Shown here: positions 1 to 31,414 of the stretch, one piece after another
How the letters are laid out: each line of letters starts with the position of its first letter
Position numbering within the stretch: position 1 is the first letter of the stretch
DNA from: a virus
Virus record (IMG/VR): IMGVR_UViG_3300009177_000725
Span: 1 to 31,414 of that record
DNA: 31,414 nucleotides
Strand: one strand, 5' to 3'
The notes under the pieces: model-generated
What the model was told of the DNA's origin: nothing
What the model saw: the letters and a program-made list of their open reading frames with translations, nothing else
Database searches by the model: none
Made by a program: the position numbers and the translations under genes

Positions 1-268
1 CCTTCACGCGGTCGTAGTCGCGCGCGCTGACGTAGAGCTGTTGTGCGGTGATGCCGGTGATGCGCTGAAACACGAACTTGTCGGCTTCGTCCTTCGGCAT
101 CCGCTTCGCGTTCGCAGCTTCGGTGAGCGCCGTGATCAAGATGGACGTCGGGTTCTCGCCGCGTGTGTGGAGCACGTAGTAGGTGACCTTGTGACCATCG
201 AGCCTTGTGATGACGCTTTGGTTCATCACGCCGATGCGACGCTCGTTTCCTGGTTGCTGTCCGAACAT
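1..268 (-). CDS. hypothetical protein, 3' end cut by window edge
   Basis: The reading frame opens at the ATG at 268 and stays open to the window edge, so at least 89 residues are seen and the C-terminus is missing. A strong ribosome site (GAGAAGGAGA) lies just upstream. The product begins MFGQQPGNERRIGV and looks soluble, with mixed alpha/beta composition and no Cys motif or membrane segment. I do not recognise the family. It is the last visible gene of the leftward group and is separated from the preceding gene by a strong hairpin at 305-342, so it may be a separate transcription unit. Confidence 0.8.
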   Translation of the reverse strand, partial: MFGQQPGNERRIGVMNQSVITRLDGHKVTYYVLHTRGENPTSILITALTEAANAKRMPKDEADKFVFQRITGITAQQLYVSARDYDRVK

Positions 269-304
269 GATCTTCTCCTTCTCAGTTAGTGCCCAAATGC
301 ACGA

Positions 305-342
305 CGAGCGAGCCATCCATCCGAAGATGAGTGGCTCGCTCG
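305..342 (-). terminator. strong hairpin with cUUCGg tetraloop
   Basis: Arms 305-314 and 333-342 are perfect 10-bp inverted repeats (CGAGCGAGCC/GGCTCGCTCG). On the minus strand the pairing continues inward, with one mismatch and one G-T wobble, to a CATC/GATG stem closed by a TTCG loop, the very stable cUUCGg type. It lies in the 149-nt gap between the genes ending at 418 and starting at 268. There is no U-run after it, so termination is inferred; it could instead be an RNA-stabilising or processing element. Confidence 0.5.
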
Positions 343-417
343 CGGCGCAGGGCAGACCTGCGTATATCCATAGAGCATCTGACGAAGTTGGGGTCTACAT
401 GGCACACCTCCTCGTGG

Positions 418-774
418 CTAACGTGGAGGTTGTACCTCGGTCTTCCCCTTCTTGTCCACCAGGTGATCGACTGGTGTTGGATCTTCGTCGAAGTCATCGT
501 GCGACCTGCGGCTGCGGTTGAACAGCCAGACTTCGATCGTGGATGCGCTCTGCTCTCTGATGTAGACGTCGTGCGCGCTGAGGTTGAGCAACGCTGCAAA
601 CTGAACGAGATCGTCCAAGCAGATTGCTCCCTCGAAATTCTCCTTGGTCGTTGCCAACTCCACCACCGCCACCTCGATAGGGTGCAACGGCGAGTTGCAC
701 AACACGGCGATCAGACGCTCCCTGCCAAAGCAGAGCATCGCGATGCCCATCACTCGTTCGACGCGGAACATCAT
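418..774 (-). CDS. hypothetical protein, 118 aa
   Basis: The frame starts at the ATG at 774 (product begins MMFRVERVMG), and this ATG overlaps the stop of the upstream gene as ATGA, so translation is probably coupled. The N-terminal half is hydrophobic and strand-rich, and the last 30 residues are charged (SRRSHDDFDEDP). There are no Cys motifs or membrane spans, and I do not recognise the family. The non-coding gap with the 305-342 hairpin follows it, so it may end a transcription unit. Confidence 0.7.
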   Translation of the reverse strand: MMFRVERVMGIAMLCFGRERLIAVLCNSPLHPIEVAVVELATTKENFEGAICLDDLVQFAALLNLSAHDVYIREQSASTIEVWLFNRSRRSHDDFDEDPTPVDHLVDKKGKTEVQPPR

Positions 775-995
775 TTGTGGCGACGTGCATTATGCCCTAG
801 CTCGCCGCACTCTGTGCAGCGGTATTGCTTGGACTCGCGCGGCCGGGTTTCCTCCCAGCGCTTTCGCTGCGCGTCACGATGCTTCCGCAAGCAGCGGCGG
901 CACAGCGACTTCTTCGCTCGACGTTTGCACCAGGCGCAACGCTTGTGGCGCTTGTGCTTCTTCCGTCGCTTTCGCTGTACCGCCGCTGTTGCCAT
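771..995 (-). CDS. small basic protein with CxxC pairs and a CCHH zinc knuckle
   Basis: A 74-residue, very Lys/Arg-rich protein. Cys pairs at 20/23 and 32/35 (CAWC, CRRC) can form one zinc site. The C-terminus has C60-x2-C63-x4-H68-x4-H73 (CTECGELGHNARRH), which is the spacing of the retroviral nucleocapsid zinc knuckle with His in place of the last Cys. Zinc knuckles bind single-stranded nucleic acid, so an RNA- or ssDNA-binding role is likely by inference. The ATG at 995 follows an AAGG ribosome site, and the stop overlaps the next gene by 4 nt. Confidence 0.8.
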   Translation of the reverse strand: MATAAVQRKRRKKHKRHKRCAWCKRRAKKSLCRRCLRKHRDAQRKRWEETRPRESKQYRCTECGELGHNARRHK

Positions 996-996
996 C

Positions 997-1191
997 TCAG
1001 CCTTTCTTGACGACAGCCTTCACTACCGTGGCACCAGCGCACAGTTTGACAACGCGGTCCGCCAGCGCTAGCGCGTCAGCTTCAACCGCGTTGTGCACGA
1101 TCGACATGCGCGAACCGTTGCCGAGCTGGCGCTGGATGCGGTGTGCAATCGTCAGCGCCTCGCTTCGTAGCGTGCCTTCGTCGTCAGTCAC
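997..1191 (-). CDS. hypothetical protein, 64 aa
   Basis: I chose the GTG at 1191 because it overlaps the upstream stop by one base (TAGTG), the coupling style used throughout this genome. An in-frame GTG at 1242 would give 81 aa but would overlap the upstream gene by 52 nt. The product is rich in Ala, Val and Leu, with a predicted helical middle (ALTIAHRIQRQLG) and a Val-rich, Lys-terminated end. I do not recognise the family. Confidence 0.6.
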   Translation of the reverse strand: MTDDEGTLRSEALTIAHRIQRQLGNGSRMSIVHNAVEADALALADRVVKLCAGATVVKAVVKKG

Positions 1192-1598
1192 TATGCCGCC
1201 AAACGCGTAGAGGGGTGCTTGACGATGTACTGCGTCAACCACTCGACTTCGCCGTCTTCGAGCTTCTTGCCGTTGCGCTGCTTCTGGCGAAGCACGTACG
1301 CGCGGTTTGCATCGCGCTTGCTCTGCTTCTTGTCGTTCTTCACCTGCTTCTCGATCTTCTTCACCGTCTTCTTTGCAGCCTTCTTCGCGGCCTTCACCGT
1401 CTTCTTCGCGGCCTTCTTGATCGCGTGCTTGATGCGCTTTGCGTGCGCATCGCGCAGCGCCTGACCGTCGTCGTGCTCGCGCAACGGCTTCTCCAGCGCC
1501 GTCATCAACGTCTCGCGCGCGATGTCGCGCGTCAGCTCGGTGATGTCGTCGACGAACTTCTTGACCAGTGAATCCATCTTCGCTTTGTAGTCGCTCAT
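1191..1598 (-). CDS. histone H1-like Lys/Ala-rich protein
   Basis: A 135-residue protein with an excellent ribosome site (GAGGAGAAGAAGCAG) before the ATG at 1598. Residues about 1-50 are mixed and helical. Residues about 55-90 are a run of AKK/AAKK-type repeats (IKKAAKKTVKAAKKAAKK) like the tails of histone H1 and bacterial H1-like nucleoid proteins, and a soluble C-terminal part follows (EDGEVEWLTQYIV). Such tails bind DNA or RNA electrostatically. A role in DNA compaction or binding is inferred from composition only. Confidence 0.75.
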   Translation of the reverse strand: MSDYKAKMDSLVKKFVDDITELTRDIARETLMTALEKPLREHDDGQALRDAHAKRIKHAIKKAAKKTVKAAKKAAKKTVKKIEKQVKNDKKQSKRDANRAYVLRQKQRNGKKLEDGEVEWLTQYIVKHPSTRLAA

Positions 1599-1611
1599 CT
1601 GCTTCTTCTCC

Positions 1612-1827
1612 TCAACCGCCTTCGCTCATCATCTCGGCGATTGCTTGCTTCAGTTTGATCATCGCGCGCACGACGCGATTCTGTTGTTCCTTGAGTTGAA
1701 CGTTCTGATCGACGAGTTGATCGTGCGTCATCTCGTCAATCGCAGCAACCTCAGCTTCCGACAGATGCCAAAGGCGCTGCTTCCGCTTGAAGAACTTCTT
1801 GCGCAGCCGGGACGTCAGCGTTGCCAC
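1612..1827 (-). CDS. small helical basic/acidic protein, 71 aa
   Basis: The frame starts at the GTG at 1827, preceded at 8 nt by AAGGAGGT, the best ribosome site in this part of the window. The N-terminus is strongly basic (RLRKKFFKRKQR) and the rest is an acidic-to-neutral helix likely to form a coiled coil (about residues 25-65). It overlaps the upstream gene by 77 nt in another frame, which is unusual here, but the ribosome site supports both being real. Family not recognised. Confidence 0.7.
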   Translation of the reverse strand: MATLTSRLRKKFFKRKQRLWHLSEAEVAAIDEMTHDQLVDQNVQLKEQQNRVVRAMIKLKQAIAEMMSEGG

Positions 1828-2080
1828 GGATCTTGACCTCCTTGGGGACCTTCACGAGAAGGTCGATGCTGTCCTGACGGCGGCGCAAACGGATGCGCAC
1901 GTCGCGCTTCTCGTTCTTCATCTTCGTTTCGAGAGCGCCCTTTGCGCCGAGCGCGATCTTCTCGTTTGCAGCGGTCAACGGAAACGTCTCCGTTTGCGCA
2001 GGGTCGATGAAGTAGCGCTTCTCGAAACCAGACCGAACCGGCGCGGTCTCAGGCGGCACCACCTTGTCCTTACGCTTCAC
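1751..2080 (-). CDS. hypothetical protein, 109 aa
   Basis: I chose the GTG at 2080, which overlaps the end of the upstream gene; the longer in-frame opening at 2194 would run deep inside that gene. The body is charged and strand-rich (KRDVRIRLRRRQDSIDLLV), followed by an Ala/Glu-rich tail. The stretch encoding PKEV also carries the ribosome site of the next gene, so the two genes are nested at their ends. No family recognised. Confidence 0.6.
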   Translation of the reverse strand: MKRKDKVVPPETAPVRSGFEKRYFIDPAQTETFPLTAANEKIALGAKGALETKMKNEKRDVRIRLRRRQDSIDLLVKVPKEVKIRGNADVPAAQEVLQAEAAPLASVGS

Positions 2081-2447
2081 CGCTCGGCTCCTCACGTTCG
2101 ATCTTACTGCCGAGCCACTTGATCGCGTACGTACGAGCGGCATCGCGAGCGGCTTCGTGGGCCAGCATCGAACTCTCCGCGTTATCCGCGTCACCTGCCT
2201 GCACGAACGCAGAGAGCCGCGCGTTGAAGCGATTCACTTCGAGCATCAGCTTCGCGACATGCGGATCGACATCCCAATCGCGCCGGCAGTCATCGCACAG
2301 CCGCGTGGTGACGGTGGAGCACAGCGTGACGCTCTGCTCGTTGCTGAACGCCGCAAGCTCGGTGCTACAGCGCTCGCAGACGCGCGTGTACTGGCCCTTG
2401 CCGGTTTTCTGCTCGGCCTTCGTTGCTTCCGACTTCATCGTTTCCAT
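2070..2447 (-). CDS. zinc-ribbon protein, 125 aa
   Basis: The ATG at 2447 has an AAAGG ribosome site; an upstream in-frame ATG at 2552 lacks one and would run through the control region. Residues 24-54 hold C24-x2-C27 and C51-x2-C54 (CERC, CDDC), a four-Cys zinc ribbon, followed by a long helical region (LMLEVNRFNARLSAF) and an acidic end. This is the first gene of the leftward group and faces the divergent plus-strand array. Function unknown; nucleic-acid or protein binding is typical of zinc ribbons. Confidence 0.75.
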   Translation of the reverse strand: METMKSEATKAEQKTGKGQYTRVCERCSTELAAFSNEQSVTLCSTVTTRLCDDCRRDWDVDPHVAKLMLEVNRFNARLSAFVQAGDADNAESSMLAHEAARDAARTYAIKWLGSKIEREEPSGEA

Positions 2448-2579
2448 CGGTACGTACCTTTCTTCCGCGTAGGTGCGGATCCCTGGACGAGACCATACGC
2501 GGTAGATCTGACGCAAGCTCGGTCTCAACAGATAAGTGCTTGACTCGTCCAAGCTCGCGAAGTACCAACAGATATTTCC
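2448..2579. promoter_or_regulatory. divergent control region with a duplicated composite repeat
   Basis: This 132-nt gap separates the leftward gene starting at 2447 from the rightward array starting at 2580. It carries two copies of CAAGCTCG followed by CAACAGATA: 2514-2521 with 2526-2534, and 2550-2557 with 2566-2574. The inner spacers are 4 and 8 nt, and the CAACAGATA copies are 40 nt apart, about four helical turns. TTGACT at 2540-2545 resembles a -35 box, but I see no convincing -10 box at 16-18 nt. Operator or phage-specific promoter function is inferred. Confidence 0.55.
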
Positions 2580-2876
2580 ATGAACGAACCGTTGCTAGTA
2601 GAACCCACTCCGTCCGAGGATCCAGGGATGACCGATCGAGGAAGAACCGTTCGCGAAGCCATCGCGATTGCGCTCGAAGGTATCCCCGGCCAGCCTGACG
2701 GTTGGTTGTTCGTGCCGATCGAGCGAGCTGCGGTGCGCGAGCACGTCATCGGTTGGATCCAGGACTACGCGCAGCGACGCAACGTCATCCTCGATGTGAA
2801 GAAGGACATCGAGCCTGAACTCGACCTGGTGATCAAGCAGCTGCGCGGTATCGCGATTGCGAGGACACGAACGTGA
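2580..2876 (+). CDS. hypothetical protein heading the plus-strand array
   Basis: A 98-residue protein from the ATG at 2580, which lacks an obvious ribosome site. An internal ATG at 2628 (product MTDRGRTVREAI) has GAGGA upstream and is a real alternative. The body is helical and charged, with no Cys and no W-tag, so it differs from the genes after it. Its stop overlaps the next start as GTGA. Being first after the divergent control region, it probably shares the transcript of the whole plus-strand array. Family not recognised. Confidence 0.75.
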   Translation: MNEPLLVEPTPSEDPGMTDRGRTVREAIAIALEGIPGQPDGWLFVPIERAAVREHVIGWIQDYAQRRNVILDVKKDIEPELDLVIKQLRGIAIARTRT

Positions 2877-3166
2877 GCATGGCCAACATCTGGTTCGATC
2901 GCGCGTGGAAGCGGTGGCGTGCGCGCAAGCTGACGCTCGACAACATCGACAACCACCATACGCTCAGCATCATCCGCGCAGCGATGTCGGTTCCTGAAGT
3001 GCTCGATGCGAGCTTCCACGTCGTTGACTCGTTCGTTTACGTCATACACATCAAGGTGCGGCGCGGTTGGGCTGAGCTGATGAATGTGATCGACAGGGTG
3101 GAGTTGGAGCTAGAAGAGTTCGTTCCAGCTGGCTTCGACTACGACGTGTCAGGGGAATACGAGTGA
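2873..3166 (+). CDS. W-tag family small protein
   Basis: The GTG at 2873 overlaps the previous stop (GTGA). The product begins MSMANIWFDR, a W-tag with Met at position 3, followed by a very basic stretch (AWKRWRARK). The 97-residue body has no Cys; it looks like a small alpha/beta domain with strands around residues 45-60 (ASFHVVDSFVYVIHIKV) and an acidic C-terminal helix. This is the first tagged member on the plus strand and differs from most others in lacking the C-x2-C element. Function unknown. Confidence 0.8.
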   Translation: MSMANIWFDRAWKRWRARKLTLDNIDNHHTLSIIRAAMSVPEVLDASFHVVDSFVYVIHIKVRRGWAELMNVIDRVELELEEFVPAGFDYDVSGEYE

Positions 3167-3441
3167 GCCTCGCGAAACATTGGGAGCGCAAAGCGCGTCA
3201 TCGTCAACAGATCGCTTTGTTCGCGAAGCTTCGCCGATCGTTCGATTCAGAGATCGACCACATTCACATCAGGGAAGTCGTTCGCACCGATGACTTCGTC
3301 ACACCGTTTGGTAACAATGCGCCGCTGTGTCTGACCGAACCGCTCGGTGTCAAAGTTATTCGCCTGCATCCATATGTCGCTAGCTCACCTCGCCTCTGTC
3401 GCGATTGCGAAGCGAGAATGCATAGGATGCAAAGGTCATGA
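3163..3441 (+). CDS. W-tag family small protein with C...CxxC
   Basis: The GTG start overlaps the previous stop by 4 nt. The product (92 aa) begins MSLAKHWERK and continues basic for about 25 residues. The body has Cys56 (PLCL) and then C79-x2-C82 (LCRDC) near the C-terminus, which is the recurring second element of this family, probably a metal site together with one more ligand such as one of the His residues. The C-terminal tail after the Cys pair is only 10 residues. Function unknown. Confidence 0.82.
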   Translation: MSLAKHWERKARHRQQIALFAKLRRSFDSEIDHIHIREVVRTDDFVTPFGNNAPLCLTEPLGVKVIRLHPYVASSPRLCRDCEARMHRMQRS

Positions 3442-3749
3442 GCCTCAAACCGATTTGGAAAGAGCGAGCTGAAACGAAAGCGCTCGCTCGCGCAGCTGAG
3501 CCGAAGCTCGTCGACGCGTTTGGACCGTCGCCGCTCGCAGGATTCCGTCCGCTCTCGTTCCAAGAGATCCGCGACAGGTTGGTGACGGAGTTCAAACTCC
3601 AGATGCCACATTGCTCACACGCCATCGATGATCCAACGAGCAATTTCGGTCAGTTCATCAACGCAATCGCAGCTGCGGACGTCGACCTGTACAAACAAGT
3701 CGAAGCAGCGGTGAAGTTCATAGAAGAGAAAGGTGTGAAGCTCAAATGA
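3438..3749 (+). CDS. W-tag family small protein, no CxxC
   Basis: 103 residues beginning MSLKPIWKER, with ATGA overlap at the start. The basic tag is followed by a Pro-containing middle and a mostly helical body (FQEIRDRLVTEFK; DVDLYKQVEAAVKFIEEKG). There is a single Cys (C59) and no metal motif, so this is a tag-plus-helical-body version of the family. No family homology recognised beyond the tag. Confidence 0.8.
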   Translation: MSLKPIWKERAETKALARAAEPKLVDAFGPSPLAGFRPLSFQEIRDRLVTEFKLQMPHCSHAIDDPTSNFGQFINAIAAADVDLYKQVEAAVKFIEEKGVKLK

Positions 3750-4222
3750 GCATCAACAGCGTTTGGAAAGCGAAGGCTCTAGAGGAACAGCGCCGACTTG
3801 CGCTCTTGCGTCGCACGCACCTGTACCTCGTGATGGACATAGTGACAGACGAGAACGGTGACAAGCTCGTAGGCAGGCACGGCGTCTACTGCCAGACACC
3901 AGCACTCGACGGCTTCGACTACAATCGCGTGTCGACGTATGTGCATAGCGATTTCGCGGTCCGTGGTGCGGACCTCGCTCCTCGAACCGTACGAGCCGGC
4001 CGCTCCTGTTTGGATCACGACGTCGATTGCGAGACCTGCCAGCACGTATGGGAGCCGTTCCGTGAATGGGCGAAGACGCGCATACCACGACCGGATCTCG
4101 CTAGCGACGTGGAGGAGCTGAGCGAGGCGCTGAGGAAAGGCTACTCGACGGAGCCGCGAACGTTGAGGGTGGAGTCGCTCGAACAAACGCTGTCGCTCCT
4201 GCGTCCACCGAGGCGCAGATGA
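3746..4222 (+). CDS. W-tag family small protein with extended Cys element
   Basis: 158 residues, the longest plus-strand member, beginning MSINSVWKAK (Ile replaces Leu at tag position 3). Residues 25-50 are strand-like (HLYLVMDIVTDENGD), with C49; then C88, C95 and C98 (DCETC) followed by a Trp-containing helix. After the Cys element it has about 55 extra charged residues ending in PPRRR, so it may carry a second small domain. ATGA coupling at both ends. Function unknown. Confidence 0.82.
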   Translation: MSINSVWKAKALEEQRRLALLRRTHLYLVMDIVTDENGDKLVGRHGVYCQTPALDGFDYNRVSTYVHSDFAVRGADLAPRTVRAGRSCLDHDVDCETCQHVWEPFREWAKTRIPRPDLASDVEELSEALRKGYSTEPRTLRVESLEQTLSLLRPPRRR

Positions 4223-4521
4223 GCCTCGCAAGCATTTGGCGCAATCGCAAACCGATTAGCCGTGACCAGAAACCGCTCGACGCGTTCCACGCGTACATCA
4301 CGCGGCACAACGCGACCTACGACGATCGTGACTACGAAGTGCAGACGGACTACGGCGAGCTGAAGCTCTGCGAGAACATCAACATACGGCGTGCGCCGAT
4401 CGCTACGCACTCTGTCGTAGAGGTGAAAATCCGCGAGCCTTACGTCCATTGCACGAAGTGCGTGAGTGACATCGCGTGGCTGAAGAAGATGAAGTTCGGC
4501 GAGATCGTGGAACTCAAATGA
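4219..4521 (+). CDS. W-tag family small protein with C...CxxC
   Basis: 100 residues beginning MSLASIWRNR, which matches the family consensus exactly. C51 (LKLCENI) and C78-x2-C81 (HCTKC) are 27 residues apart, in the usual order, with strand-like sequence between them. The end is short and basic to hydrophobic (IAWLKKMKFGEI). Starts and ends in ATGA overlaps. Together with the genes starting at 4772 and 5660 it is among the clearest full members of the family. Confidence 0.83.
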   Translation: MSLASIWRNRKPISRDQKPLDAFHAYITRHNATYDDRDYEVQTDYGELKLCENINIRRAPIATHSVVEVKIREPYVHCTKCVSDIAWLKKMKFGEIVELK

Positions 4522-4775
4522 GCCTCGCGTCGTACTGGTGGATGCGCGCGACCAATCGCGGCACGATTGCAGGACCGATCCACCTCGTAGTCGATCACAA
4601 ACGTGGTTGCTCATTGCTCGCGTGCTCTATCTTCCCTTGCGTCGCGAGCGACGTCATAGACGCGCACGTGCAGCGCAACTTCAAAGAGCCCACCTGCGAA
4701 CGCTGCAAAAGCCTTTGGGGGTGGATTGAAACCGGCCTACTGATGCGCCGCGCATTGGAGTCATTCATCAAATGA
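4518..4775 (+). CDS. W-tag family small protein, Cys-rich
   Basis: 85 residues beginning MSLASYWWMR. The start at 4518 was chosen for the tag and the ATGA overlap; an in-frame ATG at 4476 lies inside the previous gene. Cys at 31, 36 and 41 precede C60-x2-C63 (TCERC), followed by an aromatic helix (SLWGWIETG). The segment VDHKRGC is closely matched by VDHKPGC in the first half of the fused gene starting at 5247, so these two look like recent relatives. Confidence 0.82.
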   Translation: MSLASYWWMRATNRGTIAGPIHLVVDHKRGCSLLACSIFPCVASDVIDAHVQRNFKEPTCERCKSLWGWIETGLLMRRALESFIK

Positions 4776-5056
4776 GCCTCGCTAGCCTCTGGCAGAAACG
4801 TTCCCGACTGGTGCGCCCTGCGCCACCTGTCATCCACTGGTGGGTCACGGTGTGGTTCTTCACCGCTGAGGACCCAAACGACTTCGCCGAAGACGAGCAC
4901 TTCGAGCCGAGGGGTAAGGAAGCGTGCTTGTTCTACGACGACGCCAAATCGGAGAAGTGGCACGCGCGCGATTGGCTCGAAGACGTTGAAGCGCCCCTAC
5001 CCATGCAAGACACCATCACCTGCCCCAAATGCATAGAGCTGTACATCGACCTATGA
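4772..5056 (+). CDS. W-tag family small protein with C...CxxC
   Basis: 94 residues beginning MSLASLWQKR. The middle is aromatic and strand-like (IHWWVTVWFFTAEDP) with C52 (EACLFYD), and C84-x2-C87 (TCPKC) lies seven residues before the end. Apart from the basic tag the protein is acidic. ATGA overlaps at both ends. The order tag, strand-rich segment with one Cys, spacer, terminal C-x2-C is the same as in the genes starting at 4219 and 5660. Confidence 0.83.
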   Translation: MSLASLWQKRSRLVRPAPPVIHWWVTVWFFTAEDPNDFAEDEHFEPRGKEACLFYDDAKSEKWHARDWLEDVEAPLPMQDTITCPKCIELYIDL

Positions 5057-5250
5057 GCCTCAAGGGTCTCTGGAAGCGACGTGTAGAGCAACGCATCGAT
5101 GCTGCGTTTGCAGCGAAGCACCCAATGCCTGACGCCAACGGTTGGTACGACGATCCGTTTGCAAAACTCGACAAGCTCGGTATGGAAATCCGTGAAGGGA
5201 AGACCACAGCTATGACCGAGCTTCTCGGAAAGATGTACGGTAAAAAATGA
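5053..5250 (+). CDS. W-tag family short protein, no Cys
   Basis: 65 residues beginning MSLKGLWKRR, with ATGA coupling to both neighbours. The body is one helix-rich unit (RVEQRIDAAFAAKH) and a lysine-tipped end (GKMYGKK). It has no Cys, so it is the shortest complete tagged member and shows that the tag occurs without the metal element. An upstream in-frame ATG at 5029 lies within the previous gene and lacks the tag. Confidence 0.8.
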   Translation: MSLKGLWKRRVEQRIDAAFAAKHPMPDANGWYDDPFAKLDKLGMEIREGKTTAMTELLGKMYGKK

Positions 5251-5663
5251 GCCTCACCAGCATTTGGGAACGTCGTGCCCATCGTCGCCAGCAATGGCTA
5301 CACGTCGACGGTAGGCGCGTGCTCGCACTGATGCCGGTCGACCACAAACCAGGCTGCTACGAGCAAGCTATGAGTCTCGCGTCCCTTTGGCTGCGTCGTG
5401 CGCAAAGCCAGGCGAAGCCACCGACGAGGTTCCTACACATCTCGGTGCTCGAACGCATCCCATACATCAATGGTCAATTCATCAACCAGTCGCTCGATTA
5501 CAAACTGAACGAAATGTGGCTCTGTTGCGTCCCATTGCCAGAGTTGCTCGGTGTACGCAAGATGCAAACACCGCACGCGTTTACCGACGAGCGCAGCACG
5601 TGTACCGATTGCCTGGAAGCACGCCGCAGAGTGCTCGCACAAACCGTGGACACACGACGATGA
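5247..5663 (+). CDS. in-frame fusion of two W-tag family members
   Basis: 138 residues with two tags: MSLTSIWERR at residue 1 and MSLASLWLRR at residue 42. The first 41 residues look like a truncated member: tag, then a short body ending VDHKPGC, similar to VDHKRGC in the gene starting at 4518. The second half is a full member with C93/C94 and C119-x2-C122 (TCTDC). The internal ATG at 5370 still has the ATGA context of the other junctions, but the upstream stop is out of frame. Translation may also start at 5370. Confidence 0.82.
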   Translation: MSLTSIWERRAHRRQQWLHVDGRRVLALMPVDHKPGCYEQAMSLASLWLRRAQSQAKPPTRFLHISVLERIPYINGQFINQSLDYKLNEMWLCCVPLPELLGVRKMQTPHAFTDERSTCTDCLEARRRVLAQTVDTRR

Positions 5664-6007
5664 GTCTCAACAGTATTTGGTACCGACGCTCAATGAACGC
5701 TCTCAAAACGCGTTCAGTAATTGCTACTCCATTGCACTGGCGCATCTTCCAATGGGCGTACGTCAACGAGACGCTCAACATCAACGACAGAACGCAGTAT
5801 CCCCTCGGTGTGCAGGCGTGTCTCATCAGTCACTACGAGAACGTGTCGACGAACCTTCTCGAATGGGACTCCTCGTTCCACGACAACGCAGCGATTCTTG
5901 CTGCGGCGAACGAAGGGTCACAGGTGTGCGCGAAGTGCATGGATGGCTGGCTCGACTTCGTGAGAGACCACGGCATCACCGTTTATCGGCGTGGGCGCAG
6001 CTGGTAG
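5660..6007 (+). CDS. W-tag family small protein, last of plus array
   Basis: 115 residues beginning MSLNSIWYRR, ATGA-coupled to the fused gene before it. The body is aromatic in its first half (HWRIFQWAYV), with C54 (QACLISH) and C90-x2-C93 (VCAKCMDGW), then a basic end. It is the last plus-strand gene; the non-coding convergent region follows at once. Confidence 0.82.
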   Translation: MSLNSIWYRRSMNALKTRSVIATPLHWRIFQWAYVNETLNINDRTQYPLGVQACLISHYENVSTNLLEWDSSFHDNAAILAAANEGSQVCAKCMDGWLDFVRDHGITVYRRGRSW

Positions 6008-6530
6008 CAATTGCGAAACTACAGCGCACTCTGGTGCACGTAGGAACAACAGATTTCTCATTGATAAAACGCAGTTTCAGTAATTGAGGGCGTAGCTCGC
6101 TCCCACAGCCCGGACCCTATCGAGCACGAGTTCACGGACGCCGCCGGCGCGTGACACGATCGTGCTCGTCGACGACTCGTGTGCTGTGCCGGGAGCATGG
6201 AGTTGTAAAACATAGCTGCACTCCTACGCTGCATCCTCATACTGCAATGCTAGACCGCATTGCTACGATACAATGCTATGCACCAATGCATAGAGCCAAT
6301 GAGGGTGGGTGCACCAAATGCGACCGCACAATAGAGCACGGTCTGCATTGCATTTGCGATTGCCATTGTGCGCGCATGCGATGGTGATGCGCGCGAGGCC
6401 GGGCATTAGGGGAGGCGCACACCTAGCACCACATTGCAGGTACATGCGCTACGATTGCGATGCTACGATGCGCTCCTATGCGCATATGCATAGGTGCTAC
6501 GCAATAGGAACGCCTTCCTAGAGTGCATTC
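6008..6530. other. non-coding convergent region between the two arrays
   Basis: 523 nt between the end of the plus array and the end of the minus array, with no convincing gene. The first third has large inverted repeats (6121-6182). From about 6190 to 6530 the sequence is full of short recurring words such as GCAT, ATGC, TGCAT, CAATGC and CTACGAT, giving a local composition unlike the coding regions on either side. A plus-strand frame ending at 6387 contains CTKC but is better explained by this word bias. It may hold a terminator, a replication or recombination site, or decayed gene remnants. Confidence 0.6.
6121..6182. terminator. nested inverted repeats, probable bidirectional terminator
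   Basis: CGAGCACGA (6121-6129) pairs with TCGTGCTCG (6160-6168). Inside this, TCACG (6132-6136) pairs with CGTGA (6150-6154), and CGCC (6139-6142) with GGCG (6146-6149). An alternative arm ACACGA (6154-6159) pairs with TCGTGT (6177-6182), so two structures are mutually exclusive. There is no T-tract. Position between convergent arrays supports a two-way terminator. Confidence 0.5.
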
Positions 6531-7034
6531 CTATGCAGGTGGCTTCCTGAGATGCGGTGGTGGTCCATCGAAAAACCGACTGCACTCCAGCAAGCACCGC
6601 TCGTGTAAATCGCGATTGCTCTCCAATGCCCTCCACGGTCCATTAGGTGGCTTGTCCTGTACCGCCTTGCGTTTGAGTCCTAGCTTTGCTGCGTGATGGT
6701 TCAGGATGTCAGCGACTATCGCGTAGCCTGTTTCGTCTGCGTGCGTGAAACGCTCCACGTCATACATGATGCCCTTGAGGCTGTGCTCCAAATGAGAGAA
6801 CAGCATGAAGCGGTACACCTCATCCGTTACCGCTTCCGTTCTGTCCCTCGCTAGGTGCGGCGCTGTCGTGTCGTAGTGCTCTAGCGCTTGCTTGCGCTTC
6901 ACGCCCATCACTTCGCCTATCCTGTCTAGCTGTTCGGTTCGTGCAGTCCATAAGCTAGCCGGTTTGTCATGGGCTGGTTTTGTGCGCTCCAATTGCTGTT
7001 CTAGGCGCTGCTTCCATACGGTGTGTAGCGTCAT
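6531..7034 (-). CDS. W-tag family protein, last of minus array
   Basis: 167 residues beginning MTLHTVWKQR. The start at 7034 overlaps the upstream stop. The body is helical, and part of it (ARTEQLDRIGEVMGVKR) resembles a segment of the gene at 8039-8473 (ARGRDLDAVGELLQVPR); in both a helical stretch follows. This body type lacks the C...CxxC element. The sequence pattern recalls short segments of phage structural proteins but I cannot make a family call. Confidence 0.8.
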   Translation of the reverse strand: MTLHTVWKQRLEQQLERTKPAHDKPASLWTARTEQLDRIGEVMGVKRKQALEHYDTTAPHLARDRTEAVTDEVYRFMLFSHLEHSLKGIMYDVERFTHADETGYAIVADILNHHAAKLGLKRKAVQDKPPNGPWRALESNRDLHERCLLECSRFFDGPPPHLRKPPA

Positions 7035-7195
7035 TTGCTGAACAGCGATTTCCCTGCGCTGTTACAGGTGGCGCAGATTTTGGCGATTGATAGCAGCTCG
7101 CGCGACGCATACGGCAGTTCTACGCCGCATTCGTGGCACACGTGTTTGTTACAGATGAGGCATTGGTAAACGCGTTTGTGTTGGCATTGGCTCAT
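7031..7195 (-). CDS. small multi-Cys zinc protein, untagged array member
   Basis: 54 residues from the ATG at 7195, which overlaps the upstream stop as ATGA; upstream in-frame starts lie inside that gene. Six Cys in three pairs, C12/C15, C20/C23 and C41/C44 (CLIC, CHEC, CATC), suggest a compact zinc finger resembling B-box or RING-like treble clefs. It begins MSQCQHKRVY, so the tag Trp is missing although the gene sits in the tagged array. Confidence 0.75.
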   Translation of the reverse strand: MSQCQHKRVYQCLICNKHVCHECGVELPYASRELLSIAKICATCNSAGKSLFSK

Positions 7196-7626
7196 TTGAT
7201 GTTCCCTTCTAGCAGCGCTGCCCTGATGCGAATGATGCAATCGTTGCACGTCACTGGTGTAGCTCCTGCTTTGAGGAATGTGCGTGCGATGTGTATGCGC
7301 TTGCGTTGGTAGTTGTCCCTGTACCAGCGCATGAACTGGCACACAGGCGTTTTGTTGCCGTGCATCGAGTGCACGATTGCATGGATGCGTTTGGGGTCTG
7401 GCTCTAGCAGCTCAAATAGCGGGGACATGATGTCGTCGCATTTGGGACATGTCGGTCGCAGCTGCGCGCTGTCCACCGCTACGAAGCGTTTCATCCTCAC
7501 CTGTGCGTTGCTCGTAAAGCCATCCCAAATCGAGCACAGCTCTAGCTTACACTGCTTGCGGTCGCCAGGCAGGATGTACCAGGAATGTCGTATGAGCTTG
7601 CGTTGCCAAATGCTCGCTAGGCTCAT
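7192..7626 (-). CDS. W-tag family protein with two C...CxxC units
   Basis: 144 residues beginning MSLASIWQRK. Two copies of the family's Cys element follow one another: C26/C31 with C60-x2-C63 (TCPKC), then C96 with C127-x2-C130 (VTCNDC). This points to an internal duplication of the metal-binding unit. The start at 7626 was chosen for the tag and the ATGA overlap. Function unknown; the VTCxxC ending is common in small zinc proteins of phages. Confidence 0.83.
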   Translation of the reverse strand: MSLASIWQRKLIRHSWYILPGDRKQCKLELCSIWDGFTSNAQVRMKRFVAVDSAQLRPTCPKCDDIMSPLFELLEPDPKRIHAIVHSMHGNKTPVCQFMRWYRDNYQRKRIHIARTFLKAGATPVTCNDCIIRIRAALLEGNIK

Positions 7627-8042
7627 GTGCGTTGCTCCATGTTTGTGATCCATTCGTAGCCGCATTCGCATTTGAATTGCATCGTGGGGTCGTTCAGCAT
7701 GCCGCGAATCAGCTCGATGTCGTGCGCAGCTGCGCCGCACCTAGGGCATTGCAGCTCGTCATCAGCATCGAACGTTTCAGCGAGCGTGTGGCGCGGTAGC
7801 TCGCCGTGTACAGGTGTGGCCACGATTCGCTGTTCTGTGACCACGATGTCGCCTTTACTACGGCTGCGCATCTCTGTGCATTTGATGCAAGGCGCGATGC
7901 ATCGACCGTTTGGCTGTAGACGCGTTCCAACGTAGTCGTAGCGCCTGGGATGGATGCAGCCGCAATCTACGCACTGCGTGCGCACCGTGCTCTTGGCTCG
8001 CTTCTGAGCCTGTCTGTGCTGCCAAAGGCTCGCTAGGCTCAT
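7623..8042 (-). CDS. W-tag family protein with zinc ribbons
   Basis: 139 residues beginning MSLASLWQHR. The body is richer in Cys than its neighbours: C24/C27, C48/C52/C55, C99/C102 (CPRCG) and C125/C127 (CECGYEW). The last two pairs fit a zinc ribbon of about 30 residues. It shows the tag joined to a different metal domain. The start at 8042 is set by the tag and ATGA overlap. Confidence 0.83.
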   Translation of the reverse strand: MSLASLWQHRQAQKRAKSTVRTQCVDCGCIHPRRYDYVGTRLQPNGRCIAPCIKCTEMRSRSKGDIVVTEQRIVATPVHGELPRHTLAETFDADDELQCPRCGAAAHDIELIRGMLNDPTMQFKCECGYEWITNMEQRT

Positions 8043-8473
8043 TTGCAACACTCCTCGCAAACGTGGTTGGTATCTACGCCGTGCACCGTGAGCCATTCGA
8101 TCACAATGGCGCGCAATCGGTCTTTGAATTCCTCATCGCTCTCTTTGCACACACGGTAGTCGCCGTAGTCAGGATCGTTCCTGTACGTGCCTAGCGTGAC
8201 CGCAGCGTTGTTCAACTTGATGTGGTCACGCACAGGCGCAACCGTGAGCCCAATCGCGTGTAGTACAGCGTTCAGGATGATGAGCCTGTAGGCGCGTTGC
8301 AGTGCACCGTTCAGTGGGTCATCGATGGTCGCAGGGCGGGGAACTTGTAGCAGCTCGCCCACGGCGTCAAGGTCTCTACCGCGCGCTGTGAACACGTTGA
8401 TCGCGTACAGGTCGCGCGGCTCTGCGAAGCGTGCATCAGCCTTGCGTCGCCACAGGCTCTTGAGCTTGCTCAT
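8039..8473 (-). CDS. W-tag family protein with helical body
   Basis: 144 residues beginning MSKLKSLWRR, a tag lengthened by one residue. The body contains ARGRDLDAVGELLQVPR and later DEEFKDRLRAIVIEW, a pattern like that in some phage baseplate-type proteins (inference from pattern only), and is partly shared with the gene at 6531-7034. It ends in CEECC. The start at 8473 is set by the tag and an ATGA overlap. Confidence 0.8.
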   Translation of the reverse strand: MSKLKSLWRRKADARFAEPRDLYAINVFTARGRDLDAVGELLQVPRPATIDDPLNGALQRAYRLIILNAVLHAIGLTVAPVRDHIKLNNAAVTLGTYRNDPDYGDYRVCKESDEEFKDRLRAIVIEWLTVHGVDTNHVCEECCK

Positions 8474-8733
8474 TTGCGTTTGCTCTTTCTGATGGCATCG
8501 ATCAAGCGGTACAGCGATGCATCTACGATCTCGAACGTAGCCACCACGCACATCAAGCCTGATGTGACTAGGAAACCAACGCCGCCGATTGTCATTGGTA
8601 CGTTTGCTGCGATGAGCATCGGCAACACGCACAGCAAGACAAACCGCATGCCGTTTGTACGCCACGAGGTTTGCTGTTTGATGTCGCGTGCGAACCATGG
8701 CCATAGCAGCCGATCAACCGTTCGGAGCTTCAT
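8470..8733 (-). CDS. small membrane protein in minus array
   Basis: 87 residues with two adjacent hydrophobic spans (about 30-48, FVLLCVLPMLIAAN, and 50-72, GFLVTSGLMCVVATF) separated by a short turn, and basic residues at both ends. This predicts a two-pass inner-membrane hairpin. The start MKLRTVDRLLW has a Trp at residue 11 but does not match the tag. AAGGA precedes the ATG at 8733. It is the only membrane protein in the arrays. Confidence 0.75.
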   Translation of the reverse strand: MKLRTVDRLLWPWFARDIKQQTSWRTNGMRFVLLCVLPMLIAANVPMTIGGVGFLVTSGLMCVVATFEIVDASLYRLIDAIRKSKRK

Positions 8734-8753
8734 ATGGGATTCGTCCTTCCGCT

Positions 8754-9005
8754 CTATAGGTCTTCATCGTCGATTGCCTCTAGTGCAAACAGCTCGCGTG
8801 CAGCGCGGTAGCTCTCGTCATCCGATGAGAACGCTGCATGCACTTCTTCTGGCGTGTACAACATGCGCACCTCGCTTGCCGGTCCGCGGGCCGCTTGCTG
8901 CAACAGCTCGTTTAGGTCGCTGTTGTCCACGCGTCGACACGTGAGCATGTCAGCGAGCGCTTTGCGTCGACGAGCACGCGCTAGCCAGTGTGCGCCTAGA
9001 GGCAC
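8754..9005 (-). CDS. W-tag family protein, GTG start
   Basis: I chose the GTG at 9005 because it yields a tag-like N-terminus (VPLGAHWLARARRRK, initiator Met in the cell) and a 10-nt overlap with the upstream gene. The 83-residue body is acidic toward the end (FALEAIDDEDL) with one Cys and no metal motif. The segment LYTPEEVHAAF could be a small helical domain. A 20-nt gap separates it from the membrane-protein gene, the only gap inside the minus array. Confidence 0.72.
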   Translation of the reverse strand: MPLGAHWLARARRRKALADMLTCRRVDNSDLNELLQQAARGPASEVRMLYTPEEVHAAFSSDDESYRAARELFALEAIDDEDL

Positions 9006-9220
9006 GGCAATCCCAATCGCTCGCGACACGTGGGGCAATCGACGAGCTTGAGATCGAGCCCAAACCAATGGCGCGCGTTCATGCGGATCGTGCGTGCAAC
9101 GTAGCCATCGAAGTAGAACGCGCTCACCTCGCAAACCTTCGTGCGTGAGCCACGAGCTTTGCGAGCGTGCACATACTCTTCAGGGCCGAGCACGCGACGC
9201 TTCCAAAGCGTCGCCAGCAT
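8996..9220 (-). CDS. W-tag family small protein with C...CxxC
   Basis: 74 residues beginning MLATLWKRR, a tag one residue shorter than the consensus (position 2 missing). C30 (KVCEVS) and C62-x2-C65 (DCPTC) give the standard Cys element, with aromatic strands between. The ATG at 9220 overlaps the upstream stop as TGATG. Ends with a further Cys (GLPCL). Confidence 0.8.
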   Translation of the reverse strand: MLATLWKRRVLGPEEYVHARKARGSRTKVCEVSAFYFDGYVARTIRMNARHWFGLDLKLVDCPTCRERLGLPCL

Positions 9221-9624
9221 CAGTAACGAAACCTCGTGCTCGCGTAGCGATCGAACACGCTCGGTCGTTCGGCTTTGCGTTCCTCGTGAAGCTTGATCGT
9301 CTTCAGTGCCTTGATCGCTTCAGGACTCATGCCGGCATACTCGATCTCATCGCGGCGCCTCGCAAACACCGCGAGGTTCAGCTCGATCGCAGCCCACGAC
9401 GAACCATCAGGCACCCAACCTTTGAGGATGCGGTCCTCAACATCAGCGATGTACATGCGCCGTTGCTCGTCTAGCTCGGCGAGCAATTTGGGTGTGCGCT
9501 CGATCGCCTCAAACATCGCGCGCTCTTGATTGGCGATGATGCGCTCGGCCGCTTGCTCTTGTGCCAAGCACATACGCTGCCAAAGCGTCATGCCGTGTTT
9601 GTTCTGCCAATGCGACTTCAGCAC
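9220..9624 (-). CDS. W-tag family protein with a doubled tag
   Basis: 134 residues from a GTG that overlaps the upstream stop by one base (TAGTG). Two tag-like starts lie head to tail: VLKSHWQNK and, from an internal ATG at 9591, MTLWQRM. The body is a long, highly charged helical region (residues about 15-130) with no Cys, unlike the zinc-type members. The doubled start may mark a past fusion, or an alternative initiation site. Confidence 0.78.
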   Translation of the reverse strand: MLKSHWQNKHGMTLWQRMCLAQEQAAERIIANQERAMFEAIERTPKLLAELDEQRRMYIADVEDRILKGWVPDGSSWAAIELNLAVFARRRDEIEYAGMSPEAIKALKTIKLHEERKAERPSVFDRYASTRFRY

Positions 9625-10115
9625 TAGAACCGCCTTTGGACCGAGATGAGACGGTCAGTGCCAGTTGCGTACGCGAGCGAGCCATCGCGCATGCTGCGCC
9701 AAATGAGGCGTTTGTTCAGCTCCTCGCGTAGCTCGTACTGCTCCTCGCCACCGAACAACAATTCCGATAGCACTTCGGCGCAATCGTCGCACAGGTCGTT
9801 TGCGATCACCGTGTAGGTGGGCGCGATGATGCAATCGCTTGCAAAGCTGTCATTGGTTGGCATGACGAGCGCAGCCAGCCTCGGGAACTCTAGCGAAGCC
9901 GTGCGTCGCATGTTGCCGGCATAGCGCCTGCACACCCAATACTCGGTGTTGTCGTTGAAACATGCGTAGGCATGGCCATCGACTGCACGCGTGTTCTCGC
10001 GCAAACGATTGAACGCTGCGATCGTCTCACGTGCTGCGCCGTGCATCTGCGGCTTCACCTCTAGAGGCTTCCACGATGAGCGTGCTCGCCCCTTCCAAAT
10101 GCTCTTGAGTGTCAT
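9624..10115 (-). CDS. W-tag family protein with C...CxxC
   Basis: 163 residues beginning MTLKSIWKGR. The body has C52 and C62 in an aromatic segment (ACFNDNTEYWVCRRY), C95, then C109-x2-C112 (LCDDC), with about 50 residues after the Cys element. Start at 10115 by tag and ATGA overlap. Function unknown. Confidence 0.82.
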   Translation of the reverse strand: MTLKSIWKGRARSSWKPLEVKPQMHGAARETIAAFNRLRENTRAVDGHAYACFNDNTEYWVCRRYAGNMRRTASLEFPRLAALVMPTNDSFASDCIIAPTYTVIANDLCDDCAEVLSELLFGGEEQYELREELNKRLIWRSMRDGSLAYATGTDRLISVQRRF

Positions 10116-10756
10116 GGGCGCATCCCTCCACGCATGAGGCTTGCTTCTTCGTTTGTGGTGTAGCTCGTGTATTCGTTCTCTGGCCTGTTCGGTCCAAACA
10201 AGCGACCAAAGATCGCGGTGCAAATCGAGCACGCGTCAGGAACGCGTGACACCTCGCTGATGAACTCGGCGTATTCGCGAAACAGAAAAGTCTGGTGAGC
10301 GTAGATCGCACCGCACGCTAGCTCACCGCTCGTTGCACTAGACCAACGCAGGTGCGTGAACTCTTCGCCGTAGTGCGGATCGTTGATCATGCCAACCCAC
10401 GTCGCGATGTCGTTCGCCACCTCGAAGCAACGCTCGCAACCAACCGCGCCACCTTGGGTGAGGAACTTGCGCACGGTGGTTTGTGCCGGCCACAGCTCAT
10501 GGCGTGGCAGATTGAACGCGCGCGCCGATTGGAATGCAGCCTCATTCCAGCCGCACAACGTGTGCCGTCCGTTGTTCTCGTGAGGCGGTCGCAGCAAATG
10601 CGAGAACGTCTTCATGTCTTCTCTACGCTTGTAGGTTGACCAATGCGGCATCTTTCCAGGCTTGCCGAAGATTCGCTTCCCTAGCTTGCGCTGTCGCTCT
10701 AGAAGCAACGCATAGCGCTTCCGTGCGCGCTCGCTCCAAACGGTAGTGATGCTCAT
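10112..10756 (-). CDS. W-tag family protein with duplicated C...CxxC unit
   Basis: At 214 residues the longest member, beginning MSITTVWSER, with a strong ribosome site (AAGGAGAAGCAGGAG) before the ATG at 10756. Two Cys units follow in order: H-x2-CG with C68, C107 and C110 (GCERC), then C148 (ACGAIY), C176 and C179 (CSIC). The H...CG...CxxC pattern is common in small hypothetical zinc proteins of phages and actinobacteria. Its own ribosome site suggests it can be translated independently of the gene before it. Confidence 0.83.
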   Translation of the reverse strand: MSITTVWSERARKRYALLLERQRKLGKRIFGKPGKMPHWSTYKRREDMKTFSHLLRPPHENNGRHTLCGWNEAAFQSARAFNLPRHELWPAQTTVRKFLTQGGAVGCERCFEVANDIATWVGMINDPHYGEEFTHLRWSSATSGELACGAIYAHQTFLFREYAEFISEVSRVPDACSICTAIFGRLFGPNRPENEYTSYTTNEEASLMRGGMRP

Positions 10757-10974
10757 CTCCTGCTTCTCCTTGTGCGCCGCTTCGCTCTGCGAAACTCAGA
10801 GCAACCGCATTTGCACGGTGTCGCGTACGTTGCGCCTGTCTTCGTGTCTAGCTCCATGTGCGAGATGCGAGGGTGACCGCACACGCACAAATCGGTCCAC
10901 TTCCAGCGCTGCACCTTGCGTCTCTTTGGGTGCTTCGCGTTGTGCTTCTCACGCCACACGCTCGCGAGCGTCAT
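10753..10974 (-). CDS. W-tag family small zinc protein (CxCGH type)
   Basis: 73 residues beginning MTLASVWREK. The body has C30-x-C32-G-H34-x4-H39 and C54-x-C56-x-C58 (CKCGCSEF), a compact zinc-binding pattern found in many short phage and bacterial proteins, then an Arg-rich tail (RRAKRRTRRSRR) suited to nucleic-acid binding. The start at 10974 is chosen for the tag and ATGA overlap. The metal domain is different from the C...CxxC unit of its neighbours. Confidence 0.82.
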   Translation of the reverse strand: MTLASVWREKHNAKHPKRRKVQRWKWTDLCVCGHPRISHMELDTKTGATYATPCKCGCSEFRRAKRRTRRSRR

Positions 10975-11435
10975 GACACGGTCCACATCCCTAGCTCCGT
11001 GATGATGACGCCAGGTGGCGCGTGATCGCGGATGTTGGCCTGCACGTCAGCCGGCACGCACTGCCACATCTCAGCGTGGTGGGCCAGGTTGTGCTCACAC
11101 GCCGGGCAAAGCGTGCAGCCGTCCACCTTCATCAGCTGAAAGTGCGGCTTGTTCGTCATCAGCTCGCACGGTAGCTCGCACAGGTGGATGCGCGTGCGGT
11201 AGACCTTGTTGCACTTGGCAACGTTGACGAGCGCTCCTAGCGTGGCGTTATCGAGCCGAGCGTTCGACAGGTTGGTTGCAGGGTTGAACATCAGCGGCAC
11301 CTCAGCGATCTGATCGCCGATCATATGCTCGACGTGCCACATCACAGCCCACGCGTGATAGATGCCTGCGTTCTCGTCCGCATCTCCGATCGCGCCTTGG
11401 ATCGCCTTGCGTCTGAAATGACTCGCGAGACTCAC
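10971..11435 (-). CDS. W-tag family protein, first of minus array
   Basis: 154 residues from a GTG at 11435 with AGGTGAG upstream, beginning (V)SLASHFRRK, where Phe replaces the tag Trp. Cys at 86/90 and 107/110/113 (CTLCPAC) give the Cys element. Just upstream is a possible seven-residue leader frame (MMNQGEL) whose stop overlaps this GTG and which has GAGGAG before it, so translation may be coupled to a leader peptide (low confidence). It lies downstream of a terminator hairpin and so starts a transcription unit. Confidence 0.8.
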   Translation of the reverse strand: MSLASHFRRKAIQGAIGDADENAGIYHAWAVMWHVEHMIGDQIAEVPLMFNPATNLSNARLDNATLGALVNVAKCNKVYRTRIHLCELPCELMTNKPHFQLMKVDGCTLCPACEHNLAHHAEMWQCVPADVQANIRDHAPPGVIITELGMWTVS

Positions 11436-11501
11436 AACTCACCTTGGTTCATCATGTGCATGCTCCTCGTGGTTATCACACAGGTCTGACCAACGACGAA
11501 A

Positions 11502-11528
11502 GGCGCGACCCCTACCAGGGATCGCGCC
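11502..11528 (-). terminator. rho-independent-type terminator
   Basis: GGCGCGACCC (11502-11511) pairs with GGGATCGCGCC (11518-11528), with one bulged A. Read on the minus strand, the stem ends ...GCGCC and is followed by TTTCGTCGTT, a tail shared with the hairpins at 15479-15507 and 27001-27034. It lies between the small gene at 11672-11842 and the minus-strand array, so it should end the terminase-side transcript. Confidence 0.65.
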
Positions 11529-11671
11529 GTCGAGAAAGAGGTGAACGGTTAGCGCCAGAGCGTCTATGACGTCACGGCGATCGGTTCGCTTACCAGGGTG
11601 CCGAGTCAGGTGCCGATGATACGGATCGCATCAACGTCGCCGCCTGAAACGGTCCTTAGCGCGCTACTCGC

Positions 11672-11842
11672 TCACGCAGCTAGTGGGAGCACAACTTCGC
11701 CGTTGCTGGCCTTCGACGCTTTCGCGATGAAGTCCGCCGCGCGCTGTGCGTGCTCGCTGGTGAAACCGCTCTTGTTGAGAGCGATGTCCGCCAGGAGTTG
11801 GGTTGCCTCGGTCAGAAGCTTGGTCTTCTCGTCGTTCGCCAT
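11672..11842 (-). CDS. small helical protein, 56 aa
   Basis: The ATG at 11842 has an excellent ribosome site (AAAGGAGAG, 4 nt spacer). The product is a short helical protein (MANDEKTKLLTEATQLLADI...) ending EVVLPLAA. The same frame stays open for 21 further codons after the TGA, ending IRIIGT, so a longer ancestral or read-through form is possible. It lies directly downstream of the large terminase subunit. Function unknown. Confidence 0.7.
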   Translation of the reverse strand: MANDEKTKLLTEATQLLADIALNKSGFTSEHAQRAADFIAKASKASNGEVVLPLAA

Positions 11843-11896
11843 GTCGCTCTCCTTTCGTGAGGTACCTACAGGCTACCAGGTTCCTGGGATCCTGGC

Positions 11897-11914
11897 AAGC
11901 TGCTTTCGCAGCTT
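11897..11914 (-). terminator. hairpin just after terL
   Basis: AAGCTGC/GCAGCTT, a perfect 7-bp stem with a GAAA tetraloop on the minus strand (GNRA type), begins 1 nt after the terminase stop codon. There is no T-run, so it may be a weak terminator or a stabiliser of the terminase mRNA end. A second, imperfect repeat (CCAGG...CCTGG) follows before the next gene. Confidence 0.4.
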
Positions 11915-11915
11915 C

Positions 11916-13745
11916 CTACGCCATGAAGTCAAAGTTGAAATGGTTCGTGCCGCGCAAGCGGTCCATCGCGAGCTGGCTGTAGAACAACGCGTGCGCTAGG
12001 TGATCGTCGCTCGTCGAGTTGATCACCTCGATGATCTCTTCGGTCTCTTCGTCCTGTTCGAGCATCGGTGCGAGCGCCTTCAAGTGATCCACGATCGCAC
12101 GCGAGATTTCGTATTCCATGTTGGGGAACGCGATCTCGCGATCCTTGATGAGCCGACACAGGTTCTTCAGCGCGAGCGTTCGATCGCACAGCACTTGGTT
12201 ACGAGCTGGTTGCCATGACGGCGTGAACGTCTGGCCACCCTTCTCAGCTGGATTGTAGCGGCACGCAAAGAAGCGACCCTCACCGTAGCGGCGTAGCAAG
12301 TACGCGTTGCGGTCTTTGCCGTAGCCATCGTCAGCGATAATCATGTCCGGCTTGTACTTGTCGATCCACGCATCGATCTTGCGAACGCTCTCTAGCTCCT
12401 TCGAACGATTGTCCTCAAACACAGCGCCGTTCATGATGTACTGCCGGCCGTTCGTGTTGAGACCCTTCACCACGATCCAATTCTTGTGGCCCCAATCGAT
12501 GCCCACCGTGACGTAGACCCAATCGTCCGTGCGGTAGTTGATCAGCGGATGGCCTGCGGTGGCCATGTCGAAGTCGTTCTCGTTTAGGAGCATCGACTCG
12601 CCGAGCGAAACCTCGCCGAGCACGTAGTTCGTCCAAAGCTGAATGAACTTGTAGTCCACTCGCTTTTGCATGATGTCGGTCGCGCTGAGCCAGATCGCGA
12701 TCATTTGCGGCATGTGATAGCCGCGCCAGCGCTTCACGTTTGGACGCTCGGCGACCCACTCACCGTTCAGGCGATCGAGCGTGCCTCCACACTTCGTCTT
12801 GCTGCAAACGAACGCAAATGCGTCCGGTGGTAGTTCCTTGGGAAGCACCATCGGCAGATCGATTTGCTGCTTGATGTTGTTGTGCGTGATTTGCTGCTTC
12901 ATGCCGCAGCGCGAGCACTTCACGAACCATTGACGCTTGTCGCTAAGCTGGTAGGTCTCGTCCACGCCACGGTTCGGGAGGGTTGGTGTCGACACGTCGC
13001 GCACCCACCCAAACGGAGACGATGACATCGACTCCTTGAAGGCGACTTCGATGCCGGCCTTCATGCGGTCCTTCTCATCGAACACGACGACGTCAGCGTT
13101 TACACCTTCGCCGAGTCCAGCTTCCCACGCGCTACGCAGAATCAGGTGAGAGTTGTTGATGCGCTTCGTTTGCTGTTGATTCACACCGGTGAGCAAACGC
13201 CGCATGCGTGGCGTCTCTGCAAACGCAGGATTGATGCGCGTGGTGGCGAGCGTCTCCAGCTGCTTGTCACGAGGGAACGTGTAAATCAGGTTCGTGTTGT
13301 CGTGCTGATCGAGGAAGCAAATCGCTTCGGTAAGCGAAAGCTCGGTGATACCGATCTGTCGTCCTTTCTTGTAGACCTTCTGAGGGTGCTCATCGCGCAG
13401 CGGTTCGATCTGCCACGGCCGATGCTTCTGCATCATGGAGATCTTGTGGCGCGCTAGCTCGCGAGGCGTTGCAGCGCGATCCTTGGCCCACTTTGCAAAC
13501 GCGTCTTCGGTGATGTGGCGCGCGACGTCGAACACCATCGGCGAGCCCTTGAGACGACGGTTGTACATCGTCCAAATGACCGGATCGAGCTTCGACAGCT
13601 GTTCGAGCGCTTCGCGCGTGCCTGACTTGGGCAGGTTCGCGAACAGCTCCTCGATGCGCTTCTGCTTGTCCGACTTCGCGGTGCCTGGCGGTGCAGCGCC
13701 GGGCTGTTCGTCCTGTCGGTCCAGCACCTCTTCCAGATCAGCCAT
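11916..13745 (-). CDS. terL: terminase large subunit
   Basis: 609 residues; packages DNA into the prohead using an ATPase motor and a headful or cos nuclease. ATPase: a Walker A-like loop at 127-136 (KGRQIGITEL) and Walker B at 219-224 (VVVFDE). A zinc-finger-like insert has C277-x2-C280 and C314-x4-C319. The nuclease part shows the expected acidic residues D417 (GIDWGHKNW), D472/D473 (IIADDGYG) and D580/D581 (TSDDHLAHAL). The Cys-rich insert and order fit the lambda gpA-like large terminases better than the T4 gp17 type, but that placement is inference. The ATG at 13745 has AGAGGT upstream. Confidence 0.93.
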   Translation of the reverse strand: MADLEEVLDRQDEQPGAAPPGTAKSDKQKRIEELFANLPKSGTREALEQLSKLDPVIWTMYNRRLKGSPMVFDVARHITEDAFAKWAKDRAATPRELARHKISMMQKHRPWQIEPLRDEHPQKVYKKGRQIGITELSLTEAICFLDQHDNTNLIYTFPRDKQLETLATTRINPAFAETPRMRRLLTGVNQQQTKRINNSHLILRSAWEAGLGEGVNADVVVFDEKDRMKAGIEVAFKESMSSSPFGWVRDVSTPTLPNRGVDETYQLSDKRQWFVKCSRCGMKQQITHNNIKQQIDLPMVLPKELPPDAFAFVCSKTKCGGTLDRLNGEWVAERPNVKRWRGYHMPQMIAIWLSATDIMQKRVDYKFIQLWTNYVLGEVSLGESMLLNENDFDMATAGHPLINYRTDDWVYVTVGIDWGHKNWIVVKGLNTNGRQYIMNGAVFEDNRSKELESVRKIDAWIDKYKPDMIIADDGYGKDRNAYLLRRYGEGRFFACRYNPAEKGGQTFTPSWQPARNQVLCDRTLALKNLCRLIKDREIAFPNMEYEISRAIVDHLKALAPMLEQDEETEEIIEVINSTSDDHLAHALFYSQLAMDRLRGTNHFNFDFMA

Positions 13746-13747
13746 CG

Positions 13748-13852
13748 CTACCTCTGTGCGTCACATACGGAGCAAACCCACTTGCCAATACGTGAAGCCC
13801 ACGTGAACAGAGTGGTCTTTTTGCACGTCTCGCAGTAGTGGTGCGCCTTCAC
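13748..13852 (-). CDS. 34-residue zinc ribbon between the terminase genes
   Basis: The GTG at 13852 overlaps the stop of the gene before it (GTGA), and the stop lies 2 nt before terL. The product is almost entirely a zinc ribbon: C7-x2-C10 (YCETC) and C27-x2-C30 (VCSVC) with an aromatic loop between. It is too short for most gene callers. Its position inside the terminase operon suggests a terminase-associated DNA or protein adaptor, which is inference. Confidence 0.72.
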   Translation of the reverse strand: MKAHHYCETCKKTTLFTWASRIGKWVCSVCDAQR

Positions 13853-14613
13853 TGCTTCATTGCCTCTTCGAGCTTCTTGTCCTCATCGTTGATCTCGTCA
13901 AGCAAGTCGGTATCGACCATGAGATGCTCGGCTGCTTTGAGTAGCAGCTGGCCCTCGTTCTCGCCTGGCTTCATCTCGATGGACTCGACGTCGATCACGC
14001 GGTTCTGTAGCGACCTACGGAAGTAGTCCACGAACGGCGTGTCGTTGAGGCCCGTGTGGTTCACGTGCACGTCGCCGGTGATCGTGTGCTGCGACTGCAC
14101 TGCAACCTTCTTCACGTCGTCGCCGTAGTCGATGCGCTCCTGACCACGCATCTCGCGAAACTCGTACGCCATCTGTCGGAACACTGAGAGCGTACCCTTC
14201 ACGCTGTCGTCGATCTTGTCTTTCGCCTTGCCAGTCGCAGCGTCGATGATGTCGCCTTCGAGCTTGGTTGCTAGCGCTAGCGTGATCTTCTCAGTCTTGT
14301 CGTTGATGATGTTGGTGACACGCAAACGCCGGATGCGCTTGCCTGCCTTGTGCTCGTTCATGCGTGCGTTCGCTTCTGAGATGAAGCGTGGATCCGCACA
14401 CCAGTTGTTCACGGTATTGCGATGTACCTGTGGCTTCAGTTGCTTCGCTGCATACGACTTCGACATGCCGTCTAGAATCATCTCTAGAAGCTGTTCGCGT
14501 CGCGGATCTTCTGCCCACCAATCAACCTCGCTCGGTTGTGCACTTACTTGTGCAATCGGTTCGACGTCGATTGGCGGTGCCGGTGGTTTGGTCAGCGCTG
14601 TTTTTCTCGCCAT
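13849..14613 (-). CDS. probable terminase small subunit (HTH protein)
   Basis: 254 residues from the ATG at 14613. After a Pro-rich start, residues about 38-80 form a helix-turn-helix of the kind seen in small terminases (LLEMILDGMSKSYAAKQL, then VHRNTVNNWCADPRF). A helical basic region and an acidic C-terminal tail (DEINDEDKKLEEAMKQ) follow. Position one small gene upstream of terL and this architecture support DNA recognition for packaging. It could instead be another HTH regulator. Preceded by palindromes at 14654-14688. Confidence 0.6.
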   Translation of the reverse strand: MARKTALTKPPAPPIDVEPIAQVSAQPSEVDWWAEDPRREQLLEMILDGMSKSYAAKQLKPQVHRNTVNNWCADPRFISEANARMNEHKAGKRIRRLRVTNIINDKTEKITLALATKLEGDIIDAATGKAKDKIDDSVKGTLSVFRQMAYEFREMRGQERIDYGDDVKKVAVQSQHTITGDVHVNHTGLNDTPFVDYFRRSLQNRVIDVESIEMKPGENEGQLLLKAAEHLMVDTDLLDEINDEDKKLEEAMKQ

Positions 14614-14653
14614 GCGTGCACAACCTTTTCCTGGCTAAATGTACGAAACACCT

Positions 14654-14688
14654 GCAATTCGCCTAGAATTGCGCTTGTGCAGTGCACA
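14654..14688. promoter_or_regulatory. hairpin and palindrome upstream of the terminase operon
   Basis: GCAATTC (14654-14660) pairs with GAATTGC (14666-14672) across a five-base loop. Next to it TGTGCA-G-TGCACA (14676-14688) is a perfect odd palindrome. Both lie in the 75-nt gap between the KH-protein gene and the terminase small-subunit candidate. The palindrome looks like an operator; GTGCAC recurs just before the ATG at 14613. No clear sigma70-type promoter is seen. Confidence 0.4.
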
Positions 14689-15087
14689 TCAGTCGCTCGA
14701 CCAGTCTGGATCCCCGGTGGGGCCACCGATATCCAGATCGAAGTGAAACTTCAGCTTGCGACACGCCGCGATTAGCAGCGTTCTGAGCGCGTCTGCGTGG
14801 CGTCCGCCAGAGCCCACCGCGAGCCCCACATCGCTCTCTGCGACGCGTACGGTGAACCACACGCGACGGTGGTTCGCTTGGACGCCCATCGACAGCTCGT
14901 TTTCACGCTCGATCAGACCCACGATTGTCGTCAAAACGAACGTGGAAAGCGCGATCACCTTCGGCTGTGCTTCCGACGGAATCTCGCTCCAATTAACCGT
15001 GACCTTGAGGGGCACCATCGACTCGCCACGAGCGAGATCTGACAGCGTCCATTCGCGCATGTCCGAGACGTAGGCGACGGTGCTCAT
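14689..15087 (-). CDS. KH-domain RNA-binding protein, KhpA-like
   Basis: 132 residues. Residues about 60-125 match a KhpA-type KH domain: a helix (VLTTIVGLIERE), a strand (WFTVRV), then D-V-G-L-A-V-GSGGRHADALRTLL, which corresponds to the D-x-G-x-x-IGKxGRTxxAIRT signature with the GxxG loop as GSGG, and a final strand (FHFDLDIGG). KH domains of this family bind RNA. The ATG at 15087 overlaps the upstream stop (TGATG); a GTG at 15090 is the alternative. About 55 N-terminal residues precede the domain. Confidence 0.72.
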   Translation of the reverse strand: MSTVAYVSDMREWTLSDLARGESMVPLKVTVNWSEIPSEAQPKVIALSTFVLTTIVGLIERENELSMGVQANHRRVWFTVRVAESDVGLAVGSGGRHADALRTLLIAACRKLKFHFDLDIGGPTGDPDWSSD

Positions 15088-15437
15088 CACTGCACCAAAC
15101 CTTCGCGCTTGAGTTGCGCTCTTTGGCGCTCGATAGCTTCCTCGCGACCTTCCTTCTTGAAGTGCGCCGACGAGCGCTCGTAGAGGCGCTGGCGCTGACG
15201 GTCAGAGAAGTCGTGATTGGTTTCGACGATCACCTTCGGCGGTGCGAGCGTTCCGACGTACTCCTCGACGTGGATCGAGCCACATTCGGAGCACATTTCG
15301 TTGTCCTCACCGCGTGCCGCAGCCTCTTGCTCTTGAGGCGTCAGCTTGCGCTCCCAAACGTGCTCGCAATCGCGGCAAATCCAGTTGCTGATTCGTAGTG
15401 CCGGCGCAGCGCCGCGCACCTTCATGTTGATGGCCAT
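15087..15437 (-). CDS. zinc-ribbon protein, 116 aa
   Basis: Strong ribosome site (GGAGAAGAAGGAG) before the ATG at 15437. Residues 21-52 form a zinc ribbon, C21-x2-C24 (ICRDC) and C49-x2-C52 (MCSECG), similar to FmdB-like regulatory ribbons. The rest is a charged helical segment (RQRQRLYERSSAHFKKEG). The stop overlaps the KH-protein start, so the two are probably produced together. Function unknown. Confidence 0.75.
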   Translation of the reverse strand: MAINMKVRGAAPALRISNWICRDCEHVWERKLTPQEQEAAARGEDNEMCSECGSIHVEEYVGTLAPPKVIVETNHDFSDRQRQRLYERSSAHFKKEGREEAIERQRAQLKREGLVQ

Positions 15438-15478
15438 AGAAGCTCCTTCTTCTCCGTATAGAGTACCAGAAACGACGA

Positions 15479-15507
15479 AAGCGCACGATCGTGGTGATCG
15501 TGCGCTT
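15479..15507 (-). terminator. rho-independent-type terminator
   Basis: AAGCGCACGATC (15479-15490) and GATCGTGCGCTT (15496-15507) form a perfect 12-bp stem with a five-base loop. On the minus strand it is followed by TCGTCGTTTC; stem end and tail together read GCGCTTTCGTCGTT, nearly identical to the tail of the hairpin at 11502. It follows the coiled-coil gene and precedes the gene starting at 15437. Confidence 0.75.
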
Positions 15508-15528
15508 CCTGAACTGCGACGAGCGTTG

Positions 15529-15888
15529 TTACGGCGTCGTCGGAGGGGTCGCCGGCGGTGCAGCCGGCGCAGGTGCCGGCGAAGCCGGGTTCTGGATCGC
15601 GGTCAGCGTCGCAGCCATCTGCGCGAGCGCCTGCGCGCTCGTGCTGAGACCGCTGTGCACCGTCGTGAGCGTGGTCGCGAACGCGCTGAGCTTGTCGAGC
15701 TGCGCTTGCGTGGGCGCCTGGTTGTTCGCCAGCGCCGCAGCGAGCTGCGATTGCAGCGCGCTGATCTCGCTGATGAGCGGACCGACGACGTTTTGCAGCG
15801 CCGTCGTGTTGGCTCCCACCGCTTGCGCGTCCGCAGCAACCGCGTTCGTCGCGTCGTTCACCTGTGCACTGAGTTCGTCGAGCGTCAT
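15529..15888 (-). CDS. Ala-rich coiled-coil protein
   Basis: 119 residues from the ATG at 15888, which has AAGGAGA at good spacing. The frame is also open and coding-like back to an ATG at 15966, adding MWSPWGRSRRLEQKLDIII..., so a longer 145-residue form may exist. The body is a coiled coil rich in Ala, Gln, Thr and Ser, ending in a Pro/Ala tail (PASPAPAPAAPPATPP). Such proteins are common in phage structural or lysis regions; function not known. Confidence 0.75.
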   Translation of the reverse strand: MTLDELSAQVNDATNAVAADAQAVGANTTALQNVVGPLISEISALQSQLAAALANNQAPTQAQLDKLSAFATTLTTVHSGLSTSAQALAQMAATLTAIQNPASPAPAPAAPPATPPTTP

Positions 15889-16005
15889 GAGTATCTCCTT
15901 CTGTTGAGCGATGATGATGTCGAGCTTCTGTTCGAGTCGGCGAGACCGACCCCATGGACTCCACATAGCCGGGAAACCCTACCACAACCGTCTGACAATC
16001 ACAGC

Positions 16006-16746
16006 TCACGCCGGTCCTCGTCGACGATCTCGGCGCCACTTCTTCCAGTGGGGCGACTTGTACGGTGGACCAATGAAGCGAAAGAAGTCGGCGAGCGTGA
16101 ACACCACGCGCGTCTCCGCGTCGTTCACCACCTTGAACATCGGTAGCAGGTTCACGGTCCACAGTTGATTCTTGCGCTCGCTCGGCTTGTACGATTTGCG
16201 TTCGAGCGTGAACAAGTCGCCCAAACGCATCATCACGATCGGCGGAACGCCAACCGTCTCGCTCTTGCCGACGAGACTGCGGTTGCGCGCGAAGATGAGC
16301 ATCGGCACCTTCTTCGGAGGACAATCGCGCGTGCACTGCGCCCACCACTTCTCCAGGCTATTCGTGCTCGTCGTGTTGAGCCCACGCACGCCGGTGATGA
16401 GATCGGTCAGGTCCCATCCCTCGTGTTTCTTGCACTCGATGTGGTAGGGCGCCTTGCGTGCAAACACCAAATCGCCTTTGACGACGTTCCAATCGTCACC
16501 GCCGACGGTTCCCCAACCACCAGAGCCTGGTGTGCGACGCACGGAACAGCCGTAGTACGCCTTCCATTGCTTCGCGATGAGGCTCTCGAACGATGCGCCT
16601 TTGCGTTTGGACTTCTTGCCGCCACCGCTGCGCGTCTTCTCCAGCGGGTACGGGTCACCTCGACGTTTGCGTTTGCGTCGACGCTTGCCGGCCTTCGCCT
16701 CCAAGCGGTCCACAGCGAGCGACTTGATTGCGACAGACATGCTCAT
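16006..16746 (-). CDS. PD-(D/E)XK nuclease, Holliday-junction-resolvase-like
   Basis: 246 residues from the ATG at 16746 (ATGA overlap with the gene before). A very basic N-terminus (KRRRKRKRRG) leads into the nuclease core: E54 (ASFESLIAK), the RRTPGSGGWG segment at 70-79, D92 (KGDLVF) and E104-x-K106 (IECKK). The E...D...ExK order is that of PD-(D/E)XK enzymes such as phage and archaeal resolvases. It probably cuts branched DNA during recombination or packaging. The C-terminal half is larger than in minimal resolvases. Confidence 0.82.
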   Translation of the reverse strand: MSMSVAIKSLAVDRLEAKAGKRRRKRKRRGDPYPLEKTRSGGGKKSKRKGASFESLIAKQWKAYYGCSVRRTPGSGGWGTVGGDDWNVVKGDLVFARKAPYHIECKKHEGWDLTDLITGVRGLNTTSTNSLEKWWAQCTRDCPPKKVPMLIFARNRSLVGKSETVGVPPIVMMRLGDLFTLERKSYKPSERKNQLWTVNLLPMFKVVNDAETRVVFTLADFFRFIGPPYKSPHWKKWRRDRRRGPA

Positions 16747-16847
16747 AGCAGGTTCGCTCTCTTTAGGATGAGCAAGCACCAAACGACGATGACAGCGACT
16801 CCTGAAACGACGAGCGCGACGATCAGGATTTGATCTAGCTTCTTCAT
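16743..16847 (-). CDS. 34-residue single-pass membrane peptide
   Basis: ATG at 16847 and stop at 16743, overlapping its neighbours by 4 nt on both sides. MKKLDQ is followed by a hydrophobic span of about 22 residues (ILIVALVVSGVAVIVVWCLL) and a short basic tail. A membrane peptide. Overlaps on both sides strongly support it as a gene. Confidence 0.72.
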   Translation of the reverse strand: MKKLDQILIVALVVSGVAVIVVWCLLILKRANLL

Positions 16848-17092
16848 GCACGCCTCGCTACGTTTGCACGCCAGCGCCACATCGCAGTGCGATCGAGCCA
16901 GCCTGCAATCGATTCAAACGTGAGTGTGGGTGACGATTGGTTCACGTGCTTGAGCCACAGGCGTTGCATGCGCTTCGACATCCCACGCCTGTTTGGACAC
17001 GCGTAAAGGTGGCGCGCAGCATCGCCGATGTGCGGACGCATGCGATCCATCCATGGTGGGATGTATCCGTCGTGTTTGCTCGGATCGATCAT
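16844..17092 (-). CDS. hypothetical basic protein, 82 aa
   Basis: The ATG at 17092 was chosen because it overlaps the upstream stop (ATGA); a longer in-frame opening at 17170 lies inside the previous gene. The protein is basic and rich in Trp, Arg and Met (MSKRMQRLWLKHV; AMWRWRANVARRA), with a helical C-terminal half. Family not recognised. Confidence 0.7.
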   Translation of the reverse strand: MIDPSKHDGYIPPWMDRMRPHIGDAARHLYACPNRRGMSKRMQRLWLKHVNQSSPTLTFESIAGWLDRTAMWRWRANVARRA

Positions 17093-17223
17093 CGCGCCTT
17101 GTGGAAGTGAAAGCGCCACGCGTTTGCAGGCGCTGAGGTGAGCCACATCTCGTGGTAGACCAGTCCCCACGTGTCGATGCGCTTCCCATTGCGCCAGTAG
17201 CTGCTTCGCCAGTAGCTCAGCAT
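17089..17223 (-). CDS. 44-residue aromatic peptide
   Basis: ATG at 17223, overlapping the AAA+ gene's stop as TGATG, with GGAGG upstream; the stop overlaps the next start. The sequence starts with a tandem repeat, SYWRS/SYWRN, visible also in DNA, and is rich in Trp, Tyr and Phe throughout. Function unknown. The good ribosome site and coupling at both ends support it. Confidence 0.65.
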   Translation of the reverse strand: MLSYWRSSYWRNGKRIDTWGLVYHEMWLTSAPANAWRFHFHKAR

Positions 17224-18875
17224 CAATCCTCCGTCGATTTGAACTGACGCACGAACTTGATCGTCTTGCTCGTGATCGGCTTGCCTTCCTCGATCACGAG
17301 CATCGCGAGCTGGATGAGCTTGTTCACGTCGCGACCGCTGAGATCCGGATAGCGCTTCGCGACGCGAGCGATCGACTTCTCGCTCATCTTCATACCAGCT
17401 GTCGACGTAAGCACGCGCCAGATGCGGCACTGCTCGCTGAACGTCGGCGTGCGATACGTGAGCTTCGCCGTACAGCGCGATGCGATTGCATCGTCGATGT
17501 CGTCAGCTCGGTTCGTGGTCATGAACATGACCGCGTTCATGTACTCCAGCACGCGCAGGAACACGCCCACGATTGCGTTCTGCTCTAGGTCCGTGCCGCG
17601 CTTGCGCACGTACACGTCCACCTCGTCGAGCAACAGCACGGCGTTCCAGCGCTCGGTCCGGGTGAGAACCTTCAACAGCTCGCGTTCGAGTTCCTCCGCG
17701 TCCGTACCGAGCTGCGCACACTGCACGCGGTAGAGCGGTCGCTTCTCGCTCTCTGCAAACACCTCAGCGGTGAGCGTCTTGCCGGTGCCTGCACGACCGC
17801 AGAGCATCACGAGCGAGCCACCACTCTTCTCGCCGATCACATCGACGTACTTCGAGTCGCGATGGTTGATGAGGAGCTTCACGAGCGCTTTGCGCTCGGT
17901 GTCAAGCACGAGCTTGTCGACGAGATTCGTCGTGTACTTGTACTTCTTCAGGCTCGTCACGTGCGTGTTCAAACGCAGATGCTTGCCCAAATGGAACACC
18001 TTCACCTTTGGGTGAACAGGTCGTTCCACCATCGGTGCCGTGTCGGCGTCTTCGCCTTTGTGCCAGAAGTAACTCGACACGAGCGGCTCAGCTTTGCCAC
18101 CACCTTCCTCGTCGTCATCGTCGTCATCGTTCTCACTACCGTCATCCGTCTCGCTGAACACGTCGATCACGACGCGAGCGTTGCGACAGATGACGCGTTT
18201 AGCAGAACGATTCCACCAGTGCTTGCCGGTGTCAGGATCGACAGCGACACCGTTGCAAAGGTACTGCACGCCGATGTTCGCGACGACTTTCTTGAATCGC
18301 TCTAGCTCGTCGACATACATCTTGCGCAGCTCTGGCGTTTCACAGAAGTAGCCAGCCGCTGCAAGGATGTCGACCACGGACCCTTTGCAATCGTGATCGT
18401 GGAAGTCGATGAACGCCTCTTGGGCGCCAGCGAATTCCTGCCACAACAGCTTCATGCGCACGTAGGCCGGGTAGTAGTGGCCGTACTCTCGACGCGCAGC
18501 GTGGTACTCGATGTGCGCCACGTAGTAGCAGAGCCAGAACTCACCTTCCTTCGCGAACACGCGGTGCCCATCCACATTCGAGATGTGTGCGATGAGAAGC
18601 GGCGTGAGCTGACGAAGCGTGCGCACCTTCGCGCTCGATCCGTCCGTTTGCGCTTCACGCCACGTCGCGATGTCGCGCAGCATGATGCCGACACCGTGCA
18701 CGTCCTTCTTCGATACGAGAAGCGCCTCCAACGCGTTGAGCTGTTCAGCGCTGAGCGTGCGAAGGTTCACGTCCTGGCGATTGCCGCGCCACCACATGCG
18801 CTCATCCGTGCCGAACTCCACGAGTGCGCGGTAACCAATTTGCTCTGCCTGTCGTTTACTGATTTGAATGTCCAT
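17223..18875 (-). CDS. AAA+ ATPase with unique N-terminal domain
   Basis: 550 residues. The AAA+ module is C-terminal: Walker A at 359-367 (GRAGTGKT), Walker B at 413-420 (VLLLDEVD), sensor 1 at N455 (MTTNRADD), probable Arg finger R467, and sensor 2 at R515 (LSGRDVNKL). Residues 1-240 form an N-terminal domain I do not recognise, joined by an Asp/Glu-rich linker (248-257). The ATPase most likely remodels a protein or protein-DNA complex. Ribosome site AGGAG before the ATG at 18875, with a leader also found at 26559-26584. Confidence 0.88.
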   Translation of the reverse strand: MDIQISKRQAEQIGYRALVEFGTDERMWWRGNRQDVNLRTLSAEQLNALEALLVSKKDVHGVGIMLRDIATWREAQTDGSSAKVRTLRQLTPLLIAHISNVDGHRVFAKEGEFWLCYYVAHIEYHAARREYGHYYPAYVRMKLLWQEFAGAQEAFIDFHDHDCKGSVVDILAAAGYFCETPELRKMYVDELERFKKVVANIGVQYLCNGVAVDPDTGKHWWNRSAKRVICRNARVVIDVFSETDDGSENDDDDDDEEGGGKAEPLVSSYFWHKGEDADTAPMVERPVHPKVKVFHLGKHLRLNTHVTSLKKYKYTTNLVDKLVLDTERKALVKLLINHRDSKYVDVIGEKSGGSLVMLCGRAGTGKTLTAEVFAESEKRPLYRVQCAQLGTDAEELERELLKVLTRTERWNAVLLLDEVDVYVRKRGTDLEQNAIVGVFLRVLEYMNAVMFMTTNRADDIDDAIASRCTAKLTYRTPTFSEQCRIWRVLTSTAGMKMSEKSIARVAKRYPDLSGRDVNKLIQLAMLVIEEGKPITSKTIKFVRQFKSTED

Positions 18876-18902
18876 GGTCTGCTCCTGCTTCTCCGTTGTG
18901 AG
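18876..18902 (-). promoter_or_regulatory. conserved 5' leader, copy 1
   Basis: Read on the minus strand, CTCACAACG, then 6 nt, then CAGGAGCAGACC directly before the AAA+ ATG. The same leader with a 5-nt spacer precedes the gene starting at 26558. The second half is the ribosome site; the shared first half is too far from the start to be explained by it. Function as an operator, promoter edge or RNA signal is inference. Confidence 0.45.
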
Positions 18903-18905
18903 CGT

Positions 18906-19391
18906 TTACTTCTTCGCGCGAATCGAATCGAGGATCGCGTCGTACTTGGGAACACCGGTGCGCGTCTTGCCGGTGAGCGGCGCGAGATCTTCCATCATCG
19001 GCTTGTTCGTCTTCGGATCGATGATCGATCCACCAGCGAGGAAACCGCGCAGCTCGCGCGGTAGCTCGCTCTCCGGTTTGCGGAGGTAGTCGAACAGATC
19101 GTCATGGAACTCGTACGTGACCTGCGTGTTGTGCGCTTGCATCGCGTTTGCTTCGGTCACGCGCGTCAGCTTCAGCTGGAAGCCAGGACAGATGTTGTCC
19201 TCGTTCGGCGTGAGCAAACGATCGAGATGCGCGCGCTGCGTATCGCTGAGGTTCTTGTCCTTCGCGATGTGCTTGCGCAGGAACTCGCACTGCTCGCTCA
19301 CCTGCTTGTGCGCCGCCTCGATGAACGCCTGGTAGTCCTTCTCCAGCTTCTTCGTTTGCGTCTCGGTGAGCTTGGTCGGTTCGACGGTCAT
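18906..19391 (-). CDS. hypothetical protein, 161 aa
   Basis: ATG at 19391, overlapping the upstream stop (ATGA). The first 60 residues are a charged helix likely to form a coiled coil (TQTKKLEKDYQAFIEAAHKQ); the rest is mixed (LKLTRVTEANAMQAH; FHDDLFDYLRK) with one Cys pair too far apart for a metal site. It lies 30 nt upstream of the AAA+ ATPase and may be its partner, which is inference from position. Confidence 0.75.
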   Translation of the reverse strand: MTVEPTKLTETQTKKLEKDYQAFIEAAHKQVSEQCEFLRKHIAKDKNLSDTQRAHLDRLLTPNEDNICPGFQLKLTRVTEANAMQAHNTQVTYEFHDDLFDYLRKPESELPRELRGFLAGGSIIDPKTNKPMMEDLAPLTGKTRTGVPKYDAILDSIRAKK

Positions 19392-19651
19392 TGGCCCACC
19401 TTCACACCGCCGGTTGCCGGGAACGGTCCAAACGCACCGGTGTTCTGCATCGGCACACCAAACTGCGGCTTCGGCACCTCGAAGCGCACCTTCTCGAACG
19501 CCTCCGCAAATGCCTTCGCGGTGCTGCTGTTGTTCTCGTCAGCCGCTTTCTTGATCGCCTTGAGACACGCCATCGATGCGTCGTGACGCGCACGACCCTC
19601 TTCGGCGATGCGATCGGAGATCTCTTTCATCAATTGGTTTACGTCAGCCAC
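19388..19651 (-). CDS. hypothetical helical protein, 87 aa
   Basis: GTG at 19651 with AGGAG five bases upstream; upstream in-frame starts lie inside the previous gene. The first 60 residues are helical (LMKEISDRIAEEGRARHD; AKAFAEAFEKV), followed by a Gly/Pro/Phe-rich tail (FGVPMQNTGAFGPFPATGG) that looks disordered. ATGA overlap with the next gene. Not recognised. Confidence 0.75.
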   Translation of the reverse strand: MADVNQLMKEISDRIAEEGRARHDASMACLKAIKKAADENNSSTAKAFAEAFEKVRFEVPKPQFGVPMQNTGAFGPFPATGGVKVGQ

Positions 19652-20024
19652 TGGTTGCTCCTGCTTCTTGGAATGCCGGCTTGATGAAGAACAGCTCGGC
19701 GCGGCGGTTGCGGCATTCCTGCGAACCGCGCTCGAACGTACGACAGTAGTTGGGACGAACATCGTAGAGATCGCACGCAACGCTCTTGCCGAGCGTGCCC
19801 TTCAATGCGACGCACGCTTCGTGTTCACCGAAGCGCTTGAGGCCGAATGCGTACGGTCCATCGTCAGGTGGATCGATTGCTTGCAGCTTCTTGACGTACT
19901 TCGTCGGCAAACGACGCCTATCGAGCGCCGTGACCGGGACGAAGTCTCCGTCACTGCTCTTGCCAACGCAGCACGCTCCACACGTCCGGCACTCAGGTTC
20001 CTCGGTCTCATCGAACTCGCGCAC
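19644..20024 (-). CDS. YkgJ-family Cys-cluster protein
   Basis: 126 residues from the GTG at 20024 (AAAGG upstream); a TTG at 20048 is the alternative. The Cys pattern is C12-x2-C15-x2-C18-C19 (CRTCGACC), C71, C84, and R90-P-x2-C94-R...C104 (RPNYCRTFERGSQEC), which is that of the YkgJ zinc/iron-chelating family. Bacterial members are thought to bind metal, and some modify proteins or ligand peptides. A phage copy may act on a small tagged or Cys-rich protein, but this is speculation. Confidence 0.82.
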   Translation of the reverse strand: MREFDETEEPECRTCGACCVGKSSDGDFVPVTALDRRRLPTKYVKKLQAIDPPDDGPYAFGLKRFGEHEACVALKGTLGKSVACDLYDVRPNYCRTFERGSQECRNRRAELFFIKPAFQEAGATSG

Positions 20025-20322
20025 GAAGCTCAAGCCTTTCGTCTGCAAACGTCACGATGTCGCTTCCGCACTTCGGACACGCCGAATGCGAACCGTTCCA
20101 CGCACGCCGCTCCCACGACGCATGCTGATCGCCGCACGTCCAGCAACCAACGACCGTTGTAGACACCGCACCGATTGGTGGGCGCCAACGATGGCGTTTG
20201 TAGGTTGCTTCGACATGCGGACGAAAGCGCGGCGGTAGTGGTTTGGGTGCTGGATCGATTGCGACCAATTCAACCGGTGGTTCGTTTGCCTGTATCCACA
20301 GGCGCCATCTCCAATGGCTCAT
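20008..20322 (-). CDS. zinc-ribbon protein, 104 aa
   Basis: Excellent ribosome site (AGGAGGAGAAG) before the ATG at 20322. After a Trp-rich start (MSHWRWRLWIQ) and a Pro-rich segment, C60-x2-C63 (GCWTCG) and C82-x2-C85 (ACPKCG) form a zinc ribbon, then a short acidic to basic end. It overlaps the YkgJ-like gene by 17 nt. Function unknown. Confidence 0.75.
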   Translation of the reverse strand: MSHWRWRLWIQANEPPVELVAIDPAPKPLPPRFRPHVEATYKRHRWRPPIGAVSTTVVGCWTCGDQHASWERRAWNGSHSACPKCGSDIVTFADERLELRARVR

Positions 20323-20337
20323 CTTCTCCTCCTAGTG

Positions 20338-22131
20338 TCATTCGACCAATCGGCTTTCGCCGTCCTGTTTGACAACGGTGATGCTCTTGCTGAAGAACGT
20401 CTTCAGCTCGCTCTTGTGGCTGATCACGAACGCGCTCTCGCGTTGAAGCTGTGAGAGTACCTGAACCGCGCGATCGATACCACGATCGTCCAAGCCGTCG
20501 AACACCTCATCGAAGAATGCGACGTTCACCGGCACGCGAGATCTCGACGCAGCCATGTCCTGCAACGCGAGCCCTACGATGATGTCGATCTTCGCGCGCT
20601 CGCCGATGCTGTTCATGTTGTACTTCGTCGCGCCATGCTTGTTCTTCACCTCGATGAAGAACTCCTCACGCGTGCCGCCACCCTTGAGCTGACGCTGCGC
20701 CTTGAACTCGATCTCGATGTTCCCTGCGGTGAGCGCGTTGGTGTAGTGCTCTAGCTTCGCGTTGAGGTACGGGAGAGTCGAGTCGAGCATCAGCGACCGC
20801 AGCCCCTTCGCACCGAAGCCGTGCTGCCAGAACCGCAGCTGTTCGACTTCGTGCTCGCGCTGCTTGACGAATGCTCGCAGCTTCTTCGCCTTGGCTTTGC
20901 ACTTCGCGATGCGCTGCTTCTCATCTGCGATCAGCTCGTCATACTCGTTGCTCTCGCGCAGCTCGGCGAGACGCTCGCGTAGGTCAGCAACCTCGTCTTG
21001 CAGCTTCTCTCGCGTGCGCTTCGCATCGCGTGCGGCTTCGTTCTCTTTGTCGAGCTGCTTCAGCTCACGCTTCAGCGTTTCGAGCGCAGCCTTCGACAAG
21101 ATGAGCGCTTCGTCAGCCAGGTGATCGACGTGGTTTTGCTTTTCGATCTGCTCGTCAATTGCAGCGAGCTGGCGTTCCGTGTGCTGCGCCTCGATCGTCT
21201 GACCACACGTGATGCACTCGGTTCCGTTTGCGTGGCGTACCTTCGCGCGCTTCGCTTCCAATTGCTTCAAGAGCACGCGCGCTGCATCAGCCTGACGCAT
21301 CGCCACGCGCCACTCTTTCTCAGCTTTGTCTAGCTCAGCCTGCACGAGCACAGCCGATTTGACCGTTGGTACCTCCAACGTGCCGAGCAACACCTTTGCG
21401 TGGCCTAGCTGCGTTTTCAGCTTGGAGCGTTTGGCTTCGCTCTGGCGCGCGTTCTCTTCGGCTCGCTCTCGTAGGCGACCTAGCCGCTTTCGCGCTTCCT
21501 GAAGCGAATCTAGGGCCGTTTCGAGCGAGTTCTGAGCCTTCCCTAGCTCGCGTTCGAGCTGGACGAGCTGATCTGAGGCTTTTTGCCCTGCCAGCGCGTA
21601 CACCTCGGAACCAAGCATCTCGTCCAAAACCGCCTTCTTCTCGCTGTCGGTCAAACGCGAGAAGCGATACGCGCGACCTTGCCCAAACACGCACGCGTGC
21701 CGGAACGTCGCGAGCGTCATGCCGATGCATTTGCAGATTGCAGCCTGCGTATCGCGGATCGTGCCTTTGGTCAGCTCTTGCTTCGCGCTCTTGAACAAAA
21801 GCTGAACCGCCTTGCCGCCCTTCTTCCATGCGCGCCTTCGAGTGACCGTGTACTCAAGGTCCCTCACCTCGAACGTGACGCTCACCTCGCAGTTCTTGCC
21901 GCGCTTCTCGTTGACCACATCGTTGCCCTCAGCGCCGGGTTCGTGTGTCGTCGTTCCGTAGAGGCACCACACGAGCGCATCGACGATCGTGCTCTTGCCT
22001 GCACCGTTGCTCGTCGCGCTCTCGTCGTCTTTGTTGACGCCTTCGATGAGGCACATCCCAACGTCGCTCAACTTCAGCTGCGCTCGTTTGAAGCGCATGA
22101 AGTTTCTGATCATGATGTCGAGCAACCTCAT
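20338..22131 (-). CDS. sbcC: SbcC/Rad50-like recombination ATPase
   Basis: 597 residues, the SMC-type ATPase of the SbcCD (T4 gp46/47) exonuclease complex that processes DNA ends for recombination. Walker A at 41-48 (SNGAGKST), Q-loop near 149-152 (FGQG), a coiled coil of about 250 residues broken by a zinc hook at C306-x2-C309 (CITC), ABC signature at 507-512 (NSIGER), and Walker B at 537-542 (VAFFDE) with a His switch at H572. It is shorter than E. coli SbcC, as is usual in phages. The ATG at 22131 overlaps the upstream stop; a GTG at 22140 is possible. Confidence 0.93.
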   Translation of the reverse strand: MRLLDIMIRNFMRFKRAQLKLSDVGMCLIEGVNKDDESATSNGAGKSTIVDALVWCLYGTTTHEPGAEGNDVVNEKRGKNCEVSVTFEVRDLEYTVTRRRAWKKGGKAVQLLFKSAKQELTKGTIRDTQAAICKCIGMTLATFRHACVFGQGRAYRFSRLTDSEKKAVLDEMLGSEVYALAGQKASDQLVQLERELGKAQNSLETALDSLQEARKRLGRLRERAEENARQSEAKRSKLKTQLGHAKVLLGTLEVPTVKSAVLVQAELDKAEKEWRVAMRQADAARVLLKQLEAKRAKVRHANGTECITCGQTIEAQHTERQLAAIDEQIEKQNHVDHLADEALILSKAALETLKRELKQLDKENEAARDAKRTREKLQDEVADLRERLAELRESNEYDELIADEKQRIAKCKAKAKKLRAFVKQREHEVEQLRFWQHGFGAKGLRSLMLDSTLPYLNAKLEHYTNALTAGNIEIEFKAQRQLKGGGTREEFFIEVKNKHGATKYNMNSIGERAKIDIIVGLALQDMAASRSRVPVNVAFFDEVFDGLDDRGIDRAVQVLSQLQRESAFVISHKSELKTFFSKSITVVKQDGESRLVE

Positions 22132-22328
22132 GTCCACCACATCCGTTTGCGATGATCGCGGCGCCAGCGTTTGCGAATGTCGTCATCGTCTGGTGGATCG
22201 CGTCGCTTGTCGTTCCAGCTGATGAGCACGTACGACGATGCAAACGCGAACATCGCGCTCCACGGATCGTTGTTGAGCGCGTTCACCAGACCGAAGATCG
22301 CAAAGCCGAACGCTAGGAGCGAGCGCAT
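22128..22328 (-). CDS. small membrane protein with charged tail
   Basis: 66 residues from the ATG at 22328 (GGAGGG upstream; a GTG at 22340 is the alternative). Hydrophobic segments at about 3-20 (LLAFGFAIFGLVNAL) and 27-42 (SAMFAFASSYVLISW) precede a very charged tail (KRRDPPDDDDIRKRWRRDH). Predicted two-pass membrane protein lying directly between the sbcC gene and another zinc-like gene. Function unknown. Confidence 0.7.
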   Translation of the reverse strand: MRSLLAFGFAIFGLVNALNNDPWSAMFAFASSYVLISWNDKRRDPPDDDDIRKRWRRDHRKRMWWT

Positions 22329-22558
22329 CGTGCCCTCCACAGCTGCACCGCGTTGTCGTACGGACGCCCCTTCGCCGTGCCGCTGAACGTGTGGATGATG
22401 CGCTTCGGCTTCTCGTGCACGATGTGAACGTGCGGCTCGAAGTACGACGCGAAGCTCGGTCGCGCGTGATCAGCGCAAACGTCGAACGCTTCACCGTGCG
22501 AATGCACGGTGGCTACAGCGACGTCAGCGCAAAGGAACACAGCGCACCGCTCAATCAC
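22313..22558 (-). CDS. small Cys/His protein, 81 aa
   Basis: GTG at 22558 overlaps the stop of the upstream membrane gene. Cys and His at the start (RCAVFLC) and in VHSHGEAFDVCADHA resemble small treble-clef-like zinc proteins with a C...C...H...C-x2-H arrangement. The rest is strand-like (ASYFEPHVHIVHEKPKRI). Family not recognised. Confidence 0.65.
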   Translation of the reverse strand: MIERCAVFLCADVAVATVHSHGEAFDVCADHARPSFASYFEPHVHIVHEKPKRIIHTFSGTAKGRPYDNAVQLWRARCARS

Positions 22559-22727
22559 GAGCCAGCGCTTCGATGAGGACGATGACCATCGCAAACACGA
22601 TCGCCGAGTTTGCGAGGAACAGCGGATACAGCTCACCCATCAACAGCGCAGCCGTAATCGAGCCGAGAGCTGCGGCGAGACAGAACGCCAGCATCAAGCG
22701 AGAAAGCTTCTTCGTTTCGTCGGTCAT
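22551..22727 (-). CDS. two-pass membrane protein, 58 aa
   Basis: ATG at 22727, one base after the sbcD stop. After MTDETKKLSR come two hydrophobic spans, about 11-30 (LMLAFCLAAALGSITAALLM) and 35-53 (PLFLANSAIVFAMVIVLI), and the protein ends EALARD. It overlaps the next start by 8 nt. Membrane role unknown. Confidence 0.72.
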   Translation of the reverse strand: MTDETKKLSRLMLAFCLAAALGSITAALLMGELYPLFLANSAIVFAMVIVLIEALARD

Positions 22728-22728
22728 G

Positions 22729-23811
22729 TCACTTCTCCGCGCTGCGTAGCAGCTCGATGCCGGTTTGCAGGAGCGTCTTCGTTTCGAGCCCCTGGCGTTT
22801 GATGTCCTTGCGTTTGTGCTTCACGTACCGCTTGAGCACCTTGCGTGGCGCCAATGCCGGGGAGACGTCCAAACGCTTCTTCGTTTGGCGCTTCGCGCTC
22901 GGCAGTGCGATTGGGTTGATACCTCGTGCGCCCTTCTTCTTCACCGCAGCGAGGTACGCGTCGAGTTCTTCGTCTGCCTTCGCGTACACGACATCGACGA
23001 AGTTACCCTTCACCCCTTTGAGCGGTTCGCCGACTTTGCGCGTGACGAAGCGCGGACGATCGAGCGCCACTCTTTCGACGTGAAGCGTTTGCGAGTCCAC
23101 GACAAGAAAGCCCTTGGGGTCATGCGTTCGGTCGCTTCGAGTGTGTTCAAGAGGGGAACCAATGTAAAAACCTCGACGGACACCCTGAATCGCTTGGTGC
23201 GCGTGATAATGGCCGCTGAGGACGAGTCCAAACGTTTTGTCGAGCTTGAGCGCCTTGGCATCGATCGGCTCCTTCACTTCGTATTCGAGCGAGCTACCAA
23301 CGCTCGCACCTTTGAAGCCGTGGTGGAACAAACCGATGTGACGTTTGCGATCGTACCCTGGCAAGCGGCGCTTCATTTCGCGGATGCGCTTCGCTAGCAC
23401 GTCAGGCGATTCGCAGTACGCGAACATCGTGACGATGATGCCGGCCACTTTGACGCAGCGGAATCCCTTCGGACCGATGCCGACCATCAGGCCCCCGGCC
23501 ATCAAAGCCTGTAGAGCGTGGATCGTGCCTTCCTTGTCCTCATCGTCGTGGTTGCCGTGCACCGCGCGAAACGCGATGCCGGCTTCCTTGAAAAGTAGAA
23601 GCTCGTTTGCCACAGCGACGTACGGCGACGTCCAGAGCACACCGCGTTTGTGAAACAGGTCTCCACCGAAGAAGACGTCTTTCACACCGTTCGCGATGCA
23701 CCACTTCCTGATGTCGGTCAGCACCGAGAGACAGTCTTGCAACCGCTCCGATGCGCCGAATTCAGGGAACGCGTGCGCGTGCAGGTCGCTGAAGAAAACG
23801 AGCTTGGTCAT
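22729..23811 (-). CDS. sbcD: SbcD/Mre11-like nuclease
   Basis: 360 residues, the metallophosphoesterase subunit that pairs with SbcC to cut DNA ends. Metal ligands are in order: D9-x-H11 (SDLHAH), D51 (GGDLFH), N87-H88-D89 (GNHDD), H163/H164 (FHHGF) and H201-x-H203 (GHYHAH). The last 120 residues are basic (KRYVKHKRKDIKRQG), probably for DNA or SbcC binding. It precedes sbcC by three small genes, so the pair is transcribed together. Confidence 0.93.
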   Translation of the reverse strand: MTKLVFFSDLHAHAFPEFGASERLQDCLSVLTDIRKWCIANGVKDVFFGGDLFHKRGVLWTSPYVAVANELLLFKEAGIAFRAVHGNHDDEDKEGTIHALQALMAGGLMVGIGPKGFRCVKVAGIIVTMFAYCESPDVLAKRIREMKRRLPGYDRKRHIGLFHHGFKGASVGSSLEYEVKEPIDAKALKLDKTFGLVLSGHYHAHQAIQGVRRGFYIGSPLEHTRSDRTHDPKGFLVVDSQTLHVERVALDRPRFVTRKVGEPLKGVKGNFVDVVYAKADEELDAYLAAVKKKGARGINPIALPSAKRQTKKRLDVSPALAPRKVLKRYVKHKRKDIKRQGLETKTLLQTGIELLRSAEK

Positions 23812-23963
23812 GAGTTCGGCTTCGTGTGCAGCTCGATGAGCCGTTGCTTCACGCGCTCGGCAAACGCTTCGACGGTCTCGTCAGGCTTGCGCTCGACGCG
23901 ATCGTTGACGTAGCGCCTGTTCGTTTGCATGACGCAAATCGCAAGCGAGAACTCAGCCGCCAT
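23808..23963 (-). CDS. small helical protein, 51 aa
   Basis: ATG at 23963 with GAGGG upstream, overlapping the stop of the previous gene by 11 nt; a second in-frame ATG lies at 23930. The stop overlaps the sbcD start (ATGA). The product is a charged helix (DETVEAFAERVKQRLIELH). Not recognised. Confidence 0.68.
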   Translation of the reverse strand: MAAEFSLAICVMQTNRRYVNDRVERKPDETVEAFAERVKQRLIELHTKPNS

Positions 23964-24645
23964 TCGCGCCCTCGTGCAGACGAGCGCGCGCCGTGATCTC
24001 GTAGAGGCGGAACACGAACGCTTCAGCTTCGTCGATCGACATCTCGCGACCGAGAAGCGTGATCGACTGCTTCTGCATCCTGCCCTCGGCGAAGATCACC
24101 GACAGCTCCGGTTGCGGAAGGTTCTCGACCTTCGGCGCGGTGATCGCGAGCTGCGCCATGATCGCCGCTCGCGTCGCATTGTCGTTGAGGTTGAAGAAAC
24201 CGATGCCGTTCTTGTTCTTCTCGACTTCTTCGCGCAGCTCTTGGTTCGCAGCTTCCAGCATCTCCGTCTTCCCTCGTAGCTCCTCGCGTTCGGTGAACGC
24301 GCGTTGGATTGCGTCGCGACCGGCACGCGCCACGGTCTCCGACTTCGTGGTGCGCATCAGCTCCTCGATCTCGTCGAACGACTGAGCGTGCAGCTCGAAC
24401 GCCGGGCACTTCTTGTGACACGCCAGCGGCTCGTCACCATCGCGCTCGACGTCCACGTTGCCGATGTCCTTCTGATCATCGATCCTGAAACCACACTTGG
24501 TGCAGTGACAGAAGCGCCAGTGGCGATCGAACTTCTTCACCACCACGTCGAGATCGAGCTGGTTCGCATCGATCGCTGCAAACGCACCAGCGATGTAGTT
24601 CTTCCGTGCAGCGATGCGCGCGTGCTCGTCACCGAAGCTAGTCAT
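23953..24645 (-). CDS. zinc-binding protein with coiled coil, 230 aa
   Basis: Start at 24645 overlaps the upstream stop by 8 nt. Residues 46-51 (CHCTKC) and C76-x3-C80 (ACHKKC) form a probable zinc site, followed by a coiled coil at about 110-160 (AFTEREELRGKTEMLEAANQ) and a folded end (SIDEAEAFVFRLYEI). Upstream ATGs in the same frame lie inside the previous gene. Function unknown; neighbours are DNA-end processing genes. Confidence 0.75.
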   Translation of the reverse strand: MTSFGDEHARIAARKNYIAGAFAAIDANQLDLDVVVKKFDRHWRFCHCTKCGFRIDDQKDIGNVDVERDGDEPLACHKKCPAFELHAQSFDEIEELMRTTKSETVARAGRDAIQRAFTEREELRGKTEMLEAANQELREEVEKNKNGIGFFNLNDNATRAAIMAQLAITAPKVENLPQPELSVIFAEGRMQKQSITLLGREMSIDEAEAFVFRLYEITARARLHEGANGG

Positions 24646-25009
24646 CACGGTACGCCGCCTCCTGCGCTTCGTGCGCGTGCGTGACGATCGCGCGCTTGGC
24701 CAGCGGCGACAGCTGCACGTCGAGCGGCTTGCCGTGCTCGTCGATCCACTCGATGTCACGCGGCTTGTAGTCGTGGTGGCTGAGCAAGAGCGTGATTGCA
24801 TCGCGGTGCACCGCGATTGCGTGCTTGTTGGACGCCTGCATCGACATCAGCTCGTGCTTCAGGAACTTCGCTTCGGTTCGCGCGTTGCGAAGCTCCACGT
24901 TCAAGATGTCGATCTGATGCGTGCGCGCGGTCGCCTCTTGCTTCAGTCGAGTCACCTCGTCGAGCGCCGACTGCAATTGCGCTTCGAGGATCTTCTTCGT
25001 CGCCACCAC
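24638..25009 (-). CDS. coiled-coil protein, 123 aa
   Basis: GTG at 25009 with AGGAGG six bases upstream (a GTG at 25006 also fits). Residues about 5-60 form a coiled coil (LEAQLQSALDEVTRLKQEA) and the remainder is mixed (HRDAITLLLSHHDYKPRDI). It overlaps the next gene by 8 nt. Not recognised. Confidence 0.73.
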   Translation of the reverse strand: MVATKKILEAQLQSALDEVTRLKQEATARTHQIDILNVELRNARTEAKFLKHELMSMQASNKHAIAVHRDAITLLLSHHDYKPRDIEWIDEHGKPLDVQLSPLAKRAIVTHAHEAQEAAYRDD

Positions 25010-25010
25010 G

Positions 25011-25364
25011 CTACTCCTCCTTCGCTTTCTTCTTTTTCTTCTTCGCCTTCTTCTCGCCACCGTCACCGGCCGGCTTCTCCATCGCCTCGATGTCCCACCG
25101 ACCGCGCGTCTTCTCCGGGTCGATGGTGTACTTCTCGATGGTCATCACGCCCTCGTGCTCCATCAGCTTCTTGAGCGGCGAGTTGATGAGCTGCACGACG
25201 TTCGCGAGCTTCATCTTGGTGTTGATCGTCACGACCGTGTAAGCGACGTCTTCCTTGTCCTTGTCGACGCGCTTCTCGATCAGCTTCTTCATGTTCTGCA
25301 TCGACGTCGCAGCCTTCCGATCCTTCGGCTTCGCGTCGCTGGTTGCGATCAGTAGCTTCGGCAT
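25011..25364 (-). CDS. Lys-rich-tailed hypothetical protein, 117 aa
   Basis: ATG at 25364, one base after the previous stop. Residues 1-90 look like a small folded domain (MPKLLIATSDAKP; AYTVVTINTKMKLANVVQL), and the last 25 residues are a lysine/glutamate tail (EKKAKKKKKKAKEE) likely to bind nucleic acid or an acidic partner. Not recognised. Confidence 0.75.
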   Translation of the reverse strand: MPKLLIATSDAKPKDRKAATSMQNMKKLIEKRVDKDKEDVAYTVVTINTKMKLANVVQLINSPLKKLMEHEGVMTIEKYTIDPEKTRGRWDIEAMEKPAGDGGEKKAKKKKKKAKEE

Positions 25365-25365
25365 G

Positions 25366-25629
25366 TCACTTCGTTCCCTTCTTGGTGGCGTTGCGCTCGA
25401 CGATGGCGTTGAGCGCTTCGATGTCCATGCGCTGCTTCGGCCGCGCCATCTTGCGCAGCTTCACGCCCTTCTTCCGGTAGCTGTTCACGCGCGAGTAGAC
25501 CGCGTTGCGCGGCAGACCGGTCTTCTCCATCACCTCGTCGATCGTCGACGAGGAACTCCACGCATCGCAGAACGCTTCCGCGGTGACGCCGTACACCGGC
25601 TTGACCTTCTTCTTCTTTGCCTTGCTCAT
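25366..25629 (-). CDS. helix-turn-helix protein, 87 aa
   Basis: ATG at 25629. After a basic start (MSKAKKKKVK) a helix-turn-helix is seen at about residues 28-56 (TIDEVMEKTGLPRNAVYSRV, then NSYRKKGVKLR), like the small HTH proteins of phages that pair a DNA-recognition helix with a basic wing. It probably binds DNA as a regulator or DNA-processing accessory. ATGA overlap with the gene before. Confidence 0.78.
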   Translation of the reverse strand: MSKAKKKKVKPVYGVTAEAFCDAWSSSSTIDEVMEKTGLPRNAVYSRVNSYRKKGVKLRKMARPKQRMDIEALNAIVERNATKKGTK

Positions 25630-26027
25630 TTGCGACCTCGTTGCTTCGTTTGAACCGACGAGACTTTGCCGACACCGGCAGATGAGTCAACGCCAACGAC
25701 GTCAAGCATCGGTAGCTCGTCACCCTCCTTCGGTTTGGGTTTGGACACAGCGCCAGGATTGACGATGTGCGTATCTTTCACCGCGTTCAGCGGTTCGCCT
25801 TTGTACTTGCCCTTGATGAGCGTGTTGAAAGCGGTACCGATGCTCTCTGCGTTCATGACCTGAAGCGCATCGAAGTAGGCCACGTTCGAGTAGCCCCACG
25901 CATCGAGATTGGCGAACTGCACGACGAGATAGCCGGCTTCCACGCCTGGCGTCGTCGGGTCGAAGCCGATCTTGTGGATCATGTTCGAGCCGACCACCTC
26001 GAACATGCGTTTCACCTTCGCCTTCAT
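25626..26027 (-). CDS. KTSC-domain protein
   Basis: 133 residues. Residues about 10-75 match the KTSC domain (named for its position C-terminal to some lysyl-tRNA synthetases): VGSNMIHKIGFDP, VVQFANLDAWGYSNVAYFDAL and a final FNTLIKGKYKGE, corresponding to the S-x-I-x-x-IGYD...L-x-V-x-F...Y-x-Y-x-V pattern. The domain's molecular role is uncertain; it occurs in many phages and is thought to bind nucleic acid. The C-terminal third is Pro/Lys-rich and probably disordered. Confidence 0.8.
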   Translation of the reverse strand: MKAKVKRMFEVVGSNMIHKIGFDPTTPGVEAGYLVVQFANLDAWGYSNVAYFDALQVMNAESIGTAFNTLIKGKYKGEPLNAVKDTHIVNPGAVSKPKPKEGDELPMLDVVGVDSSAGVGKVSSVQTKQRGRK

Positions 26028-26033
26028 CGCTGG

Positions 26034-26558
26034 CTACGCAGCTGCGGCGTTGGTGGTGGGCGCGATGTGCTTCACCGCGTGCGACTTCAGCATCACGCGC
26101 GTGACGCCATCGGTGCACTTCACCTTCCAGTAGCGGAAGCCCTTCTTCGTCTCGCCGTCCTCGCCGGTGACTTCCGCAGCGATGAACAGCTTCTTGTCGA
26201 CCATCGTGTAGAGCGCGGCGCTCGGGTCACCGCTCAGATCGTCCTTGACCTGCACGATGGAACCGATGCCGATCTTCTTGCTCGTGCCACCGGTCGCACC
26301 CTTCGCCGGCTTCCAGCCTTTGTCGAGCATGTTGATCTGCACGCTGAGCGTCGTCACGGCGCTGAGCGCGTTCTGTGCGAGCGACGCGTCGACGTTGGGC
26401 GCCTTCGCGCCTGCGAGCGTGCCTGCGAGCTTGGTGAGCGCCTTCGTCGCGCGCTCCACGCGCAGAACCTGACGCGCCTGCCACGGCGTCTTGTTGCGCT
26501 TCGCCTTCGGTTCGCCAGTGCTTTCCTTCTTCTTCTTCTTCGGCTTCTCGTTGCTCAT
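26034..26558 (-). CDS. hypothetical protein with basic N-tail, 174 aa
   Basis: ATG at 26558 with AGGAG and the shared leader upstream. Residues 1-25 are lysine-rich (NEKPKKKKKESTGEPKAK), then a helical Ala-rich segment (TKALTKLAGTLAGAK) and a strand-rich half (IGIGSIVQVKDDLSG; GFRYWKVKCTDGVTRVML) that looks like a small beta-barrel. Not recognised. Confidence 0.78.
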   Translation of the reverse strand: MSNEKPKKKKKESTGEPKAKRNKTPWQARQVLRVERATKALTKLAGTLAGAKAPNVDASLAQNALSAVTTLSVQINMLDKGWKPAKGATGGTSKKIGIGSIVQVKDDLSGDPSAALYTMVDKKLFIAAEVTGEDGETKKGFRYWKVKCTDGVTRVMLKSHAVKHIAPTTNAAAA

Positions 26559-26584
26559 GGTCTGCTCCTGTCTATCGTTGTGAG
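26559..26584 (-). promoter_or_regulatory. conserved 5' leader, copy 2
   Basis: Read on the minus strand, CTCACAACG, five bases, then CAGGAGCAGACC directly before the ATG at 26558. Copy 1 precedes the AAA+ gene at 18875. The copies differ only in the spacer between the two blocks. Confidence 0.45.
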
Positions 26585-26640
26585 ACCGACGTTTCAGCGC
26601 ACGCTACTACGCTGCGATCTGTGAACGAAGACAGAAACGA

Positions 26641-26994
26641 CTAGTCATCGTCACCGAGATCTGCACCTTCGAGTGGCAGACGTCGGTATCGCGGTTGTCG
26701 CTCTTGTGCTTGCTCATGTGCGTGTGCTTCACGTACTGGATCTCGGTGCGGTAGGAGCTTCGCACTTAGGTCTGACAGTGAGTCCGCGGTCGCGTGCTGG
26801 TAGACACGCCCCATCGTCGAAGAATCGTCGTGTGACGTGAGGTAGCCGTCCTCCACGAGTTCTTCGAGCGCCTTCGCGATCTGGCTTGGCTTGGCTTCGA
26901 GCGTCGCTACGTGCGTCGAGAGCTGCACGATGCTCATCGACGCACGCGCGAGCGTTCGCATGATGTCGATCTTGAGTGCGTCGAGTGGATGCAT
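26641..26994 (-). CDS. winged-HTH protein, 117 aa
   Basis: The ATG at 26994 lies 6 nt after a terminator-like hairpin and has no clear ribosome site, so initiation may be leaderless or limited. Residues about 15-60 form a winged helix (MSIVQLSTHVATLE, then PSQIAKALEELVEDGYLTSH), typical of small transcription regulators. The last third is basic, then acidic (ADLGDDD). A regulator of the recombination operon is a reasonable inference from position. Confidence 0.72.
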   Translation of the reverse strand: MHPLDALKIDIMRTLARASMSIVQLSTHVATLEAKPSQIAKALEELVEDGYLTSHDDSSTMGRVYQHATADSLSDLSAKLLPHRDPVREAHAHEQAQERQPRYRRLPLEGADLGDDD

Positions 26995-27000
26995 AGACGA

Positions 27001-27034
27001 AAGGGCCACCAGGCTGGATTGCCTAGCAGCCCTT
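27001..27034 (-). terminator. terminator-like hairpin before the wHTH gene
   Basis: AAGGGC (27001-27006) pairs with GCCCTT (27029-27034), with an inner AGGC/GCCT stem. On the minus strand the stem ends GCCC and is followed by TTTCGTC, the tail seen at 11502 and 15479. It sits in the 107-nt gap after the operon at 27102-31404 and directly before the next start, so it may terminate that operon or attenuate the winged-HTH gene. Confidence 0.55.
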
Positions 27035-27101
27035 AGTTCGACACTACAGGACTCACCTACGTTTTGCAGTTTCTCTCGACTTCGGAGATCTGCACCGAGG
27101 T

Positions 27102-27323
27102 CTACTCGTACACGTCGCGCAGCGCTTCCGTTGGGCGACGCATCTCGATCGCGTTGTTCTCGCGCATGCTCTCTTCGTCGACGTCGCCGCAGTAGCACGT
27201 CATCTGCGTGACCTGTCGCTGCGTCTTCGGATGCGTGACCGTCACCGGCGCGTACTTATGCACGTGCCGCTGCGGTCCGACGTTGAGATCTCGCACGCCC
27301 TGCTTGGTGAGCTTGGCCTTCAC
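27102..27323 (-). CDS. hypothetical protein, 73 aa
   Basis: GTG at 27323 overlaps the upstream stop and has AGGAG seven bases before it. The sequence is basic and His-rich at the start (GPQRHVHKYAPVTVTH), has a single C-x-C (MTCYCGDVDEE) and ends acidic. Not recognised. It is the last gene of the recA-region operon. Confidence 0.72.
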   Translation of the reverse strand: MKAKLTKQGVRDLNVGPQRHVHKYAPVTVTHPKTQRQVTQMTCYCGDVDEESMRENNAIEMRRPTEALRDVYE

Positions 27324-27565
27324 GCGACAGCTCCTGCGAGAACGATGTCGTTGATGTCGTCGTTCGCGTGACGATGCTGCGCCGCACAGCACGCCGAGCA
27401 CGCGCCAGAGCGACACACCACCGTGTCGAACAAAGCCGACTTGCCGCACTTCACGCACAAGCCTTGCCGACGACAGCCTACGCAGCCATCAGCGTGTGGA
27501 TGCGGCGCATCCTTCTTCACCACGTCGTTCTTCACCTGCACGTCGTGGTCACTCGTCGTCGCCAT
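27320..27565 (-). CDS. small Cys-rich zinc protein, 81 aa
   Basis: ATG at 27565, overlapping the end of recA by 17 nt. Eight Cys (28/31, 37/40, 51, 56, 59/60) in CVGC...CVKC...CRSGACSACC can form two zinc sites, in a small domain flanked by His-rich ends (HPHADGC; AQHRHANDD). Probably a nucleic-acid or protein adaptor; not recognised. Confidence 0.72.
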   Translation of the reverse strand: MATTSDHDVQVKNDVVKKDAPHPHADGCVGCRRQGLCVKCGKSALFDTVVCRSGACSACCAAQHRHANDDINDIVLAGAVA

Positions 27566-28562
27566 CTTCGTCGTCCTTGAGCGGGTTGTTGTTGCGAGCC
27601 TTCGCGGCGTAGCACGCCGAGATGCCGTTTCCACCTGTGATGTCGATGAAGCACTCACCGTACGGCACGGCAAGCTTCGTCTTGCGGACCTTGATCTTGC
27701 TGCGCTGCCCCTTCTCGCCACCGGCCTTGATCTCGCCAGCGTTCGAGATGCGCAGCCGCACGCTCGCGTAGAACCGCAGCGCGTTTCCGCCTGTCGTCGT
27801 TTCAGGGTTGCCGTAGCCACCGATCTTCGATCGCGTTTGGTTGATGAACACGACCGTCGTCTTGTGGCCACGCTTGAGCAGCGCGGTGAGCTTGCGCAAG
27901 CCCTGAGACATCAGGCGTGCGTGCGCACCAGGTTGACCTTCACCCATCTCCGCATCCAGGTCAGAACGCGGCACGAGCGCAGCAACCGAGTCCACCACGA
28001 GGATGTCGAGCACGTCAGCGCGCACGATGTCCAAGATGATGTCGAACGACTCTTCGCCGGTGTCCGCGCCTTGGCTGAACTGCCAGTTGTCGGTGTCGCA
28101 ACCGATCGCATCGGCGTAGTCGAGATCGAGCGCGTGCTCCAAATCGAAGAAGCCAGCCTCGAAGCCTTGCTCCTGGTAGCGAGCAATCAGCTCCAGGCTC
28201 AGCGTCGTCTTGCCGCTCGACTCGGGTCCGAAGATCTCGATGATGCGCCCACGCGGCATGCCGCGACCGCTGCCTGTGATCCACCGACGCTTGCCGTCGA
28301 CCTTCTCGGTGGTGCCGCTCACGATGTCGTCGAGCGCCTGCAATTCGGTGCGGACGCAAGGCACGTCGTGCCGCTCAGCCATCAGCTTGATCGGCGAGAG
28401 AGCCTCCGTTCCCCACTTCTTTTGGATTGCAGCGACCGACTTCACCAGCTTCTTGTGGTCCGCCGTTCCTTCGCGCATGCGGCGCGCAGTGCGTAGCCGC
28501 AAACGGTGAAACGAGTGAGCGAGCGTCTCGCTCAGCTCGTGATCGTAGAACAGGTCAGACAT
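27549..28562 (-). CDS. recA: RecA/UvsX-type recombinase
   Basis: 337 residues; forms filaments on ssDNA and drives strand exchange. Walker A at 112-120 (GPESSGKTT), catalytic Glu in DLEHALD (E142), Walker B at 187-192 (ILVVDS), and DNA-binding loop L2 with INQTR (240-244) and GNPETTTGGNAL (251-262). The N-terminal helical region is present; the C-terminal domain of cellular RecA is replaced by a short acidic tail (KDDEDGDDE). The ATG at 28562 has GAGGA upstream; the in-frame ATG at 28607 lies inside the previous gene. Neighbours SSB and SbcCD support a recombination role. Confidence 0.95.
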   Translation of the reverse strand: MSDLFYDHELSETLAHSFHRLRLRTARRMREGTADHKKLVKSVAAIQKKWGTEALSPIKLMAERHDVPCVRTELQALDDIVSGTTEKVDGKRRWITGSGRGMPRGRIIEIFGPESSGKTTLSLELIARYQEQGFEAGFFDLEHALDLDYADAIGCDTDNWQFSQGADTGEESFDIILDIVRADVLDILVVDSVAALVPRSDLDAEMGEGQPGAHARLMSQGLRKLTALLKRGHKTTVVFINQTRSKIGGYGNPETTTGGNALRFYASVRLRISNAGEIKAGGEKGQRSKIKVRKTKLAVPYGECFIDITGGNGISACYAAKARNNNPLKDDEDGDDE

Positions 28563-28746
28563 CGCGGTCCTCGTGATGCTCCTTCCGAATCTCTTCGTGG
28601 ATTGCATCAGAGCGATCCTGCGCGTCGTCGCAAACTCGCACGCACAGATCGAGGTACTCCGAGCGACTCATCAGCCGCTTCGCGTTTGCGAGGATCGATT
28701 CGATGTCACCGAACGCGTTTGCGACGGTGAACAAACGCGCGCTCAC
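28555..28746 (-). CDS. small helical protein, 63 aa
   Basis: GTG at 28746, 13 nt after the SSB stop, overlapping recA by 8 nt. The product is helical and charged (NAFGDIESILANAKRLMSRS; AIHEEIRKEHHEDRDV). No clear ribosome site is seen, so the exact start is uncertain. A gene between SSB and recA might assist filament loading, but nothing in the sequence shows this. Confidence 0.6.
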   Translation of the reverse strand: MSARLFTVANAFGDIESILANAKRLMSRSEYLDLCVRVCDDAQDRSDAIHEEIRKEHHEDRDV

Positions 28747-28759
28747 CTTGTGCGGCTCG

Positions 28760-30007
28760 CTACTCGTCGTCTTCTTCGTCTTCGTCGGCATCGTCCTCGT
28801 CCTCGTCGTCATCTTCGGAATCGTCGTCTTCGGCTTCGTCGTCAGCGTCCTCGTCTTCATCGTCGTCTCCTTCGTCGTCGGAATCGTCCTCGTCCTCGTC
28901 GTCATCATCGTCGCGACGCGCCTTCTTCGAGAGCTTGTCGCGCATCTTCGACTTCTTGCCCTTCTTCTTGCGAGGTGCCTCGTCCTCGTCGTCATCGTCC
29001 TCTTCCTCGGCATCAGGATCGACGTCCTCATCGTCGCGACGCTTGCGCCGAGCGAGCTTGTGGCGACGTCCACCACCCTCGTCCTCGTCATCCTCGTCGT
29101 CAGCATCGTCGAGATCGTCGTCATCGTCACGATCGCGATTGCCCTTGCGCTTCTTCTTCGAGCGCGGCGCGTCGTCGTCATCGTCCGGCAAACCGTCGCC
29201 CTCCATGATGGCGATGATCGCGTCCGGTTCGAGCTTCTCGGGCAGGAACGTCTCCAGGTCCGGGAGCCGCTTCCGCAACCGCTTCCACGTCTTCAGCGGC
29301 GTGCGGTTCGGCGAGATGCGCGTGTCGTACTCCACCTCGTTTGCGGCCTGACCGAGCTTGGTCTTCGTGATGATCACGATGCGGCCGGTCTTCGGATCGG
29401 TGAAGTCACCGCCCATATCCTTGTCGTAGAACGCCTCGATGAGCGGCTTCGCGATCATGATGCCGGTCTCGAACACGAACGCCTTGCGACGATCTGCGCG
29501 CTCCTTCGCCTTCGGAGGGTTCTGCGCCCAAACGAAGCGCAGCTTCGCGCGCCACGGCGCAACGTGCTTGCGCCAGTACGCCTTGCCTTCCTTCGAGCCG
29601 AACTCGAACTTGCGCGCCTTCGACTTGTTGCGGCAGTACATCTTGCACGCCGGACACAGCTTCGCGCGGTACGCGCGCTGCTTGTCCTTCTTCTTCGAGT
29701 GACCGAACGGACCGTTCGGCTCGATACACCGGAACTTGTCCTCGCCGTCCGGTCCCATGTTGAAGTGAATTGCAAACGTGAGGAAGAACGGTTCGTCCGG
29801 ATCCTTGCGCGGAAGGATGCGCCGGATGTTCTTCCCCTCCTTCAACTTGTCGTAGCGATCGTCACCGCCTTCGTCGCCACCTTCACCGTCGCCCCACATG
29901 TCTTGCAGGTCAGCGAGTTCATCGCTGCGCTTCGACTTCTTCTTCGTCGTGCGATCCTCGTCGTCATCCGTGTCCTCGTCACGACGCTTGCTCCGTTCCT
30001 TCTTCAT
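28760..30007 (-). CDS. ssb: gp32-like ssDNA-binding protein with giant acidic tail
   Basis: 415 residues. The ATG at 30007 has GGAG eight bases upstream; a TTG at 30037 is unlikely. Residues about 50-260 form the core, with a zinc site around C94, H103 and C118-x2-C121-x3-C125 (CPACKMYC), as in T4 gp32 relatives, and FFLTFAIHFNMGPDG before it. From residue 275 to the end is a tail of about 140 residues of Asp/Glu with islands of Lys/Arg (SKKKRK, RRHKLARRKRR, RKKKGKKSK). Acidic C-tails of SSBs recruit partner proteins; this one is unusually long and charge-striped. Confidence 0.88.
   Translation of the reverse strand: MKKERSKRRDEDTDDDEDRTTKKKSKRSDELADLQDMWGDGEGGDEGGDDRYDKLKEGKNIRRILPRKDPDEPFFLTFAIHFNMGPDGEDKFRCIEPNGPFGHSKKKDKQRAYRAKLCPACKMYCRNKSKARKFEFGSKEGKAYWRKHVAPWRAKLRFVWAQNPPKAKERADRRKAFVFETGIMIAKPLIEAFYDKDMGGDFTDPKTGRIVIITKTKLGQAANEVEYDTRISPNRTPLKTWKRLRKRLPDLETFLPEKLEPDAIIAIMEGDGLPDDDDDAPRSKKKRKGNRDRDDDDDLDDADDEDDEDEGGGRRHKLARRKRRDDEDVDPDAEEEDDDDEDEAPRKKKGKKSKMRDKLSKKARRDDDDDEDEDDSDDEGDDDEDEDADDEAEDDDSEDDDEDEDDADEDEEDDE
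28763..29185 (-). repeat. GAC/GAT/GAG-rich low-complexity stretch
   Basis: The acidic tail of the SSB is encoded by a run of Asp and Glu codons (GAC, GAT, GAG, GAA), interrupted by Lys/Arg codons. The mixed synonymous codons argue for selection on charge rather than a recent triplet expansion. It produces long false open frames on the opposite strand. Confidence 0.75.
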
Positions 30008-30023
30008 CGACGTGTCTCCGTTG

Positions 30024-30203
30024 CTAGGGTTGGCCAAACAGCTTTCGTAGAAGCACCCATCCCCACCAGGTCGCCCTAGCGGTCGGGGTGTATTTGGTGC
30101 ACATGCACTCTACGCGGCCAGCCCAACAAACGCCGTTTGCGTCATGCTCCTCGAAGAAGCATCCGCATTCGCAACGTGGTGGAGACTCGCCGCGGTACGG
30201 CAT
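30024..30203 (-). CDS. small Cys-rich protein, 59 aa
   Basis: ATG at 30203, 3 nt after the previous stop. C11-x-C13-x-C15 (CECGC), H20, C26, C33-x-C35 (CMC) form a zinc-binding module similar in style to that of the gene at 10753-10974, followed by a Trp-rich end (ATWWGWVLLRKLFG). It lies just upstream of the SSB gene. Confidence 0.72.
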   Translation of the reverse strand: MPYRGESPPRCECGCFFEEHDANGVCWAGRVECMCTKYTPTARATWWGWVLLRKLFGQP

Positions 30204-30206
30204 GGC

Positions 30207-30743
30207 TCAGTCTTCAGACCACGTTTTGTTCCACTCGATTTCGTCCTCCTTGTCCTTCGGTCGCGGCGGTCGCTCCTTCATCTTCTTGCAGTGAGCGGTT
30301 TGCGCCTCGATGAACTCTCGCAGCGGTTGCTCGAACGCGACCGTGTGCGGCTCCTTGCGCTTCAGCTTCTCGATCGTGCGAAGCATCTGCTTCGCGTTCT
30401 TCAACAGGAACTCGCCACGCGTCAGGAACTTCTGTTCCGCGCGTGCGGCTTCGAGCTTCGGCTGAAAGCCAAACGGCTCGCTACCACCGAACGCGTCGCC
30501 TGCCATGATGCGAGTGTTTGCACGAGCGATGTCGGCTTCGTGCTGCGCCTGACCGATCGTGCGCTTCACCGTGGCGTTGCGCTGGTTCTCAGCTGCCTCG
30601 GTGATGTTGAGCTTCTTGATCTCTGCGTTCACGATCGACAGGTCGCCCTGAATCGAGATGATTCGCTTCGGATCGGTCTCGCCCTTCAGCTGTTCGATCA
30701 GCTTGTACCGTTGCTCCATCAACTCGCGCTTGCTGTTCGTCAC
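30207..30743 (-). CDS. coiled-coil protein, 178 aa
   Basis: GTG at 30743 with AAGGAG seven bases upstream; the longer frame from 30887 lies inside the previous gene. The first 80 residues are a charged helix (KRELMEQRYKLIEQLKGE), the middle holds FGGSEPFGFQPKLEA, and a second helix and an acidic end follow. Probably forms oligomers; the position next to SSB suggests a role in DNA replication, which is inference. Confidence 0.75.
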   Translation of the reverse strand: MTNSKRELMEQRYKLIEQLKGETDPKRIISIQGDLSIVNAEIKKLNITEAAENQRNATVKRTIGQAQHEADIARANTRIMAGDAFGGSEPFGFQPKLEAARAEQKFLTRGEFLLKNAKQMLRTIEKLKRKEPHTVAFEQPLREFIEAQTAHCKKMKERPPRPKDKEDEIEWNKTWSED

Positions 30744-31204
30744 ACGTACGCTCCTTCTCGCTCTTTGCGCTCGCTCGATTCGAGCGTGCGCAAGTTGTCG
30801 TTTCGTTCCTTCAACGCGACGCAGAACTCGCTCAGCATTCGATAGCGGTCGCGCCACTTCATGTATCGCCGGATGCACTTCCTCCACGCAGGGGACAGGT
30901 GGATCTTGTTCTTAACGTACGTCTCTGACATCCGAGGGTTCGCGAGCTTGATCTCGTCGTACTTCTCCTCGGCAACCAGGTGCGCGCGGTACTTCGCGTG
31001 CTTCATCTTCGCGTGCGCCATTTCCTTGAGCTGCATGTACCAGCCAAGGGTGTGCGCGCTCGTGCGAAGCGCCTTCTGGATGTCGGTGCCGACCTTGAGA
31101 TCGCGCGCCACATCAACCGACAGCTTCTCGATCGTCTTGCCGGTGCGGAAGTCGATGCGTTCCGTGGTGAACGTCGAGAACTTCTTCTTCTTCAGCTTCT
31201 TCAC
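30740..31204 (-). CDS. basic helical protein, 154 aa
   Basis: GTG at 31204 overlaps the previous stop (GTGA), with GAGGCG upstream; the in-frame ATG at 31393 lies inside the previous gene. Begins VKKLKKKKFSTF and is strongly basic and helical throughout (YMQLKEMAHAKMKHAKYRAH; WRKCIRRYMKWRDRYRM). Likely binds nucleic acid by charge. Not recognised. Confidence 0.72.
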   Translation of the reverse strand: MKKLKKKKFSTFTTERIDFRTGKTIEKLSVDVARDLKVGTDIQKALRTSAHTLGWYMQLKEMAHAKMKHAKYRAHLVAEEKYDEIKLANPRMSETYVKNKIHLSPAWRKCIRRYMKWRDRYRMLSEFCVALKERNDNLRTLESSERKEREGAYV

Positions 31205-31404
31205 GTCGCCTCGTGGACACGGCCGGTGGTGACCTCGAACGGCATCGGGATAAGCATGTACTTGCCGCACGCCAGGCACTGCACGTTGCAGCACCGATAC
31301 GACATGCTTCCGACAACCAGGTCCACGTTGATGATGACGTGCGTTTGCAAATGGCTGTTGCCCTTGTGACTCTTGCAGTGCGGCCATTTGCACGCTGTCG
31401 TCAC
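31201..31404 (-). CDS. small zinc-finger-like protein, possibly extended beyond edge
   Basis: 67 residues from a GTG at 31404; no stop lies between it and the window edge, so the true start may be outside. C5-x4-C10 and H13, H18 begin it (CKWPHCKSHKGNSH), and C38/C39, C43-x2-C46 (RCCNVQCLAC) follow, suggesting one or two zinc sites. The stop overlaps the next start by 4 nt. Function unknown. Confidence 0.65.
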   Translation of the reverse strand: MTTACKWPHCKSHKGNSHLQTHVIINVDLVVGSMSYRCCNVQCLACGKYMLIPMPFEVTTGRVHEAT

Positions 31405-31414
31405 GTACGCGAGC

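What the first reader, a model, noticed from the sequence alone, without database searches (positions are those of the whole stretch)
2873..11435. A shared N-terminal tag (M-[ST]-L-x-[ST]-[ILV]-W-x-x-[RK]) on about 20 otherwise different small proteins
Tag-like starts are read at 2873, 3163, 3438, 3746, 4219, 4518, 4772, 5053, 5247, 5370 (internal) and 5660 on the plus strand, and 7034, 7626, 8042, 8473, 9005, 9220, 9624, 10115, 10756, 10974 and 11435 on the minus strand. Examples are MSLASIWRNR, MSLASLWQKR, MSLNSIWYRR, MTLKSIWKGR and MTLASVWREK. Codons differ (Ser5 is AGC, TCG, TCC or AGT; Leu3 is CTC or CTA), so the peptide, not the DNA, is conserved. Downstream bodies range from zinc units to helical bundles. 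This is how a targeting or docking signal would look: one partner or location, many cargos. I know of no described system with this tag.
Basis: partly seen in the sequence, partly recalled or inferred. Interest (0 to 1): 0.92.

Follow-up and report, generated by a model that had tools for sequence, protein, structure and literature searches.

The report
Shared N-terminal tag on phage proteins
A rare SPO1-like phage lineage puts the same roughly ten-residue start on about two dozen small accessory proteins, about half of them one zinc-binding family and a few carrying copied pieces of the phage's own head and baseplate proteins; this looks like a common docking or packaging signal on interchangeable cargo.

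Summary
The tag is real. The window has 22 tag starts in 21 coupled genes. An unbiased N-terminus comparison finds the same cluster in the window and in one relative (G001), and nothing similar in 12 other related contigs. The window adjoins an 88 kb contig (G004) that looks like the rest of the same phage and holds two more tagged genes. In G001, core genes are mostly 50-60% identical and the tag is kept, but no window body is recognisable.

Bodies are not all unrelated: 18 of 39 share a zinc layout, H-phi-x-phi...C...CxxC. And several bodies carry segments of the phage's own structural proteins: portal N-terminus (g5053), capsid N-arm (g3746; a G001 gene), capsid C-terminus (a G004 gene) and probably a baseplate segment (g8039); 975 shuffled bodies give nothing as strong as the best three.

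Most likely the tag is a docking or targeting helix on interchangeable cargo, working like the T4 capsid-targeting sequence (PMC3012670), but sequence-unrelated and without the T4-type cleavage motif. Partner and location are not shown. A fast-diverging zinc family with a slow N-terminus remains a serious rival.

The parts
2580..2876 (+). first, untagged gene of the plus operon
   Evidence: GTGA overlap with the next gene
2873..3166 (+). tagged gene MSMANIWFDR; body tentatively like a baseplate J C-terminus (by eye only)
3163..3441 (+). tagged gene MSLAKHWERK; HCCC zinc body
3438..3749 (+). tagged gene MSLKPIWKER; body weakly like the baseplate wedge/J N-terminus
   Evidence: phrog_6 E 0.0056
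3746..4222 (+). tagged gene MSINSVWKAK; HCCC zinc body, then a C-terminal segment (residues 120-152) like the capsid protein N-arm
4219..4521 (+). tagged gene MSLASIWRNR; HCCC zinc body
4518..4775 (+). tagged gene MSLASYWWMR; HCCC zinc body
4772..5056 (+). tagged gene MSLASLWQKR; HCCC zinc body
5053..5250 (+). tagged gene MSLKGLWKRR; body like the portal protein N-terminus
   Evidence: 48.8% over 41 aa to the G004 portal, E 1.3e-7 by tblastn; family profile E 1e-5
5247..5663 (+). gene with two tags in one frame (MSLTSIWERR and, from 5370, MSLASLWLRR); HCCC zinc body
5660..6007 (+). tagged gene MSLNSIWYRR; HCCC zinc body; last gene of the plus operon
6531..7034 (-). tagged gene MTLHTVWKQR; weakly like a baseplate segment (LDRIGEVMGVKR)
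   Evidence: phrog_6 E 0.13
7031..7195 (-). untagged small Cys-rich gene inside the minus operon (start inferred from the ATGA overlap)
7192..7626 (-). tagged gene MSLASIWQRK; zinc body
7623..8042 (-). tagged gene MSLASLWQHR; Cys-rich body, three CxxC
8039..8473 (-). tagged gene MSKLKSLWRRK; body with a baseplate-like segment (TARGRDLDAVGELLQVPRP) and a C-terminal CxxC
   Evidence: phrog_4017 E 0.0088; pairwise E 6e-5 to the G005 baseplate protein, the G004 ortholog aligning over the same segment
8470..8733 (-). untagged hydrophobic small protein inside the minus operon
8754..9005 (-). weakly tagged gene MPLGAHWLAR
   Evidence: score 13.9
8996..9220 (-). tagged gene MLATLWKRR (one residue shorter); zinc body
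9220..9624 (-). tagged gene MLKSHWQNK
9624..10115 (-). tagged gene MTLKSIWKGR; zinc body
10112..10756 (-). tagged gene MSITTVWSER; long body with two C...CxxC units
10753..10974 (-). tagged gene MTLASVWREK; Cys-rich basic body
10971..11435 (-). tagged gene MSLASHFRRK (W replaced by F); zinc body; first tagged gene of the minus run, which lies after terL
11916..13745 (-). terminase large subunit, the syntenic anchor of the array
   Evidence: phrog_675 E 7e-132; 61% identical in G001

Best explanation
The tag is a short N-terminal docking or targeting helix that one SPO1-like phage clade attaches to a rapidly changing set of small accessory proteins. Shown: tag conservation at peptide level, coupled operons, body replacement between relatives, about half the cargo being one HCCC zinc family, and some cargo carrying segments of the phage's own portal, capsid and probably baseplate proteins. 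Inferred: every tagged protein is brought to one common partner by the helix, and each body then does its own job there. The partner most favoured here is part of the phage assembly pathway (prohead core or scaffold), so that tagged proteins enter the head or act on assembling particles, in the way T4 internal proteins use their capsid-targeting sequence. I put the general docking claim at about 0.5 and the prohead location at about 0.3.
For: Tag constant, bodies replaced: core genes are mostly 50-60% identical between the window and G001 (a few weaker, 36-37%) and syntenic, whereas the window's tagged bodies find no G001 tagged-body homolog, yet G001 has 16 high-scoring tags. Position conserved with different bodies: a small tag cluster lies between the DnaB-like helicase and primase genes in both G001 and G004. 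Peptide-level constraint from codon 6 on. In the AF2 model of the zinc family, residues 3-17 are helical and block 1-10 has pLDDT 83. Cargo of unrelated origins: portal segment E 1e-5, capsid C-terminus 2.6e-5, capsid 49-77 E 4e-4, capsid N-arm 0.012; none of 975 shuffled bodies gave E below 1e-3. Among about 3,100 small frames scanned, partial matches to another large family were the tagged genes and the prohead protease, apart from missed or split orthologs and one terS-like frame (Fisher P 7e-6 as I counted). Link to the head: the phage's own prohead protease ends in a copy of the capsid N-terminal segment (E 2e-6 in G001) and the putative scaffold has a similar RKAL site, so this clade does reuse that segment in other head proteins. 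Precedent: PMC3012670 and PMC5694885.
Against: No partner or location is shown. No conserved cleavage site follows the tag ([ILV]xE in 8 of 39, expected 10.9). The tag does not match the phage's own head proteins beyond noise, except a marginal hit near the N-terminus of a giant DarB-like protein. A baseplate segment among the cargo does not fit a head-only destination. The AF2 body model is poor (mean pLDDT 55), and the tag helix is not clearly amphipathic (moment 0.29 against 0.27 shuffled).
Confidence: 0.48

Rival explanations
1. The array is one fast-evolving paralogous zinc (HCCC) family whose N-terminus happens to be the slowest part; members without the zinc motif are decayed, truncated or fused copies, and the tag is just the family's first helix.
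For: 18 of 39 share H-phi-x-phi...C...CxxC; H-phi-x-phi in 14 of those 18 against a shuffle mean of 4.4; CxxC in 23 of 39 against a shuffle mean of 4. Several pairs of bodies are detectably similar.
Against: Bodies with portal or capsid segments and no Cys carry the full tag: g5053, the G004 gene at 67588, the G001 gene at 99958. Reading frames stay open and coupled, and the tag is kept where the zinc ligands are lost.
Confidence: 0.25
2. The tagged proteins are decoys or adaptors outside the virion: the tag docks to a hub (for example a host or phage protease or the phage AAA+ protein), and the bodies imitate conserved phage parts that host defence sensors recognise, or bind host targets.
For: The imitated segments lie in conserved stretches of capsid, portal and baseplate proteins. 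Hosts sense phage structural proteins, for example DSR2 senses tail tube and is countered by a phage protein (PMC11087589, abstract); SPO1 encodes a ClpCP adaptor-like protein in its host-takeover cluster (PMC6873191, abstract). A phage AAA+ gene was found in the window and G001 but not in untagged G002.
Against: Only conserved segments could be detected, so their conservation is partly a detection bias. AAA+ relatives occur in other phage contigs without tags. No sensor or hub is identified.
Confidence: 0.2
3. The tag is a sequence-level device: a translation-coupling start or a recombination hot spot that lets gene cassettes be swapped, with no role for the peptide.
For: Near-universal 4-base overlaps; same-codon excess at codons 2-5; a gene with two tags in one frame at 5247-5663 suggests recombination at the tag.
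Against: Codon choice is at background from position 6 on while W7 and R10 stay fixed; the tag also occurs on genes outside the main array.
Confidence: 0.08
4. The tag is a membrane-binding or nucleic-acid-binding basic helix.
For: Net charge about +3, a Trp, helix predicted.
Against: Hydrophobic moment no higher than in shuffled tags, and conserved Ser5/Arg10 suggest a specific fit rather than a lipid face.
Confidence: 0.07

Closest known systems
T4 internal proteins and their capsid-targeting sequence (CTS)
   Same: A short N-terminal signal of about 10-20 residues shared by small, otherwise diverse, fast-changing accessory proteins (PMC3012670, PMC5694885). The window phage also has a head maturation protease and a putative scaffold.
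   Different: Tag sequence unrelated; no CTS-type cleavage motif enriched after the tag; about two dozen carriers instead of a few; zinc bodies and structural-protein segments as cargo; packaging not shown.
SPO1 host-takeover module (Herelleviridae)
   Same: Cluster of small genes in a related myovirus lineage; includes an adaptor-like protein acting on a host protease (PMC6873191, abstract only).
   Different: I know of no shared N-terminal tag described there (from memory, not tested against SPO1 sequence); terL identity to SPO1 is only 36%.
Small phage zinc-finger proteins of unknown function
   Same: About half of the bodies have a short H/C zinc layout like weakly matched PHROGs of unknown function and Pfam Phage_zn_bind_8 (one member, E 0.056).
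   Different: No family reaches a curated cutoff, and the tag helix is not part of the weak matches I looked at.

Membership tests
T4-type capsid-targeting sequence on internal proteins | short N-terminal signal shared by small proteins with otherwise diverse bodies | tested here: met
T4-type capsid-targeting sequence on internal proteins | propeptide removed by the prohead protease at an (I/L)xE-type site (motif from memory) | tested here: not met
   [ILV]xE at residues 7-32 in 8 of 39, expected 10.9 from shuffles
T4-type capsid-targeting sequence on internal proteins | incorporation into the prohead core or virion | not testable with these tools
   needs proteomics of an isolated phage; only indirect links from capsid and portal segments
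T4-type capsid-targeting sequence on internal proteins | phage encodes a prohead protease and scaffold | tested here: met
   protease phrog_1028 E 1.4e-44 in G004; scaffold inferred from position and composition of the gene just before the capsid gene
Herelleviridae / SPO1-like phages | SPO1-type terminase, capsid and portal proteins | tested here: met
   terL 36% to SPO1 over 94% of its length; capsid profile to PDB 9vel Gp6.1 E 2e-99; portal profile to PDB 8q7d E 1e-96
Herelleviridae / SPO1-like phages | formal family membership (shared core genes, host in Firmicutes) | tested here: inconclusive
   distant, uncultivated, host unknown; genome about 120 kb
HCCC zinc family inside the tagged set | H-phi-x-phi before C...CxxC | tested here: met
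   14 of the 18 members chosen for C...CxxC, shuffle mean 4.4, max 11 of 500; zinc binding itself not tested

The most novel reading that the evidence does not exclude
A modular tag-and-cargo system in which a phage fuses a docking helix both to zinc domains and to cut-out segments of its own capsid, portal and baseplate proteins, producing small imitators that act as decoys for immune sensors or as competitors or regulators of particle assembly, in its own or rival phages.
Probability: 0.25. Interest if true: 0.88.

Novelty: new variant of a known kind. Interest (0 to 1): 0.68.

Why it matters
Phage accessory genes are mostly unreadable because their bodies evolve too fast. A fixed tag that survives while the bodies are replaced makes such genes findable as a set and points to one shared partner that can be fished out. 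The structural-protein imitators give a direct handle on whether phages use pieces of their own virion as decoys or assembly regulators, and the tag could become a way to target proteins in an SPO1-like phage as the T4 signal has been used.

Tried and rejected
Membrane-anchor reading: hydrophobic moment of the tag no higher than shuffles. T4-like cleavage motif after the tag: not enriched. More tagged phages: three tag-pattern scans and terminase, capsid, portal and AAA+ scans of IMG/VR plus two scans of GTDB genomes gave related phages but no further tag array. Candidate partner AAA+: present with the tag, but relatives occur in tagless contigs. Capsid AF2 model too poor to map the segments (pLDDT 34). 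Matches of g3438 and g8039 in isolated phages were chance level. Pfam and PDB searches with the zinc family found nothing convincing. A first version of the N-terminus comparison timed out and was rewritten. A PSSM for the capsid/protease RKAL site does not single out tagged proteins: g3746 scores 12.3, best decoy 13.3. Baseplate J C-terminus likeness of g2873 rests on eye only.
Full report
What the window is. The window is a 31,414-base virus record, most of it coded on the minus strand: terminase, RusA-like resolvase, AAA+ protein, SbcC/SbcD-like nuclease, RecA/UvsX and ssDNA-binding protein. No near relative is in the isolated-phage collection. The terminase is 36-37% identical to SPO1-type phages. 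A capsid scan found an 88,309-base contig (G004) whose first 32 bases are the reverse complement of the window's first 32. Together they make about 120 kb, like the 118.7 kb relative G001, and G004 holds structural genes and others missing from the window, so I read the two as adjoining contigs of one phage; this rests on a 32-base overlap, matching GC and complementary gene content.

The observation. All listed starts are present. Scored with a tag matrix, the window has 22 starts of 13 or more, G001 has 16 and G004 two; the untagged relatives have none at that level and reversed controls reach at most 10.5. A test that knows nothing of the motif also picks out exactly this cluster in the window and in G001, and no comparable cluster in 12 other related contigs. 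The ATGA overlaps force residue 2 to an A-starting codon, which explains part of the M-[ST] start. From codon 6 on codon use is at background while W7 and R10 stay fixed, so the peptide is what is kept.

Layout. Two convergent runs lie beside the terminase: plus strand 2580-6007 and minus strand 11435-6531, almost all with 4-base overlaps. G001 has the same convergent layout next to its terminase, across the ends of its contig. A second small cluster lies between the DnaB-like helicase and the primase in both G001 and G004, and G001 has one more tagged gene at 99.7 kb.

The bodies. Eighteen of the 39 tagged proteins share H-phi-x-phi, then C, then CxxC and a helix. I chose those 18 for C...CxxC, so only the H motif is an independent test: 14 of 18, shuffle mean 4.4, maximum 11 in 500. 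So the claim of unrelated bodies is half wrong. The rest includes bodies with pieces of the phage's own structural proteins. With profiles of 149 protein families of this clade, the three best matches of all tagged bodies were portal (g5053, E 1e-5), capsid C-terminus (G004 gene at 67588, 2.6e-5) and capsid residues 49-77 (G001 gene at 99958, 4e-4); 975 shuffled bodies gave nothing below 1e-3. g3746 matches the capsid N-arm (0.012 there; 6e-4 to 1e-3 by BLAST). g8039 matches a conserved baseplate segment (6e-5 pairwise; PHROG 0.0088). g3438, g6531 and g2873 are weak baseplate candidates (or by eye).

A clue about the head. The clade's prohead protease ends in a copy of the capsid N-terminal segment (FGSMEELEGASLRRALSAG... 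against FGLLPTGDTEEIQKALSAG...), and the putative scaffold has a similar RKAL site. Reading this as a shared maturation or incorporation site is my inference. It shows that this clade does move capsid N-terminal segments into other head proteins, which makes the capsid-segment cargo less odd and leans me to a head-assembly destination for the tagged proteins.

Turnover. Between window and G001 most core genes are 50-60% identical, but no window body is found on a G001 tagged protein. The structural segments are about as far from the phage's own capsid as from other members' capsids (39-55%), so they are old or fast, not recent copies.

How it may work. A short helix (pLDDT 83 for residues 1-10), then a linker and a body, is the anatomy of a docking signal. 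[quoted passage not shown] The window tag works like that in anatomy, but its sequence is different, no T4-type cleavage motif is enriched, and packaging is unproven, so I do not file it as a CTS. Rivals are a zinc family with a slow N-terminus, decoys or adaptors outside the virion, and DNA-level devices; weights are given in the fields.

Limits. Only one phage lineage (window+G004, G001) carries the tag in the collections searched, both uncultivated and of unknown host. Small-body matches rest on 27-41 residues. The AF2 models of body and capsid are poor.

Noticed in passing
window 1-32 and L045 1-32: The window's first 32 bases are the reverse complement of the start of contig IMGVR_UViG_3300009177_000031 (88.3 kb); the two look like adjoining contigs of one phage.
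   Followed up: yes
L046:10227-10973 (G004 30227-30973); G001 80573-81322: Prohead maturation protease whose C-terminal part copies the capsid protein's N-terminal segment (KALSAG/RALSAG ... GGxAL).
   Followed up: partly
window 5247-5663: Two tags in one reading frame 41 residues apart, as if two neighbouring tagged genes had fused.
   Followed up: no
G001 ends (L005 start, L010 end): The G001 contig breaks inside a tagged gene made of short tandem repeats (ILRNG / ITQYS), so the array spans the contig ends.
   Followed up: no
G001 83593-87984; G004 23435-27937: Giant helicase protein (phrog_62) among the head genes, like DarB-type internal antirestriction proteins; a segment near its N-terminus scores marginally with the tag matrix in G004.
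   Followed up: partly
L152 2836-3893 (G016): Two small genes after terL in an untagged relative share another N-terminal string (NLE...HSKKR); too few to judge.
   Followed up: partly
window 8470-8733: Untagged hydrophobic small protein inside the tagged operon.
   Followed up: no

Follow-up and report, generated by a model that had tools for sequence, protein, structure and literature searches.

Does an open reading frame that carries the same N-terminal tag twice record how an array of related genes grows, or damage to such an array? The question is raised by an ORF at 5247-5663 on the plus strand of a virus record of 31.4 kb, probably incomplete, which was analyzed over its whole length and is referred to here as the window. 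The ORF belongs to an array of about twenty consecutive small genes, the majority of which begin with a common ten-residue sequence.

The tag, its arrays and the protein family

The tag follows the consensus M-(S/T)-L-x-(S/T)-(I/L/V)-W-x-(K/R)-(K/R), which both units of the fused ORF match. It occurs 17 times in the window, whereas shuffling the sequence gives 0.04 matches on average, and no match lies outside positions 2800-11500; its occurrence is far beyond chance. Tagged genes joined by ATGA or GTGA overlaps form an array on the plus strand (2873-6007), and a further array with more tagged genes occupies the minus strand (6531-11435), downstream of the gene for the terminase large subunit (11916-13745, minus strand). 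Serine at tag position 2 is encoded by AGY in 15 of 15 cases, the tag at 5370 included, against a background of 0.40-0.47. This bias is consistent with selection for an ATGA overlap, although biased codon use extends to other positions of the tag. At 9220 and 9624 on the minus strand, the tags begin with ML rather than MS or MT. These genes have ATGC and GTGC starts, and no TGA overlaps them by four bases.

The window terminase, distantly similar to those of SPO1-type phages (about 35-37% identity), served as the query in a search for relatives. A virus record of 118.7 kb, here called G001, has a terminase 61% identical to it. Downstream of its terminase gene, G001 has an array with tags such as MTLNTIWKRR, MTLSTLWKRR and MTLAALWKRR. 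The two contig ends of G001 share an overlap of 128 bases (99.2% identity, one mismatch), and the record is therefore probably circular or terminally repeated, with the array spanning the ends. No convincing tag was found in the stretches fetched from more distant records (34-51% identity). Searches of viral contigs with tag patterns gave G001 and, beyond it, only apparent chance matches, and no closer tag-bearing relative was identified by way of other window proteins or by a terminase profile in genomes. The larger point is the array itself, which is named by no library searched and is kept in the same location downstream of terminase in a distant relative.

Twelve aligned members from the window and G001 are invariant at M1, W7, H23, C52, C78 and C81, numbered as in the unit at 5370. 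Judging by this pattern, the His, the Cys and the CxxC pair are likely to form a zinc site. Leave-one-out HMMs were run on the bodies without the tag, each scored against 100 shuffles; 14 of 15 members were recognized (0 to 2 of 100 shuffles equal), while for the gene at 8996, 9 of 100 shuffles were equal. The CxxC is missing from the tagged genes at 5053, 3438 and 6531 and from a 56-aa gene of G001. Because tagged genes such as 5053 and 3438 are without the pattern, the tag is carried by more than one kind of body. Tagged genes other than the fused ORF encode 56-214 aa, and the remaining tagged proteins observed in the window phage and G001 each have a single tag. The tagged proteins showed no significant match in Pfam, PHROGs, PDB sequences or fold searches.

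The two-tag ORF and its internal start

The frame is open throughout 5247-5663 and encodes 138 aa, with one tag at residue 1 (MSLTSIWERR, 5247-5276) and another at residue 42 (MSLASLWLRR, 5370-5399), both intact at all conserved positions. A single frame does therefore join two tagged units, as a sequence-only reading of this DNA had reported. The ORF has an ATGA overlap at its 5' end with gene 5053-5250 and another at its 3' end with the gene at 5660.

The downstream unit (5370-5663, 97 aa) has the tag, H23, C52, C78 and C81, and its body is recognized by the leave-one-out HMM with 0 of 100 shuffles as good; it is a complete family member by itself. Modeled alone with AlphaFold, it reaches a pLDDT of 81.4 and a pTM of 0.62, with the tag as part of a helix at residues 3-14, and is predicted to fold independently. 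Residues 42-138 retain the elements of this stand-alone unit in the model of the fused protein.

The upstream unit consists of the tag and a truncated body of 31 codons (5277-5369) with His19 and Cys37. It continues into the second tag and has no CxxC half. Codon use of 5247-5369 is coding-like (0.164 per codon), and every other frame scores negative. The family HMM does not recognize the upstream body (residues 11-41; 31 of 100 shuffles as good), which may be a lack of power, the body being only 31 codons long. Its kinship to any single family member is weak. The same sequence-only reading had the first 41 residues end in VDHKPGC and matched this motif to VDHKRGC of the gene at 4518. The motif is present, at residues 31-37, but the true end is VDHKPGCYEQA. 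The similarity gives p of about 0.003 in a pairwise shuffle, yet 38 of 400 shuffles do as well family-wide, and there is no DNA-level match at this region; we rejected it as evidence of kinship. Residues 1-40 have a pLDDT of 42-56 in the fused model, partly because the aligned sequences cover none of them, and the 41-residue extension is probably poorly folded. A short tagged protein without CxxC is possible, given the genes at 5053, 3438 and 6531 and the 56-aa gene of G001.

The internal start differs from nearly all others in its surroundings. Among 18 tagged starts, 16 overlap a TGA that closes an upstream frame of 86-227 codons; the exceptions are 11435, with 38 upstream codons, and 5370, with 13. 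In the plus-strand array, all tagged starts but 5370 have a long upstream frame that terminates in an overlapping TGA. The TGA across ATG 5370 (5371-5373) is in the +1 frame, in agreement with the earlier observation that the stop is out of frame. That the start sits in an ATGA context like those of the gene junctions is also true but uninformative. Any tag beginning with ATG followed by AGY or ACN gives ATGA, which therefore offers no separate evidence of a junction, and three G001 tags (L002 16296, L007 18346 and L007 19826) keep ATGA without such an overlap, their upstream TGA frames being of 34, 22 and 3 codons. We rejected ATGA as a footprint, since it follows from the tag codons. Frameshifting was considered as a route to termination between the units and not favored: the TGA at 5371 is within reach of a +1 shift, but inspection by eye revealed no slippery site, and the -1 frame has no stop at this point.

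Translational coupling in E. coli and Haloferax requires overlap or very short spacing (PMC10666635), and ATGA is the commonest arrangement among coupled gene pairs (PMC6728339, PMC10666635). Because ribosomes from 5247 do not terminate before 5370, reinitiation at 5370 would be lost. The anti-SD energy before 5370 is -2.5, at the 32nd percentile of random sites and thus weak; the initiation sites at 5053 and 8473 are no stronger in this score. The intact member is probably produced at present mainly as a fusion.

Origin of the fusion

These observations suggest, with a probability of about 0.6, that the ORF is a truncated tagged member fused to its intact neighbor. An imprecise deletion would have removed the 3' half and the stop of the ancestral upstream gene or, alternatively, a partial copy of a member would have been inserted; the remaining 5' end would be left in frame with the next gene. 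Ribosomes from 5247 would then pass 5370 unstopped, and the intact member would be made mainly with a 41-residue extension. The missing CxxC half and stop point to loss more than gain, and the fusion looks like damage to the array, not like the way the array grows. The fusion is known from a single metagenomic contig. No relative of the fused protein or of either half, and none showing the unfused state, was found among viral contigs and five records, a search that may leave out very near records, and no DNA match appeared in a phage collection. That the internal tag is intact suggests either a recent event or some continuing initiation at 5370.

The genes might instead be nested: the start at 5370 would still yield a separate 97-aa member, with the fusion an additional or minor product. 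We consider this unlikely. The internal tag is preserved together with its ATG and the AGY codon for serine, and a complete domain begins at 5370, but the ribosome-binding site is weak, no upstream stop overlaps the start, and ribosomes from 5247 cross the site in frame.

It is quite improbable that residues 1-41 add a second tag recognition sequence kept by selection, making the ORF a functional two-tag protein. The integrity of both tags and the coding-like codon use of 5247-5369 are consistent with such a role, and an extended N-terminus is found elsewhere, of four residues in a G001 protein (MSIS-MTLPSLWRRR). However, residues 1-41 have low predicted confidence and contain half of a putative metal site, and all other tagged proteins of both phages bear a single tag. 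The broader proposal that the tag is a portable N-terminal address, placed by a phage lineage on a large cassette of proteins that are small, fast-diverging and probably zinc-binding, with the two-tag protein a working bivalent member, strikes us as very doubtful.

The true sequence might also have a stop between the units, if the contig contains a sequencing or assembly error or represents a minority variant. One metagenomic contig is the source, and the overlapping TGA is only one frame off. Yet the upstream unit would still be about 40 aa, below the 56-214 aa of the other tagged genes, so that a truncation would remain to be explained, and we regard an error as very unlikely.

Most unlikely of all is array growth by duplication or recombination at tag-encoding DNA, the origin that had been proposed for this ORF: tag DNA is indeed the main repeat in the window arrays (23-27-base blastn matches) and the bodies encoded by some gene pairs, for example 4772/5660 and 7623/10112, are related, but a crossover within the tag would keep the overlap between upstream stop and ATG that is missing at 5370, the break lies in the 3' half of the upstream gene, blastn found no recent DNA duplication outside the tags in the window arrays, and residues 1-41 are only weakly akin to gene 4518.

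The fusion also provides a natural test of tag function. Should the tag act only at the extreme N-terminus, decay of its internal copy would be expected in relatives. Preservation of the internal tag would mean either that the internal start is in use or that the tag is functional within the chain.

Known systems and further observations in G001

No described phage tag like this one was found in the open-access literature. The closest working analogy appears to be the capsid targeting sequence of T4, an N-terminal stretch of about ten residues on the internal proteins IPI, IPII and IPIII, whose bodies are divergent; it has been suggested as a route by which T4-like phages package various proteins (PMC9026906). 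The window tag is likewise a short common N-terminus on several divergent small proteins, but its sequence is different and it is found on about twenty genes in arrays rather than three. We do not class it with the T4 targeting sequences, because tags such as MSLASIWRNR and MTLAALWKRR have no acidic LxE/IxE-type cleavage motif ending the leader and no S77 or S78 prohead protease was found in the window, a fragment, or in G001, by a search that may miss divergent ones. Like termination-reinitiation pairs, tagged genes almost always overlap the gene before them, by ATGA or GTGA; unlike the usual coupled pairs, the overlap is encoded in the tag codons, and 5370 has no coupled stop. The bodies resemble Phage_zn_bind_8 (PF24623) and similar small phage proteins in their Cys/His metal-site patterns. 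Only 1 of the 12 aligned members matched PF24623, at a non-significant E of 0.056, and fold searches gave no match.

Several features of G001 deserve mention in their own right. The member at L007 19524-19838 (minus strand) starts four codons ahead of its tag, and the upstream stop overlaps this earlier ATGA; it is a further, minor instance of tag extension. Another tagged gene, at L002 16296-16470 and with its remainder at the end of L007, spans the overlapping contig ends and has a tandem repeat that codes for ILRNG. A 17-base identity between L002 16159-16175 and L007 19766-19782 (E 0.002 in a small database) is found after a short tagged gene without CxxC and again inside another member; it is possibly a trace of duplication. 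Finally, the tagged genes at window 10753-10974 (minus strand) and G001 L002 13792-14031 (plus strand) have in common a Cys-rich body with CVCG (local score 39), and this similarity indicates that they may be orthologs.
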